A stretch of 64,000 nucleotides of DNA from Aromatoleum anaerobium (lineage in GTDB: Bacteria; Pseudomonadota; Gammaproteobacteria; Burkholderiales; Rhodocyclaceae): assembly GCF_012910705.2 (NCBI RefSeq), contig NZ_WTVG02000037.1, forward strand, positions 248,001-312,000, given 5' to 3'. Under the pieces are notes generated by a model. The model worked only from the letters and a program-made list of their open reading frames with translations. It ran no database searches and was not told the origin of the DNA. Position numbers and translations under genes: made by a program. Below, in pieces: positions 1-64,000 of the stretch (position 1 is its first letter; each line of letters begins with the position of its first letter).

Positions 1-809
1 CCGTGCTGAGCCTCGGCCTTGCGGTGATCTTCGGCATGCTGCACATCATCAACTTCACGCACGGCGCGCTGTACATGATGGGCGCGCTGTTCACGTGGAT
101 GCTGCTCGAGTACGCCGGGGTCGGCTACTGGTGGTCGCTGGTCCTCGCGCCGGCGGGCGTCGGCGCGATCGGCATCGTCATCGAGCGGGTACTGCTGCAG
201 CGGCTGTACAAGCTCGATCCCCTGTACGGCCTGCTGCTGACCTTCGGCCTCGCGCTGATGATCGAAGGCTTGTTCCGCCATCTGTACGGCGTCGCGGGCC
301 AGCCATATTCGATTCCCGAGGAGCTTTCCGGCGCGCTCGATCTCGGCTTCATGTTCCTGCCGAAGTACCGCGCGTGGGTCATCGCCGCGTCGCTCGCGGT
401 GTGCCTCTTCACGTGGTACACGATCGAGAAGACGCGGCTCGGCGCCTACCTGCGCGCCGCGACCGAGAACGCGACGCTGACCCAGGCGCTCGGCATCAAC
501 GTGCCGCTGATGGTGATGCTGACCTATGGCTTCGCCGTCGGGCTCGCGGGCCTGGCCGGCGTGCTCGCCGCGCCGACGACGCAGGTCGGTCCGCTGATGG
601 GCTCGAACCTGCTGATCGTCGTGTTCGCCGTCGTCGTCATCGGCGGCATGGGTTCGATCCTCGGCTCGGTCGTGACCGGCCTCGGGCTGGGCCTCATCGA
701 AGGCCTGACGAAAGTGTTCTATGCCGAGGCGAGTTCCACGGTGGTCTTCATCGTCATGGCGATCGTGCTGATGTTCCGCCCCGCGGGCCTGTTCGGGAGG
801 GAGAAATGA
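1..809 (+). CDS. livH: Branched-chain amino-acid-type ABC transporter permease (LivH family), 5' partial
   Basis: This is one of the two inner-membrane permease subunits of a LivH/LivM-type ABC importer. The visible 268 residues are almost entirely hydrophobic helices. The INFTHGALYMMGA segment near the start is the family hallmark, and a conserved Gly-rich loop (VVIGGMGSILGS) lies near the C-terminus. The frame is open at the left window edge and the usual first helix is missing, so the gene begins before base 1. The stop overlaps the start of livM (ATGA), which points to translational coupling. The substrate cannot be read from the sequence. In aromatic degraders such systems often import aromatic acids, but that is inference. 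Confidence 0.9.
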   Translation, partial: VLSLGLAVIFGMLHIINFTHGALYMMGALFTWMLLEYAGVGYWWSLVLAPAGVGAIGIVIERVLLQRLYKLDPLYGLLLTFGLALMIEGLFRHLYGVAGQPYSIPEELSGALDLGFMFLPKYRAWVIAASLAVCLFTWYTIEKTRLGAYLRAATENATLTQALGINVPLMVMLTYGFAVGLAGLAGVLAAPTTQVGPLMGSNLLIVVFAVVVIGGMGSILGSVVTGLGLGLIEGLTKVFYAEASSTVVFIVMAIVLMFRPAGLFGREK

Positions 810-1750
810 TGCAACCGAGACTGTCGACGTACGCCGGCCTCGCCGGCCTCGCGCTGCTGCTCGCGGCCCCGGCGGTGATCTATCCGGTGCTGGTGATGAA
901 GGTGCTGTGCTTCGCGCTGTTCGCGTGCGCGTTCAACCTGCTGCTCGGCTACACCGGCCTGTTGTCGTTCGGCCATGCGGCCTTCCTCGGCAGCGCCGCG
1001 TACATCACCGGCCATGCGCTGAAAGTGTGGGAACTGCCGACGCTCGTCGGGCTCGCCGCCGGCACGCTCGGTGCCGCGGCGCTCGGCTGGGTCTTCGGCA
1101 CCCTCGCGATCCGGCGCCACGGCATCTATTTCGCGATGGTCACGCTCGCGCTCGCGCAGCTCGTGTTCTTCGTGCTGCTGCAGGCGCCCTTCACGCACGG
1201 CGAGGATGGCCTGCAGGGCGTGCCGCGCGGGCGGCTCTTCGGCATCGATCTCGCGGACGACTACGCGCTGTATTACGTTGTCGTGGCGCTGTTCGTCGGC
1301 GCGTTCTGGCTGATCCGGCGCACGATCGACTCGCCGTTCGGGCAGATCCTGAAGGCGATCCGCGAGAACGAGGCGCGCGTGCTGTCGCTCGGCTACGACG
1401 TCACGCGCTACAAGCTGCTCGCGTTCGTGCTGTCGGCGGCGCTGGCCGGGCTCGCCGGCGCGACGAAGACGCTGGTGTTCAACTTCGCGACGCTCGGCGA
1501 CGCGCACTGGCACATGTCGGGCGAGGTCGTGCTGATGACGCTCGTCGGCGGCCTCGGCACGGTGTTCGGCCCGGTCGTCGGCGCGGCGCTGATCGTGACG
1601 CTGCAGAACGAGCTCGCGGACAAGGTCGGTTCGCTGGTGACGGTGATCATGGGCGCGATCTTCGTCGTCTGCGTGCTCGCGTTCCGCCGCGGCATCGTCG
1701 GCGAGGGCATCGCGCTGTACCGCCGCATGATCGGCGAGAAGAACCGCTGA
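806..1750 (+). CDS. livM: Branched-chain amino-acid-type ABC transporter permease (LivM family)
   Basis: Second permease subunit of the same importer, 314 residues. It has about nine hydrophobic segments, the LivM signature LLGYTGLLSFGHAAFLG near residue 45, and the conserved EVVLMTLVGGLGTVFGP loop near the C-terminus. The start at 806 overlaps the livH stop by 4 nt (ATGA). A second ATG follows immediately at 809, and GGGAGGGAG upstream could serve either. The ATPase subunits and the binding protein are not in the window, so they must lie upstream or elsewhere. A strong hairpin follows directly after the stop. Confidence 0.92.
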   Translation: MMQPRLSTYAGLAGLALLLAAPAVIYPVLVMKVLCFALFACAFNLLLGYTGLLSFGHAAFLGSAAYITGHALKVWELPTLVGLAAGTLGAAALGWVFGTLAIRRHGIYFAMVTLALAQLVFFVLLQAPFTHGEDGLQGVPRGRLFGIDLADDYALYYVVVALFVGAFWLIRRTIDSPFGQILKAIRENEARVLSLGYDVTRYKLLAFVLSAALAGLAGATKTLVFNFATLGDAHWHMSGEVVLMTLVGGLGTVFGPVVGAALIVTLQNELADKVGSLVTVIMGAIFVVCVLAFRRGIVGEGIALYRRMIGEKNR

Positions 1751-1793
1751 GTGGCCGACAGCGGCGCCCCGGCCGGGCGCCGCTGTCGGCCAC
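1751..1793 (+). terminator. Long perfect hairpin after livM
   Basis: Two 19-nt arms pair perfectly around a 5-nt loop (CGGCC), starting at the base after the livM stop codon. No T-run follows, so it may stabilise the mRNA 3' end or act as a factor-dependent stop rather than as a classical intrinsic terminator. Confidence 0.7.
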
Positions 1794-1873
1794 TGCACCA
1801 CAGCCTGCTGAAAGGTCTTGCCTCCGGCGAAGGATCCCTCCCTCTCCTCCTTCCTGATTCGCCGGAGTTTTTG

Positions 1874-1908
1874 CCGGCTCGACGCACGCGCGTCGGGCCG
1901 GTTTTTTA
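1874..1908 (+). terminator. Intrinsic terminator
   Basis: A G+C-rich stem (CCGGCTCGACGC paired with GCGTCGGGCCGG, loop ACGC) is followed by six T residues. It is a canonical Rho-independent terminator for rightward transcription from livHM. Confidence 0.8.
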
Positions 1909-1926
1909 TCAGCGGCCCTGTTTCTT

Positions 1927-2012
1927 ATGCCGACGAGCGCGTTGCGCCCGATCGTTCAACAGTGCAGCAGTGCAGCAGTGCAGCAGTGCAGCACCGCGCC
2001 GTGGCCGATGTG
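1927..2012 (-). pseudogene. Duplicated fragment of a gamma-carbonic-anhydrase-like gene with expanded 8-bp repeats
   Basis: This stretch matches bases 40238-40299 inside the intact PaaY-like gene of the same window, flank to flank. That is the part encoding the His-containing hexapeptide-repeat segment (HIGHGAVLHCC). The copy here is 24 bp longer because the unit GTGCAGCA occurs four times in tandem at 1962-1993 and is preceded by a degenerate unit; the intact gene has two units. On the minus strand the homologous frame contains a TGA. No longer ORF carries it, so it looks like a decayed remnant or a captured fragment. Confidence 0.7.
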
Positions 2013-2182
2013 CGCGTGCTGGGCCTCGCTTTTCAGAAACGGTTGCCTTCACACCTTCCGCCGTCGACTGACATGGCGAAAAATTCCCCGCACGACATGT
2101 CATTTGCAGAGGCTCGATGACGTACGAATGCGCACGCGGCCGCCCACTCCCTGCCTCCGACGTAGGAATAACACCTCATTCG

Positions 2183-2228
2183 TTAAGTGTTCGTCCCAGT
2201 TGTTGGGCGGTTCAGCCAGGCCTACATT
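2183..2228 (+). promoter_or_regulatory. Putative TdiR-type promoter of the lipoprotein/RND/DUF1302/DUF1329 operon
   Basis: The element ttaagtgttcgtcccagttg at 2183-2202 resembles the motifs upstream of bbsA and bssD. From its last base, 18 nt plus a 2-nt step lead to TACATT (2223-2228), the same geometry as at the other two promoters. It is the most diverged of the three copies. TdiR is known to control bss and bbs in this group; the assignment of this site is inference. Confidence 0.55.
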
Positions 2229-2313
2229 CGGCTCATCGGGCGGGGCGTCTCATGTTCTTGAGCAGAGATCGCATGATTCGCATCAACAAGTCCAGAAGGA
2301 AGGAGACGAATTC

Positions 2314-3291
2314 ATGAGTGTCACAACGAGGTCGTGGTCCGCCCATCTCTTGAGCGCGTCGCTTTGCGTCGCGTTGGCAGGATGCGGGGCATCGGCCGGC
2401 ATTGCCAATGTCAGCGAAGAGAAAGCAATCGTCATAAAGCGTTCCGACGATTTCCAGGCGGCCGCCGACAACGGAAAAACAACCGTCGTGGTCGGCATGA
2501 CCGGAACTGTCCTGACCTCGGGTGATCGTGGTCACAGCTGGACCCGCCAGCAACTCGATCCGGGGAGCTCGTTCGTCGGTGTCGCGGCATGTGCCGATGG
2601 AGCCTTCGTCGCACTCGATTTCTTTCATCGCGTCTGGGTTGCAGATGCTGCTGCTGGTAACTGGCAACCGCGGGACATCGAGGAGCCGGTCAATCCGCTG
2701 GCCATTGCCTGCGACACGAAAAACCGGCTGTGGGTGGTGGGTAGCGGGAGCACCATCGCGTCGAGCACCGACCGCGGCGCCACCTGGAACACGACAGTCG
2801 TCGGCGACGACGCCATGCTTACCAGCGTCCAGTTCATCGACGAGCGCGAAGGATTCGTCACCGGAGAATTCGGCGCCGTCTATCGGACCGGCGACGCTGG
2901 GATGACGTGGGAGAAATTGGCGGTGATCGGCGACGACTTCTATCCCTACGCGGCTGTCTTCGCCGACAGTGACCGCGGCTGGGTTTCGGGCCTCGCCGGG
3001 GTGGTCATGCAGACCACCGATGGCGGAAAGAGCTGGAGCAAGCGGATCAACGATGCGGGTGCGCCGATTTACGGATTGGTCCTCGACAGTGGCAGCCCGG
3101 TCGGCGTCGGGGTGAACGGGCTGGTATTCCGGCTGAACGGCGACGAGTGGAAGCTCGCCGACGCCCGCAAGGCGAGTTACCTGCGCGCCGTCCTGCCGCT
3201 CGGCGATGGGCGACTCCTTCTCGCGGGCGGGGCGGGCAGCGTGGAAATCACGAGCTCCGCCGGCGGCAAGAACGTCACGGCGAACAATTGA
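2314..3291 (+). CDS. YCF48/BNR-type beta-propeller lipoprotein
   Basis: The protein has 325 residues. Its N-terminus is a lipoprotein signal peptide with a lipobox (LAGC at about residues 21-24), so the mature protein should be tethered in the cell envelope. The rest is built of repeated blades with D-x-G-x-x-W motifs (DRGHSW, DRGATW, DAGMTW, DGGKSW), typical of YCF48/sialidase-type BNR propellers. AAGGAAGGAG before the ATG fixes the start, although the frame is open further upstream. It is the first gene of a four-gene operon with an RND exporter, DUF1302 and DUF1329 proteins. Such propellers commonly accompany RND/MMPL proteins in hydrocarbon and steroid degraders, where the role is unproven. 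Confidence 0.85.
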   Translation: MSVTTRSWSAHLLSASLCVALAGCGASAGIANVSEEKAIVIKRSDDFQAAADNGKTTVVVGMTGTVLTSGDRGHSWTRQQLDPGSSFVGVAACADGAFVALDFFHRVWVADAAAGNWQPRDIEEPVNPLAIACDTKNRLWVVGSGSTIASSTDRGATWNTTVVGDDAMLTSVQFIDEREGFVTGEFGAVYRTGDAGMTWEKLAVIGDDFYPYAAVFADSDRGWVSGLAGVVMQTTDGGKSWSKRINDAGAPIYGLVLDSGSPVGVGVNGLVFRLNGDEWKLADARKASYLRAVLPLGDGRLLLAGGAGSVEITSSAGGKNVTANN

Positions 3292-3304
3292 GCGAGGTCA
3301 CGTC

Positions 3305-5731
3305 ATGCGTCATCGTTTTACCCATGCCGTCCATCAGCTGGAGAACATCGTCTTCAGATTTCCGCGGGCGATTCTGACGGCGATATTTCTGGTGACGGTC
3401 TTCTTCGCATTGAAGGTTCCCGGGCTGCAGATCTACACGGCGTTCGAAGATCTGCTGCCGCAAAACCATCCCTACATCCAGTTGCACAACGAGATTCGCG
3501 GCAGCTTCGGCGGCGCCAGTCAGATCGTCGTCGCTCTCGAGGTCGAAGACGGGACCATCTTCACCAATGAAACGCTGTCGCGCCTGCATCGCCTGACGCA
3601 GGCGGTCGACAATCTGTCGAGCGTGAATCACAACCAGGTTTCCAGTCTCGCTCATCGAACGGTGCGCAAAATCTGGCTGACCGAGAGCGGCGAGATGATC
3701 TCGCGGCTGTACTACGATCCGACGCAGCCGAAACTCGGCATCGAAGAGCTCGAGGCGCTCAAGAACGATGTCATGGCCAACTCGCGCGTCTATGGCCTGC
3801 TCGTGTCACCTGATCTCAAGTCGGCCTTGATCAAGGCCCAGCTGAACGAGGCGGACGACATCGATTACGGCAAGACCTTTGCCGAACTGCAGGCGGTGCG
3901 GGCAGCCGAGGCCACGGACGGGGTCCGAATCCATGCGACCGGCAACCCGGTGCTGATCGGCTGGGTGTACACCTACCTGCCGCAGATCGTGCAGATCTTC
4001 CTCTACACGCTCGCGCTGATGGTGGCGCTGCTGGTGATGTATTTCCGGCGTCTGTACGGCGTGCTGCTGCCCTTGCTCGGAATCGTGGTGTCATCGATCT
4101 GGGGGCTCGGCTTCATCTCGCTGATGGGGTGGAACCTCGATCCGCTGAACCTGGTGATTCCTTTCCTCATCGCGGCCCGTGCGATGTCGCACAGCATCCA
4201 GCTGGTCGAGCGGTATTACTTCGAGCTCGGCCGGACGAACAGTTCGCGTCAGGCCGCGCGCAACGCGTTCGACGATCTGTTCCGGCCCGGCTCGCTGGCG
4301 ATCGCCGTTGATGCCACAGGCATCCTCGTGCTGGCGCTGGGGGCGGCGCCGATCAACACGAAGATGGGCTATTACGCGGGATTCTGGGCGTTTACCGTGG
4401 TGTTCACCGTGCTCCTCGTCGTGCCGCTGCTGCTGCTCGTCCTGCCGCAGCCGCGAGTGAGGGCGGAGCGCTCGAGCATACTGCGCAAGCTGGTGGTCAG
4501 GGTTTTCGGCGTGGTCGGCCATCGCAGCGGATCGATCGCGGTGCTGGCCGGGGCGGCCGTCCTCGTCACCACGGGCGCCTGGCTGAGTCTGGGCGTGCAG
4601 ATCGGCGAAGCCGAGCCGGGAAGCCCCTTGCTCTATCCGCAGCACGACTACAACGTATCGTCGCGCGCGATCAACCACAGCTTCCCGGGCTCGGAAGAGC
4701 TCTACGTCGTGGCGAGGACGGCGGACAAGGGTGGGCTCAAGAATCCCGAAGTGCTGCGCGCGATCGAGTCGTTCCAGAAGGCGATGCTGAACGATCCCAA
4801 CGTCGGCGGCACGAAGGCATTGCCGGGACTGATCCGGTCGGTCAACGGCCTCATCCACAACACCGACCCGCGCTGGAATCAGATCCCCTCCGACCCGAAC
4901 GAGATCGGCGGCCTGATGTTTACGTTCATGGCGGCGAGCCCGATCCCGGGGGCGCTGAACGAATACACCAACACCGACGAGAATCTCGCCAACGTGGTCT
5001 TCTTCTACAAGGACCATCAGGCGCAAACCATCGATCGCGCGATCGCGTTGGCGAAGGAAGGCATTGCCGCGCCGGCGAGCAAGGCGCCGGGCCTCAGCAT
5101 CGAGCTGGCCGGCGGCATGATCGGGGTCAACGCGGCAATCAACGACGCCGTCCGGCACGACAACTTCCTGATCGTCCCCTTGGTGCTGGCGCTGTCGTTC
5201 GCCTTCGTGTGGGCCTTCTACGGCTCGCTGCACGCCGGGTGGCTGATGGTGCTGCCGATGCTCTTCGCCACCGTGATGACTTACGCGTACATGAGCGTCC
5301 AGCGCATCGGCATGAACGTCAATACCGTGCCGGTCATCGCCGTTGGCATCGGGGTCGGCATCGACTACGCGATCTATATCATGAACCGCATCCGCGAGGA
5401 GATGGCGGCGCTACAGGACCTCCGCCAGGCGGTCCTCAAGGCGATCGCGACAACCGGATTCGCGGTCTCCTTCACGGCGACGACGCTGATTGCCGGTGTG
5501 GTGATGTGGATCCTGCTGTCGGACCTGCGCTTCCAGTCGGATGCCGCGCTGCTGCTCAGCCTGATGCTGATCCTGAACGTCGTGGCGGCGATGCTGCTGG
5601 TGCCGGCGTGGGTCATGATTTTCAAGCCGCGCTTCATCACCGCGGTGTATCTGGACGAGGACCAGGTGCTCCAGGTCCGCGAGCCGGAGCCGCAAGGGCC
5701 CGGCGGCGTCGCGGTCGTACAAGCGGCGTAA
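3305..5731 (+). CDS. RND superfamily (MMPL/HpnN-like) exporter
   Basis: This 808-residue inner-membrane protein has the two-fold RND architecture. A first membrane helix (about residues 22-40) is followed by a periplasmic loop, a bundle of helices around residues 215-390, a second helix plus loop, and a second bundle around residues 620-790. Motifs such as GVGIGIDYAIYIMNRIREE in the second half are typical of MMPL-type transporters that move lipids or hydrophobic molecules. The start at 3305 follows GAGG and lies 13 nt after the lipoprotein stop. No MFP or TolC partner gene is adjacent, so it is not a classical AcrB-type pump. Export or trafficking of hydrophobic aromatics is a reasonable inference from the context. 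Confidence 0.88.
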   Translation: MRHRFTHAVHQLENIVFRFPRAILTAIFLVTVFFALKVPGLQIYTAFEDLLPQNHPYIQLHNEIRGSFGGASQIVVALEVEDGTIFTNETLSRLHRLTQAVDNLSSVNHNQVSSLAHRTVRKIWLTESGEMISRLYYDPTQPKLGIEELEALKNDVMANSRVYGLLVSPDLKSALIKAQLNEADDIDYGKTFAELQAVRAAEATDGVRIHATGNPVLIGWVYTYLPQIVQIFLYTLALMVALLVMYFRRLYGVLLPLLGIVVSSIWGLGFISLMGWNLDPLNLVIPFLIAARAMSHSIQLVERYYFELGRTNSSRQAARNAFDDLFRPGSLAIAVDATGILVLALGAAPINTKMGYYAGFWAFTVVFTVLLVVPLLLLVLPQPRVRAERSSILRKLVVRVFGVVGHRSGSIAVLAGAAVLVTTGAWLSLGVQIGEAEPGSPLLYPQHDYNVSSRAINHSFPGSEELYVVARTADKGGLKNPEVLRAIESFQKAMLNDPNVGGTKALPGLIRSVNGLIHNTDPRWNQIPSDPNEIGGLMFTFMAASPIPGALNEYTNTDENLANVVFFYKDHQAQTIDRAIALAKEGIAAPASKAPGLSIELAGGMIGVNAAINDAVRHDNFLIVPLVLALSFAFVWAFYGSLHAGWLMVLPMLFATVMTYAYMSVQRIGMNVNTVPVIAVGIGVGIDYAIYIMNRIREEMAALQDLRQAVLKAIATTGFAVSFTATTLIAGVVMWILLSDLRFQSDAALLLSLMLILNVVAAMLLVPAWVMIFKPRFITAVYLDEDQVLQVREPEPQGPGGVAVVQAA

Positions 5732-5798
5732 CGGCGCCCCGGGCGGGCGCAAGACTCGAACAAGAACCCAAAGGGTCCACCAAAGGAGGGAATGCTGT

Positions 5799-7844
5799 AT
5801 GCACACGGCAGGGGAGTTTTCAAGTCCAAAAATCAGAATTCTCGTTGCGGCGCTGTCTCTGACGGCAGGAGGACCGTTGCTCGCGGCCGACGAGAACCTT
5901 CCGGACCTGGCGGGCGGCGCTTCGCCCTGGGTTGCGGATGTCTATTACGAGAACCACACTGCCCGGCGCCGGCACGCGGGGCTCGCCAAGTTCCGCAATA
6001 CGCTGCAGGTCGAAGCCGACAAGCAGATGGGCGATGGCTGGGCCGTCCGCGGCATTCTGCGCGGCAGCTGGGACGGCGTGTACCGGATGAACAAGGACGA
6101 GTACGGCCGCCGCGCCGGGGGCCCGATCCTGCTCGAAAACACGGCCGCGCCGCTGTTGCCGCCGGTGCCGACCACCGCCGGCACGCCGCTCAATCTGCCC
6201 AAGGTTCCGCACGGCGGGGGCATCAACAACCCGATCGGCACCGCGATCGGGCTGCCGCCGACAAACGCCTTCGGCTTCGATCTCGCCGCCAATCCGAACG
6301 ACGCGATGCGCGTGCTCGGCGACCGCTGGCACCGGACCGAGGGCGGTATCGCTTTCGGTGTCCCGGTCCGGCCATGCGACAGCGATTCGCGAGGATGCCG
6401 GAATTTCGGCGGCTACGGCGACCTCAACGTGCACGAGCTCGAAACGCCGGAGTTCAACGACCGGCTCGATTTCCTGCGCGAGTTGTATGCGAAGAAGACG
6501 ATCCCGCTTGCCGACGGCACTGAACTCTTCGTCAAGCTCGGTCGCCAGCAGGTGGTCTGGGGGCGCACGGACCTTTTTCGCGTCCTCGACGTCGTCAACC
6601 CCGTCGATTATTCGCGCAATAACATCTACGACGAACTGCAGGATATCCGGATCCCGATGTGGATTGCGCAGGCCGAGTATCGCATGGGGGCGAGCGAGGC
6701 CATGCAGGACCAGAACGTGCAGGTGGTGTGGAATTTCGACAAGTTCCGCCCGAACAACCTCGGGCAATGCGGTTCGCCGAACGTGATGCTCGACGCCAGC
6801 TGCTTCTTCCGCGGCATGGCCAACCTGTGGGACAACGGCGGGACCGTCGCGAACTTCGCCTCCGTTCCTCCAGGCGTTGCGGGTGCATGGGCTGCGACGG
6901 ATTTCGGACCGCATCAGATCGGCATCCGCAAGGTACATCTACCCGAATGGTCGCTCTCGAACACGCAACTGGGCGTCAAATACGAGGGGATCACGAAGGA
7001 GGGCCTCGCGTTTTCCCTGAATGCGCTGACCTACCGTTCGCAATTGCCCAGTCTGCATGCATTCGGCACCGGCGTCGTGAACCCCTTCACAGGCGGGACG
7101 GGCAATACGACGCCTCCCGCGGCGGGTGTTCCGGTGAGCCGCCTGATCGCATTCGACGTCCATTACCCACGCGTCAACCTCATTGGCGGATCGGTGGATT
7201 TCCAGATTTCCGAAGCCAATGCCGCGATTCGCATGGAAGCCGCGCTGACGCAGGGCGAGGAGTTCCAGAACACGGCCCGTCGCGGGCTGTACTCGGAGAA
7301 CAGGGTCCTGCGCACCGTCATCGGTGTCGATCGTCCGACCTTCATTCCTTTCATCAGCAAGACACGGGCGACACTGATCTCGGCCCAGCTGTTCTGGCAG
7401 CACATATTCGATCACGAACGACAGGATGGCCCGTTGGGCACAGTGGGTATGGCCGACTGGGAAGACAACTTCATCGGCACGCTGCTGATCAAGGGATTCC
7501 TTGCGGGCGACCGGGTCAATCCGCAACTGATGATGGCGCGCGATTTCCGGGCGAAGGCGTTCACGATCGCGCCGCAGATCGAATGGAGCGTGACCGACGA
7601 CTTCAAAGTCACGCTCGGGGCCAACTTCAAGTATGCGAACGGCGACAACCACTACAAGTTCGACGATACCCGTTCGGCCAACCCGTATCCGCCCTTCACG
7701 ACCTACACCGCCTCGGGCCAGGCCTTCGTGCCCGGATCCGCGGGTCTTGCGGGCATCGAGCCGCTGGGACGCTTCCGCGCCGGCCCGTTCGGGGCAGCAG
7801 TCGCGGAAGACGACATCTACCTGACGGTTCGCTACAGGTTCTGA
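5799..7844 (+). CDS. DUF1302 family outer-membrane-type protein
   Basis: The protein has 681 residues and matches the DUF1302 pattern: many amphipathic beta-strand segments, N-terminal hydrophobic residues consistent with a signal peptide (about residues 12-30), and a C-terminal aromatic ending (YLTVRYRF) typical of outer-membrane barrels. AAAGGAGGG eight bases before the ATG supports the start. DUF1302 and DUF1329 genes almost always occur together and often lie next to RND genes in hydrocarbon degraders, as here. The likely site is the outer membrane. The substrate is unknown, and uptake or efflux of hydrophobic substrate is inferred only from context. Confidence 0.85.
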   Translation: MHTAGEFSSPKIRILVAALSLTAGGPLLAADENLPDLAGGASPWVADVYYENHTARRRHAGLAKFRNTLQVEADKQMGDGWAVRGILRGSWDGVYRMNKDEYGRRAGGPILLENTAAPLLPPVPTTAGTPLNLPKVPHGGGINNPIGTAIGLPPTNAFGFDLAANPNDAMRVLGDRWHRTEGGIAFGVPVRPCDSDSRGCRNFGGYGDLNVHELETPEFNDRLDFLRELYAKKTIPLADGTELFVKLGRQQVVWGRTDLFRVLDVVNPVDYSRNNIYDELQDIRIPMWIAQAEYRMGASEAMQDQNVQVVWNFDKFRPNNLGQCGSPNVMLDASCFFRGMANLWDNGGTVANFASVPPGVAGAWAATDFGPHQIGIRKVHLPEWSLSNTQLGVKYEGITKEGLAFSLNALTYRSQLPSLHAFGTGVVNPFTGGTGNTTPPAAGVPVSRLIAFDVHYPRVNLIGGSVDFQISEANAAIRMEAALTQGEEFQNTARRGLYSENRVLRTVIGVDRPTFIPFISKTRATLISAQLFWQHIFDHERQDGPLGTVGMADWEDNFIGTLLIKGFLAGDRVNPQLMMARDFRAKAFTIAPQIEWSVTDDFKVTLGANFKYANGDNHYKFDDTRSANPYPPFTTYTASGQAFVPGSAGLAGIEPLGRFRAGPFGAAVAEDDIYLTVRYRF

Positions 7845-7870
7845 CCGATCCATAAGAGGAGACAGTGAAA

Positions 7871-9184
7871 ATGACCGGAAACTTTGCAAGGCTGAGCGCG
7901 ATCGCGTTGGCAGTGGCCAGCGTCGCGGGCACGCTGCACGCGGCGACCGAGGCGGACGTCGAGAAATCCTTCTTCCCGTACAAGAACGGCGTGCCTACGG
8001 CGCCGGGGGTGACACCAGGTACGGTGATCAACAAGAGCAACGCGTCGTCCTTCGAAGCGGTGCTCGACCCGGCACTGCAACGGCACCTCCAGGAAGGGGC
8101 GGTCGAGGTGACTGTCGGTACGACGACGTCGTTGGGTGTCAACAAGAGCTACGTCGAGGCGACGACGCAGAACGTCGGTAAGGTCAAGCTCGGCGCCAAG
8201 CCCGGCGAACTCAACGGCTACGTCGGGGGACGGCCTTTTCCGGAAGAGCCTGACGCCGCCGATCCGCGCGCGGGCGAGAAACTTGCGTGGAATTACCGTT
8301 ACGGCATCAACTGGGGAGACGGTTTGGCAATCTCGCCGTTTTACTGGCAGTACCGTAACATGGATAGCGGAAAGGTCGAGCGCAACATTTTGTTCAATTT
8401 CTATTTCCTAAAGTACAGCCATCGGGTAAGCCAGGCGCCGATGCCTGAGATCACGCCGAACCCGTCAAAGCTGTATCGCGCGACCTACGTGAATGTGCAG
8501 GAACCGCAGGACGTCAAGAACACGCAGCTGCTGATCCAGCGCTACGAGGACGACCTGAAGCAGGATGACGCATACCTCTATCTCGGTTTCCAGCGCCGCG
8601 TGCGCCGGTTGTCGACCGGGCAGACCACGGACGCCTTTCTCGGTTCAGACATCATGATCGAGGACTTCGAGGGTTACAACGGCCGCATTTCGGACATGAA
8701 CTGGAAGTACAAGGGCACCGCGAACATGCTGATGCCCTATTACAACCATAACGACATGAAACTGTCGGACGAATACAAGGAGCCCGACGGATATAAATAT
8801 GTCTCTTTCGGCGGCCAAGGCGGTTGCTTTCCGAACATCACGTGGCAGCTGCGCAAGGTGTACATCCTGGAGTCGTCTCCGTTGGACCCCAATCATCCGG
8901 TAAGCAAACGGGTTCATTACATGGACGCGCAGACCTCGGCAATGTCGCGCACGCTCGTGTACGACCGCAAGGGTGATTTGTGGAAAATTTTCATGGTGGG
9001 GGTATCGGATCCCGATTTTCATCTTCCCAAGAACAAGGGAAGCGGTATCGCCCTGTTTGACTCGTTTAGCATGATCGACGTGCAGGCGAAGCACTGTACG
9101 ACTGGCCAGTTCAAGGGGCAGCATGACCCCCAGATGGTCCCGGTCAACCTCTTCAGCGTCCAGAACATGCGCGGCGGAAACTGA
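7871..9184 (+). CDS. DUF1329 family protein (periplasmic, LolA/LolB-fold-like)
   Basis: The protein has 437 residues with an N-terminal signal peptide ending near LHA (about residue 24). The remainder matches the DUF1329 family: a long beta-rich domain with conserved WNYRYGINW-type and RRVRRL motifs. The DUF1329 fold resembles lipoprotein carriers, so a role in moving a hydrophobic ligand between membranes is plausible but unproven. AAGAGGAGA lies nine bases before this ATG; the GTG six bases upstream is too close to it. It is the last gene of the operon, and an intrinsic terminator follows. Confidence 0.85.
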   Translation: MTGNFARLSAIALAVASVAGTLHAATEADVEKSFFPYKNGVPTAPGVTPGTVINKSNASSFEAVLDPALQRHLQEGAVEVTVGTTTSLGVNKSYVEATTQNVGKVKLGAKPGELNGYVGGRPFPEEPDAADPRAGEKLAWNYRYGINWGDGLAISPFYWQYRNMDSGKVERNILFNFYFLKYSHRVSQAPMPEITPNPSKLYRATYVNVQEPQDVKNTQLLIQRYEDDLKQDDAYLYLGFQRRVRRLSTGQTTDAFLGSDIMIEDFEGYNGRISDMNWKYKGTANMLMPYYNHNDMKLSDEYKEPDGYKYVSFGGQGGCFPNITWQLRKVYILESSPLDPNHPVSKRVHYMDAQTSAMSRTLVYDRKGDLWKIFMVGVSDPDFHLPKNKGSGIALFDSFSMIDVQAKHCTTGQFKGQHDPQMVPVNLFSVQNMRGGN

Positions 9185-9222
9185 GAGATAGATTTTCTGG
9201 GACTCTCCTCCACAGAAACTTC

Positions 9223-9249
9223 GCGCGCCATCCGGCGCGCTTTTTTTTT
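9223..9249 (+). terminator. Intrinsic terminator after the DUF1329 gene
   Basis: A perfect 7-bp stem (GCGCGCC/GGCGCGC, loop ATCC) is followed by nine T residues. It separates the envelope operon from the bbs operon, which has its own promoter just downstream. Confidence 0.9.
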
Positions 9250-9311
9250 CTGGCCATGGCGGACAACTCGGGGTCTCGTGCTCTTGCCCGTCGGGGGTTG
9301 CCCCCTAGCGT

Positions 9312-9357
9312 TTAGGTGTTCGCACCAATTGTTGATCTCCGGCCGCAGCGCTTTAAT
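9312..9357 (+). promoter_or_regulatory. Putative TdiR-type promoter of the bbs operon
   Basis: The motif ttaggtgttcgcaccaattg (9312-9331) shares an identical 16-nt core (gtgttcgcaccaattg) with the element upstream of bssD. Eighteen nt plus 2 nt further lies TTTAAT (9352-9357), at the position of TTAAAT in the bss promoter. Control of bbs by TdiSR is known for this group. The exact site is inferred from the three-way comparison inside this window. Confidence 0.75.
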
Positions 9358-9397
9358 CACCACAGGTTGATCACGAAAGAATTGCTACGGAGGCGTC

Positions 9398-9841
9398 ATG
9401 TCAGATCAAAAACCGAACAAGAAGCCGGAAAAAAAGCCGGATATCACGTTCTTTCATCCCGATTTGCTCGAGGCGCCCGCCGACGGCCGCGCGCCCTATC
9501 TGAAGGGGTATCGCTGCAAGAAATGCGGACAGCTCGATTTCCCGAAACTGAGCCCGTGCCCGAGCTGCTGGGGAGAGGAATTCGACGTCGTGCCGCTGAG
9601 CCGGCAGGGGAAGCTCTACAGCTTCAGCGACAACTTCATCGGCCAGGCGGGAATGAAAACGCCGTATTCGTTCGGCTATATCGACCTCCCGGAAAACCTG
9701 CGGATCTTCGCACAGCTGGAAGGCGAGCCGGGCAGCTTCCGCTGCGACGACGACGTCGAGCTGACGGTCGGCCCCGTGCGTGACAACCGCGACGGCGTGC
9801 CGCTGATCAGCTACAAGTTCCGCAAGCTCAATTCTCGGTGA
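9398..9841 (+). CDS. bbsA: BbsA, zinc-ribbon/OB-fold subunit of benzoylsuccinyl-CoA thiolase
   Basis: The protein has 147 residues and is a DUF35-type protein: a rubredoxin-like zinc ribbon with Cys40, Cys43, Cys54 and Cys57, followed by an OB-fold (from LSRQGKLYSFS). In toluene and xylene degraders BbsA is the non-catalytic partner of the thiolase BbsB. Together they cleave 2-benzoylsuccinyl-CoA to benzoyl-CoA and succinyl-CoA, the last step of the bbs pathway. ACGGAGG precedes the ATG. It is the first gene of the operon, behind the putative TdiR promoter. The basic N-terminus is rich in Lys and Pro. Confidence 0.93.
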   Translation: MSDQKPNKKPEKKPDITFFHPDLLEAPADGRAPYLKGYRCKKCGQLDFPKLSPCPSCWGEEFDVVPLSRQGKLYSFSDNFIGQAGMKTPYSFGYIDLPENLRIFAQLEGEPGSFRCDDDVELTVGPVRDNRDGVPLISYKFRKLNSR

Positions 9842-9851
9842 GTGACGACAA

Positions 9852-11021
9852 ATGAAACTGCAGCGCAAGGTCTATATCGCCGGCGTCGGCGAGACGAAAT
9901 TCGGCCGGCATGAAGTCGATTTCGACGTGCTCGGGCGGGCCGCGGCCCTCGAGGCGTTGAGGGCGTCGAACATCGACCGCCCGACGATGGTGCAGAGCGC
10001 CTACGTCGGCAACGGCACCAACGGCATGGTCACCGGGCAGACGGTGCTCAAGGATCTCGGCATGTGTGGTCATCTGCCGATCATCAACGTCGAGAGCGCG
10101 TGCTCGGCGGGCGGCATGGCGATCCACCTGGCGGTGCGCGATGTCGCGATGGGGCTCGCCGACGTCGCGATCGGCATCGGCTGCGAGAACCACACGCTGC
10201 ACATGGCGCAGGGCACCGCGTTCGCGACGGCGATGTCGGACATCGAGACGGTGCATGGCGCGGTGATGACGGGTAAGTACGCGATGCGCGCGCAGCGCTA
10301 CATGTACGAGACCGGCGCCACGGCCGAGGACCTGGCGATGATCACGGTGAAGAACCGCCGCCACGCGACCAACAACCCGTATGCGTGGTTCAAGGGCGAG
10401 ATTTCGGTCGAGGAGGTCGTCAGGTCGCGCGTCGTCGCCTCGCCGCTGACGCTGCAGCAGTGCTGCGGCATCGCCGACGGCGCCGGTGCGATCGTCGTGT
10501 GCTCGGAACGGATGGTGAAGAAGCTCGGCATCGACAAGCCGATCCTCGTTGCCGGTTCGGTCGTGCGCTCGGGGCCGTACCACAACCGGCCGCGCGACAT
10601 CACCGGCGACGACATCACCGAGGAAACGGCGGCGCAGCTCTACGAAGAGTCGGGCATCGGACCTCAGGACGTCAATATCGTCGAGCTGCACGACGCCTTC
10701 ACGATCGCCGAGCTGCTGTATTACGAGTGCCTCGGCCTGTGCCCGAAAGGCGAAGGGCTGAAGTTCCTGCGCGACGGCAACGCGACGCACGGCGGCAAAT
10801 GCGTCGTCAGCCCGCGCGGCGGAATGTTGTCGTACGGACACCCGATCGGCGCGTCGGGCGCGGCGCAGATCGCCGCGAGCGTCAAGCAGATGCGCAACCA
10901 GTGCCCCGGCTACCAGGTCGATCCGGTGCCGCGCGTGGCGATGACGCACGTGACGGGCGGCGGCCTGTCGGGTACGGAACACGCGGCGTGCACGATGCAC
11001 ATGCTGGTGAGCGACTGGTAA
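9852..11021 (+). CDS. bbsB: BbsB, thiolase subunit of benzoylsuccinyl-CoA thiolase
   Basis: A 389-residue thiolase-superfamily protein of the SCP2/acetyl-CoA-acetyltransferase-like type that pairs with DUF35 partners. The catalytic Cys lies in ESACSAGG (about residue 84), a His in ELHDAF, and the second His in [11 protein letters not shown]. With BbsA it forms the enzyme that releases benzoyl-CoA and succinyl-CoA. The start is 10 nt after the bbsA stop. It has no weakening substitution in the visible motifs. Confidence 0.94.
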
Positions 11022-11037
11022 CAGGGGGGATGGGACG

Positions 11038-11790
11038 ATGGAATCGAAAGGCAAGGAAAAGGTGGCGTTGATCGTCAATGCCGACGATGCAGTGGGCGAG
11101 GCGGTCGCGTTGCGGCTCGCCCGCCCTGGCACGCAACTCGCGCTCGTCGGCGCCGACGCAGGCAGGCTCGACAGGCTCGCGTCACGACTCGCCGAGAAGG
11201 GGGTAGCGGTGATCGCAGTGGTAACGGACGCGGTCGAGCCGGGAGAAATCCGGGACACGGTGGCGCGGGTGATGGCGCGCTACGGTCGGATCGACATCCT
11301 GGTGCAAAACGAAAGCGTGCTGACTGCCAAGCCGTTGCAGGACATTTCGGACGCCGACGTCGGCGCCGCTCTCGGGGCGGGCCTCGCGGGCCCGTTCCAC
11401 TACCTGCGCGAAGTCGTTCCGGCGATGCGCGAGCGCGGCTTCGGACGGGTGGTCAATATCAGCGACATTCGTTATCTCGGCCTCGCGGCGAGCGCCAACG
11501 TCGCCGCAGCGCGTGCAGGCCTGTTCGGGCTCACGCGGGCGCTGGCGCTGGAATCAGCGCGCAACGGCGTTACGGTGAGCACGGTCGTCATGGGCGACCT
11601 CGACAACGACGCGACACCTGCGGCCGAGCGGGAAAAGCTTGCCGCCGGCATCCCGGTGAAGCGGCTGGGCACCCCCGCCGACGTTGCGAACGCGGTCGGC
11701 TTTCTCGCGGCCGACAGCTCGAAGTACGTCACCGGCCAGACGCTTTTCGTCTGCGGCGGCAAGAGCGCGTACTTTTCGATGTCCATTTGA
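11038..11790 (+). CDS. bbsC: BbsC, non-catalytic SDR subunit of 2-[hydroxy(phenyl)methyl]succinyl-CoA dehydrogenase
   Basis: A 250-residue short-chain dehydrogenase/reductase homologue lacking the usual catalytic and cofactor motifs. The TGxxxGxG loop is replaced by VNADDAVG. Where BbsD has Ser, Tyr and Lys, this protein has Asp, Val and Arg (NISD..., SANVAAARAG). BbsCD is known as a heteromeric dehydrogenase in which BbsC does not turn over, and the sequence fits that. It oxidises the hydroxy intermediate to 2-benzoylsuccinyl-CoA with NAD. A G-rich Shine-Dalgarno sequence (GGGGGG) precedes the ATG. Confidence 0.92.
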   Translation: MESKGKEKVALIVNADDAVGEAVALRLARPGTQLALVGADAGRLDRLASRLAEKGVAVIAVVTDAVEPGEIRDTVARVMARYGRIDILVQNESVLTAKPLQDISDADVGAALGAGLAGPFHYLREVVPAMRERGFGRVVNISDIRYLGLAASANVAAARAGLFGLTRALALESARNGVTVSTVVMGDLDNDATPAAEREKLAAGIPVKRLGTPADVANAVGFLAADSSKYVTGQTLFVCGGKSAYFSMSI

Positions 11791-11804
11791 TCACGGAGGC
11801 GGCA

Positions 11805-12551
11805 ATGGGAATTCAGAACAGGGTCGCGCTGGTCACCGGTTCGGCCAGCGGCATGGGAAAACAGACGGCGCTGCGCTTCGCCGAGCAGGGTGCGGCGGTC
11901 GTCATCAACGACATCGACACGGAGAAGGTGCGCACGACGGTCGATGAGTTCAGCGCACTGGGGCATCGCGTGCTCGGCGCGGTCGCCGACATCAGCAACA
12001 AGGCGGCCGTCGATGGCATGGTGCAGCAGACCGTCGAGGCGTTCGGCCGCATCGACATCCTCGTCAATAACGCCGGCATGGAGCGGGCGGGCGCGCTGCG
12101 CAAGCTCAGCGAGGCCGACTGGGACATCACGGTCGACGTCAACCTCAAAGGCACGTTCCTGTGCACGCAGGCGGTGCATGGGCACATGGTCGAGAACAAG
12201 CACGGGCGCATCGTCAATATCGCCTCCCGCGCCTGGCTCGGCGGGGCCGGCCAGACGCCGTATTCGTCCGCGAAGGCCGGCGTCGTCGGCATGACGCGCG
12301 CGCTGGCGATCGAGCTCGGTCGCGCCGGGATCACGGTGAATTGTGTCGCGCCGGGGCTGATCCACACGCCGATGTGGGACGAGCTGCCCGAGAAGGATCA
12401 GCAGTTCCTGCTGTCGCGCCAGCCCACCGGCAGGCTCGGCGAGCCCGACGACATCGCCAACACGCTGCTCTTCCTCGCCGACGACGACAGCGGCTTCGTC
12501 ACCGGCCAGGTGCTTTACGTGTGCGGCGGACGGAGCCTGTTCGCGGGCTGA
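11805..12551 (+). CDS. bbsD: BbsD, catalytic SDR subunit of 2-[hydroxy(phenyl)methyl]succinyl-CoA dehydrogenase
   Basis: A 248-residue classical SDR. It has the NAD-binding TGSASGMG at residues 11-18, LVNNAG near 87-91, catalytic Ser141, Tyr153 and Lys157 (YSSAK), and an Asp after the second strand (NDID) consistent with NAD preference. It is the active partner of BbsC and oxidises the beta-hydroxy group of the pathway intermediate. CGGAGG precedes the ATG, 14 nt after bbsC. All motifs are intact. Confidence 0.95.
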   Translation: MGIQNRVALVTGSASGMGKQTALRFAEQGAAVVINDIDTEKVRTTVDEFSALGHRVLGAVADISNKAAVDGMVQQTVEAFGRIDILVNNAGMERAGALRKLSEADWDITVDVNLKGTFLCTQAVHGHMVENKHGRIVNIASRAWLGGAGQTPYSSAKAGVVGMTRALAIELGRAGITVNCVAPGLIHTPMWDELPEKDQQFLLSRQPTGRLGEPDDIANTLLFLADDDSGFVTGQVLYVCGGRSLFAG

Positions 12552-12559
12552 TGCGGTAA

Positions 12560-15044
<2,485 letters not shown>

Positions 15045-15124
15045 GGGACCCTGGCCAGTGTTGTGGGCGGGCGCCGATGAAGCCAGACGGGCGGCCGCGA
15101 GTCCAGCCAAAAGGAGGATGAATC

Positions 15125-15409
15125 ATGCATGAGCAAGACCTGCGGCAAACCGGAGCCACCGCTTCCGTTCCAGTCGGCCTGTCGCAATACACGTGTCCCG
15201 AGTGCGGCATGTCCGTGGGCGCGGACGAATACCACCCGTATGCGGCCTGCCTGATGGTCAGCGGCTGCCACGACGGCGCGACGATCCGCGAGGCGCTGAT
15301 GGCCGTTTTCGAAGACGGCGTGCGGGCGGCCGCGGCGAAGTGTCGCTGCGGCGGCGGCGAGGCGCTGGCGGACAAGATCGAGTCGTTGATGCGCTCGGAC
15401 GCTGATTGA
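15125..15409 (+). CDS. Small Cys-rich protein between bbsF and bbsG
   Basis: The protein has 94 residues with an excellent ribosome-binding site (AAAGGAGGATG) 5 nt before the ATG. It carries a CPEC pair (Cys24, Cys27), further Cys at 42 and 48, and a KCRCGGG motif near residue 72, so metal binding is likely. No family was recognised with confidence. Some published bbs operons include a small extra gene (bbsJ), and this may correspond to it, but I cannot confirm the symbol. Its place inside the operon suggests a role with the CoA-transferase or the acyl-CoA dehydrogenase. Confidence 0.75.
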   Translation: MHEQDLRQTGATASVPVGLSQYTCPECGMSVGADEYHPYAACLMVSGCHDGATIREALMAVFEDGVRAAAAKCRCGGGEALADKIESLMRSDAD

Positions 15410-15460
15410 AGGCCGGAATTGGCGCAGCGGGCCCGATAAACACAGGACAAGAGACGAAAA

Positions 15461-16681
15461 ATGGATTTTTCCCTATCCGAAGAACAGATGATGCTCAAGG
15501 AGGTGGCCTTGCGGTTCACCACCAACGAGCTGATGCCGCTGGAAAAGGTCTTGCTGGAGCGGGAAATGCGGATGTGGACCGACGGGTACACGCTGCTGCC
15601 GGCCGCCGATCACGAGCGTCTGATGCATATCACCCGGGAGATGGGCTTCTGGGGCATCGAGGTCGACGAGAAGCTCGGCGGCCAGGGGCTCGGCATGTTC
15701 GCCAAGACCCTGGTCGTCGAGGAGATGTCGAAGTCGCTGGTCGGCTTCTCGCACCACGGCTTCACGCTGCCGCCCGACGCGCCCAACCTCTATTACCTCA
15801 ACGAATGCGGCACCCCCGCGCAGCGCGAGAAATACGTGCGCCGCTACTGCCGGGGCGAAATCGACTCGGCGATGATGGCGACCGAGCCGGCTGCGGGCTC
15901 CGATATCAGCGGGCTCGCGACGACGGCGGTGCGCGAAAACGGCCAGTGGGTGATCAACGGGTCGAAGATCTTCATCAGCAAGTGCGACAAGGACGAGCTG
16001 TTCTTCATCTGCATCGCGGTGACCGACAAGGCGGCGGCGACCAAGCGGCGTTTCACCGCGTTCATCCTCGACAAGGACACGCCGGGGCTGCGCATCGGCG
16101 CCGAGATCCCGGTCATCGGCGCGATGCCGAGCTGGACGGTGTACCTCGACAACGTCCGCGTCGGCGACGACGCGGTACTGGGCGAGGTCGGCGACGCGTT
16201 CATCCCGCTGCAGAACCGCTTCGGCGTGCGGCGGATCGAACTCGCGGCGCATTGCACCGGCATGGCCGAGCGGCTGATCCAGATGATGATCGACCAGGCG
16301 AACCTGCGGAAGACCTTCGGTGAGCCGCTCGCCGACCGACAGACGGTGCAGAACTGGATCGCCGATTCGACCATCGAGCTCGAGCAGGTGCGGCTGCAGC
16401 TCTATTACACCGCGTGGAAGTCGGACCAGGGGCACAAGGATCTGCGCATCGAAGCGTCGTCGCTGAAGGTCGCCGCCACCGAAATGCTGACGCGCGTCGC
16501 CGACCGCGCGATCCAACTGCACGGCGGGCTGGGCCTGTCGCGCGAGTTGGGCGTCGAATACGTGGCGCGCATGGTCCGGATCTGGCGGATCGTCGAGGGC
16601 GCCTCCGAAATCCACCGCCTGTCGATCGCGAAGAAGCTGCTGACCGACGGCAGGCCCTACAGTCCGTTCGTCGTCGCCTGA
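15461..16681 (+). CDS. bbsG: BbsG, (R)-benzylsuccinyl-CoA dehydrogenase
   Basis: A 406-residue FAD-dependent acyl-CoA dehydrogenase. It has the N-terminal helical domain (FSLSEEQMMLKE), the middle FAD domain (MMATEPAAGSDISG; WVINGSKIFISK), and C-terminal LHGGLGLSRELGVEYVA and EGASEIHRLSIAK motifs. It oxidises (R)-benzylsuccinyl-CoA to (E)-2-benzylidenesuccinyl-CoA, passing electrons to ETF. An ETF-ubiquinone oxidoreductase gene lies at 40635-42287 and could take those electrons. The start follows the Cys-rich gene by 51 nt. Confidence 0.95.
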   Translation: MDFSLSEEQMMLKEVALRFTTNELMPLEKVLLEREMRMWTDGYTLLPAADHERLMHITREMGFWGIEVDEKLGGQGLGMFAKTLVVEEMSKSLVGFSHHGFTLPPDAPNLYYLNECGTPAQREKYVRRYCRGEIDSAMMATEPAAGSDISGLATTAVRENGQWVINGSKIFISKCDKDELFFICIAVTDKAAATKRRFTAFILDKDTPGLRIGAEIPVIGAMPSWTVYLDNVRVGDDAVLGEVGDAFIPLQNRFGVRRIELAAHCTGMAERLIQMMIDQANLRKTFGEPLADRQTVQNWIADSTIELEQVRLQLYYTAWKSDQGHKDLRIEASSLKVAATEMLTRVADRAIQLHGGLGLSRELGVEYVARMVRIWRIVEGASEIHRLSIAKKLLTDGRPYSPFVVA

Positions 16682-16716
16682 ACGGGCGCCGGACACGAAG
16701 AGCACAGGAGAATCGC

Positions 16717-17487
16717 ATGCCGGTAATGCTGGAAGTATCGAACCACGTCGCGTACGTGACCCTGAATCGTCCCGAAGCAATGAACTCGCTGGATCCGGAA
16801 TCGACCGCCGATCTGACCGAAATCTGGGCGCGCGTGCGCACCGATCCCGACATCCGCGTCGCCGTGCTGACCGGCGCCGGCGAGAAGGCGTTCTGCACCG
16901 GGACAGACATGAAGAAGGCGCCGACGCCGACCGAGTGCATGGCCGCGACCTATCTGCGCGACGGCCAGCCGATCCTGCCGCACATGAAGATGTGGAAGCC
17001 GATCATCGCCGCGATCAACGGCTACGCCGTGGGCGGCGGGCTCGAGATGGCGCTCGCATGCGACTTGCGGATCGCGTCGTCCAACGCGAAGTTCGGCCTC
17101 ACCGAAGTCAAGGTCGCGAGCCTCGCCGGGCTCAACGGCACGCAGGCCTTGCCGCGCGCGGTGCCGCAGGCGGTGGCGATGAAGATGCTGCTGACCGGGG
17201 AGATGATCACGGCCGACGAGGCACTGCGCTACGGCCTGGTCAGCGACGTCGTCGAACCGTCCGGCCTCGCGGATCTGGCGAAATCGTACGCGGAGAAGAT
17301 CGCCAGCGCGGCGCCCTTGAGCGTGCAGGCGACCAAGCAGGCGGCGATCCTGGGCAAGGACATGCCGCTCGAGCACGGCATCCTGTACTCGCACCTGCTG
17401 TGGGGCGTGCTGCGCGATACCGAGGACCGCAAGGAAGGCTTCAAGGCTTTCGGCGAGCGTCGCGCGCCGGAATTCCGCGGCGCCTGA
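16717..17487 (+). CDS. bbsH: BbsH, (E)-2-benzylidenesuccinyl-CoA hydratase
   Basis: A 256-residue crotonase-superfamily protein. It adds water to benzylidenesuccinyl-CoA to give the hydroxy compound used by BbsCD. Recognisable motifs include AFCTGTDMKK (oxyanion-hole region), INGYAVGGGLEMALACDLRIA and GLTEVKVASLAG. CAGGAG lies before the ATG, 35 nt after bbsG. It is the last bbs gene here, and a hairpin follows about 90 nt downstream. Confidence 0.94.
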   Translation: MPVMLEVSNHVAYVTLNRPEAMNSLDPESTADLTEIWARVRTDPDIRVAVLTGAGEKAFCTGTDMKKAPTPTECMAATYLRDGQPILPHMKMWKPIIAAINGYAVGGGLEMALACDLRIASSNAKFGLTEVKVASLAGLNGTQALPRAVPQAVAMKMLLTGEMITADEALRYGLVSDVVEPSGLADLAKSYAEKIASAAPLSVQATKQAAILGKDMPLEHGILYSHLLWGVLRDTEDRKEGFKAFGERRAPEFRGA

Positions 17488-17579
17488 TGACCAGCCGGCG
17501 AGTCGCTGCCGGCCGCAAGCAATCCGCGCGGTGCGGCGCCGGACGGCACACGATCGTTCTATTGTCCCCCTCGGGGGGC

Positions 17580-17600
17580 GGAAACGGCAAAGCCGTTTCC
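17580..17600. terminator. Hairpin between bbsH and the Fic gene
   Basis: A perfect inverted repeat (GGAAACGGC, loop AAA, GCCGTTTCC) lies just 3' of both bbsH and the convergent Fic gene. It has no clear T-run, so a bidirectional transcription stop is likely but not certain. The rest of 17488-17609 shows nothing beyond a short C/G palindrome (CCCCCTCGGGGGG). Confidence 0.5.
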
Positions 17601-17609
17601 TGGGGGCGC

Positions 17610-18974
17610 TCAGATCGGCTTGCCGCGTTCGATCCAGGCCTGCACCTCCCCGATGGTCAACCGGTACCGCGCGCAGTTGTGTGCGGTCAGTGTTTTGAGT
17701 TCCGTTTCCAGCGCCTCGACGAACGGCCCGATGTCCTCGGGGAGTAGCCCCAGGGCCGCGACCGCCTGCTGCAGAGGCAGGCCGTTTTTCACAACGCGCT
17801 GCACGGCTTCGCTCAAGTGTTCGCGGTGGCGAACCCTGAAGGGATCGGGCGATCCCATCGCTTCCAGGATCACTTTGTATTTGCGGATGGACCGCCGGTA
17901 CGTCCACATGAAGAGTTCAGCTGCCAGCGTGACGTCAAGCAGTTCGTAGATGCCCAGCATCGCTTTCGCATAGTCCTGCTGATCGACATCGAGAAAGGCA
18001 AGCGGCGCGCAGTTATAGAGCATCAGCGGGATATTCGCCGCGAGCCTGCTGGTGCGTTTGTTGCCGTCTTCAAAGGGCTGCAGGTAAGCGAGGTTCACCC
18101 ACAGAAAGAACGCGGCCTCCGCCGGACTCTTGATGAGCTGGGCCTTGGCAACGATCCGGGAGAGCATCTCGTCAAGAAGCTGGGGCACCTGTGAGGGGAC
18201 ATAAGTGGTGTCCGAGATATTGACCACTTTGGTCCGGATCGCGCCCAGCCCTGCGGCATCGGCCAGCAGGTCCTGCATCAGCAGCGCGTGCAGGTTGCGG
18301 ATGACGATATCGCTGAGACCGTAGGTCGGCACCGCGTCGACCAGAAATTCGATGGCGCGCTTGTGGTTGAGCAGCATCACGCCTTCCGAATCCGTCGGTG
18401 GGTCACCGCTCTTGAACAGTTCTTCCGTCGCCAGCAGGCTATAGGTATTGCCCTCCAGCCGGGACGACGACCAGGACAGATCGATCAGGAGCTGTTCGAG
18501 GACTTTCCGGGCATAGGTCCCCGCCGGTTGCTGCCCCTGCATCCGGCCTTCCTGTGCCAAGGCGTCCGCGAGTTCGCGGGGCAGCAAGGCGGATTCGTTC
18601 GGAGCGTAATCATCGAGAAACCGGCGCTGGTAGGTCACGGGCGTCCGTGCCCCAAGCGGGCGGTTGAGAACTTCCAGCAATGACCGCGCTCTGTCGGACC
18701 AAGGGGGCGATACGGTCGCGGTTACAAAATCCGTGACGCGGAGCGTTTCTCTTACGTCGGTTTCGACCGGTGCCAGGAAATACCGGGTGGCCCGCGCTTT
18801 CCCGGTCCGGACAAGGGCATGGGCCTGAACGAGTTTGTCCAGAAGCCTCCCGACCGTGGCGTAGCTGGCGCCGACTCGTGCATGAATTTCGGACGACGAG
18901 GCACCCTGAGCGCCTTCCGCTTCAAGCGCCTTGACCGCTTCAAGAATGGCGTCCGGCTGTAGTTTCTGCATCAT
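17610..18974 (-). CDS. Fic family protein with N-terminal winged helix and a degenerate Fic motif
   Basis: The protein has 454 residues. An N-terminal helix-turn-helix (about 15-60, VGASYATVGRLLDKL) is followed by a Fic domain. An inhibitory-helix-like SSRLEGNTYS motif lies near residue 175, and the core motif near residue 299 reads LQPFEDGNKRTSR. The family consensus is HPFxDGNxR; here Gln replaces the catalytic His (codon CAG), so ordinary AMP transfer may be lost or altered. The C-terminal part is helical. The gene is monocistronic. Palindromes upstream suggest autoregulation by the HTH domain. It appears unrelated to toluene metabolism. Confidence 0.85.
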   Translation of the reverse strand: MMQKLQPDAILEAVKALEAEGAQGASSSEIHARVGASYATVGRLLDKLVQAHALVRTGKARATRYFLAPVETDVRETLRVTDFVTATVSPPWSDRARSLLEVLNRPLGARTPVTYQRRFLDDYAPNESALLPRELADALAQEGRMQGQQPAGTYARKVLEQLLIDLSWSSSRLEGNTYSLLATEELFKSGDPPTDSEGVMLLNHKRAIEFLVDAVPTYGLSDIVIRNLHALLMQDLLADAAGLGAIRTKVVNISDTTYVPSQVPQLLDEMLSRIVAKAQLIKSPAEAAFFLWVNLAYLQPFEDGNKRTSRLAANIPLMLYNCAPLAFLDVDQQDYAKAMLGIYELLDVTLAAELFMWTYRRSIRKYKVILEAMGSPDPFRVRHREHLSEAVQRVVKNGLPLQQAVAALGLLPEDIGPFVEALETELKTLTAHNCARYRLTIGEVQAWIERGKPI

Positions 18975-18990
18975 TGAGAAGATCCCCTTG

Positions 18991-19063
18991 ATCTCCTCAA
19001 AAAATGAGGAGATAAGGCTAATTTACTCATTTATGAGCAGGAAGACGATGAAATTGAGGAGAT
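18991..19063. promoter_or_regulatory. Palindromic operator cluster upstream of the Fic gene
   Basis: A perfect inverted repeat (ATCTCCTCA, 5-nt spacer, TGAGGAGAT) lies at 18991-19013, 17 bp from the Fic start. A shorter palindrome (CTCATTTATGAG) lies at 19026-19037, and a third TGAGGAGAT copy at 19055-19063. The spacing fits a binding site for the winged-helix domain of the adjacent gene. The region is clearly more A+T-rich than its surroundings. Confidence 0.6.
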
Positions 19064-19093
19064 TTTTTGATCCGGAACGATCCCGTTTCGGCG

Positions 19094-20656
19094 CTATCGC
19101 GTCCAAGCGATCTCCCCGTCGATCAGCGTCATGACGACCTGCGCGCGCTCGAGGTCGTCGGCGGTCGCCCATTCTCCGGCACCGGCGATGACTACCAGAT
19201 CGGCTCGCTTGCCGGCCTGGATCGTGCCTTTCGCGTCGTCCTCTCCGGCTGCATAGGCACCGCCGCAGGTGTAAAGGTGCAGGGCCTCGGCCACGGAAAT
19301 GGCTTCCTCCGCCGCGACGCGACCGCCTGCGTCGTCCCGGCGGGTGACTGCGGTTTGCAGCCCGTTGAGCGGGGCGCAGGAAACCAGCGGCGCGTCGGAG
19401 CCGAACGCCAGCGGAATGCCGTGACGAAGAAACGAACGGAACGGAAAAAGCTGGTGCTGCTGATCGGCCGGCACGCTCTCACGGTAGGCAGGGCCGGCCA
19501 GTTGAAGCAGCGCGGGCTGCGCGACGACCACTGCGCCGCTGGACGCCAGGCGGTCCATCCATTCGGGCGGGCATACCGGACAGTGCTCGAAACGCGGACG
19601 GCAACACGACTGGAAACAGCTTTCGCGCAAGAACGCGAGGGTGTTCAGCGAGCGCTGCAGCAGGCCGAGGTCCGGGACGTGAAACGCCAGCTGGAAGCCG
19701 GCCAGGTGCGCGGCGAGCGCGGTGTCGTCGAGCAGCTCTTGCGGCGGGTCTGGATTATCGGTGCTCTCGTCAAGCGCGATCTTCGCCGCGCCGATGCGCA
19801 GTGCGTCGGGCTCGCAGTCGGCGTGGGGGCTTCCCGAACGCAGTCCCTGTTCCGCAAAGGCGGCCACGGCATCGGCGCCGACGCACAGCGACACGCGCGG
19901 GGCGAGCAGGCCGCGCCGCTTGTAGTCCGCCATCGCCTGCCAGTGCGTCGGCGTGTTCGACCAGCTCGTGTCCTGCAGCGAGGTGATGCCGGATTCGAGG
20001 AAGATGCGGTTCGCCGCGCGCAGGCCGGCGTCGATCTCGTCGCGCGCGAGCGGCGGGATCGCCGCGGCGATCTGCGCGTGGTTGCCGCAGACGACGCCGT
20101 TCACCCGCCCGCTCACGGGATCGCGCAGCACCGCGCCGGCATCCGACGGCCCCGTCGCCTCGTCGATGCCGCACAGCGCCAGCGCCCGGCTGTTGAGGAC
20201 GCAATGCTGCCCCGCGCGCTCGACGAGGATCGCCGGATGCGCAGGCGAGGCGCGGTCCAGCTCCCAGCGGTTCGGCGGGCGCTGTTCGGCGAGCGTCGCC
20301 GGATCGTAATTCGCGGCTCGCAGCCAGTTGCGGGGCCGCATATCGACGGCACGGGCGCGAAGGACGTCGATGAGCTCGGGGATGCTGCCGACGCGTGCCG
20401 GCGAGCAATCGACGTAGCGCGTCGTCATCGCGAACGCGACCGGATGGCAGTGGGCATCGTTGAAGCCCGCGACCACCGTCGCGCCCTGGCAGTCGACGAC
20501 GCGCGTGTGCGGTCCCGCCAGCGCCGCGCGCGCGCTGCGGTCACCGACGTGAAGGATGCGGCCGTCCCTGATCGCGATCAGCTCGGCGCGGCGCGCGTTC
20601 TGTGCGCGCTCCGGCGTGAAGGCGACGAGATTGCACAGGATCAGGTCGGCGTTCAT
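19094..20656 (-). CDS. Amidohydrolase family protein (YtcJ-like)
   Basis: The protein has 520 residues. After an N-terminal beta-sandwich segment comes the metal-binding motif GFNDAHCHP (about residues 62-70), and further Asp/His motifs occur towards the C-terminus (FGSDAPLVS). This is the YtcJ-like branch of the metallo-dependent hydrolases, whose substrates are mostly unknown. The start overlaps the upstream epimerase stop by 4 nt (ATGA), so it is the last gene of a coupled five-gene cluster. The ORF extends further upstream in frame, but that extension is antisense-type sequence. Confidence 0.85.
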   Translation of the reverse strand: MNADLILCNLVAFTPERAQNARRAELIAIRDGRILHVGDRSARAALAGPHTRVVDCQGATVVAGFNDAHCHPVAFAMTTRYVDCSPARVGSIPELIDVLRARAVDMRPRNWLRAANYDPATLAEQRPPNRWELDRASPAHPAILVERAGQHCVLNSRALALCGIDEATGPSDAGAVLRDPVSGRVNGVVCGNHAQIAAAIPPLARDEIDAGLRAANRIFLESGITSLQDTSWSNTPTHWQAMADYKRRGLLAPRVSLCVGADAVAAFAEQGLRSGSPHADCEPDALRIGAAKIALDESTDNPDPPQELLDDTALAAHLAGFQLAFHVPDLGLLQRSLNTLAFLRESCFQSCCRPRFEHCPVCPPEWMDRLASSGAVVVAQPALLQLAGPAYRESVPADQQHQLFPFRSFLRHGIPLAFGSDAPLVSCAPLNGLQTAVTRRDDAGGRVAAEEAISVAEALHLYTCGGAYAAGEDDAKGTIQAGKRADLVVIAGAGEWATADDLERAQVVMTLIDGEIAWTR

Positions 20657-21600
20657 CGCGCCTCGCCGGCGAGGGCCTCTTGCCGGCGTTTCGTCATCAG
20701 GTAGTACTTCAGCGCTTCGCGCAGGCCGGCGCGAAATGGCGTGTGCTCGAAGCCGAACAGGCGGTCGATCTTCGCGCCGCTGTAGAGGAGGTGCTCGTCG
20801 AGCGGGAAGGGGAGCGGAACCTTGCGACGGGTGATCTCCTCGACCGGCAGAGGCAGCGTTTCGACGGCCTTGCCGACGATCTCGCCGAGCGTTTCGATGA
20901 TGCGCGCGTGGGTCACCGCTTCGCCCGAGGCGAGATTGAAGGTTTCGCCAAAGACGCGCGGATCGCCGATGCACCGCCACAAGAGGTGCGCCATGTCGAC
21001 GACCCAGATGAAGTTGAACGACGAGCGAGCGGGCTCGGGGATCACGACGGGCTCGCGATTGCGCAGGCGGTCGAAGAAATACATCTCGCGCGGCGCGTAG
21101 TTGTAATAGCCGTAGATGATCGCCGGTCGCAGCACCGTGAGCGCGATCCCCAGCCGCTCGCATTCGCGCCGCGCGGCGCGCTCGGCGAGGCACTTGTCGT
21201 AGCCGTAATCGGCGTAGTCGCCCAGTTCCGGCTGCGGGCCGTCGAGCAGGGGGGCGTTCTCGTCGACCGGCCCGCCGGCGGACTGTTGGTAGACGGTCGT
21301 GGTGCTGATCAGCAGATACTGGCGGACCGTGCCGCGCAGATTGCGCAGCAGGGTTTCGACGTGAGCCGGAGTGTAGGCGCAGAAATCGACGACGGCGTCC
21401 CATGCCCCGTCCGGAACGCCCTCGCGCACCCGGTCGGGGTGCTCCCGGTTGCCGACGTGCTCGGTCACGCGCTCCATGCGCAAGGGCAGGTTGCCGCGGT
21501 TGAAGACGTGAAGCTCGGCGTCCGGCGCCTTCAGCGCTTCCTCGACGAAGACGCGGCCGGCGAAATAGCTGCCGCCAATGATCAATATCCGTTTCGCCAT
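20653..21600 (-). CDS. NAD-dependent epimerase/dehydratase family protein
   Basis: A 315-residue extended-SDR protein. The N-terminal nucleotide-binding loop is GGSYFAGRVF, and further conserved segments include VDFCAYTP, YLLISTTTVYQ and YGYDKCLAER (Tyr-x-x-x-Lys at about residues 154-158). Substrate and product cannot be told from the sequence. It overlaps the downstream amidohydrolase (ATGA), and 22 nt separate it from the DUF4037 gene upstream. The gene set suggests processing of a small hydrophilic metabolite, which is inference only. Confidence 0.85.
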   Translation of the reverse strand: MAKRILIIGGSYFAGRVFVEEALKAPDAELHVFNRGNLPLRMERVTEHVGNREHPDRVREGVPDGAWDAVVDFCAYTPAHVETLLRNLRGTVRQYLLISTTTVYQQSAGGPVDENAPLLDGPQPELGDYADYGYDKCLAERAARRECERLGIALTVLRPAIIYGYYNYAPREMYFFDRLRNREPVVIPEPARSSFNFIWVVDMAHLLWRCIGDPRVFGETFNLASGEAVTHARIIETLGEIVGKAVETLPLPVEEITRRKVPLPFPLDEHLLYSGAKIDRLFGFEHTPFRAGLREALKYYLMTKRRQEALAGEAR

Positions 21601-21622
21601 GAGGATCTCTCCCGTTGCCGCC

Positions 21623-22546
21623 CTAGCCGATCAGGACGCTCAGGCGGCGTAATGATGGATCGTGTATGCGCTCATGGATGAGCGGACCGTGATCGACAAG
21701 AAACGGGCTGTCCGAGTCGGTCAGCTCTTCGCCGCGAAGCTCGGCGATCACGGCCTCACACAGCGTGTCGATGCACGCGTGCTTCAGGTTCGGGTCGGTC
21801 GACGACACCAGCGCCGTGACCTGCGAATGAACGATGCAGCCCAGCCGCGGCAGCGCGAGCAGGCCGCGGTGCAGCCATTTGTAATACGGCGCGTAGCGGC
21901 GGTTCAGCAGATAGACGAGCGACATCAGATCGCTGCAGAACTTGGTTTCCGCATATTGCGCCGCGAAAAGCTCGCCGCGCGCGAGTGCGCGCGCGAAGTT
22001 GTACTGGCCCGATTGGCCGATCGACATGCAGCGGGCGGCGATCTTCGCGAGCCTGACGTCTTCCGGATAGAACGCGAGCAGTTCACGTCGGCGCCGCGAG
22101 AACTCGTCGAGCGGGTCGTGAAAGATCCGTCCGGAGGTGCACGCAGCGAGATTCTTTTCCGGGATGCGCAGCCAGTCGAAGAGCGTCTGCGGGCCGTCCG
22201 GATGGCCGAGATACTGCTTGTACCAGGCGCCGATCTCGAGCACGCCGACGCGTCCGCCGCCCCACTCGGTGGTCGAGCGCTCGAAGCCCGCGAACGACTT
22301 CGGCAGTCGGTCATAGGCCTGCTGCAGCGACGCGCCGATCGCGGCGTAATCCGTATTGGTCAGCCACAGACAGAAGCCCGGACCCCAGTCGTGGTCGCGC
22401 GACTGTTCGTCGTCGAAGCCGAGGCAGTCGGAACCGTCACCGGCGAGCCCGACCGCGACGCGTTCGCGCCAAGGCGCGAACTCGCCCCCGAGCAATTCGT
22501 CGCCGTAGCGCTCGAAGTAACGTTCGGCGAGCGTCAGGCCGTTCAC
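21623..22546 (-). CDS. DUF4037 domain protein (nucleotidyltransferase-like)
   Basis: The protein has 307 residues and begins with GTG at 22546, overlapping the stop of the preceding zinc-finger gene by 4 nt (GTGA). It matches the DUF4037 pattern: an N-terminal segment with LAGDGSDCLGFDDEQSRDHD (Gly-Ser and acidic residues as in nucleotidyltransferase folds) and a helical C-terminal part. DUF4037 proteins have no established function. The coupled position between a zinc-finger protein and an epimerase is unusual. The frame is open upstream, but only the GTG start fits the overlap pattern of this cluster. Confidence 0.75.
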   Translation of the reverse strand: MNGLTLAERYFERYGDELLGGEFAPWRERVAVGLAGDGSDCLGFDDEQSRDHDWGPGFCLWLTNTDYAAIGASLQQAYDRLPKSFAGFERSTTEWGGGRVGVLEIGAWYKQYLGHPDGPQTLFDWLRIPEKNLAACTSGRIFHDPLDEFSRRRRELLAFYPEDVRLAKIAARCMSIGQSGQYNFARALARGELFAAQYAETKFCSDLMSLVYLLNRRYAPYYKWLHRGLLALPRLGCIVHSQVTALVSSTDPNLKHACIDTLCEAVIAELRGEELTDSDSPFLVDHGPLIHERIHDPSLRRLSVLIG

Positions 22547-23127
22547 GGCGCGGTCGCGTAGTCGATGACGCCGACCGTTTCGCTGCCGGTAAAGGCCTGC
22601 CGCACGATCAGCGCGTTGAGGCGCCGGCCGACCTCGGCGTCGACGTATTTTTCGCCGCACTGCCCGCACAGGCCGGCGGGAACCTTCTTGATGACGTACA
22701 GCCGGCCTTCGAGACGGTAGTCGAAATTGCCGACGGTCACCTGCTTGATGGCGCCGCCGCAGAAGAAACACTGGGTGATCGAATCGGACATCGTCGGTTC
22801 TCCGGAGGAACGATGCAGGGCAGTGCGCCAGAGCGGCGGTGCCGGCACGTAGGCGTGGGTGACGACGAGCCAGTCGTCGGCGCGCGGGGCGGCGACCGCA
22901 TGAACCGGCTTGCCGTCGTGGAGGGCGCACAGCAGGTAGGCGGTCTCGCGCTCCGCGTGCCGGTGCTCCTCGATGATGCGGCCGCCGCGCAGCGCCGCTT
23001 CGATCTGCGCGACCTCGATCCGTCCCGCCATCAGCGAGCGGATCACGTGTTCGGACAGGACGTAGCGCGAGGCTTCGGCGCGCGCGGCGATCCATGCGGC
23101 GTCCGGGCCGGATTCGGAATGCGTCAT
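22543..23127 (-). CDS. DUF4258 domain fused to a YgiT-type zinc-finger domain
   Basis: A 194-residue continuous frame. Residues 1-112 look like a DUF4258 protein (SRYVLSEHVIRSLMAGRI; GKPVHAVAA; WLVVTHAYVP). Residues 113-194 are a YgiT/MqsA-like zinc-binding domain (CFFCGG and CGQCGEKY). The two are usually separate neighbouring genes resembling toxin-antitoxin pairs. An internal ATG at 22791 with GGAG nine bases upstream could produce the zinc-finger part alone. It overlaps both neighbours by 4 nt. Function is unknown; the fusion and the internal start are seen, and the toxin-antitoxin reading is inference. Confidence 0.7.
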   Translation of the reverse strand: MTHSESGPDAAWIAARAEASRYVLSEHVIRSLMAGRIEVAQIEAALRGGRIIEEHRHAERETAYLLCALHDGKPVHAVAAPRADDWLVVTHAYVPAPPLWRTALHRSSGEPTMSDSITQCFFCGGAIKQVTVGNFDYRLEGRLYVIKKVPAGLCGQCGEKYVDAEVGRRLNALIVRQAFTGSETVGVIDYATAP

Positions 23128-24398
23128 GACAGGGCCTCGTCCCGCAGGCGATGCGCGGCGAGCCCGCGCTCGGCGACGAACAGCGCGATCGCGAGCAGCG
23201 CGGACAGGGTCGCCAGCGGCTGGAGCGTGCCGTCGTAGGTTGCGCCGAGCAGCGTCGCGACCGAAAAGGCGCAGAGCATCGTCAGCGACCCCAGCAGGGC
23301 CGCCGCGGCACCGGCCTTTTCGGGGAAGGGCGCCACGGCGCCGCTCTGCGCGCACGGGCTGTTGATGCCATGCGCGAGCGTGACGAGAAAGTGCGCGACG
23401 ACGACCGTGGCCCAGTGCTGCAGGTCCAGCGCGAGCCCTGCGGCGAACGTCGTGCCCGCCGCGAGCCCGAGCGTGCTGCCGACACGAAGCGTGCGCGACA
23501 GCCCGTAGTGCCGCAGCAGGCGCCGGCACGCCTGCGTGCCGAAGAGATAGCCGAGCACGCCCAGTGCGAAGCAGTAGCCGAAGTAGCGCGTCGGCACGTG
23601 CAGCACGTCGATCAGCGCGAACGAGGCGCCGGATATGTAGACGAACACCATGCCGAAGGAGAGGCTGCCCGGCAACGCGTAAGCCCAGAACGCCGGGCTG
23701 CGCAGCAGCGCGCCGTAGTTACCGAGCAGCGTGGCCGGCCGCATCGCCGCGGGGTTGCGGCGCGGAACCGTCTCGGCGAAGCGCAGCACCGACGCGAGCC
23801 CGAGCGCCGCGCCGCCGAGCGTCAGCAGCGCGAAGTTGGCGCGCCAGCCGAAGGATGCCTGCAGCTGCGCACCGACGACGGGAGCGAGCAGCAGCGCCAC
23901 CGCGAGGATGCTCGTCGAGCGGGCGATCACGTGCGCGCCTTCGCCGACCGGGTAGGTGTCGCGGACGACGGCGCGGGCGATCACCGCGACCGTGCAACTG
24001 CCGGCAGCCTGCATGAAGCGGGCGACGAGCAGCGCGTCGATGCGCGTCGCGAGCGTGCAGGCGAGACTCGCCGCGGCATAGACCAGCACGCCGGCGAGAA
24101 GAATCGGACGCCGGCCGAAGCGGTCCGACAACGGTCCGCTGACGAGCTGCGACACCGCGACGCCGAGCGCGAACATCGACAGCGTCTGCTGCACGAGCGC
24201 CGGCGACGCATGGAAATACGACCCCAGTTCCGGCAGCGACGCCAGATACAGGTCCGTCGACAACGGCTGCAGCATCCAGAAGCCGGTGATCAGCCACAGC
24301 AGATGCGCAGTACGGCCTGGCAGCGGGCCTGCGGCAGGGCACCCGACGGCTGCGGCCGGCGCCCGGGGGGGCGCGGCGTGGCGACTCGCGTTGGTCAT
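23124..24398 (-). CDS. MFS transporter, Bcr/CflA drug-resistance type
   Basis: The protein has 424 residues with twelve predicted membrane helices. The N-terminal helix carries LQPLSTDLYLASLPELG, the typical Bcr/CflA start, and the loop after helix 2 reads GPLSDRFGRRPILL, the MFS signature. It is a proton-coupled exporter of small molecules. I chose ATG 24398 (MTNASRH) because the longer frame adds a charged tail without a signal. It heads the five-gene overlapping cluster, 119 nt downstream of the last bss-linked gene on the same strand, so it could be co-transcribed with bss. Confidence 0.85.
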   Translation of the reverse strand: MTNASRHAAPPRAPAAAVGCPAAGPLPGRTAHLLWLITGFWMLQPLSTDLYLASLPELGSYFHASPALVQQTLSMFALGVAVSQLVSGPLSDRFGRRPILLAGVLVYAAASLACTLATRIDALLVARFMQAAGSCTVAVIARAVVRDTYPVGEGAHVIARSTSILAVALLLAPVVGAQLQASFGWRANFALLTLGGAALGLASVLRFAETVPRRNPAAMRPATLLGNYGALLRSPAFWAYALPGSLSFGMVFVYISGASFALIDVLHVPTRYFGYCFALGVLGYLFGTQACRRLLRHYGLSRTLRVGSTLGLAAGTTFAAGLALDLQHWATVVVAHFLVTLAHGINSPCAQSGAVAPFPEKAGAAAALLGSLTMLCAFSVATLLGATYDGTLQPLATLSALLAIALFVAERGLAAHRLRDEALS

Positions 24399-24517
24399 TG
24401 CGCTACCCGCCGCGGAGCCCGGGTCCCCGACACGCATATGCCGCCGGTCAACGCGTTCAATACTCATGCTCAGGGGCTCGCGGGCGTCGCCTGGGTCCAA
24501 GCGAACACGGATACAGG

Positions 24518-25042
24518 CTATTGATCGATGCCAGTGAAGATTTCATTCTCTTCGGCAAAAATTCTCTTGAACTTTGCGCGCGCATCTGCACGTACGCGTT
24601 CGGCATGCTCATGGTCCAGCCCGCGTCCCTGAATCCACTTTTCCAGATTGACTCCGCCCGGCAGCCATTTCTCCAGCGTCTCCCGTTCATACATCCATGC
24701 CTTGTCCTTGACGCCAAGCGCGGCTAGGATTTCCCATACCTCGTCCTTGGTTTCATCGTGACAATAGACACACATGACACAGCGGTTGAGCTGGAATTCG
24801 GTGATCAGCTTGCGGTCGTATTTGACGGCGGGAATCTTCCTTTCCTCGACATAGGGGTCCAGCTTCCTCGCCAGCTCCTCGACTTCCTCGCGCAGGCCGA
24901 ACACGAGCCATTTTCCCCAATGTTCGAGATATTGCTTGTTGGTCAGCGGCTCGCCGCGCAGGGTGATGTAGTTGTAACGGTACTCGACGTGATCCAGGGG
25001 AACGACGAAGATGAAGTGCGACTCCGGCCGGTCGACGATCAT
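24518..25042 (-). CDS. Conserved bss-linked protein of unknown function (174 aa)
   Basis: The protein has 174 residues with no signal peptide and no membrane helix. It is rich in charged and aromatic residues and contains a CVMCVYCHDET segment (three Cys and one His within nine residues, near residue 90) that could bind metal. No family function is recognised. It lies 14 nt after the ThiS/MoaD-like gene and is the last gene of the bss arrangement. In relatives the bss operon carries additional genes named bssH onward; this is probably one of them, but I cannot give the exact letter. Confidence 0.7.
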   Translation of the reverse strand: MIVDRPESHFIFVVPLDHVEYRYNYITLRGEPLTNKQYLEHWGKWLVFGLREEVEELARKLDPYVEERKIPAVKYDRKLITEFQLNRCVMCVYCHDETKDEVWEILAALGVKDKAWMYERETLEKWLPGGVNLEKWIQGRGLDHEHAERVRADARAKFKRIFAEENEIFTGIDQ

Positions 25043-25056
25043 GGGGAGCCTCCCTT

Positions 25057-25338
25057 TCAGCCTCCGGCAATCGCCGGAATCACGTTGATGACATCGCCTG
25101 GGTTCAGTCTGGTCTTCATGCCATCGAGGTGTACGGCATTGCGGCCATTAATGAAGAATACGAACTGGGGCGAGATGCCTCCGTTGTCGTTCGTCAGCGC
25201 TGCAGCGAAGCCGGGATTGCGCTGGTCGATCAAACCGATCAAGGTGGCGACCGTGGCATTCGCCGGTGTATCGATGGCGAGTTCGCTTTGTTTGATGCCC
25301 AGTACGCCGAGCAGATTCAGCCTCACGTCGATCTTCAT
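25057..25338 (-). CDS. ThiS/MoaD-like small sulfur-carrier-type protein
   Basis: The protein has 93 residues. It has a beta-grasp pattern (MKIDVRLN... FVFFINGRNAV... LNPGDVINVIPAIAGG) and ends in Gly-Gly, the hallmark of MoaD/ThiS-type sulfur carriers and other ubiquitin-like proteins. The ATG at 25338 overlapped the native stop of bssG (ATGA) before an ISAs1-like element separated the two. No E1-like activating enzyme is adjacent. A link to benzylsuccinate synthase maturation is inferred from location only. It may now lack its native promoter because of the insertion. Confidence 0.8.
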   Translation of the reverse strand: MKIDVRLNLLGVLGIKQSELAIDTPANATVATLIGLIDQRNPGFAAALTNDNGGISPQFVFFINGRNAVHLDGMKTRLNPGDVINVIPAIAGG

Positions 25339-25376
25339 GCCGTCTCTCCCGATTTCAATACGCTCTCGGCGTGATC

Positions 25377-26658
25377 CAGGGCAATTGCACCGTTTTGTCA
25401 TAACCCGAGGCGCTCATATGGCCAGCCCGAGTAACTCTTCGCGAAAGTCATCCTCCATGCAGGCGAGCAGTCGCTTGGACTTGATGCTGGCCTTGCGGGT
25501 GGTGTTGTGGCGCAGCAGGTTCAGTACGATGTGGCGCAGCACCACGAAGTTGTTGGCCGCATAGCCTCGGCGCACACGGGACTGATCATCGTTGAACTGC
25601 ACATCGAGCGACCAGTGAAGCTGATTTTCGACCGCCCAATGGCTGCGCACGGCCTGCGCAATTCTGGCGGCATCTGCGGGCAGGGAACTGATGTAGTAAT
25701 GGCGCTCGACGCTGGTCTTGCCGTCGACGGTGCGTTCGCGCTCGACGAGCGCAAACGATTGCAGCCCGGCCCACTGCTCGGACTTGTACAACTGGCTGAC
25801 CGCATCATAGGCCCAGCAGCGGCGCACCTCCACACGGCCGTGGCCCTTGGTTTGTTCTTCGAAATGCGAAGCCGGCGCGATCTTTTCCGCCACGCCGGCC
25901 AGGGTGAGCAGAATCGAGTCGGTCAGCGTGGGGTGGTTGTCTTTGACGCACAACACGTAGTCTGCGCCACGACTACGGATGGTGCGGGCAATCGCTGCCT
26001 GGGTGCCCATCGCATCGATCGTGACGATGGTGCCTTCGAGCGCCAGCATGGCGAGCAACTCGGGAATCGCTGTTATCTCGTTGCTCTTCTGATCGGTGGC
26101 GCGCTGCCCCAGCACCAGACCCATCCCGGCGGCAAAGGCGCTGACCATGTGCAACGGCCCCGACGTATCCTTGCCGCCACTGCGCCGACTGGTCTTGCCA
26201 TCGATGGCCACCACGCTGTCCGGCGCCAGCGCCGGCACCAGCACGCCCACCCAGCGCAGAAAGGCCGCCTCGAAGGCCGCGGGATCGATCATCGCGAGCA
26301 CCCGGCAGAACGTGTCATGCGAGGGCACGCCCGCCTTGAGCTTCAGGAACTTGCGCAGCCAGGCCAGGTTGGACTTGCCCCACAGCGCCACATCCACGAA
26401 ATCGTTCGCCCCGCACAGCACCGCGCACACCGCCACCGTCAGCAACTCGGACAGATCGTGCCTGGCCTGCCGCTTGCTGCGCGGGTCGGGTACCGACACG
26501 AACACTTCGCTCACGGGCATCAACTGGCCTGTCTTCATGGGAGTCCCAAAAAGACAGTAAGCTACACAAAATATGACGTTGTGAACAGGGGCTCGCTAAG
26601 CGCATGATCGTAAACGGTTTACCTGTATCGGTTATGCATTTTAGGTGCGATTGCCCTG
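25377..26658 (-). mobile_element. ISAs1-family insertion sequence in bssG
   Basis: The element is 1282 bp. The terminal inverted repeats read inward as cagggcaattgcacc (left) and cagggcaatcgcacc (right), with further similarity in the next 15 bp. It is flanked by a perfect 10-bp target duplication, CGGCGTGATC, at 25367-25376 and 26659-26668. It encodes one transposase in the same direction as bssG. Intact ends and a perfect duplication suggest recent transposition. Confidence 0.93.
25414..26538 (-). CDS. ISAs1-family transposase
   Basis: A 374-residue DDE transposase. The N-terminal domain (VPDPRSKRQARHDLSELL) and catalytic-domain motifs (VAIDGKTSRR, IVTIDAMGTQ, CVKDNHPTL, VRSHWAVENQLHWSLDVQF with the catalytic Glu) are all present. 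It is full length for the family and lies between the inverted repeats. The frame has no stop or frameshift, so the element is potentially active. Confidence 0.93.
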   Translation of the reverse strand: MKTGQLMPVSEVFVSVPDPRSKRQARHDLSELLTVAVCAVLCGANDFVDVALWGKSNLAWLRKFLKLKAGVPSHDTFCRVLAMIDPAAFEAAFLRWVGVLVPALAPDSVVAIDGKTSRRSGGKDTSGPLHMVSAFAAGMGLVLGQRATDQKSNEITAIPELLAMLALEGTIVTIDAMGTQAAIARTIRSRGADYVLCVKDNHPTLTDSILLTLAGVAEKIAPASHFEEQTKGHGRVEVRRCWAYDAVSQLYKSEQWAGLQSFALVERERTVDGKTSVERHYYISSLPADAARIAQAVRSHWAVENQLHWSLDVQFNDDQSRVRRGYAANNFVVLRHIVLNLLRHNTTRKASIKSKRLLACMEDDFREELLGLAI

Positions 26659-27195
26659 CGGCGTGATCCAGGTCGCGATAGCCGTTCTTGCACACCAGCC
26701 GATGCAGGGCCTCCATCGCCAGATTGCGATGGACCGCCACCGCTGCCTCGATATTCTCGAAATACAGCTGCAATGTTCGATCGCCGTAGGTTTCCAGTTC
26801 GCAGCCGAGATAGATTCCGAAATTCCGGCCGTCGCCGGTTTCATCCATGCTGCGGCAACAGCGTCGATAAAGGGCGGGATAGCGACGTTGCAACTCTTCC
26901 TGCCAATTGCTTTCCACCGTGACGATGATGCCGATGAGCGGGCTGCTTGATAGCGGCGGAATCAAGTCGTCCATGCGCGCGTATTTTTCCGCAAGCAGGT
27001 TGCGGCCAACCGCCTCGGCCTGTTCCAGGTCGGCAAGATAAGAGGCGAGCATCGGTTGCGTCCACGTTTCAAATAGGCTGGAACGGATCGTCTTGAAGTT
27101 GTCGGGAGCGCTCTGACAGGGGGCATGCCGTGCGCTCCTGACGCGGACGAACATCTGCCATTCGGCTTCCAGCACCTGGTCGAGCAAGAATGTAC

Positions 27196-28935
27196 TCACT
27201 TCTGCGGCGTCCTCGATTCGCGCATTTCGCTGACGATCAATTCGCCAAACAGCTTGGGCAATTGCTCGGTCTTGTCGACGAACTTCACGAGACTGCCGTA
27301 TTCGTCGCGTAGCGATTGCTTGGAGGACAGACTGCAACTGATGCCCAGCGTGAGCAGGCTGACACCGTTGCCCTTGCAGTACTTGATGGCATCCGCCACG
27401 CCGCACCCCCAATTGGAGGCTCCGTCGGTGATGTGGACCAGCAGCGTTTTTTTCCCCGGTATACGGGTATTCAAGGCCGTGGCGATAATGGCCTCGCCGG
27501 AAGCCGTCCTCCCGTGGGGCAGCACCGTCAGCATGCGGCCACCACGATAGATTTCCGTGATGCGGCAGGCGTTCCTGACCTCGTTGTAGGCGAACAGTCG
27601 CGCGTTGCTCGTGTATTCCAGGATCGCCGTGAACAGCGTCTGGTAGATCATCTCCGCCTGGTCCCACTGAGTCGGATCCGCCATCGACCCGGTCGCGTCC
27701 ACGAGCAGCACGACATTCTTTCGCATGTCGAACTCGTGCTTCTTTTGTTGGAACACGGCACCGGTCGTGTGGGCGCGGTAAAGCCGCCGACTATGAATTT
27801 TCCCCGAACTGAGGCCGCGGTTGAAAACACTCCGGCGGTCGGTGGCGTTCCGCACCACTTGCTGCAGCTGGTGCAAAAGGTGCCGATCGACGCGGTTGCG
27901 CGCCATCATGACGATGTCGTTACCCTCGACTCGCGCGACATTCTCGAAGTTTGCGACGTTGCCCTTGATCTGATCGGTGAAATCCCGGTTCTTCTGCGGC
28001 AGCGAAGCTTCGATCAGGTTGGCGTAATTGACGATGGTTGCCTTGACCGCCGCCTGCTCCGCCTCTTCCTGGGCCAGTTCATCATCCTCGCCCATGTCGG
28101 GCATCATGAACCGATCGCTGCGGTCGCCCGGCCAGAACCGGATGTGCCCGAGCACTTCGCGCCAAAGCTTTGCGTAGAGATCAAGGCGGAAATCACAGCG
28201 ATCGCTGACGCTCGAGAGCGCCGGACAGTCGTGGCGCAGGGCCGGCACGATGCTGTTCATGATCTGCATCGGCTTGCTGTAATACTGATCCAGGCTGCCG
28301 CGCATGACGAGGCCACCCAGCGTGAGGTCGCTGTGGCCCTGTTTGTAGAGTTCCGGATCGCGGTGGGCCGCCAAGCGCCACCACAAGTGCAGCATCTCGG
28401 ACAGGGTGGGCGGCTTGATCAGGCTCTTCAGCGTCTTGACGATACGCCAGTCGCGTGCCACCTCGGCGTAGTAGCCGAGCACGCTCCTGTTGGCGAGGCC
28501 GTCGACATAGACGGCCTCGCAGACATTGAAGAACATGTCGAACTTGTATCCGTACTGCGTCGGCGGCTGGACGCGCAGCCTGAACATTTCGCGCAGCCGT
28601 TCGGACCACTCGACGCGTTTGTACGCTTCCTGCACCATGATGCCGACCATCAGATCGGTCTTTCCCGCCGGCACCGGATACGTGCCCATGATCGGTGTCG
28701 GATCGAGGGCGAGCGCATTGTCGAGTTCCATTCCCGACCAGACGATTTCACCGACATTGCGGCCGATGAAAGTCGACAGTTTGCGAATGGCGACCAAAAG
28801 CTTCACCAACTCGACGGATTCGATCGGCGACTTGTCGCGACGCCAGAAGTCCGAATAACCCTCCTCGCCGGGAATGACGAAACGCTTGACGTCCCCCGTG
28901 CCGTTCATTAGCCGAAGTGTGGTGTCGTAGGTCAT
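27196..28935 (-). CDS. bssF: BssF, von Willebrand factor A domain protein of the bss operon
   Basis: The protein has 579 residues. The C-terminal third is a vWA domain with a MIDAS-like motif (LLVDATGSMAD near residue 405) and LVHITDGASNW further on. The N-terminal part is helical and contains an acidic stretch (DMGEDDELAQEEAEQ). Pairing with the MoxR-type ATPase BssE is the usual AAA+/vWA chaperone arrangement, as in NorQD and CbbQO, so the pair probably helps assemble or maintain benzylsuccinate synthase. That is inference from the family. The stop overlaps the bssG start, and 14 nt separate it from bssE. Confidence 0.88.
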   Translation of the reverse strand: MTYDTTLRLMNGTGDVKRFVIPGEEGYSDFWRRDKSPIESVELVKLLVAIRKLSTFIGRNVGEIVWSGMELDNALALDPTPIMGTYPVPAGKTDLMVGIMVQEAYKRVEWSERLREMFRLRVQPPTQYGYKFDMFFNVCEAVYVDGLANRSVLGYYAEVARDWRIVKTLKSLIKPPTLSEMLHLWWRLAAHRDPELYKQGHSDLTLGGLVMRGSLDQYYSKPMQIMNSIVPALRHDCPALSSVSDRCDFRLDLYAKLWREVLGHIRFWPGDRSDRFMMPDMGEDDELAQEEAEQAAVKATIVNYANLIEASLPQKNRDFTDQIKGNVANFENVARVEGNDIVMMARNRVDRHLLHQLQQVVRNATDRRSVFNRGLSSGKIHSRRLYRAHTTGAVFQQKKHEFDMRKNVVLLVDATGSMADPTQWDQAEMIYQTLFTAILEYTSNARLFAYNEVRNACRITEIYRGGRMLTVLPHGRTASGEAIIATALNTRIPGKKTLLVHITDGASNWGCGVADAIKYCKGNGVSLLTLGISCSLSSKQSLRDEYGSLVKFVDKTEQLPKLFGELIVSEMRESRTPQK

Positions 28936-28949
28936 GGCAATGGAAGACC

Positions 28950-29810
28950 TTAGGCAGCGATGTATTGAACGTACTCTGTCTTGCTTTTTTCCACCTTCCC
29001 CAGATTGACGTGCAGGGACAGCAAAACCGATTCGAGCGTCTTCTTGTCTGTCTGGAGGCTCGTCACGATGGCTTCGCGCAGCGTTCCGCCGGCGGCGATC
29101 ATCTCGCCGAGCATCAGGATCTTGCGGGTTGAAACGTCGACGCCGAGGTCGGGATTGGCGCGAATGCTGTTCGCCACCGCGATGATTTCCCTCGCCTGCT
29201 CATTCGTCACGCCGGTCTTCTTTTCCAGTACCTCGACTTCCACTTCGTTCGGCAGGAAATCCATCGTCGTGACATAGAAGCGGTCGCGCAGGGCGGGGTC
29301 GAGAAGCTCGGTGCCGACGAATTCGGCGCCTTCGTTGAGCGTCGCGAAGAAAACAACGCCCGGCGCGACCTGCAGCAGTCCCAGTTCGTCCATCCATACC
29401 TGACGATCGTCGGAGAGGATGGAGAACAACATGTTCAACGCCTTCGGATGTTCGGGGCGATTAATCTCCTCGAGATGGATGACGCAGTTGGGTGTCTGGA
29501 TGGCCTGCGGGAAGAGGAACTGCTTGTAGCGGGTCTCCCCGTTCTCCAGTGCGTATTCGCCAAACAACTGTCCCGGCTCGGACAGGATGCCGATCTGGAA
29601 GGTCGCCAGCGGCAGCCTGTTGACGGCGGCGTATTGCCGCACCAGCGAGGATTTCCCGCAGCCCTGTTTCCCGACCACCAGGACATTGACGGGATGCTTC
29701 CGGGATATCTTGGCAAATTTATCGAGAAAGCTCTGATTTTCCGTACTTACGTAGTAGTAAGGGTCGACTTCCGGGACGAACAGGCCATTTGCGCTAGGAG
29801 AAATTTTCAT
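28950..29810 (-). CDS. bssE: BssE, MoxR/NorQ-type AAA+ ATPase
   Basis: A 286-residue AAA+ ATPase of the MoxR branch. It has Walker A GKQGCGKSS (about residues 47-55), Walker B IHLEEINRPEH, and a sensor region FFATLNEGAEF. It is known as an essential component for toluene metabolism in Thauera and is thought to act as a chaperone for benzylsuccinate synthase with BssF. It starts 47 nt after bssB. The frame is intact, but it lies downstream of two insertion elements and so is probably poorly expressed from the bss promoter. Confidence 0.9.
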   Translation of the reverse strand: MKISPSANGLFVPEVDPYYYVSTENQSFLDKFAKISRKHPVNVLVVGKQGCGKSSLVRQYAAVNRLPLATFQIGILSEPGQLFGEYALENGETRYKQFLFPQAIQTPNCVIHLEEINRPEHPKALNMLFSILSDDRQVWMDELGLLQVAPGVVFFATLNEGAEFVGTELLDPALRDRFYVTTMDFLPNEVEVEVLEKKTGVTNEQAREIIAVANSIRANPDLGVDVSTRKILMLGEMIAAGGTLREAIVTSLQTDKKTLESVLLSLHVNLGKVEKSKTEYVQYIAA

Positions 29811-29857
29811 GGTGTTTTGTTACAGCCATCAAGAGGTGAACAACGTCGGTCCGATGT

Positions 29858-30103
29858 TCAGACGTGGTCGCGGAAGCTCAGTTTTCCTTCCTCGTGCCGG
29901 GAGCAGGTCGTGTTCTCGACGTCCCTCAGCCAACGTTTCCAGACGCCCCCCATCGCGTGACGGTTGGCGGTGCATTGCCCGCGGTGCGGATCGGTGGGAT
30001 CGGGGGTTTGCCACTTGCAACTCCGGCACGGCCTCGCGGTGCCGACCTCGACATGCGGCTGGTTTTGCAAGCTCTTTTCTGCTTCCATGTTGTAGCTCTC
30101 CAT
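29858..30103 (-). CDS. bssB: BssB, beta (small Fe-S) subunit of benzylsuccinate synthase
   Basis: The protein has 81 residues with Cys in ARPCRSCKWQ, GQCTANRHAMGG and TTCSRH. These fit the small HiPIP-like [4Fe-4S] subunit that binds the BssA surface, and the length equals that known for Thauera BssB. I chose ATG 30103 (MESYN); the frame is open for six more codons upstream. An IS1595-like element lies between it and bssA, so it is intact in sequence but cut off from the operon promoter. Confidence 0.88.
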   Translation of the reverse strand: MESYNMEAEKSLQNQPHVEVGTARPCRSCKWQTPDPTDPHRGQCTANRHAMGGVWKRWLRDVENTTCSRHEEGKLSFRDHV

Positions 30104-30168
30104 ATCGTCTCGTATAACCATAAACAGAGGGGAGCAGGACGCCGCCCCCCTCTTTAGCGGATTTTCTT

Positions 30169-31220
30169 GGCTATGTCACCGTTAGCTGTGGAACCCTCCC
30201 GTGGCGGTCGGGCTCTTACCTCTGAGAGCGAAACCGCGCGGGGTGCCCCATGAAAGCTCATGAATTTGAACGGTGGATCGAGCAGCTGCGGGCGTTGACC
30301 CGGCGGCAGCGCGAACAGGTGAAAGCGTTGCTGGCAAAAGACGATGACGGGGCGCGGTGCAGCACGCTGATCGAATCCCGCCTGGGTGGGGACGGGGGCT
30401 GTCCCCACTGTGGGGCGAAGAGTTTGTATCGGCACGGCCTCGCGGGCGGGCTGCAACGTTACCGGTGCAGAAGTTGCCACAAGACGTTCAACGCTCTCAC
30501 CGGCACGCCATTGGCGAGGTTGCGTAAAAGGGAGAAATGGTTGGCTTACGGCCAGGCGATGCTCGATTCGCTGACGGTGCGCAAAGCGGCAGCGGTGCTT
30601 GGCGTGCACCGGAACACGACTTTTCGTTGGCGCCATCGCTTCCTCACGTGGGCGAAGAACGACCGCCCGGCACATCTGCAAGGTATTACCGAAGCGGACG
30701 AAACGTATCTCCTCGAGTCGGACAAAGGCAGTCGCCGACTGGCTCGCAAGCCGCGCAAACGCGGCGGCGCTGCAACCCAGCGCGGCCTCTCCAACGAGCA
30801 GGTCTGCGTTCTCGTCGCCCGCGATCGCACGGGGCAGACCCTCGATTTCGTCACCGGCAAGGGGCAGATCACCAAGGCTCAACTCAAGACGGTTCTGCCG
30901 CCCGTTCTTGATCCGGATGCGCTGTTGGTGAGTGACGGGAATCCGACCTATCGCTACTTCGCGCTCGATACCGGACTCTCCCATGAGGCGGTCAATTTGA
31001 GCGCCGGCATCCGGGTCCGGGGCGCCTACCACGTCCAGAACGTCAATGCTTACCACAGCCGTCTCCACGCCTGGCTCGGCATCTTCCATGGTGTCGCCAC
31101 AAAGTACCTCCCAAACTACTTGGGCTGGCGCCGCGCCTTGGATGCTCAGCGTATTCGCTCCCCGGATACCCTGCTGGCAGCCGCATTGGGGCAATTTCAA
31201 CAGCGAACGGTGACATAGCC
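30169..31220 (+). mobile_element. IS1595-family insertion sequence at the bssA-bssB junction
   Basis: The element is 1052 bp. Both ends read inward as GGCTATGTCACCGTT, a perfect 15-bp inverted repeat. A perfect 8-bp target duplication, ATTTTCTT, lies at 30161-30168 and 31221-31228. The right copy covers part of the bssA stop codon (31227-31229), so the element landed at the end of bssA without changing its protein. Its transposase points against bss transcription. Eight-bp duplications are typical of the IS1595 family. Confidence 0.93.
30250..31218 (+). CDS. IS1595-family (ISXO2-like) transposase
   Basis: The protein has 322 residues. The N-terminal zinc ribbon has CPHCG and CRSCHK, followed by a helix-turn-helix (AAAVLGVHRNTTFRW) and a DDE domain with EADETYL, LVSDGN, and HVQNVNAYHSRL...LPNYLGWRR near the C-terminus. 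The frame is intact, and its 3' end reaches into the right inverted repeat, ending two bases before the element does. Confidence 0.93.
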   Translation: MKAHEFERWIEQLRALTRRQREQVKALLAKDDDGARCSTLIESRLGGDGGCPHCGAKSLYRHGLAGGLQRYRCRSCHKTFNALTGTPLARLRKREKWLAYGQAMLDSLTVRKAAAVLGVHRNTTFRWRHRFLTWAKNDRPAHLQGITEADETYLLESDKGSRRLARKPRKRGGAATQRGLSNEQVCVLVARDRTGQTLDFVTGKGQITKAQLKTVLPPVLDPDALLVSDGNPTYRYFALDTGLSHEAVNLSAGIRVRGAYHVQNVNAYHSRLHAWLGIFHGVATKYLPNYLGWRRALDAQRIRSPDTLLAAALGQFQQRTVT

Positions 31221-31895
31221 ATTTTCTTAGATCTCGACGTTCAGGAACTCGAGATCGGACGCGCTGAAGTCCTGTTCCTGGCGGGCGATGATGGTGTTCT
31301 GCCCGTAGGTTGGAATGTCGACGAACCGGGCGCTGTAGCCGGAAACGCGAACGATGAGGTCATGGTGCTTCTCGGGTTCGCGCTGCGCGGCACGCATTTC
31401 GTCCGTGCTGACGACATTGAACTGAACATGGTCGATATTCAGGTCGTGCCAAGTCTTCATGTACGAGTTCCAGATTTCGAAACCGTGCCTGGAGCGCATG
31501 ATCGGCACCGACAAGCGCTGGTTCAGCAGATTGCCCTTCTGGTTCTTCTGCACCTTGGACACTGAGCGCAACACGGCTGTCGGGCCCTTCTTGTCAGTGC
31601 CCATGTAGGGCGAAATGCCACCGTCGTCTGCCGCCTCGCCACCGAAACGGCCGTCGGGCGTGGGGCCCGTGCGCGAGCCCACTTCCATGTACAGTCCGAC
31701 GGCCTGACCGGTCGGCATGACCGGACCTCCGGAGTAGTTGGTGATCTTGCGCATTTCGCCGCCGATAATCTCCTCGTAGAAGCGGGTGATGATGCCGTCG
31801 GCGTAATCGTCGTCGTTGCCCCACTTCGGCGCCCGCTTGAAGTCGACGCGCATTTCCTCGAAGCCTTCCCAGTTCGCCTTCAATGCCTGGCTGAG

Positions 31896-33412
31896 AGGCT
31901 GTGAAAAATCCCCGGCCAGTTATATGCCTTTGGTATAATTAGGTCTTGCTACGAGGTCTGGATTTGCGCCGATGACGAAGACGCGAGCACGGGTGCTGCT
32001 GCCCAACCGGGGGCAGATGGAGTTTCGGGCGAGTGACCTGGAGTCACTGCTGCCGGAGGGGCATCGGGCGCGCCTGGTGTGGGCGTACGTCGAGCGGCAA
32101 GACCTGTCACGGTTCTACGCCGGGATTCGTGCGGTCGATGGCGGGGTGGGCCGCTCGGCAATCGCGCCGGAGATTTTGCTGGCGCTGTGGTTGTACGCCA
32201 CGCTCGACGGGGTGGGCAGCGCGCGGGCGGTGTCACGGCTGATCGAATCGCATGACGCCTACCGCTGGTTGTGCGGCGGGGTTCAGGTCAATCACCACAC
32301 CCTTTCGGACTTTCGCAAGGATCAGGGCGAAGGGCTGGACGAGTTGTTGAGTGTGAGCATCGCCAGCCTGATGGCGGCCGGGGTAGTCAAGCTCAAACAG
32401 GTGGCGCAGGACGGGATGCGTGTGCGCGCCAGCGCCGGGGCGGGCTCGTTTCGCCGCAAGGAGAAGCTCGAAGGCTACCTGGAGGCGGCGCGTGCCGAAG
32501 TCGCGCGGCTCAAAGCCGAGGTGGAGGCGGACCCGGCGCAGGCCGAACGGGCGCGGGAAGCGGCCCGGCTACGGGCGGCGAAAGAGCGTGAAGCGCGTCT
32601 TGAGAAAGCGCTGGCGCGGCTGCCCGAGATCGAAGCGATCAAGCAGCGGCAAGGCAAAAACCCCGACCAGGCGCGCGCGTCGATGACCGATGCCGAAGCG
32701 ACGGTGATGAAGATGGGCGACGGCGGCTTTCGGCCGGCGTACAACCCGCAACTGGCGAGCGACGCCGACTCGCTGGTGATCGTGGGGGTCGAGGTGGCCA
32801 CCGTCGGCAGCGACCAAGGGCAGATGGTGCCGATGATCGAGCAGGTCACCGCGCGCTGCGGTCGGCTGCCCGAAGCCTGGCTGGTCGATGGCGGCTACGT
32901 CGGACACGAGCAGATCGAGCAGGCGAGCCAAAGCACCGTCGTCTATGGGCCGGTGCCGCAACCCAAGAACAAGGCGGTCGATCCTCACCAGGCGAAGGCC
33001 GGCGACAGCGAAGCGGTGGCGGCCTGGCGGCAACGGATGGGCACGGACGAGGCGAAGGTCATTTACAAGCGGCGAGCGGCAACGGCCGAATGCGTCAATG
33101 CGCACAGCCGCAACCGCGGCCTGCAGCAGTTCCGGGTGCGGGGTCTGGCGAAGGTCAAGTGTGTGATGCTGATCTTTGCTTTGGCGCACAACCTGATGCG
33201 CATGGTCAGCCTCGCACCGGAATTGCTCGGGGTAGGGATAGGTGCGTCTGCCGTTCCCGGAATCGGGGTTTAAGGGGCGAAAAATGGGGAAAAACGTCAA
33301 ATGAACCGTCGATAGCAGCACAAACGGTGCAAAAACCCTATCGCGCCCAGCAAAACGGCGTTAACCCCGCTCGCGCGTCTAATCGGTCCTGCGAACGAAA
33401 GATTCACAAACT
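31896..33412 (+). mobile_element. IS1182-like insertion sequence inside bssA
   Basis: The element is 1517 bp. The ends read inward as AGGCTGTGAAAAATC and AGTTTGTGAATCTTTC, imperfect inverted repeats. A perfect 5-bp duplication, CTGAG, lies at 31891-31895 and 33413-33417, and removing the element plus one copy restores bssA in frame. The single transposase gene runs opposite to bssA. A TATAAT at 31934-31939 may drive it. Confidence 0.9.
31972..33273 (+). CDS. IS1182-like transposase
   Basis: The protein has 433 residues. The N-terminal part matches the InsH/DUF772-type domain (YAGIRAVDGGVGRSAIAPEILLALWLYA). A long charged, probably coiled-coil insert (about 165-230) follows, and the C-terminal DDE part contains VEVATVGSDQGQM, WLVDGGYVG and RRAATAECVNAHSRNRGLQQF. 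The frame is intact. Assignment to IS1182 rather than a neighbouring IS4/IS5-like group rests on overall layout only. Confidence 0.85.
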   Translation: MTKTRARVLLPNRGQMEFRASDLESLLPEGHRARLVWAYVERQDLSRFYAGIRAVDGGVGRSAIAPEILLALWLYATLDGVGSARAVSRLIESHDAYRWLCGGVQVNHHTLSDFRKDQGEGLDELLSVSIASLMAAGVVKLKQVAQDGMRVRASAGAGSFRRKEKLEGYLEAARAEVARLKAEVEADPAQAERAREAARLRAAKEREARLEKALARLPEIEAIKQRQGKNPDQARASMTDAEATVMKMGDGGFRPAYNPQLASDADSLVIVGVEVATVGSDQGQMVPMIEQVTARCGRLPEAWLVDGGYVGHEQIEQASQSTVVYGPVPQPKNKAVDPHQAKAGDSEAVAAWRQRMGTDEAKVIYKRRAATAECVNAHSRNRGLQQFRVRGLAKVKCVMLIFALAHNLMRMVSLAPELLGVGIGASAVPGIGV

Positions 33413-35366
33413 CTGAGTTGTTCGAGGGTGTACTTCTTCTCCTCGAACACCAGCTTCTTGATGGCCACGAGGGAGTTCGCCGCGACGATCGTCGTAATCG
33501 GGTTGTGCCAGCCGTTGGGTTGCTCGGACAGGGCGCAGGCGTCCATACCGAGTTCCATGCAGCCGTCGTCGATTGCGGACACGAAGGGCATCTGCAGGAA
33601 GCGTTGCTCGAAGTAGCGGGACACGTCCTTGGTGCTGATACATAGGTTGATCGCGTACTGGTACTGCTCGCGGAAGGCCTCCCAAACGTCCTCGAAGGTC
33701 TTCAACGACGCGAGATCACCGGTCTTCGGGCCCAGCTGCATGTCGGCGTAGGACCAGTCGTAGCCGCCGTCAAGCGTGATTTCCAGCAGCTTGGCCGGGA
33801 AGATCGAGCCGCCGCCTTCCGAACGGGTCTTTTGCGTCTTGCGGCGGCCGTGGATGCCGGGCGACATGCACAGCACGTTGACCCAGTTGTGGGCTTCCTC
33901 GTCGGTGGCGCCGTTGCCGTTGAGGCTGAACTTGGCGTATTCCTTCATCTGCTCCGTGCCAATCTCGTCGTGCTTGATGGACGGATAGCCGAGACCGTCG
34001 CGGATGCACTCGAAAACCCAGCGCAGCGTCTTTTCACGGTTCTTTTTGGAATAGCGGAAGACGATCGACGGCTCGGCCGTGCGGATCCGCTTGGCCGCCT
34101 CGAGGATGGCATCGGTCATGTCGTTGCAGGCGTCCTCGCCCTTGGCGTTCGTGCCGCCGACGGTGAGGATGAACAGATCGTTTGAACCCGGGAAGATTTC
34201 GCGATAGGCGCGCGACTTGCCGGCGCCGTGCTCGGAAATCTTCAAACGTTCCATCTCGACGAGTTCCACCGCGTCCATGTGGCTCATCGGCTGGAATTTT
34301 TTGTCGATGACGGAGGCCTTGTAGTACGGCCACAGCAGGGTGTCTTCCTTCTGGGCGTAGCCGCTCGCGTAGCGCTCGATGGCGTGGCAGATCAGGAATG
34401 TGAAGAACTTCGCCTGCATCGCATCCTTGAGGCCCTTGCAGGGTTCGGCGGGAATGCGATGGCAGATGTCGGCGATTTCGAGCAGCTCGGCCTGACGCTT
34501 CGGATCGGTTTCGAAGTTCTCGGCGACGATCTTGCACAGACGGGCCTGACGGCGCGACCAGCTGATGACCGCCTTGCAGGCGATGACCATCGCCTTCCAG
34601 TTGTCGATCTTGGCGATGTTGTCCAGGCCCTTGGTGCCGTCCCAGGGGAAGGTGGACATATCGGCCTGGGCTTCGGCGATATGCTTCTCGGCGAGCTTGA
34701 TGCGCGCTAGCAGCCCGTCTTCCAGGACGGTTTCGTAGGGTGGCACAATGCTGTTGTAACCGGAAGCGAAGGAGGGCGCCTCCATACTGCTGACCTGGTA
34801 CATGCGGCCGAGATCCGCCGGGTCGAAGTAGGGCTGGCACTTGCTTTGCAGGCTGTGCGGCTTCCAGTACTCGTTGATCGCCGCCGCCTCGTCGGCCGGC
34901 TGTGGCGAGTAGTCGCTCCTCAGGTAGTCCTGAACCGCCATGTGGGACAGTTCTGGATACAGCGGGAACATGTTGGGATCTTCGGCATGGTAGCCGACGA
35001 TGAATTCGTCCTCTTGAAGCACCAGGGTCGACTTGTTCAGCACGTTCGCCAAGCCGAGCGCGCGACGGATGGCTTCCGGCTGACCCACGCTGGCCTTGTG
35101 CGCTTCGGTCAGATAGCGCATGCGCTCGATGCCGGCCGTGACGCTCTTTTCGATGAACTCGCCGGCGGATGCATGCTTCCAGCGGCAACGCTCCTTCAGA
35201 CGCTTGGTTCTCGCGGTCGAAGGCTTCTGCAGATGCTCGTGCAACTCGTCGGACGGAATTTTCGCTTCCGCCGGATCTTCCGGCGTGAAATTGAGCGTCT
35301 TCCCCTTATATTCCAACACCTTGGCGCTTACTAGTTCGTTCATGACTGTCTCCTCTAGCTTTATGT

Positions 35367-35549
35367 TTATCGCTTCGCGTGAAAGGCTTCGCATCGCGTG
35401 CTGTTCTCGAATATGGGCTTGGAGAGCCAGTACTTGCCTTTTTCATCTTCCTTTTCCCGCACGCAATCAGCCTTGCCGGCTTCGTAGTCATCAGCGCCCT
35501 TGGGGACAGGAAAGAAGTTTGCGCACTGCTTACATGTGGTGGTTTCCAT
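35367..35549 (-). CDS. bssC: BssC, gamma (small Fe-S) subunit of benzylsuccinate synthase
   Basis: The protein has 60 residues with four Cys (Cys6 and Cys9 in CKQC, Cys29, Cys53), the ligands of the HiPIP-like [4Fe-4S] cluster of this small subunit. BssC is needed for stable BssA. AAGGAG lies upstream of the ATG, 18 nt after bssD and 23 nt before bssA. It is upstream of all the insertions and so should still be transcribed from the bss promoter. Confidence 0.9.
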   Translation of the reverse strand: METTTCKQCANFFPVPKGADDYEAGKADCVREKEDEKGKYWLSKPIFENSTRCEAFHAKR

Positions 35550-35567
35550 AGATGAGTCTCCTTTGAT

Positions 35568-36566
35568 TTATGTAATACACCCAGTCCCGGCATCGCGAGT
35601 AATCTCGTGTCTGTCCGTCGTGATGCCAACCAAGCCGCCGATCGTCACGCTCTTGATGCCCGCGAGCTTCAAACCTTTAACCAGTGGCACTACCTTCTCG
35701 GGCGGGTTCTCTTCCACCCCCAAGTATTGGTATTCCTTTTCCCTGCCCAGGGAGCGATATTTGCCTTCTCCATAGACGTGGTAATTGAGAATATCGACAC
35801 CCTCCAGCTGCATGGCGTGGCGACTCAAATAACTGATGTAGTTGTCGAAATCCTGGGGGGAATCGTTGAATCCAGGGATCACGGGAATATGGATGCGGAT
35901 ATTGGCCTTGGATTGCATGAGATGCTCGATGTTGTCGAGTATTGGCTGCAGTGGCCAACCAACGACTTCTTCGTGTTTCTTTGGATTCAGCGACTTCAGG
36001 TCGACGATGAAAAGATCGACAAATTCCAGCAGCGGCTGAATAGCCCCCCAGTTCTTGGGAAAACAGGAAGTCTCGATAGCGACGTGGACGTTGCGCTCCT
36101 TGATTCTGCGCACCAGTTCCAATGTGAATGCGGGATGGTAGAGAGGATCGCCACCGCTGATGGTGACGCCGCCACCGCTATTGCGGTAGAAGGGGGAGTC
36201 GGACAACGCTTCGCGCAGGATGTCCTCGACGCTCATGCGCTGGCCGACGATCGACCTCGCCTCGGTCAGACAGGCGGCGACACAGCGCATGCAGCGTTGA
36301 CAGTCCGTCCGGTCGAGCTCGACTCTCATGCGGCCATCCGACTGACGCACCAGGCGCGATGTTCCGGCCGGACAGACTGCGATGCATCTGCCGCAGCCGA
36401 CGCAGCGGGCGGGGTCATAATAGAACTCCTGCCGCGCATCCTGGGTCTCCGGGTTGTGACACCACGGACAGTGCAGCGGGCAGCCTTTCAGGAAGATCGT
36501 CGTCCTGATCCCCGGCCCGTCCTGCAGGCTGAACCTCTGTATTTCGGTAACAAGAGGAATTCTCAC
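35568..36566 (-). CDS. bssD: BssD, benzylsuccinate synthase activating enzyme (radical SAM)
   Basis: The protein has 332 residues from GTG 36566, with AGGGG six bases upstream; this length agrees with Thauera BssD (331). The radical SAM motif is GCPLHCPWCHNPE (Cys-x3-Cys-x2-Cys). An inserted ferredoxin-like region has two cluster motifs (CVGCGRCIAVCP; CQRCMRCVAACL). GGGVTISGGDPL is the GGE-like SAM-binding segment. It installs the glycyl radical in BssA. A longer in-frame start would run into the promoter region. First gene of the operon, divergent from tdiS. Confidence 0.93.
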   Translation of the reverse strand: MRIPLVTEIQRFSLQDGPGIRTTIFLKGCPLHCPWCHNPETQDARQEFYYDPARCVGCGRCIAVCPAGTSRLVRQSDGRMRVELDRTDCQRCMRCVAACLTEARSIVGQRMSVEDILREALSDSPFYRNSGGGVTISGGDPLYHPAFTLELVRRIKERNVHVAIETSCFPKNWGAIQPLLEFVDLFIVDLKSLNPKKHEEVVGWPLQPILDNIEHLMQSKANIRIHIPVIPGFNDSPQDFDNYISYLSRHAMQLEGVDILNYHVYGEGKYRSLGREKEYQYLGVEENPPEKVVPLVKGLKLAGIKSVTIGGLVGITTDRHEITRDAGTGCIT

Positions 36567-36658
36567 GACAGCCCCTGCGTTTATTGCGAAGGTTGTTGAT
36601 CCGCGTGCATCGGAGGAATCCGGTTCCGGAGCACCCGGGCCTAACGTCGATGTGGTGT

Positions 36659-36704
36659 ATTTAAGCATCGGCTCTCGGTGCGACCAATTGGTGCGAACAC
36701 TTAA
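36659..36704 (-). promoter_or_regulatory. Putative TdiR-type promoter of the bss operon
   Basis: On the minus strand, ttaagtgttcgcaccaattg (36704-36685) is followed after 18 nt and a 2-nt step by TTAAAT (36664-36659). The same arrangement occurs at the bbs and lipoprotein/RND promoters. The motif is partly palindromic (cgaccaattggtgcg). TdiR binding upstream of bssD is established for this group, but the exact bases are my inference. The remaining intergenic DNA up to tdiS (36705-36915) must hold the tdiS promoter; no clear element was seen there. Confidence 0.78.
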
Positions 36705-36915
36705 GGAGAGGAGGGATTGCCCTTAATGCGGCCGGCGCGCGGTGCGCGCACAATCGTGGCAGCGTCGGGCCGCGGAACGGGAGCGATATCCCGCGGCTGT
36801 CGATGCGCCGGTTGCGCCGGTTCGAGCACTATCGTACTGTGGAAGTGGCAGACTGTACGAAGACTGACTGTTTGGTCGACAGAACGTACGGGGCGGCCGC
36901 AAGGAGGCGATGCGC

Positions 36916-38553
36916 ATGATGGATTACGCGTTCGATGTGGAGCAGGAGGACGAGCAGGACGAGGATGCCTCGGTCGGCTACGAGGCGATCTTTCGCAACA
37001 CGCCCGTAGCAATCTGCCATTTGCGAAACCGCATAATCAGACGCTGCAACACGCGATACGAGGAATTGTTCGGCTACGGGCGCGGTGAGCTCGACAAGCA
37101 GTCGGTGCGGGTGCACTACCCCAGCGACGACTCGTTTGCAACGATCGGCGAGAAATACGGCCACTTCTTCGAGCGGCACCATACTTTCAAGGACGAGCGG
37201 CCATTCGTCCGCAAGGATGGAACGCTGATCTGGTGCATCGTCAGCGGCACGCTGCTCGATCCGACCGAGCCGAAGCTCGGCAGCATCTGGGTGGTGCAGG
37301 ACATATCGGAACATATACGGCTCGAAGAGGAGCTGAAGGCCGACGTCGAAAAGCTCGAAATTCTGGTGCAGCAGCGGACCGTGGAGCTGAGCCGGCACGT
37401 GGCGAGCCTCAAGCAGGAGGTCGTCACGCGCAAGCGCGCCGAGGAGGCCGCCAACGAGAATCGCGAGAAATACCAGAAGCTCTTTCACATGCTGCCGATC
37501 GGGATCTCGATTACCGACGCGCATGGCGACATTCTCGAGGCCAATTGCCAATTCGCCGAAATGGTCGGCTCGCGGCGGATTCAACCGGAGAGCTGGCGCA
37601 AGCTGCCGCTGCGATTCTTCCTGCACGACGAGACGGAAATCCCCCGCCACCAACTGCCCTGGCAAATCCGCGACTGTCAGAAGGATTCCATCAACAACAT
37701 CGAAATCGGCATGCGCGACGAGAAGGGTCGCAAGCTGCGCTGGCTCAGCGTCAGTTCATCCCTCCTCGAGCGCAAGCACAAGCAGTTCGTCGTCGCGGCC
37801 TTTACCGACATCACCTACCGCAAGCGAATCGAAGAGCTGGAACGGCTGCGCCATGCGGAGCTGACCCGGCTCGGCCGGATCAACTCGATGGCTGAAATGG
37901 CAGCCGCCCTCGCGCACCAGATGGGGCAGCCGCTGGTGTCCGCCGTCAATTACCTGAACGGCTGCCGGCTTCGGCTCGAGCGCGTCGAAGGGGTGGAGGA
38001 GATCACCGAGTCCGTTGGCCTGGCGCTCAAGTATCTCGAGCAGGCCGGCGAGATCCTGCGTCACGTCAAGGAGTTTGTCTGCAAGCACAAGCCGGACAAG
38101 GAGCCGGAAGACATCAACGAAGTGATCAAGGACGCGCTTTCGTTTCTCAATTTCGAAGTCCGCCGTCACGACGTCGAGGTCGATCTCCGTCTGCTGCCGA
38201 ATCCGCCCCTGGTCCCGCTGTGCAAGGTCGAGATCCAGCAGGTACTGTTCAACTTGATGAAGAACGGCATGGAGGCCATGACGACGCTGCCCGCCGAGGC
38301 GCGGAAGCTGGTCATCGGCAGCGAAATCGTCGGCGAGGGCAGGGCGGTGAAGGTGTTCGTCCAGGACCACGGGACGGGGCTCGAGAGACGGTCCGCGAAG
38401 CGTGTCTTCGAACCCTACTTTTCGACCAAGCCGGACGGGATGGGCATAGGGTTGACCATTTGCCGGTCGATCGTCGAATCGCACGGCGGGCAGCTTTCTT
38501 TTTCCAGAATCGGCAAGGGCGGGTCGCGCTTTCAATTTACCTTGCCGATGTAG
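36916..38553 (+). CDS. tdiS: TdiS, sensor histidine kinase of the toluene-responsive two-component system
   Basis: The protein has 545 residues with no membrane helix, so it is cytoplasmic. It has a PAS domain at about 20-140, a coiled-coil linker (LKADVEKLEILVQQRTVELS), a second PAS domain at about 180-300, then a HisKA domain with AALAHQMGQPL (His at about residue 334) and a HATPase domain (NLMKNGMEAM; DHGTGLE; GMGIGLTICRSIVESHGG). AAGGAGG lies eight bases before the ATG at 36916; the ATG at 36910 is too close. TdiSR activates bss and bbs in response to the aromatic hydrocarbon. Confidence 0.9.
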   Translation: MMDYAFDVEQEDEQDEDASVGYEAIFRNTPVAICHLRNRIIRRCNTRYEELFGYGRGELDKQSVRVHYPSDDSFATIGEKYGHFFERHHTFKDERPFVRKDGTLIWCIVSGTLLDPTEPKLGSIWVVQDISEHIRLEEELKADVEKLEILVQQRTVELSRHVASLKQEVVTRKRAEEAANENREKYQKLFHMLPIGISITDAHGDILEANCQFAEMVGSRRIQPESWRKLPLRFFLHDETEIPRHQLPWQIRDCQKDSINNIEIGMRDEKGRKLRWLSVSSSLLERKHKQFVVAAFTDITYRKRIEELERLRHAELTRLGRINSMAEMAAALAHQMGQPLVSAVNYLNGCRLRLERVEGVEEITESVGLALKYLEQAGEILRHVKEFVCKHKPDKEPEDINEVIKDALSFLNFEVRRHDVEVDLRLLPNPPLVPLCKVEIQQVLFNLMKNGMEAMTTLPAEARKLVIGSEIVGEGRAVKVFVQDHGTGLERRSAKRVFEPYFSTKPDGMGIGLTICRSIVESHGGQLSFSRIGKGGSRFQFTLPM

Positions 38554-38623
38554 GAAGGGGTCTGGCGCAGGCAGGGAGGCCGAAGAGCCTTCGGGGCGCG
38601 GGTAATGAACAAAGGAGGAGTCG

Positions 38624-39280
38624 ATGCAGGTGGAAGATACTTCGCCGACCGTGTTCGTCGTTGACGACGAGGAGTCGGTCCGGCATTCCCTGAACTGGTT
38701 GCTCAGTTCGGTTGCACTCGATGTGAAAATGTATGACTCGGCGCAAGCATTTCTCGACGCCGATATTTCCTGTTCCTATGGCTGTCTGATTCTTGATGTC
38801 CGGATGCAGGCGCTGAGCGGTTTGCAACTTCAGGAGGCGCTTTGCGCGCGGGGTTTCAGCCTGCCGATCATTTTTCTTTCTGCGTACGGTGATGCGCAGA
38901 TCGGGGCGCAAGCGATCAAGAAAGGTGCCATCGACTTTCTGCAGAAACCTTACCGCAATCAGGATCTGCTCGATGCCGTCAATGCGGCGCTGACGCTGAG
39001 CAAGGAGGCGATGGGCAAGCAGAGCGAGAAGCTCAAGTATCGCGACTGTCTCGAAAGCCTCTCACAGAGAGAGAAGGAAATTCTCGATCTGGTTGTCGGG
39101 GGGAACAGCAGCAAGGAAATTGCAAGAGTTCTGGGGATCAGCCATAAGACCGTGGAGGCGCATCGAAGTCGGCTGATGAGCAAGCTCGGGGTTAAATCAT
39201 TGGGTGAGTTGATTCAACTGGCGATGCTCACGAGCAGCCATTGCCGCGACTGTAGATGGCTTTCCCGCCCTGGCAAGTAA
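38624..39280 (+). CDS. tdiR: TdiR, response regulator with LuxR-type HTH
   Basis: The protein has 218 residues. The receiver domain carries acidic VVDDEES at about 13-18 and the phosphoacceptor Asp in CLILDVRMQ (about residue 58). The C-terminal LuxR/FixJ-type HTH is LSQREKEILDLVVGG...KTVEAHRSRL. AAAGGAGG precedes the ATG, 70 nt after tdiS. It is the presumed binder of the three promoter motifs described here. All three target operons lie in this window, two of them over 25 kb from tdiR. Confidence 0.9.
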   Translation: MQVEDTSPTVFVVDDEESVRHSLNWLLSSVALDVKMYDSAQAFLDADISCSYGCLILDVRMQALSGLQLQEALCARGFSLPIIFLSAYGDAQIGAQAIKKGAIDFLQKPYRNQDLLDAVNAALTLSKEAMGKQSEKLKYRDCLESLSQREKEILDLVVGGNSSKEIARVLGISHKTVEAHRSRLMSKLGVKSLGELIQLAMLTSSHCRDCRWLSRPGK

Positions 39281-39335
39281 GCTTTCGGAATCGGAGTTCC
39301 ACTTCACTCCGGCTATTCCGGCCATCCTTGCGGGG

Positions 39336-39620
39336 TCAGTTTCGCTTCAAGTCGCGATAGAAGTTCTCGTGCGGCCCAACAGCTTCGAGATAGACCAGGC
39401 GCACCTGGTCAGCGACGGTATAGCCGAGAAGGTAGAGCTGGCCCTGGCTGCGGAACTTCACGACCCGCAAGTCCGCAAGGTCGCCCTTCTTGCGTTCCCC
39501 GCCGTTCGGGTCGGCGGCCACCCCTGCCACGGCTTGGTCGACGTCGGCCGCGACGTTGTCGTGGAGCTTCTTGTACTGGCGACCAAACCGGCGGGTCTGG
39601 ACGACTCCGTAATCACTCAC
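39336..39620 (-). CDS. RelE/ParE-type toxin
   Basis: A 94-residue protein of the RelE/ParE fold (TRRFGRQYKKLHDNV; DLRVVKFRSQGQLYLLGYTV). It is probably the toxin of a type II module. Its start overlaps the stop of the upstream antitoxin gene by 4 nt (ATGA). Target (ribosome or gyrase) cannot be told. The pair sits between tdiR and the PaaY-like gene and may be a small mobile or stabilising module. Confidence 0.8.
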   Translation of the reverse strand: MSDYGVVQTRRFGRQYKKLHDNVAADVDQAVAGVAADPNGGERKKGDLADLRVVKFRSQGQLYLLGYTVADQVRLVYLEAVGPHENFYRDLKRN

Positions 39621-39856
39621 TGCTGCCGGCTTCGTGGCACGAACGGGGTGGCGTCCTCGCGGGGCTCCGCCATCGAGACCAAGGCCTCGGCGACAAAGCT
39701 GACCGGCAAGTCGGGGTTGTCCAGGGCAGCCCGGCCGACTTTCGCCCAGAACTCGATCTGGCCGGCAATGGTGCGATGCTCGGCGGCGGCATCAGCCTTC
39801 GCCTGGTTGTAGAGGGTCTGGTCAATTCGAATCGAGGTGGTGGTGGGGGTGGACAT
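39617..39856 (-). CDS. ParD-like antitoxin
   Basis: A 79-residue protein with an N-terminal ribbon-helix-helix-like segment (TTTSIRIDQTLYNQAKADAA) and a C-terminal part ending in basic residues. It matches the ParD-like antitoxins that neutralise RelE/ParE toxins and autoregulate the operon. ATG 39856 was chosen; a start six codons upstream is possible. It is translationally coupled to the toxin gene. Confidence 0.75.
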   Translation of the reverse strand: MSTPTTTSIRIDQTLYNQAKADAAAEHRTIAGQIEFWAKVGRAALDNPDLPVSFVAEALVSMAEPREDATPFVPRSRQQ

Positions 39857-39927
39857 GGCAGGCTCTTGCTGCAATTGTGGTAAATCAATCGTAGCTTAGG
39901 CCAGCCCCCAAGTCGATCTGGTTATCG

Positions 39928-40542
39928 TCAGCTGCGCTGTTTCTGCTCGCTCAGCGGGACGATGTCCGGCATCACGATGCGCTTGCGGTCGGTCTCGACC
40001 GCGGCGAGCGCGTCGGTCTCGACCATTGTCGCGAGGCAGCGGCGGGTGAGGTTCTGGTAGATGCCGGTGCCCTGGACCTTCCACGCCATCTCCTGTTCGG
40101 TCAGCGGGCGCACGACTTTCGCCGGCGTGCCGGCGACGAGGGTGGCCGGCGGCACCTGCATGCCGGCCTTGACGAAGCTGCACGCGGCGACGAACGCGTT
40201 CTCGCCGACGACCGCGTTGTCCATGACGACGGCGTTCATGCCGACGAGCGCGTTGCGGCCGATTGTGCAGCAGTGCAGCACCGCGCCGTGGCCGATGTGG
40301 CCGTTCTCGTTGATCACCGTGTCGTGGTCCGGAAAGCTGTGGATGACGCAGGTGTCCTGGACGTTGACGCCGGCCATCAGGATCAGCCGGCCGAAGTCGC
40401 CGCGCAGGCTCGCGCACGGGCCGACGTAGCAGCCGGGGCCGACGATGACGTCGCCGATCAGCACGGCGGAGGGGTGGACATAGGCGCTCGGGTCGACGAC
40501 CGGGACGACGCCGTCGATGGCATAGACGCGGGGCGGTTTCAT
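39928..40542 (-). CDS. Gamma-carbonic-anhydrase-like hexapeptide-repeat protein (PaaY type)
   Basis: The protein has 204 residues and consists of left-handed beta-helix hexapeptide repeats (VIVGPGCYVG..., IGHGAVLHCCTIGRNALVGMNAVV) with the His residues of the gamma-CA metal site, and a C-terminal helix. The length and the TEQEMAWKVQGTGIYQNL segment match PaaY, a thioesterase or accessory protein of phenylacetate metabolism. AAGGAG precedes the ATG. A decayed copy of its central segment lies at 1927-2012. The surrounding genes encode CoA-ester beta-oxidation steps, supporting a role with CoA thioesters. Confidence 0.82.
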   Translation of the reverse strand: MKPPRVYAIDGVVPVVDPSAYVHPSAVLIGDVIVGPGCYVGPCASLRGDFGRLILMAGVNVQDTCVIHSFPDHDTVINENGHIGHGAVLHCCTIGRNALVGMNAVVMDNAVVGENAFVAACSFVKAGMQVPPATLVAGTPAKVVRPLTEQEMAWKVQGTGIYQNLTRRCLATMVETDALAAVETDRKRIVMPDIVPLSEQKQRS

Positions 40543-40634
40543 GATGTCTCCTTGCTGCCCGCGCTCGTGCGGGCGGAATGGGTCGGTGGCGCGGCGGCTT
40601 CACGACACGCGCCGCGGGCCGCGCCGGTTCGCGC

Positions 40635-42287
40635 TCACATGTTCGGGTAGTTCGGCCCTTCGCCGCCCTGCGGCACGACCCAGGTGATGTTCTGCGTCGG
40701 GTCCTTGATGTCGCAGGTCTTGCAGTGCAGGCAGTTCTGCGCGTTGATCTGCAGGCGCGCGCTGTTGGCAGATGAGGCGCCCGCGTCGCGCACGATCTCG
40801 TAGACGCCGGCCGGGCAGTAGCGTTGCTCCGGCGCGTCGAACTGCGCGAGATTCACGTCGATCGGCACTGCCGCATCGCCGAGCGTCAGGTGGCAGGGCT
40901 GGTCTTCCTCGTGGTTCGTGTTCGAGATGAACACCGACGACAAGCGGTCGAACGTCAGCACGCCGTCCGGCTTCGGATAGACGATCGGGGCGCAGTCGGT
41001 CGCAGGCCGCAGCTTGCCGTGGTCGGCGCTGTTCTTCAGCGTCCACGGCGCCCGCCCGCGCAGCACGATCTGGTCGATGCCGAACATCAATGAGCCGGTC
41101 TTCAGGCCTTTGCTCATCCACGGCTTGAAGTTGCGCGCCTTGTGCAGTTCGTCGTACAGCCAGCTCGCACGGAACGCTTCGGGGTAGGCGGTGAGCTCGT
41201 CGTGCGCGCGGCCCGTCGCGAGCGCGGCGAAACAGGCTTCCGCGGCGAGCGCGCCGGACTTGATCGCGCAGTGCGAACCTTTGATGCGGCTCGCGTTGAG
41301 GAAGCCCGCATCGTCGCCGATCAGCGCCCCGCCCGGGAACACCACTTTCGGCATCGACTGCAGGCCGCCGGCCGCGATCGCGCGCGCGCCGTACGCGACG
41401 CGTCGCGCCCCGGCGAAGAAATCCTTCAGCAGCGGGTGGGTCTTGAGCCGCTGCATCTCGTCGAACGGTGACAGGTGCGGGTTGCGGTAGCCGAGGCCGA
41501 CGACGAAGCCGACCGACACCAGGTTGTCTTCCATGTGGTACAGGAAGCCGCCGCCATAGGTGTCCGGCTCGAGCGGCCAGCCGCCGGTGTGGATCACGAG
41601 GCCCTGGCGGTGGCGTTCGGGCTTGAGTTCCCACAGCTCCTTGATGCCGATGCCGTAGGTCTGCGGATCGCAGTCGCGGCGCAGGTCGAATTTCGCTTCG
41701 AGCTGCTTGCCGAGGTGGCCGCGGCAGCCTTCGGCGAACAGCGTGTATTTCGCCTGCAGCTCCATGCCCGGCTGGAAGTTCGGACCTTCCGAGCCGTCCT
41801 TCAGGCGCCCCATGTCGCCGGTCGCGACGCCTGTCACGCGGCCTTCGGCGTCGTACAGGATTTCGGCCCCGGCGAAGCCGGCATAGACGTCGACGCCCAG
41901 CGCTTCGGCCTGCGTCGCGAGCCAGCGGCACACGTTGCCAAGGCTGACGACGTAATTGCCGTGGTTGTGGAAACAGTCGGGCAGCAGCGCGTTCGGCAGC
42001 TGCCGGCCGCCGGTGTCACTGAGCAGCAGGAAGCGGTCTTCGGTGACTGCCGCTTTCAGCGGCGCGCCGAGCGCCTGCCAGTCGGGAAAAAGCTCGGCGA
42101 GCGCGCGCGGGTCCATCACCGCGCCCGACAGGATGTGCGCGCCGACTTCCGAGCCCTTCTCGATGACGCAGATCGACAGCTCGCTGCCGGCATCCGCGGC
42201 GAGCTGCTTCAGGCGGATCGCCGCAGACAGCCCGGCCGGGCCGCCGCCGACGATCACGACGTCGAATTCCATTGCTTCACGACTCAT
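40635..42287 (-). CDS. Electron transfer flavoprotein-ubiquinone oxidoreductase
   Basis: The protein has 550 residues. The N-terminal FAD-binding loop is VVIVGGGPAGLSAAIRL (about 9-25), and the C-terminal Fe-S cluster motif contains INAQNCLHCKTCDIKDP. It moves electrons from reduced ETF to the quinone pool at the inner membrane. In this window its natural donors would be ETF reduced by BbsG and other acyl-CoA dehydrogenases. ATG 42287 follows a purine-rich GGAGATGGAAAG; the longer frame upstream overlaps the IclR gene and is spurious. Confidence 0.93.
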   Translation of the reverse strand: MSREAMEFDVVIVGGGPAGLSAAIRLKQLAADAGSELSICVIEKGSEVGAHILSGAVMDPRALAELFPDWQALGAPLKAAVTEDRFLLLSDTGGRQLPNALLPDCFHNHGNYVVSLGNVCRWLATQAEALGVDVYAGFAGAEILYDAEGRVTGVATGDMGRLKDGSEGPNFQPGMELQAKYTLFAEGCRGHLGKQLEAKFDLRRDCDPQTYGIGIKELWELKPERHRQGLVIHTGGWPLEPDTYGGGFLYHMEDNLVSVGFVVGLGYRNPHLSPFDEMQRLKTHPLLKDFFAGARRVAYGARAIAAGGLQSMPKVVFPGGALIGDDAGFLNASRIKGSHCAIKSGALAAEACFAALATGRAHDELTAYPEAFRASWLYDELHKARNFKPWMSKGLKTGSLMFGIDQIVLRGRAPWTLKNSADHGKLRPATDCAPIVYPKPDGVLTFDRLSSVFISNTNHEEDQPCHLTLGDAAVPIDVNLAQFDAPEQRYCPAGVYEIVRDAGASSANSARLQINAQNCLHCKTCDIKDPTQNITWVVPQGGEGPNYPNM

Positions 42288-42364
42288 CTTTCCATCTCCA
42301 CAGGCTGTATTTCGTTGCGTTCCGCCGCTGCGAGCGCGGCGGAACGACTCAACTCCGGGGGGCT

Positions 42365-43168
42365 TCAGGCGCGGCCGAGATCGGCTTCCACCTTGCGCAC
42401 GAGCTCGACGAGACGCGGGCCGACCTCGCCGATGAGCCGCTCGCGCGACAGCAGGAAAGCCGGGCCGCCGCAGTTGAACGCCATCGCACGCTCGCCGTCG
42501 ACGCCCGTCATCGGCACGCCGACCGCGTGCACGTCCTTCTGCCAGTCGCCGGCGGACACGACGAAGCCGCGCTCGTGGTAGTCGCGCAGCGCCTGCTCGA
42601 TGCCGGCTTTGACGCGCGGCCAGTTTTCCTCGTCGCGCAGGCGGATGTGATCCATCAGGTAGTCGCGCTCGCCCTGCGGCAGGCCGCACAGCAGCGCACG
42701 CCCGACCGCGGAAGTCGCGAGCGGGATGCGCGAGCCGACGTCCAAGCGCAACGTGACGTTCGCGCTGCTGCGGCAGCTCTCGATATAAACGACGCTCAGG
42801 CGGTCGCGCGCGCCGATCGACACTGACACCTGCGCGTACTCGGACAGCTCTTCCATGTACGGCCGCGCGACCTTGCGCACGTCGAGGTTCGACAGCAGCG
42901 CATAGCCGAGCGCGAGCACGCCGGCGGCCAGACGGTAGGTGCCGCGGCTATCGGAAAAACCGAGATAGCCGAGCTTGGTCAGCGTATGGGTGAGCCTTGA
43001 TACGGTCGGTTTCGGCAGGCCGGTGCGGCGCGCGAGTTCGGCGTTGCTCAGTTCGGTGTCGCCGGGGCGAAAGCAGCGCAACAGCTCGAGGCCGCGTGCG
43101 AGCGCGTTGACGAACTGGCGGTCCTTGCTTTCCTCGTCGTCGGCAAATACCTGGATGTCGTCATCCAT
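42365..43168 (-). CDS. IclR family transcriptional regulator (PcaR/PobR-like)
   Basis: The protein has 267 residues. The N-terminal winged helix is LSNAELARRTGLPKPTVSRLTHTL (about 41-64), followed by the IclR effector domain (VSIGARDRLSVVYIESC; LATSAVGRALL; YHERGFVVSAGDW). Such regulators often control aromatic or dicarboxylic acid catabolism. It sits upstream of the ETF-QO gene on the same strand and is divergent from the beta-oxidation genes at 43408-46937, which it probably controls. The intergenic DNA at 43169-43407 must hold both promoters; no clear operator was read. Confidence 0.88.
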   Translation of the reverse strand: MDDDIQVFADDEESKDRQFVNALARGLELLRCFRPGDTELSNAELARRTGLPKPTVSRLTHTLTKLGYLGFSDSRGTYRLAAGVLALGYALLSNLDVRKVARPYMEELSEYAQVSVSIGARDRLSVVYIESCRSSANVTLRLDVGSRIPLATSAVGRALLCGLPQGERDYLMDHIRLRDEENWPRVKAGIEQALRDYHERGFVVSAGDWQKDVHAVGVPMTGVDGERAMAFNCGGPAFLLSRERLIGEVGPRLVELVRKVEADLGRA

Positions 43169-43407
43169 GAGAAGTCCCCGGGTTCCGCGTGGCGGTTTTC
43201 AGTTTCGTTTTCCGCTGACATGGTGGCATGGCGAATTCGCACGTGTCAATGCAAATGCGGCATCTTGATTCGCACAGCGAAACACAACGGCTCGCGTGCT
43301 ACGGCCCTCCTCGGCGCAGTATTTACACCGGACGGCAAAGACCGTATCGTTGATTCAACGTGTTGTGCAAACGCATCGTTCGCAGAGCGAAACAAAAGGG
43401 GAAGACC

Positions 43408-44178
43408 ATGGACGAAGTCCTCATCGAGCGCCCGGGGCCCGGCATCGTGCTGCTGCGCCTGAACCGGCCCGACGCCCGCAATGCGCTGAACCAGGAAGTC
43501 CGGCAGCAGCTCGCGACGCATTTCACCGCGTTCGGCCAGGATCCGGACGTGCGTTGCATCGTGCTGACGGGCGGGGACAAGTTCTTCGCCGCCGGAGCCG
43601 ACATCCGCGCGATGGCCGATGCTGGCGCGATCGACATGATGCTGCGCCACACCCATCGCCTGTGGCAGGCGATCGCGAGCTGCCCGAAACCAGTAATCGC
43701 CGCGGTCAACGGCTATGCGTGGGGCGGCGGCTGCGAGCTTGCAATGCACGCCGACATCATCGTCGCCGGCGAATCGGCGTCGTTCTGCCAGCCGGAAGTG
43801 AAAGTCGGCATCATGCCGGGCGCCGGCGGCACGCAGCGTCTCACCCGCGCAGTCGGCAAGTTCAAGGCGATGAAGATGGTCCTCACGGGCCAGCCGGTCG
43901 GCGCGCGCGACGCGCTCGAAATGGGCCTGGCGAGCGAAGTCGTCGCCGACGCGGACGTGCAGGCGCACGCCATCGAACTGGCTGCGCAGATCGCCGCGCT
44001 GCCGCCGCTGGCAATCGCGCAGATCAAGGAAGTGCTGATCGCCGGCCAGGACGCGTCGCTCGAGACGGCGCTGATGCTCGAGCGCAAGGCATTCCAATTG
44101 CTGTTCGCGAGCCGAGACCAGAAGGAAGGCATGCAGGCCTTCCTCGAGAAACGGAAAGCCAACTTTGAAGGAAAGTGA
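43408..44178 (+). CDS. Enoyl-CoA hydratase/isomerase
   Basis: A 256-residue crotonase. Motifs are KFFAAGADIRAMAD (oxyanion hole), VNGYAWGGGCELAMHADIIVAG and PEVKVGIMPGAGGTQRL with the catalytic Glu pair. It is close to PaaF-type hydratases of phenylacetate or fatty acid oxidation. AAGGGG lies nine bases before ATG 43408; the in-frame start 16 codons earlier lacks a site. First of three genes that together form a hydration, oxidation and thiolysis sequence. Confidence 0.9.
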   Translation: MDEVLIERPGPGIVLLRLNRPDARNALNQEVRQQLATHFTAFGQDPDVRCIVLTGGDKFFAAGADIRAMADAGAIDMMLRHTHRLWQAIASCPKPVIAAVNGYAWGGGCELAMHADIIVAGESASFCQPEVKVGIMPGAGGTQRLTRAVGKFKAMKMVLTGQPVGARDALEMGLASEVVADADVQAHAIELAAQIAALPPLAIAQIKEVLIAGQDASLETALMLERKAFQLLFASRDQKEGMQAFLEKRKANFEGK

Positions 44179-44181
44179 ATC

Positions 44182-45702
44182 ATGCTCGATGCGACACGCC
44201 AGAACCTGACTCTCGGAGTCGTCGGCACCGGCCTGATGGGCCGCGGTATCGCGCAGATTGCGGTGCAGGGCGGCGTGCAGGTGCGGCTTTTCGACAGCCG
44301 CCCGCGCGCCGCGGCTGAAGCATGCGATGCGGTCGCGCAGATGCTCGCGAAGCTCGCCGAGAAAGGCAAGCTCAGCCCCGACGACGCGCAGGCCGCGGTC
44401 GCGCGCCTGCACATCGCCGATACGCTGCAGGATCTCGCCGACTGCGACATCGTCATCGAGGCGATCGTCGAGGACCTCGACGCCAAGCGCCAGCTGTTCC
44501 GCGACCTCGAAGCGATCGTCCCCGACGCGTGCCTGCTCGCGACGAACACGTCGTCGCTGTCGGTGACGTCGATTGCCGCCGGCTGCCGCGTCCCCGAACG
44601 CGTCGCCGGCTTCCATTTCTTCAGCCCGGTGCCGCTGATGAAGATCGTCGAAGTCATCGACGGTACCTTGACCGCGCCGGGGGCCGGCGAAGCGCTGATG
44701 GCGCTCGCGCGGCGCATGGGGCACACGCCGGTGCGCGCGAAGGACACGCCGGGATTCATCGTCAATCACGCCGGGCGCGGCTATCTGACCGAAGCGCTGC
44801 GCGTCCTCGGCGAAGGCATTGCCGAAGTCCCGGCGGTCGATGCGATCCTGCGCGATGCCGCGGGCTTTCGCATGGGACCGTGCGAGCTCCTCGACCTGAC
44901 CGGGCTCGATGTCTCGCACCCGGTCATGGAGTCGATCTACGCGCAGTATTACCAGGAGCCGCGTTTCCGTCCGTCGCCGCTGACGCGCACGCGCCTCGCC
45001 GCAGGGCTGCTCGGGCGCAAGAGCGGGCGCGGCTTCTATACGTATACGAACGGCCAAGCCGAGCCGGTCGCGACGCCGGCGGTGCCGGCCCTGACGCAGA
45101 CGCCGATCTGGGTCAGCCCGAGCCACCCGGTCAGGCACGCGCGCGTGCTGACGCTGCTCGCGGGGCGCGGCATCCCGATCGACTACGGCGAGCGTCCGGG
45201 TGACAGCTCGGTGTGCCTCGTGCTGCCGGTCGGCTTTGATACGACGACGACCGCGCTCGCCGAAGGGCTCGACCCGTCGCGCACGCTCGCGCTCGATCCG
45301 CTGTTTCTCGACGGCCACCTGACGCTGATGACGAACCCGTTGACGACGTCCGCCGCGCGTGACGCCGCGTGGGCCGCGCTCGCAGGCGAAGATATCGTGG
45401 TTTCGGTGATCCACGACAGCCCGGGCTTCGTCGCGCAGCGCGTCGTCGCGATGATCGTCAATATCGGTTGCGACATCGCGCAGCAGCGCATCGCCACCCC
45501 CGACGACATCGACTGCGCAGTCCGGCTCGGCCTCGGCTACCCGAAAGGCCCGCTCGCGATGGGCGACGCACTCGGCGCCGCCACGGTGCTGACGATCCTC
45601 GAGCGGCTCCACGATTTCTACCACGACCCGCGCTACCGCCCGAGTCCGTGGCTGATCCGGCGCGCGCGTCTTGGCGTGTCGCTGCTGACTCCCGAAAACT
45701 GA
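44182..45702 (+). CDS. 3-hydroxyacyl-CoA dehydrogenase (PaaH-like, two C-terminal domains)
   Basis: The protein has 506 residues. The N-terminal NAD-binding domain begins LGVVGTGLMGRGIAQIAVQGG, with TNTSSLSVTSIA and GFHFFSPVPLMKIVEV (catalytic His). Two C-terminal 3HCDH domains follow (about 185-285 and 410-500), the layout of PaaH-type 3-hydroxyadipyl-CoA dehydrogenases. It starts three nt after the hydratase stop. Substrate is probably a 3-hydroxyacyl- or 3-hydroxyadipyl-CoA; the choice is not possible from sequence alone. Confidence 0.9.
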   Translation: MLDATRQNLTLGVVGTGLMGRGIAQIAVQGGVQVRLFDSRPRAAAEACDAVAQMLAKLAEKGKLSPDDAQAAVARLHIADTLQDLADCDIVIEAIVEDLDAKRQLFRDLEAIVPDACLLATNTSSLSVTSIAAGCRVPERVAGFHFFSPVPLMKIVEVIDGTLTAPGAGEALMALARRMGHTPVRAKDTPGFIVNHAGRGYLTEALRVLGEGIAEVPAVDAILRDAAGFRMGPCELLDLTGLDVSHPVMESIYAQYYQEPRFRPSPLTRTRLAAGLLGRKSGRGFYTYTNGQAEPVATPAVPALTQTPIWVSPSHPVRHARVLTLLAGRGIPIDYGERPGDSSVCLVLPVGFDTTTTALAEGLDPSRTLALDPLFLDGHLTLMTNPLTTSAARDAAWAALAGEDIVVSVIHDSPGFVAQRVVAMIVNIGCDIAQQRIATPDDIDCAVRLGLGYPKGPLAMGDALGAATVLTILERLHDFYHDPRYRPSPWLIRRARLGVSLLTPEN

Positions 45703-45728
45703 ACCTGCTCTCCCTACAAGGACTATTG

Positions 45729-46937
45729 ATGCTCGACGCTTACATTTACGCTGGTCTGCGCTCCCCGATCGGCCGCCACGCCGGCAAGCTCGCCGCGGTT
45801 CGCCCCGACGACCTCGTCGCGACCGTGATCCGCGAAGTGCTCGCCCGCTCGCCGTTCCAGGGCGCCGACGTCGAGGACGTGATCCTCGGCTGCGCGGCCC
45901 AGGCCGGAGAGGATTCGCGCAACGTCGCCCGCCACGCGGCGCTGCTCGCCGGCCTGCCGACAACGGTCGCCGGCCAGACGGTCAACCGCCTGTGCGGCAG
46001 CGGGCTTGCCGCAGTGCTCGACAGCGCGCGCGCGGTGACTTGCGGCGAAGGCGATCTGTACATTGCCGGCGGCGTCGAAAGCATGAGCCGCGCGCCTTTC
46101 GTCGTCGCGAAGGCCGAATCCGCGTACAGCCGCGATTTTAAGGTGTTCGACACGACGATCGGCGCGCGCTTCCCGAATCCGCGCCTCGTCGAAGAGTACG
46201 GCAACGAGAGCATGCCGGAGACCGGCGACAACGTGGCCGCGGAGTTCGGCATCACGCGCGACGCCGCGGATCGCTTCGCCGCCGCGTCTCAGGCGAAATA
46301 CGCGGCATCGAAAGAAGCCGGCTTCTATGCCGGCGAGATCCTTCCGATCTCGGTGCCGACCGGGCGCAAGACGCCGCCGCTGGTCGTCGCCGAGGACGAG
46401 CATCCGCGCCCTGAATCGACGTACGAGGCGCTCGCGAAACTGAAGCCGCTGTTCGCCGACGGCGTCGTCACTGCCGGCAACGCTTCGGGCATCAACGACG
46501 GCGCGGCCGCGCTGATCGTCGGTAGCCGAGCGGCCGGCGAGCGGGCCGGCGCAGCGCCGATGGCACGCATCCTCGGCGGCGCGGTCGCCGGCGTCGAGCC
46601 TCGCATCATGGGCGTGGGGCCAGCCTACGCGATCCCCAAGGCGCTCGCGCGCGCCGGGCTGACGCTCAAGGACATGGACGTCATCGAGATCAACGAGGCG
46701 TTCGCGCCGCAGGTGCTCGGCTGCCTGAAGCTGCTCGACGTCGCGTTCGACGATCCGCGCGTCAATCCGAACGGCGGCGCGATCGCGGTCGGCCATCCGC
46801 TCGGCGCCTCCGGCGCGCGCATCGCGCTGTCGGCCGCGCGCGAACTCGAGCGCCGCGGCGGGCGCTACGCGGTCGTCAGCCTGTGCATCGGCGTCGGCCA
46901 CGGCATCGCGTTGGTCATCGAACGCGTTCCGGCGTGA
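45729..46937 (+). CDS. Thiolase (3-oxoadipyl-CoA/acetyl-CoA acyltransferase type)
   Basis: The protein has 402 residues with all thiolase motifs: VNRLCGSGLAAV with the nucleophilic Cys near residue 90, NPNGGAIAVGHPLGASGAR with a catalytic His, and SLCIGVGHGIAL with the second Cys near the C-terminus. The N-terminus AYIYAGLRSPIGRHAGKLA resembles PcaF/PaaJ, 3-oxoadipyl-CoA thiolases. With the two upstream genes it completes a beta-oxidation spiral for a ring-derived or dicarboxylic CoA ester. Confidence 0.9.
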   Translation: MLDAYIYAGLRSPIGRHAGKLAAVRPDDLVATVIREVLARSPFQGADVEDVILGCAAQAGEDSRNVARHAALLAGLPTTVAGQTVNRLCGSGLAAVLDSARAVTCGEGDLYIAGGVESMSRAPFVVAKAESAYSRDFKVFDTTIGARFPNPRLVEEYGNESMPETGDNVAAEFGITRDAADRFAAASQAKYAASKEAGFYAGEILPISVPTGRKTPPLVVAEDEHPRPESTYEALAKLKPLFADGVVTAGNASGINDGAAALIVGSRAAGERAGAAPMARILGGAVAGVEPRIMGVGPAYAIPKALARAGLTLKDMDVIEINEAFAPQVLGCLKLLDVAFDDPRVNPNGGAIAVGHPLGASGARIALSAARELERRGGRYAVVSLCIGVGHGIALVIERVPA

Positions 46938-46988
46938 TCGCCGCGGGGTGCCGGAGGCCTGCGCCCCGGCATCCTGCTAAACTCGGGC

Positions 46989-47020
46989 GAATTCATGAAT
47001 TCATGAATTCATGAATTCAT
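46989..47020. repeat. Four tandem GAATTCAT units upstream of the DUF853 gene
   Basis: Four perfect 8-bp units lie directly before and into the 5' region of the next gene. Each unit boundary creates an ATG (46995, 47003, 47011), and the three lie in different frames. A change in unit number could therefore alter leader translation, although the main start at 47038 lies outside the repeat. Confidence 0.85.
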
Positions 47021-47037
47021 CCATCGAGGATTTCGCC

Positions 47038-48564
47038 ATGGTCGAGCCGCTCCTGATCGCCCGCGCCGGGAACAAGGACATCAACCTGTTGCCGCGGCTC
47101 GCGAACCGGCACGGCCTGGTCGCCGGCGCGACCGGCACCGGCAAGACGGTGACGCTGCAGAAAATGGCCGAATCCTTCGCCAGCATCGGCGTGCCGGTGT
47201 TCGTCGCCGACATCAAGGGCGACCTGTCCGGCATCGGGGCGCCCGGCGTCGCGAGCGACAAGCTGCTGCAGCGCCTCGCCGCGATCGGCATCACCGACTA
47301 CACGCCGCGCGCCAACACCGTGGTGTTCTGGGACGTGTTCGGCGAGTCCGGCCACCCGGTGCGCGCAACGGTGTCCGACATGGGGCCGCTGCTGCTCGCG
47401 CGCCTCCTGAACCTCAACGAGACGCAGGCCGGCGTGCTGCAGATCGTCTTCCGCATCGCCGACGACAACGGCCTGCTGCTGCTCGACCTGAAGGACCTGC
47501 GCGCGATGGTGCAGCACGTCGGCGAGAACGCGAAGTCCGTCACGACGCAGTACGGCAACGTCTCGGCAGCATCGATCGGCGCGATCCAGCGCGGCCTGCT
47601 CGCGCTCGAGGAGCAGGGCGGCGACCGGTTCTTCGGCGAGCCGATGCTCGACCTCGCTGATCTGATGCAGACCGACGCCGAGGGCCGCGGCGTCATCAAC
47701 GTGCTCGCCGCCGACAAGCTGTACCACTCGCCGGCGCTGTATTCGACTTTCCTGCTGTGGATGCTCGCGGAGCTCTTCGAGCAGTTGCCCGAAGTCGGTG
47801 ACCTCGACCGGCCGAAGCTGGTGTTCTTCTTCGACGAGGCGCATCTCTTGTTCGACGACGCGCCGAAAGCTCTCGTCGACAAGGTCGAGCAGGTCGTGCG
47901 GCTGATCCGCTCGAAAGGCGTCGGCGTGTATTTCGTCACCCAGAATCCGCTCGACGTGCCCGAGTCCGTGCTCGGCCAGCTCGGCAACCGCGTCCAGCAC
48001 GCGTTGCGTGCGTTCACGCCGCGTGACCAGAAAGCCGTCAAGACCGCTGCCGAGACGATGCGCGCGAACCCGGCGTTCGACGCTGCAACGGCAATCACCG
48101 AACTGGGCGTCGGCGAAGCGCTGGTGTCCTTCCTCGATGAAAAAGGCCGTCCCGAAATCGTCGAACGCGCCGCCGTCATCGCGCCCTTCTCGCGACTCGG
48201 CGCGCTGACGGTCGACGAGCGCAGCCAGGCGATCCGCGGCTCGGTGCTGTACGGCCATTACGAGAAGCTGCTCGACCGCGAGTCCGCGTACGAATTACTG
48301 CGGGCGCAGGCGGCTGCGGCGACCGCGGCGGATGCAGCCCAGGCTTCCGGACCTGGCCCGGCCGAAGGTACGGGGTCGGGCGGCCTGATGGGCGGCATGG
48401 GCGACATCCTGTTCGGTTCGACCGGCCCACGCGGCGGCAAACGCGACGGGCTCGTCGATATCGCGGCGAAAACCGTCGCGCGCACGATCGGCAGTTCGGT
48501 CGGACGGCAGATCGTGCGCGGCGTGCTCGGCTCGCTGTTCGGCGGAAGCAGCCGCAAGCGCTGA
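47038..48564 (+). CDS. DUF853/HerA-like ATPase (putative helicase)
   Basis: The protein has 508 residues from ATG 47038, chosen because CGAGGA lies seven bases upstream; a start at 47011 inside the repeat adds nine residues. Walker A is [12 protein letters not shown] near residue 30 and Walker B is [13 protein letters not shown] near 261. The family resembles the HerA/FtsK ATPases, with a Gly-rich low-complexity region (about 435-470) and a basic C-terminus. Its function is not well established; DNA translocation is the family-based guess. Confidence 0.88.
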
Positions 48565-48666
48565 TATCCCGCTCGCCCGGCGTTCGCATTCGGTAATCAC
48601 CCGGCGCCGGGCACTGGCGAGAGGGGCGCGGGTCCAACCGCCACCGATTGCCGGATGGAGGTCCCG

Positions 48667-48963
48667 ATGACGCCACAATCCATCGAATCATTGATTGCCG
48701 AGATCGAAGCCGAAGACAGCATCGACTTCGGTGACCTCGCCATCGGCGAGCACGAAGCGCGCAGCCTGATGGCGCAGCATTTCTGCGCCATCGACCGCCA
48801 ACTCGCCGAACATGGCATGACCGCCGAGGCGAGGCTGGAGGTAATGGCCGCGATAGCCGCGCACACGATGGTGGAAAACCTCGTGCTGCATCTCGGACGC
48901 CTGCGGGGCGCTGCGGCGAAGGAGGATTTTCGCACCTGGATGCGGCGCCACGGCATGAGCTGA
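48667..48963 (+). CDS. Hypothetical small helical protein
   Basis: The protein has 98 residues, is acidic and appears all-helical, with no Cys motif, signal peptide or membrane segment. ATG 48667 follows TGGAGGT at a good distance; the in-frame start four codons earlier lacks a site. No family is recognised. It stands between the HerA-like gene and the chemoreceptor, on the same strand as both, with about 100 nt of featureless DNA on each side. Confidence 0.7.
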   Translation: MTPQSIESLIAEIEAEDSIDFGDLAIGEHEARSLMAQHFCAIDRQLAEHGMTAEARLEVMAAIAAHTMVENLVLHLGRLRGAAAKEDFRTWMRRHGMS

Positions 48964-49095
48964 CCGCTAAAAGATCGAAATAGCCTTAAACTCGTCTGGC
49001 ATTCTGCCGATAACGCTGATGACAGGAAAGCATGTCCGACGGTGCGTGCGCGAGGGCGCCGCAGGCTGACCAATGCGATCGATGGAGAGTGCGAC

Positions 49096-50199
49096 ATGGG
49101 ATGGTTTGGACGCGGGGCGGAACTCGCGGCGCTGCGGCAGGAACTGGCGGCGAGCAGGGAGGACCTCGCGCGTGAACAGCAGCGCGCAGCCGACCTGGAA
49201 GCGAAGCTGGACGCGCAGCGCACGGCGTGCGCGGAGGTGACGCAGCGCAAGGCGGTGCTCGAAGCCTTGTTCGGCAATCTCAAGACCTACGGCCAGACGC
49301 TGGTCACGGTGCAGGGAACTTTCGGCCAACTCGCCGACGGACTGAATGGCCAGCAGGAGGCCGCGCACCGTTCGACGCAGTCCGCCGGCGACAGCGCGGC
49401 GGCAATCGAGCGGATCGCCGAGCGGCTCGACCGGCTTGCCGAGGAAACCCGCGGGACGGTCGACTCGGTCCATCACCTCAACCAGCGCGCGAGCCAGATC
49501 GACGGCATCGTCCGCCTGATCCGCGAGATCGCCGACCAGACGAACCTGCTCGCACTCAACGCGGCGATCGAAGCCGCGCGCGCGGGCGAGCAGGGGCGGG
49601 GCTTCGCGGTGGTCGCCGACGAGGTGCGCAAGCTGGCCGAACGCACCGCGGCGGCGACCAACGAGATATCCGAACTGGTCGGCGCGATCCAGGGGGAAAC
49701 CGGACAGGCGCAGGAGGTGATCCAGGCGCTGGCGGGCAAGGCGGCCGACGCCGCCTCCCAGGGGCGCGACGCGCGCAGCAGCATGACCGAGCTGTCCAGG
49801 CTCGCGCGCGGCATGGCCGACATGATGCGGGATGCGGCGGTGCGCAGCTTCATCGAACTGGCGAAGATGGACCACCTGATCTACAAGATGGAGGTCTACA
49901 AGGCGGCGTCGGGGCATTCGGGGAAGCGGCCGGACGAATTCTCCAGTCATCACAATTGCCGGCTTGGTCATTGGTATTACGAGGGCGCCGGCAAGCGCTT
50001 CGCGGGCCTGCCGGCCTACCGGCGGCTTGAAGCGCCGCACGCGCGGGTGCACGACGGCGGACGCCGCGCGGTGGAGCGCTTGCTGTCGGGCGACAGCCAG
50101 GCGGGCCTGCAGGACATCGCCGCGATGGAGACGGCGAGCATCGAGGTGATGGATTGCCTGCAGGATATCGCCAACAGCGCGCATCCGGTTGCCGTCTGA
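49096..50199 (+). CDS. Cytoplasmic methyl-accepting chemotaxis protein with C-terminal CZB domain
   Basis: The protein has 367 residues without membrane helices. An N-terminal coiled coil (about 8-60) precedes the MCP signalling hairpin, with the highly conserved tip [15 protein letters not shown] near residue 155. A C-terminal CZB zinc-binding domain follows ([21 protein letters not shown]). CZB receptors are known to sense zinc or oxidant such as hypochlorous acid in other bacteria. The start at 49096 begins MGWFGRGAE; the longer frame is rich in Arg and unlikely. No che genes are adjacent. Confidence 0.9.
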
Positions 50200-50232
50200 G
50201 GAGCCTTCACGCGAAGGCTTTCCTCACTATCG

Positions 50233-51066
50233 TCAACCCAGCTTGAGCCGCTCGCAGATCGCCGTCGTCAGGCTCGCTTGGTTCATGCTGTAGAAGTGCA
50301 GGCCCGGCGCGCCGGCGGCGAGCAGGCGTTCGCACAGGTCGGTAACGACGTCGAGGCCGAACGCGCGGATCGACTCCGTGTCGTCGCCGTAGGCTTCGAA
50401 CTTCTTGCGCATCCAGCGCGGGATCTCGGCGCCGCACGCGTCGGAGAAGCGCGCGAGCTTCGAGAAGCTGCCGATCGGCATGATGCCGGGGACGATCGGG
50501 ATGTCGAGGCCCATCGCGCGGACTTCATCGACGAAGTGGAGGTAGGCGTCGAAGTTGTAGAAGTACTGCGTGATCGCCGAATCGGCGCCGGCCTCGGCCT
50601 TGCGCCTGAACGCGAGCAGATCGTCCTTCGGACTTTTGGCCTGCGGGTGCCATTCGGGATAGGCCGCGACCTCGATGCGGAAGCGGTCGCCGGTCTCGGC
50701 GCGGATGAATTCGACGAGCTCGTTGGCGTAGCGGAACTCGCCGGGATCGCCGACGCCCGACGGTAGGTCGCCGCGCAGCGCGACGATGCGCCGGATCCCG
50801 GCCGACGCGTAGTCGTCGAGGATTTCACGGATGCCGGCGCGCGTCGAGCCGATGCACGACAGGTGCGGAGCGGCTTCGAAGCCGTCGGCGGCGATCTCCC
50901 TGACGGTCGAGAATGTGCGCTCGCGCGTCGAGCCGCCTGCGCCGTACGTCACCGAGAAAAACGCCGGCTTCAGCGCCGCGAGCGCCGCGCGCGTCGCTCG
51001 CAGTTTTTCTTCCCCATCGGGCGTCTGCGGCGGGAAGAATTCGATCGAAAGTTCGGGTCTGTGCAT
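50233..51066 (-). CDS. metF: Methylenetetrahydrofolate reductase
   Basis: The protein has 277 residues. The N-terminus SIEFFPPQTPDGEEKL, VTYGAGGSTRE, and HLSCIGSTRA with the following barrel segments are typical of MetF, the FAD enzyme that makes 5-methyltetrahydrofolate for methionine synthesis. It lies 12 nt after ahcY and should be co-transcribed, so the SAH riboswitch upstream of ahcY probably controls it too. Length is normal for bacterial MetF. Confidence 0.95.
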   Translation of the reverse strand: MHRPELSIEFFPPQTPDGEEKLRATRAALAALKPAFFSVTYGAGGSTRERTFSTVREIAADGFEAAPHLSCIGSTRAGIREILDDYASAGIRRIVALRGDLPSGVGDPGEFRYANELVEFIRAETGDRFRIEVAAYPEWHPQAKSPKDDLLAFRRKAEAGADSAITQYFYNFDAYLHFVDEVRAMGLDIPIVPGIMPIGSFSKLARFSDACGAEIPRWMRKKFEAYGDDTESIRAFGLDVVTDLCERLLAAGAPGLHFYSMNQASLTTAICERLKLG

Positions 51067-51078
51067 GATGCGCCCCGA

Positions 51079-52503
<1,425 letters not shown>

Positions 52504-52539
52504 GTGAGTTCCTTGAACGTGTGGCCGGGAAGGGGTGCT

Positions 52540-52648
52540 GCGGTGGGCTCACCTTCGTCACCCCGTGCCCGGCACGGGTTAAGGTGAGCGCAGTTGCGGA
52601 AAATGAGCCGAGCCTGGGACGAAAGTCTCGCAGCGCTCCTCGGCAGGC
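52540..52648 (-). promoter_or_regulatory. S-adenosylhomocysteine (SAH) riboswitch
   Basis: On the minus strand, the leader of ahcY contains gccgaggagcgctgcgagac (52644-52625), aggctcggc (52615-52607) and caactgcgctcacc (52596-52583). These are the conserved strands of the SAH riboswitch: GCCGAG pairs with CTCGGC to form P1/P2-type helices, and GAGCGC pairs with GCGCTC in the pseudoknot. A second hairpin (cccgtgccgggcacggg) follows. It is a genetic ON switch for SAH clearance in many betaproteobacteria. The exact ends are approximate. Confidence 0.9.
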
Positions 52649-52655
52649 CGGGATT

Positions 52656-52964
52656 ATAACTGTCCGCGACGGCGCGTGGAGCACCGCTTCGATTTGCCGC
52701 CGCGCCCTTTCGGACCGGCCCGGAACGGCGAGAACCGGAGAGGCGACAGTGATCCATCCGAAACCGCGCAGATGTAAGAATGTGCGTTCCGTTTGCAAAA
52801 CCCGGTGATCCAGTCCACAGTGCACCGCAGCGATCTTCAAGTAGCACCGTTGTTGTCCGGTTCAGTATCTGCTTTTCTGCGGTATCTCTCCCTCATCACC
52901 CTGCCGTCTTGAGCTTCGCCCTCACCCCAGGGCACGTCCCTTCATTTTTCAGGATATTCAAGAC
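52656..52964 (+). other. Intergenic region between ahcY leader and cspA
   Basis: About 310 bases without a convincing gene. The left part must hold the ahcY promoter (minus strand). The right part is presumably the long 5' leader typical of cold-shock genes (plus strand), with T/C-rich sequence around 52850-52960. No unambiguous promoter hexamers were read. Confidence 0.5.
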
Positions 52965-53171
52965 ATGGCAACAGGTACCGTAAAGTGGTTCAACGACTCC
53001 AAAGGCTTCGGTTTCATCACCCCGGAAAGCGGTGGCGACGATCTTTTCGCGCACTTCTCCGCGATCCAGGGACAGGGTTTCAAGACCCTGGCCGAAGGCC
53101 AGCGCGTCAGCTTCGACGTCACCTCCGGCCCGAAAGGCCAGCAGGCGTCGAACATCCGTCCGGCTGACTGA
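52965..53171 (+). CDS. Cold-shock domain protein (CspA family)
   Basis: A 68-residue cold-shock protein with the RNA-binding motifs [18 protein letters not shown] and [10 protein letters not shown], and the C-terminal [10 protein letters not shown]. It acts as an RNA chaperone that melts structured mRNA. The usual short length and lack of any extension are normal. An intrinsic terminator follows at 53262-53289. Confidence 0.96.
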
Positions 53172-53261
53172 GCGTTCCCGGCGCGGCATGGCAGCAATGC
53201 CATGCCCTCGGCCCCGCGGGGCCGGGACCCCGGCATTCCTTCAAGAACGCCTCCCCGAGGG

Positions 53262-53289
53262 AAAAATCACGGCGTGTGCCGGATTTTTT
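53262..53289 (+). terminator. Intrinsic terminator between cspA and infA
   Basis: AAAAATC plus CGGC, loop GTGT, then GCCG plus GATTTTT form an 11-bp stem with a single bulged A, followed by T residues. It ends the cspA transcript and shows that the GTG at 53276 in the loop is not the infA start. Confidence 0.8.
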
Positions 53290-53320
53290 CCCTTTCTGCT
53301 TTCCTTCTGGAGAAATCGTC

Positions 53321-53581
53321 ATCGCCAAGGAAGAACTGATCGAAATGAGCGGGATGGTAGTTGAAGTCCTGCCCGACTCCCGTTTCCGCGTCACCCTCGA
53401 CAACGGCCACAACCTCGTTGCCTATTCCGCGGGCAAGATGCGCAAGCACCACATCCGCATCCTGTGCGGCGACAAGGTTTCACTCGAACTTTCCCCTTAC
53501 GACCTCAGCAAGGGGCGTATCACTTTCCGCCATATCGAAGGCCGCGGGCCTCTCGGTCCCCAGCAGCGGCGCAGACGCTGA
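53321..53581 (+). CDS. infA: Translation initiation factor IF-1, apparently with an AUC start codon
   Basis: From 53321 the frame encodes 86 residues matching IF-1: (I)[23 protein letters not shown]..., [28 protein letters not shown], plus a basic C-terminal tail longer than in E. coli IF-1. No ATG, GTG or TTG lies where IF-1 should begin. The codon before Ala-Lys-Glu is ATC, eight bases after GGAG. The only upstream in-frame GTG is in the terminator loop. IF-1 binds the ribosomal A site during initiation. The rare start is inferred from alignment to the family N-terminus. Confidence 0.82.
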
Positions 53582-53656
53582 TCGCGTCCGGCATTCAGGG
53601 CCTGGCCGCCTGAATGCGTCGGCGCGACGGGCTGCTGTCCTCGCCCGCACTCCGTT

Positions 53657-55045
53657 TCACCAGACAAAGAACATCGTCACCCACGGCGCGACCGCGCCTG
53701 CGGCTGCAGTGCAAAAAGCGAGCAGCGCAGCGACCCGGCGCGCGCCGGACGACGGCGCTCGCCGCACGTGCAGCGCGCCGAGCACGAGGCTCGCGCCGGT
53801 CGCCACGGCGAGCAGCAGTCCGCGCACGAGCGGCAGGCTCGCGAGCACGATGCCTTCGGCGCTCAGCAGCGTGACGGTCAGCGCCGACAGGCCGAGGAAC
53901 ACGCCGACGCCGCCGAGCGGAATCAGCGCGTAGGCGAGCCGCCGGTGCGCCGCCGCCTCGCCGAGGAGCCACCCGGCGGCACGCAGCCACAGCGTGATCC
54001 AGCCGCCGATGACGAGCGCCGTCGTGCCGATGTAGCCGAGAATCATCAGGCCGTCGAGCCACGTGAACACGTCGTTCGCTTCGGGGTAATGCGTCAGCAC
54101 CCACCACGGAATGTCGCTGTCGAGCAGCGCGAAGGCGTCGCGCTCGACGAGCCATTCGGCGGCAGCGAGCTTGGCCTGCACGAACCACGGCGACGCCGAC
54201 CACTGGAACGCGCCGATCGCGGTGCCGATGACACCGAACACCAGCAGGCGCGCTTCCCAGACGTCGGTTTCATCGCTGCGCAGTCTCGCGACTTCGGCGC
54301 CGGGCATGCGCCCGGCCAGCTGCACCGCGTCGCGATGACCGCTGCAGCGCCCGCACATGTGGCACGCGGCGGCGCTTTCCATGCGGCGGATGTCGACCAG
54401 CGGCGCGCAATTGACCAGCGTGACCGGTTTTTCCGGATGCGCTCGCCACGCTTCGCGATCGGTGCGGAAATGCACCGGTGCGAGCCGCGCGAGCAGGCCG
54501 AACACGCCGCCGACCGGGCACAGGTGGCGGCACCACACGCGCTTGCCGCGGCCATACACGAGGCCGACCGCAGCCGCTGCGACGGTCGAGCCGCCAAGCA
54601 CGAGCAGCACGGCTTTGGGATATTCATACACGCTGACGAGCTGCCCATACACCGTCGTCGCGAGGAACGCGACGAACGGCCAGCCGCCCCACTTGATCCA
54701 GTGCGGCACCGGACGGCCGAGGCCGACGCGCGACACCTGCTCGGCGACGAAGCCTTCCGGGCACAGCACGCCGCACCACACGCGCCCCATCAGCATCATC
54801 GACACCAGCACGAACGGCCACCAGATGCCCCAGAACACGAACTGCGCGAACAGCGTGAGGTTGTCCCACAGGTGCGCGCCGGATTCGGGCAGCGGCAGGA
54901 AAGCCGGCGTGACAACGAGGAAAACGTAGGCGACGAGCACTGCCCACTGGACCCCGACGATCCAGTTGCTGTGACGGCGCATCAGGTCGCCGAGGCGGGC
55001 GAGCCGCGGCGGGCGCATCGCGGGCAGGCTGCAGCTGCTCGTCAT
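53657..55045 (-). CDS. FtrD-like polyferredoxin membrane protein
   Basis: The protein has 462 residues with several membrane helices and Cys motifs: CGVLCPEGFVAE, CRHLCPVGGVFG and CHMCGRCSGH, which bind Fe-S clusters as in the NapH/FixG/FtrD group. In FtrABCD ferrous iron systems this subunit is thought to supply or remove electrons for the periplasmic oxidation and uptake of iron. The start at 55045 (MTSSCSL) lies 3 nt before the FTR1 stop on the same strand. Last gene of the operon. Confidence 0.85.
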   Translation of the reverse strand: MTSSCSLPAMRPPRLARLGDLMRRHSNWIVGVQWAVLVAYVFLVVTPAFLPLPESGAHLWDNLTLFAQFVFWGIWWPFVLVSMMLMGRVWCGVLCPEGFVAEQVSRVGLGRPVPHWIKWGGWPFVAFLATTVYGQLVSVYEYPKAVLLVLGGSTVAAAAVGLVYGRGKRVWCRHLCPVGGVFGLLARLAPVHFRTDREAWRAHPEKPVTLVNCAPLVDIRRMESAAACHMCGRCSGHRDAVQLAGRMPGAEVARLRSDETDVWEARLLVFGVIGTAIGAFQWSASPWFVQAKLAAAEWLVERDAFALLDSDIPWWVLTHYPEANDVFTWLDGLMILGYIGTTALVIGGWITLWLRAAGWLLGEAAAHRRLAYALIPLGGVGVFLGLSALTVTLLSAEGIVLASLPLVRGLLLAVATGASLVLGALHVRRAPSSGARRVAALLAFCTAAAGAVAPWVTMFFVW

Positions 55046-55047
55046 GG

Positions 55048-55860
55048 TCAGGCTCTCCGGGGCGAGCGGCCGAGCCACGCGAACAGCGTCCAGTAGCCGA
55101 ACCACGCGATCAGCACCGTCAGCGACGGCTGCGCGCGGTAGCCGGCGAACGCCGCGGCGATGCCGCCAGCCGCGCTGCCGTCGGCGAGCAGCGCGGAGCT
55201 GTCCCATACCGGTTCGAGGAGCGGCGGCAGCCATTCCATGTTGATCAGCCGCTCGACGCCCGAGACGAGCAGCGCGGCGGCGAGCAGGCACAGCACGATC
55301 TCGGTCGCGCGGAAGAAAACGCGGCTCGGCAGCCAGTGCGAGCCGCGCTGGATCAGCCACGCGGTGGCCAGCGCCAGCACGAAGCCGAGGCCGGCGCCGG
55401 CGAGCATGCGGTGCAGCGCGTCGCCGGACTGCTCGACGCCGAGGCCGTACAGGAACAGCACGGTCTCGGCCCCTTCGCGGCCGACCGCGATCGCCGCGAG
55501 CAGCGCGACCGATGCGCCGCCCGCGGCGTCGGCGGCTTTCGACAGGCCCGCTTCGAGCTCGCGCTTCAGGTGCCGGCCGTGCGCGCGCATCCACAACACC
55601 ATATGCGTGATCAGGCCGGCGGCGATGATGACGATGGCGGCCTGGAACGCCTCCAGCGCGTCGCCGGCGAGCTGGCTCTGCAGTCCGAGCATCGCCAGCG
55701 CGAGCACGCCGGCGAGCAGCAGCCCGCCGGCCACGCCCGCCCACAGGTGATGGACGCCGATGCGGCCGTCGCCGCGGGCGCGAATCCACGCGTAGAGGAT
55801 GCTGATCACCAGGATCGCTTCGACGCTCTCGCGCCACACGATGAAGAGCGAATTACCCAT
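55048..55860 (-). CDS. FTR1-family iron permease (FtrC-like)
   Basis: The protein has 270 residues with about seven membrane helices. Two REXXE iron motifs are present: WRESVEAIL near residue 10 and VGREGAETVLF near residue 105, the hallmark of the FTR1/EfeU permeases. It imports iron across the inner membrane. The cupredoxin and P19-like genes upstream and the polyferredoxin downstream complete an FtrABCD-type system. Confidence 0.93.
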   Translation of the reverse strand: MGNSLFIVWRESVEAILVISILYAWIRARGDGRIGVHHLWAGVAGGLLLAGVLALAMLGLQSQLAGDALEAFQAAIVIIAAGLITHMVLWMRAHGRHLKRELEAGLSKAADAAGGASVALLAAIAVGREGAETVLFLYGLGVEQSGDALHRMLAGAGLGFVLALATAWLIQRGSHWLPSRVFFRATEIVLCLLAAALLVSGVERLINMEWLPPLLEPVWDSSALLADGSAAGGIAAAFAGYRAQPSLTVLIAWFGYWTLFAWLGRSPRRA

Positions 55861-55880
55861 GATGTTTCCTGAACCTGCGG

Positions 55881-56219
55881 TTACTGGGCGACGAACCGGC
55901 CTTTTGCCGTGTCGGGGTGGAACTCGCCGAAGAACGGGTAGGTGCCCGGCTTCAGCGGCGGAAAGATGGTGCTGCGCGTCACGCCCGGCGCGACGACGAG
56001 CTCCTTGAACGGATTCGTCGTCTCGAACTCCTCGGGGCCGGCGTTGCGGTTCGTCAGCTGCAGGCGAAAGCGGGTGTTGGCCGGCACCGTTATCGTGTCG
56101 GGCGTGAAGCGGCCGTTTTCGGCCACGACTTCGAACGTCGGCAATTCGGCCTGCACGGCGGTTGCCGCCATCAGGGCGGCGATGCCCAGCGTACGGGCGA
56201 TCAGGCGCGGAAGAATCAC
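55881..56219 (-). CDS. Periplasmic cupredoxin-domain protein (FtrB-like)
   Basis: The protein has 112 residues from GTG 56219, giving a signal peptide (VILPRLIARTLGIAALMAATAVQA). The mature part is a cupredoxin-like fold (FTPDTITVPANTRFRLQLTN; FPPLKPGTYPFFGEFHP). In FtrABCD this protein is proposed to oxidise ferrous iron with copper before transport. The frame is open upstream, so the start is uncertain. It lies 20 nt before the permease gene. Confidence 0.8.
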   Translation of the reverse strand: MILPRLIARTLGIAALMAATAVQAELPTFEVVAENGRFTPDTITVPANTRFRLQLTNRNAGPEEFETTNPFKELVVAPGVTRSTIFPPLKPGTYPFFGEFHPDTAKGRFVAQ

Positions 56220-56301
56220 GATCGGGGATTCCGCAATGGCGAAAATGACAAAAACCCCGCGCGGGGCGGGGAGGCCGGGCGGGGCAGGAGGGTGTGCAGG
56301 C

Positions 56302-57789
56302 CTAGAACGCATACAGCCCGCGCAGGCCGATGACGGTGATCGCTTTCGCGTCCGGGTCGGCGGCGGCGCGACGCACGTATTGCAGGTCCGGCGTCAGCGA
56401 CAGCTGGTCGTTCAGGTGCCAGCGGTAGTACAGCTCGGCAACCTGCTCGGCGCCGCGCGCGGCGAAGCCGAAATCGTCGAGCAGCGGGGCGGCGTCGCGG
56501 AATTCGTCGCTCGCGCGCAGCCAGCCCCAGGCGAAGCCGACGCTGTCGGCGCCGCGTCCCCAGGCGTTGCCGGCGATCTCGGTGCCGACCGTCACGGCGC
56601 GGTCGAACGCGGCCTTGCCGCTGCTCGACTGGCCGTAGCGCGCGAACAGCGTCACGTCCTCATGCACGCGCTGGTCGACGCTCGCGCCCCAGCCGCTGGC
56701 GCTGCGGCTCGTCGCGTCGAAGCCTTCGTACTGGCCGTTGCGCCACGCATACAGGCGGTAGGTGCCGTCGAAGCCGTGGCTCTTGCGCCCGTACTCGAGC
56801 TGGCCGATGACGAACGGCTTGTCGAAGCTGCGCCCGAAGCGCGCGCCTTCGCCGGCGCCGAACGCCGCGATCGACGCCTGCCACCAGTCGGGCGCGCCGC
56901 TTTCGTTGCGGTACGCGAGGCGCAGGCCGGGCGTGAAACCGTAGCTGTCGGCGCCGACCGCGCCGCCCGAGTCAAGCATCGGGTTATGCACGAAGACGTT
57001 GTTGAGGAACTTCCCGGCTTCGTTGTCGGCGATCGCGTTCTGGTCGAAGAACACGAACGGGTCCATCTTGCCGACGGTGAGCTGCAGGCTGTGCGGCGAA
57101 TCGGCGCCGCGATCGCCGAGCGGCGTCGTCAGCTGGTACCAGGCCTGCGCGACGATCGCGTAGGTTTCCTCCGAGCCGCCGCCCGCCTGGAACGCGAGAC
57201 TGTTGAACGCGCCGGTGAAGGTCGGCTTCAGGCCGGTGAAGCTGTCGCCCTGGCCCATCCGCAACTGCGTGTAGAACTCCCCCTGGCCCTGACCGATGTC
57301 GCCGGCCGGCAGCGTGATGCCGAGGTCGCCGCGCCATGACAGCTGCGATTCATGCCTGCCGCTTTCGCGCGCGTCGCCGTCGATCCGCTGCGCGACGGTG
57401 GCGACGCTGCCTTCGACCGCGATGCCGTCGAGGGCCTCCGCCAGGCGCGACGGCGCGCCCATCGCGTTGGTCCGCTCCTCGATCGCCTTGAGCCGGATCG
57501 CGAGCTCCGGCTCACGCTCGCTGATGCGGTCGCTCTGGAGGCTCGTGGCGAGCTCCTGGTTCGCCTGTTCCAGCGCTTCGACGCGCTGCGCGAGCGCCGG
57601 AGCGGGCTTGGTGGTCGCCGCGAGCCGTGCTTCGAGTTCGCTGTTGCGCTGTTCGAGTTTCTCGATCCGTTCGGCGAGCCGCTTGAGTTCGGCAAGCACC
57701 TTGTCCTGGGCGGGCGCGGCGTGGCTCGCACTGGCTGCGCCCAGCACCGCGAGCGCCACGGCCGTGCGGGCAAATCGGGTCAGCGCCAT
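56302..57789 (-). CDS. OprB-type outer-membrane porin with N-terminal coiled coil
   Basis: The protein has 495 residues. It starts with a signal peptide (ending SHA at about 25), then a coiled coil (KVLAELKRLAERIEKLEQRNSELEAR region, about 30-95), and then a barrel rich in beta-strand sequence ending LRGLYAF. This layout resembles the carbohydrate-selective OprB porins with an N-terminal periplasmic domain. Its place between the P19-like and cupredoxin genes suggests it serves iron uptake rather than sugar uptake; that is inference. Confidence 0.78.
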   Translation of the reverse strand: MALTRFARTAVALAVLGAASASHAAPAQDKVLAELKRLAERIEKLEQRNSELEARLAATTKPAPALAQRVEALEQANQELATSLQSDRISEREPELAIRLKAIEERTNAMGAPSRLAEALDGIAVEGSVATVAQRIDGDARESGRHESQLSWRGDLGITLPAGDIGQGQGEFYTQLRMGQGDSFTGLKPTFTGAFNSLAFQAGGGSEETYAIVAQAWYQLTTPLGDRGADSPHSLQLTVGKMDPFVFFDQNAIADNEAGKFLNNVFVHNPMLDSGGAVGADSYGFTPGLRLAYRNESGAPDWWQASIAAFGAGEGARFGRSFDKPFVIGQLEYGRKSHGFDGTYRLYAWRNGQYEGFDATSRSASGWGASVDQRVHEDVTLFARYGQSSSGKAAFDRAVTVGTEIAGNAWGRGADSVGFAWGWLRASDEFRDAAPLLDDFGFAARGAEQVAELYYRWHLNDQLSLTPDLQYVRRAAADPDAKAITVIGLRGLYAF

Positions 57790-57790
57790 T

Positions 57791-58339
57791 TCAGTAGCCG
57801 CCCTTCTTGCCGACGCCGACGTACGTGAACTCGTTCTCGACCTCGAACTCCTTGAACCACGGCCGCACGCCGGTCGCGCGGTCGGTGTGGCGGCCGAAGT
57901 GGCTGCCGTGGTGGGCGGCGCCCGGCGGCAGGATCGTGTATTTGACCTTGTACTTGCCCGGGCCCGCGAGTTTGATGTTGTCGCCGTAATGCGGGCCGTC
58001 GCTCGCCACCATCGGCATGAATTCGCCCGCCTGCTTCCAGTCGCTGCCGAGCTTCGCGATCTCGAACTTGACCGTCAGGTACGGAATCCAGCTGCCTTCC
58101 TCGAAGCCGTTCGGATTGTTCGCCAGCGCGCGGATGTCGGCCTCGATGTGGATGTCGGACTCCGCGGCCTTTTTCATCATGCCTTCCGGCTCCATGTCGA
58201 TCGGCTGGAGGTAGACAGCCGCGATTTCCATGCCGTTGTGGTGCTGCGGGGTGCCGATCGGATATTCGAGGGCGTGGGCGGCGAACGACAGGGTGGCCAG
58301 CGCGGCGACGGCGAGGGGGCGAAGCGGGAAACGGTGCAT
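57791..58339 (-). CDS. P19/FtrA-like periplasmic iron-binding protein
   Basis: The protein has 182 residues with a signal peptide (ending AAHA at about 22). The mature part has EYPIGTPQHHNGMEIAAVYLQP, MEPEGMMKK, SDIHIEADI, and HHGSHFGRH, matching the P19/Tp34/FtrA family with its Met, His and Glu metal ligands. It collects iron, and perhaps copper, in the periplasm and passes it to the FTR1 permease. First gene of the iron operon; it ends 1 nt before the porin start. Confidence 0.92.
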   Translation of the reverse strand: MHRFPLRPLAVAALATLSFAAHALEYPIGTPQHHNGMEIAAVYLQPIDMEPEGMMKKAAESDIHIEADIRALANNPNGFEEGSWIPYLTVKFEIAKLGSDWKQAGEFMPMVASDGPHYGDNIKLAGPGKYKVKYTILPPGAAHHGSHFGRHTDRATGVRPWFKEFEVENEFTYVGVGKKGGY

Positions 58340-58400
58340 CGGGAATCCTTTCGAAAATTGCAGTGGACAGGGTGCGGCATGCATGAGTTGGAACGTGCGA

Positions 58401-58422
58401 GAATGATAAGAAGAATGAGAAG
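58401..58422. promoter_or_regulatory. Possible Fur-type operator upstream of the iron operon
   Basis: The A+T-rich stretch gaatgataagaagaatgaga, 60 bp upstream of the P19-like start, has the GATAAT-like hexamer character of Fur sites (reverse complement TCTCATTCTTCTTATCATTC). The match is imperfect. The remainder of 58340-58655 shows no other clear feature. Confidence 0.4.
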
Positions 58423-58655
58423 AGTTCGCAATAGCGAAATCGAGATTTTGTCCTTGTCGAACGCATACCCCGGCCGCAGGACGACGGAGGGGAAGGGGGC
58501 GGGACGGGCGGCGGGAGCAGCGCCGCCCGTGTGGCATCAACCCTCGTCGATCAGTTGGAATGCGCTGCCGCGCGGTGCGGGGTGCGGCCGTCAACCGGGC
58601 AGCCGCTGGGCCGGGCTTGCCGGTGAAGGGTCGGACGCTCGGTCAGTCGCGCGCG

Positions 58656-60145
58656 TCATCGCCGGGATACATACCGCATGTTTTCGCCGTTGCCGGAAGC
58701 TGCCGGGCCGGAATCTTCCCACCCGCCGCCGAGCGCCTTGAAGAGGTCGAGCGCGGCGGCGAGCCGCGCGAAGCGCAGCTGCGCGAGCTGGTCCTGCGCC
58801 TGGAACAGCGTGCGCTGGGCGTCGAGCACCGCGAGGAGGTCGTCGGCGCCTTCTCGGTAGCGCAGTTCGGCGAGCCGCAGCGCGCGCGCTGCCTCGTCGC
58901 GGACCCGTTGCTGGAGGTCTTCCTGGCGGCGGTTGCGGTCGGCGTTGCCGAGCGCGTCCTCGACCTCTTTCAGCGCGGTGAAGATCGCGGCGCGGTAATT
59001 CTCGACGAATTCGCGCCGGCGCGAGCGCGCCGCCTCGACGTCGCCGCGCAGCCGCCCGCCGTCGAACAGTGTCTGCGCAAGGCTCGCGCTGAGCGCGATG
59101 CTGTTCGACGGATTCGCGAGCGACAGCAGCGCCGTGCTCGCGAGGCCGGCCGAGCCGGAAAGCTGCACCGATGGCAAAAGCGCGGCGCGCGCGGCGGCGA
59201 CGTCGGCGTCCGCCCCGGCGAGCTGCGCTTCGGCGCTGGCGAGGTCCGGGCGGCGCACCAGCAGGTCGGCAGGCAGGCCCGGTGCGACTTCGGGAATCGC
59301 CAGCGCGGCGAGCGTTTCGCCGTCGACGCCGAAGTCCTGCGGGATGCGGCCGAGCAGCACCGCGAGCGCGGTGAGCGTCTGGCGCTCCTGGTTTTCGAGC
59401 GGCAGCAGCGCGGCGCGCTGCGCGAGCACGGTGCCGCGCTGGCGGCTGACGTCGAGCGCGGAGGCCGCGCCGTTGCGATAGCGGGCCTCGACGATGTCGA
59501 ACACGCGCTCGGCGATCGCGAGGTTGTCGCGGGCGATGTCGAGGCGGGTGCGGGTCGTGAGCAGCTGGAAATACGTGCTCGCGACGCCGGTGACGAGCGT
59601 CAGCCGCACCGCGTCGAAGTCGTGGCGGGTCGCTGCAAGGCTCGCATCCGCGCCGACGACGCCCGCCGCGAGCCGGCCCCACAGGTCGACTTCGTAGCGG
59701 ATCGCGAGGCTCGCGCCCGACGATTCGCTGTCGATCGCACGTTCTCTCGCGGGGTCGGTGCGCCGCCAGTCGGTGTCGCCGCCGACGGTGGCGAATGGCA
59801 GCAGCGACGCGCCGGCGGTGCGCAACTGGATCTCGGCCTGGCGCACGCGTTCCGCCGCGATGCGGAAATCGGGGCTGCCGGCGAGCGCCGCGTCGATCAG
59901 GCCTTCGAGCTGGGCCGACGAGAAACTGCGCCACCAGCCGGCGCCCGGTTGCATCGCGACGGCGGGTACGGGCTCGGACCAGCCCGACGGCATCCTCAGC
60001 GCTGGCCGCGTCGCCGGCTCGGTGATCGCGCAGCCGGCGACGAGCAGCGCAACGACGGCGAGGAGCAAAGCGCGCCGTCCACGCCGGCCGGCTCGGGACG
60101 AGCCACCGGGCGGCGCGGGAAAGGAGGGTGAGTGCATCGAGAATT

Positions 60146-60149
<4 letters not shown>
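58656..60149 (-). CDS. NodT-family outer-membrane efflux lipoprotein (TolC-like)
   Basis: The protein has 497 residues with a lipobox LLVAGC near residue 40 after a hydrophobic segment, followed by two TolC-type repeats with long helices. It is the outer-membrane channel of a tripartite pump. Its start at 60149 overlaps the macB stop (ATGA), so MacA, MacB and this protein form one coupled operon. A second in-frame ATG lies four codons downstream. Confidence 0.9.
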
Positions 60150-62130
<1,981 letters not shown>

Positions 62131-62134
<4 letters not shown>

Positions 62135-63471
62135 AGCCGCGGTGGCTGCGCGCGGCGTGCGGCGGCGGGGGTGTCGGTGCGCAGCGCCGCGCCGGAGACG
62201 ACGCGGTCGCCTTCCTCGAGGCCGGACAGCACTTGAGCCTGGACGCGATTGCTGACTCCGACTTCGACACGCCGCTCCTGCAGCGTGCCGTCGGCCGCCG
62301 CGACCCGGACGGTGCGCTGGCGCGGCCCGGCGGTGCCGCTGGTCGGGGGGCGCGGGCGCGATGGACGGGCTTCGCCGCCGCCCGCTGCGCTGCCGCCGCC
62401 CGCTGCGCTGCCGCCGGCAGCGGTGCGCGTGACCCGCGGCACGGCGGCGGAGAATGCCGACATCGGCACCAGCAGCGCATCGCGCGCGGCCGCGACGACG
62501 AAGAACACTTGCGCCGTCATCTGCGTCATCAGCGCCTGCTCCGGGTTCGAGACGTCGAACAGCGCGTTGTAGAGCACGACGTTGTTCTGCACGACCGGCG
62601 TCGGCTCGATCTTGCGCAATGTTCCCTGCCAGCGGCGCCCTTCGCCGCCGAGAGTCGTGAAGTAGGCGTCCATGCCGAGCGTGAGGCGGCTCACGTCCGC
62701 CTCGGAAACCTGCGTCTGCACAGTCATCGTCGACAGGTCGGCGACGCGCAGGATCACCGGCGCCTGCTGGCTCGCGATCAGCGTCTGGCCCTGGCGCGCA
62801 GTGATCGACACGACGGTGCCGGTGATCGGCGCATAAATGCGCGCGTAGTTGAGGTTCGCCTCGTCGGCGCGCAGGTTCGATTCAGTCTGGTCGATCTGTG
62901 CCTTGAGCGCCTCGACCTGCGCCTGCGCGCCGAGCTGCGTGGCTTCGGCCGTCTGCAGCGCGTCGGCGGTGGTCGCGTCTTCCGCCATCAGGTTGCGCTG
63001 GCGCCGCAACTGCAGGTCGGCGAGTCGCCGGTCGGATTCGCGCTGCATCAGCTGCGCACGCAGGTTGCGCAGCTGCGCGCGCGTCGCATCGACGCGGCTC
63101 TGCAGCACGACCGGGTCAATCTCGGCAAGCAGTTCGCCGGCTTTCACTTCCGAGCCGACTTCGACGTGGATCTTCTTCAACTGCCCGGACACCTGCGCAC
63201 CGACATCGACATAGTCGCGCGGCTGCAACGTGCCGGTCGCGGTCACGACGTCCTCGATATCGCCGCGCGACACGCTCGTGAACTGGTAAGCGGACGCTTC
63301 GTCGGGCTTCGCAAAATATTTCGACCAGGCGAAATAGCCCCCTGCGCCGAGCAGTGCGAGACTGAGCAAGGCGATCGCGGCGCGACGCCAGCGTCGCTTC
63401 GGGGAAGGTGCGGAGGGATTCATGTCGGTGACCGGACTCGGGGTGGCCTCGCGCGAAAGGGTGTCGCGCAT
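62131..63471 (-). CDS. macA: MacA-type periplasmic adaptor (membrane fusion protein)
   Basis: The protein has up to 446 residues. An N-terminal membrane anchor ([17 protein letters not shown]) is followed by the lipoyl/biotinyl-like half motif ([30 protein letters not shown]), a helical hairpin with Gln-rich heptads, and a C-terminal domain with a Gly/Ala-Ser repeat region (about 355-390). The first ATG is used here; ATG 63423 (MNPSAPS) is equally possible since neither has a clear ribosome-binding site. It couples MacB to the outer-membrane channel. Confidence 0.9.
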
Positions 63472-63692
63472 TCGATAAGGGTTGCAGCCCGAAGAATACG
63501 GGAAGGCATGCCGCTGCTTTGTATCGTATTGCAGGCAGGGGTTCCCGCGCCGGAGCGGCGCGGGTGATTATGACATGCCGCCCGTCGGGAGACTGGCGCG
63601 TGCGGCCGCGCGGACGGCGGCCGGGAGGTGCGGGCCGGTGGGTCGGCGGGCCGGCGGGCCGGCGGCGATATGGACGTCGCCGTGCCTGCCGG

Positions 63693-64000
63693 TCAGTGCT
63701 CGGGAACGGTGACGAAGCCCATTTTCTGGATGCCGGCAAGGCGCGCCGCGGACATCACTTCGGCGAGCTTCTGGTAGCGCGTCTCGCGGTCCGCGCGCAG
63801 GTGCAGCTCCGGCTGCACCGGGTTCGCCGCGGCCTCGGCGAAGCGGGCCTGCAGCTCGGTGTCGCTGATCCGGCGGTCGTTCCAGTACAGCGTCCCGGCC
63901 TCGTCGATCGCCAGCGTCACCGTTTCCGGCTTCTCGTTCGCCGCCGCGCTGGCCGCGTTCGGCAGATCGATCTTGACCGCATGGGTCAGCAGCGGGGCGG
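63693..64000 (-). CDS. exbD: ExbD/TolR family biopolymer transport protein, 5' partial
   Basis: The visible 101 C-terminal residues (IDLPNAASAAANEKPETVTLAID..., LHLRADRETRYQKLAEVMSAARLAGIQKMGFVTVPE) match the periplasmic domain of ExbD/TolR. These proteins convert proton motive force into work for TonB-dependent transport. The N-terminus with its single membrane helix lies beyond the right edge. The gene faces the same way as the macAB operon but is separated from it by 221 nt in which no feature was recognised. Confidence 0.88.
   Translation of the reverse strand, partial: APLLTHAVKIDLPNAASAAANEKPETVTLAIDEAGTLYWNDRRISDTELQARFAEAAANPVQPELHLRADRETRYQKLAEVMSAARLAGIQKMGFVTVPEH

Follow-up and report, generated by a model that had tools for sequence, protein, structure and literature searches.

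Can a bssA gene that carries an insertion sequence within its coding region still provide Aromatoleum anaerobium with benzylsuccinate synthase and, if not, how recently was it broken? The question is raised by a locus in a 64,000-nucleotide stretch of DNA (hereafter the window), in which bssA (minus strand, 35343-31227), as read from the sequence and its open reading frames, is interrupted by a 1.5-kb IS1182-like element. The gene is a widely used marker for anaerobic toluene degradation, and inactivation of catabolic genes by insertion sequences is common. In our best explanation, to which we give a probability of about 0.92, the only bssA found was inactivated recently by transposition of the IS1182-like element into codon 643/644.

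When the element was deleted in silico together with one copy of the target duplication, a single bssA frame of 864 codons with zero other stops was obtained. In this repaired frame, and by alignment, the catalytic Cys492 (within VLCMSPG) falls in the 5' fragment and the radical Gly828 (within RVSGYS) in the 3' fragment, on either side of the insertion point at codon 643/644. Both residues are conserved in 6/6 aligned relatives; an alternative numbering, 493 and 829, appears in an extract of the literature (PMC4848970). The original prediction had announced the 864-codon frame, the place of each residue and their separation, and all were reproduced on the sequence. The 5' part (33414-35343, minus strand; residues 1-643, including Cys492) is read as a truncated ORF of 654 aa, made of the 643 native residues followed by an 11-residue tail encoded by the IS (RVCESFVRRTD). 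The longest ORF listed in the 3' part (31227-31894, minus strand; residues 644-864, including Gly828) has 218 aa, with a putative TTG start at L647. Pfam recognizes a PFL-like domain in the 5' piece (E = 5e-142) and a Gly_radical domain in the 3' piece (E = 1e-27). The best PDB match of the 5' piece is TutD (4pkc), and along its chain A the two pieces align end to end, as 1-641 and 644-864. The domains and the conserved Cys and Gly expected of a BssA are present, and one continuous frame is not. The catalytic Cys and the radical Gly, as well as the bssD, C, B, E, F and G neighbours, are common to this locus and to the BssA/TutD systems (X-succinate synthase glycyl radical enzymes, 4pkc), but here the frame is cut by an IS at residue 643/644 and leaves no continuous product. 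Judged from its sequence, this gene descends from bssA but is now a pseudogene that does not encode a working BssA. Full-length BssA would be absent; the first fragment would carry the catalytic Cys and the second, if made, the radical Gly, which would amount to no benzylsuccinate synthase. This argues strongly that no active enzyme would come from the split gene, and loss of benzylsuccinate synthase is to be expected.

The element responsible (plus strand, 31895-33413, 1519 bp) has a transposase ORF of 433 aa (31972-33273, plus strand), antisense to bssA, with DUF772 and DDE_Tnp_1_6 domains, a pair that marks transposases of the IS1182 type. Its terminal repeats, GAGGCTGTGAA and GAGTTTGTGAA, are imperfect and short, the two ends agreeing at 14/30 terminal positions, and its outermost bases are GAG...CTC in this placement. 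The transposase domains, inverted repeats and defined ends of the family were all found, and 16 full-length matches in the genome itself share the same ends (16/16): five are 100% identical (the bssA copy included), eight are at 98% and three at 83%.

The exact borders deserve comment, the original prediction having placed the element at 31896-33412, between perfect CTGAG duplications. The insertion itself and its imperfect inverted repeats stood, and CTGAG does lie on both sides (31891-31895 and 33413-33417); the ends and the length of the duplication had to be revised. The flanking 5-mers are equal in 11/16 copies and the inner 3-mer in 16/16 (TGA in 15, GGA in one). All discordances affect the outermost base, on the left in L015 and L018 and on the right in L010, L011 and L013, and a G beside the left end and a C beside the right end are constant over the 16 copies. 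The empty-site test of the outer base was made for one of the five discordant copies, L015, which is flanked by GTGAG on the left and CTGAG on the right: in five relatives (L090-L094, with the partial match in L095 set aside) the empty site reads as a single GTGAG, which assigns the outer C to the element rather than to the target. Around L013, matches elsewhere end 27 bases short of the site, and the L011 flank has many matching places in all 17 genomes. On the 3-bp equality in 16/16 copies and the empty site of L015, the element is best placed from 31895 to 33413, bordered by a TGA duplication (31892-31894 and 33414-33416); a 5-bp CTGAG duplication is rejected on the same two grounds. The duplication is better read as TGA alone (3 bp), C-TGA-G being the context that the element prefers, and the repaired bssA frame is identical under either reading. 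The domain pair, the size of about 1.5 kb and the imperfect terminal repeats are those of the IS1182 family, from which this element differs by its 3-bp duplication and its strong preference for C-TGA-G in a fixed orientation. Another element placed in the same family, IS1272, is reported, in the extract available, to replace a stem-loop target (PMC5678879).

The uninterrupted state of the site is seen in relatives. In all five named Aromatoleum relatives aligned there (L045 A. buckelii, L046 A. toluvorans, L047 A. toluclasticum, L048 A. tolulyticum and L049 A. toluolicum), CTCAG, which is CTGAG on the plus strand, occurs once and bssA is uninterrupted. Together with the 16 same-ended genomic copies, this bore out the earlier claim that an IS1182-like element splits the gene. 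A sixth aligned locus, from a betaproteobacterial MAG (L050), has CTCAA at the site. Eight such loci were found in all; L051 and L052, the pair outside the alignment, are continuous across the site. With the 864-residue sequence as query, 21 of 22 relative loci (L045-L052 and L054-L067, some genomes being counted twice because they are in two collections) carry bssA as one frame across the insertion site, and none of the 22 is split there. The remaining one, L066 (G116:C1), is unsplit at the insertion site and has a frameshift close to the 3' end of bssA. Since it differs from its near-identical twin L067, whose bssA has no frameshift, by four gaps and no mismatch, the frameshift is likely a sequencing indel, a broken gene being possible. 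Across the family, a BssA match at E <= 1e-60 was found in 11/297 sampled genomes, this one among them, and the open frame of the match has 687 aa in this genome and 806-897 aa in the other 14 matches.

Whether the organism has a second bssA, a point that the original prediction wanted checked genome-wide, was addressed with PF02901. The search of the 4.56-Mb draft (4,561,799 bases in 40 contigs, completeness 100, contamination 1.57, whose unassembled stretches could hide a bssA) found one PFL-like gene, in two pieces, and no second bssA or other PFL-like glycyl radical enzyme. Thus bssA is the sole such enzyme found, and no alternative PFL-like partner is evident for the bssD activase.

Two observations bear on the age of the insertion. 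The bssA copy of the element and a copy on contig C1 show 0 mismatches over 1517 positions. The omega value of bssA versus A. buckelii is 0.040, compared with 0.033-0.083 for A. buckelii versus the other four Aromatoleum, and of the changes seen in this bssA alone, 10 are synonymous and 1 is nonsynonymous. Any neutral drift of the gene would thus be confined to roughly the last 13% of the branch, a rough bound set by few substitutions in one gene (probability of one or no nonsynonymous change about 0.055 at 13% and 0.007 at 20%). By these substitution counts bssA shows no relaxed selection, and it is because of this and of the identity of the IS copies that we consider the insertion recent. 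The original prediction had also suggested a recent event, reasoning from the lack of any other lesion: the recency is retained, on the grounds just given, and the reasoning is not. No other lesion was seen in bssA, but the operon has two, the alignment with relatives having revealed two further interruptions.

The operon, bssD-C-A-B-E-F-G-orfX-orfY, runs on the minus strand from 36668 to 24518. The first of the two additional elements (30169-31220, plus strand, 1052 bp) lies between the bssA stop and bssB and has a DDE_Tnp_IS1595 domain. It is flanked by an 8-bp duplication, ATTTTCTT (30161-30168 and 31221-31228), which shares bases with the bssA stop codon and leaves it intact. Equal 8-bp flanks, the rule for the IS1595 family, were found at 3/3 full-length copies (partial copy L022 excluded). 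The second (25377-26658, minus strand, 1282 bp; transposase at 25414-26538) sits in the 3' end of bssG, between copies of the 10-bp duplication CGGCGTGATC (25367-25376 and 26659-26668). Its DDE_Tnp_1_assoc and DDE_Tnp_1 domains are those of the ISAs1 family, and the 10-bp flanks are equal at 3/3 copies of 100% identity, partial matches at 66-77% being excluded from the count. The native part of bssG (26659-27195, minus strand, start provisional) is continued by a frame that enters the element and stops at 26315-26317, so that BssG has lost its native end, which in A. buckelii reads ESVLKSGEAA, and has an ISAs1-derived one instead. Three ISs of three families thus lie within 8298 bp of native operon DNA, where 0.04 would be expected from the 22 full copies (16 + 3 + 3) counted genome-wide; the Poisson probability is about 1e-5, calculated post hoc, or 0.0002-0.003 if 60-150 ISs per genome are assumed. 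Among 40 window ORFs scanned with Pfam, a non-exhaustive set picked by hand mostly from ORF lists, three have transposase domains, all within the bss operon.

The other genes of the pathway are open. On the minus strand these are bssD (35568-36668, radical SAM activase), bssC (35367-35549, 60 aa), bssB (29858-30121, the listed ORF of a BssB_TutG beta subunit, whose native start may be internal), bssE (28950-29810, AAA ATPase), bssF (27196-28935) and orfX, which is ThiS/MoaD-like, with orfY (24518-25401). On the plus strand are a tdiS-like sensor kinase gene with a tdiR-like regulator gene (36910-39280) and the benzylsuccinate beta-oxidation genes bbsABCDEF, a small ORF and bbsGH (9398-17487). 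BbsA and BbsB score above their NCBIfam cut-offs, and bssB, C, D, E and F, orfX, orfY, tdiS, tdiR and bbsA-H resemble the genes of relatives. A suspected fourth insertion, between bbsF and bbsG, was rejected: the extra DNA there is a small conserved ORF (15125-15409), by its sequence probably bbsJ. Omega to relatives is low for bssE and bssF also, an observation that counts against a long decay of the operon.

In another reading, the bss operon was already non-functional, for example because ISAs1 had altered bssG or because toluene was lacking, and the insertion into bssA was a later hit in an operon that could be dispensed with. We regard this as a tentative alternative, against which the odds lie. 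Three IS families in 8.3 kb, with 0.04 copies expected, speak for it, and so does a finding in strain CIB, where, according to extracts of the report (PMC5874301), disruption of bssF abolished growth on toluene, an effect for which the authors consider downstream bssG, orfXY or bssI possibly responsible. The low omega values of bssA, bssE and bssF versus relatives speak against it; and since all three types of element have copies of about 100% identity elsewhere, the order of events is not readable from them. The first gene of the operon to be broken may therefore have been one other than bssA.

Two other readings have far less to commend them. It is very improbable that cells with a precise excision, or a working BssA made of two chains, allow the strain to degrade toluene rarely or under certain conditions. 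Removal of the element does restore the exact bssA frame, as it would for every insertion that duplicates its target. There are spare glycyl radical proteins that supply a C-terminus with the Gly, and GrcA models match the bssA 3' fragment weakly, below their cut-offs. However, a simple consensus scan of 31850-33460 for an outward promoter of the IS found no sigma-70-type promoter-like site, which counts against this reading, as do the TTG start of the longest 3'-fragment ORF listed, the 221 residues lacking from the N-terminal piece, and the 22 relative loci, none split at the site (the frameshift of L066 lies further downstream). Misplacement of the element into bssA during assembly, conceivable for a multi-copy element with one identical copy in a 40-contig assembly, is just as hard to credit, because a wrong join would not leave bssA on both sides: here both flanks are bssA, collinear with relatives and bearing the element's usual duplication, the identical C1 copy has other flanks (CGGAG instead of CTGAG), and the window lies inside a contig of 601,786 bases.

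Inactivation of bssA by the recent transposition is, then, the reading that we retain: a well-supported natural knockout, at the level of sequence, of the only bssA found, by a mechanism and of a kind that are well known. The two further ISs, one of them altering BssG, suggest that selection by now protects the operon poorly, in the lineage or in culture, and that decay has reached its first stage. The likely consequence of the knockout reaches beyond the enzyme. In strain CIB, where bssD-L are apparently co-transcribed, benzylsuccinate rather than toluene is the proposed trigger of TdiSR, according to extracts of the same report (PMC5874301), and because of this the remaining bss and bbs genes would stay weakly induced by toluene here. 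The strain would presumably neither attack toluene via the Bss route nor induce the pathway well with it. In the parts of the open-access literature covered, neither an insertion sequence within bssA nor a test of A. anaerobium for growth on toluene was found, a weak negative in both cases. A gene survey would score both fragments as bssA although no enzyme is expected from them, a warning that toluene degradation should not be predicted from gene presence. The strain also offers a natural bssA-null background, with the bbs and tdi genes present, that could be used to study the inducer role of benzylsuccinate and the role of BssG. Its relevance is moderate and lies with those who specialize in marker-gene surveys or in anaerobic hydrocarbon degradation.

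In its general layout the locus is that of Azoarcus/Aromatoleum sp. CIB, in which, as far as the extracts go, the bss and bbs operons likewise converge, tdiSR adjoins bssD and orfX-orfY follow bssG (PMC5874301). It differs by the three ISs inside the bss operon and by a Fic-domain gene near bbsH; for the Fic-domain gene, tblastn found no match in the nine relatives' loci compared. A further peculiarity concerns the genome as a whole: with its homologue of the large subunit of pyrogallol hydroxytransferase as query, a match at E <= 1e-100 was obtained in 1/17 genomes of the genus, this one. Such a match would be expected of A. anaerobium LuFRes1, which degrades resorcinol, resorcinol hydroxylase being of the pyrogallol-hydroxytransferase type.

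The IS1182-like element that splits bssA has a sharp target preference. At all 16 loci where a copy is found in the same genome (L003-L018), the target is C-TGA-G or a close variant of it (at about 1496-1505 and 3013-3022 within the locus), the duplication is of 3 bp, and the 16 copies are all in a single orientation relative to the target.

Two further insertion sequences were found in the bss operon. An ISAs1-family element (25377-26658), flanked by a 10-bp duplication, lies within the 3' end of bssG; the terminal native residues of BssG are lost at the insertion and a read-through tail stands in their place. The other, an IS1595-family element (30169-31220) with an 8-bp duplication, is located at the bssA stop codon, which is overlapped by the duplication and kept intact.

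As to bssA in relatives, a genome of the same genus (G249) carries two copies, both with open frames (L058 and L064). One from another genus (G116) gave four matches (L060, L065, L066 and L067), i.e. two near-identical pairs on two contigs, with a frameshift close to the 3' end of L066.

The Fic/DOC-domain gene (17610-18974, minus strand), between bbsH and a convergent gene, had no tblastn match at E <= 1e-15 in nine relatives' loci (L045-L049, L105-L108). The MFS transporter gene 3' of orfY (23124-24500, minus strand) was matched in one of the nine, that of A. buckelii (L045). A ParD/ParE-like toxin-antitoxin pair (39336-39874, minus strand) adjoins tdiR. Elsewhere in the genome, molybdopterin-enzyme genes 88.5% identical to each other open two contigs, C37 and C35 (L081 and L082), at an equal offset (609-2288). 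Finally, an SAH riboswitch (52579-52647, minus strand) precedes the adenosylhomocysteinase gene.
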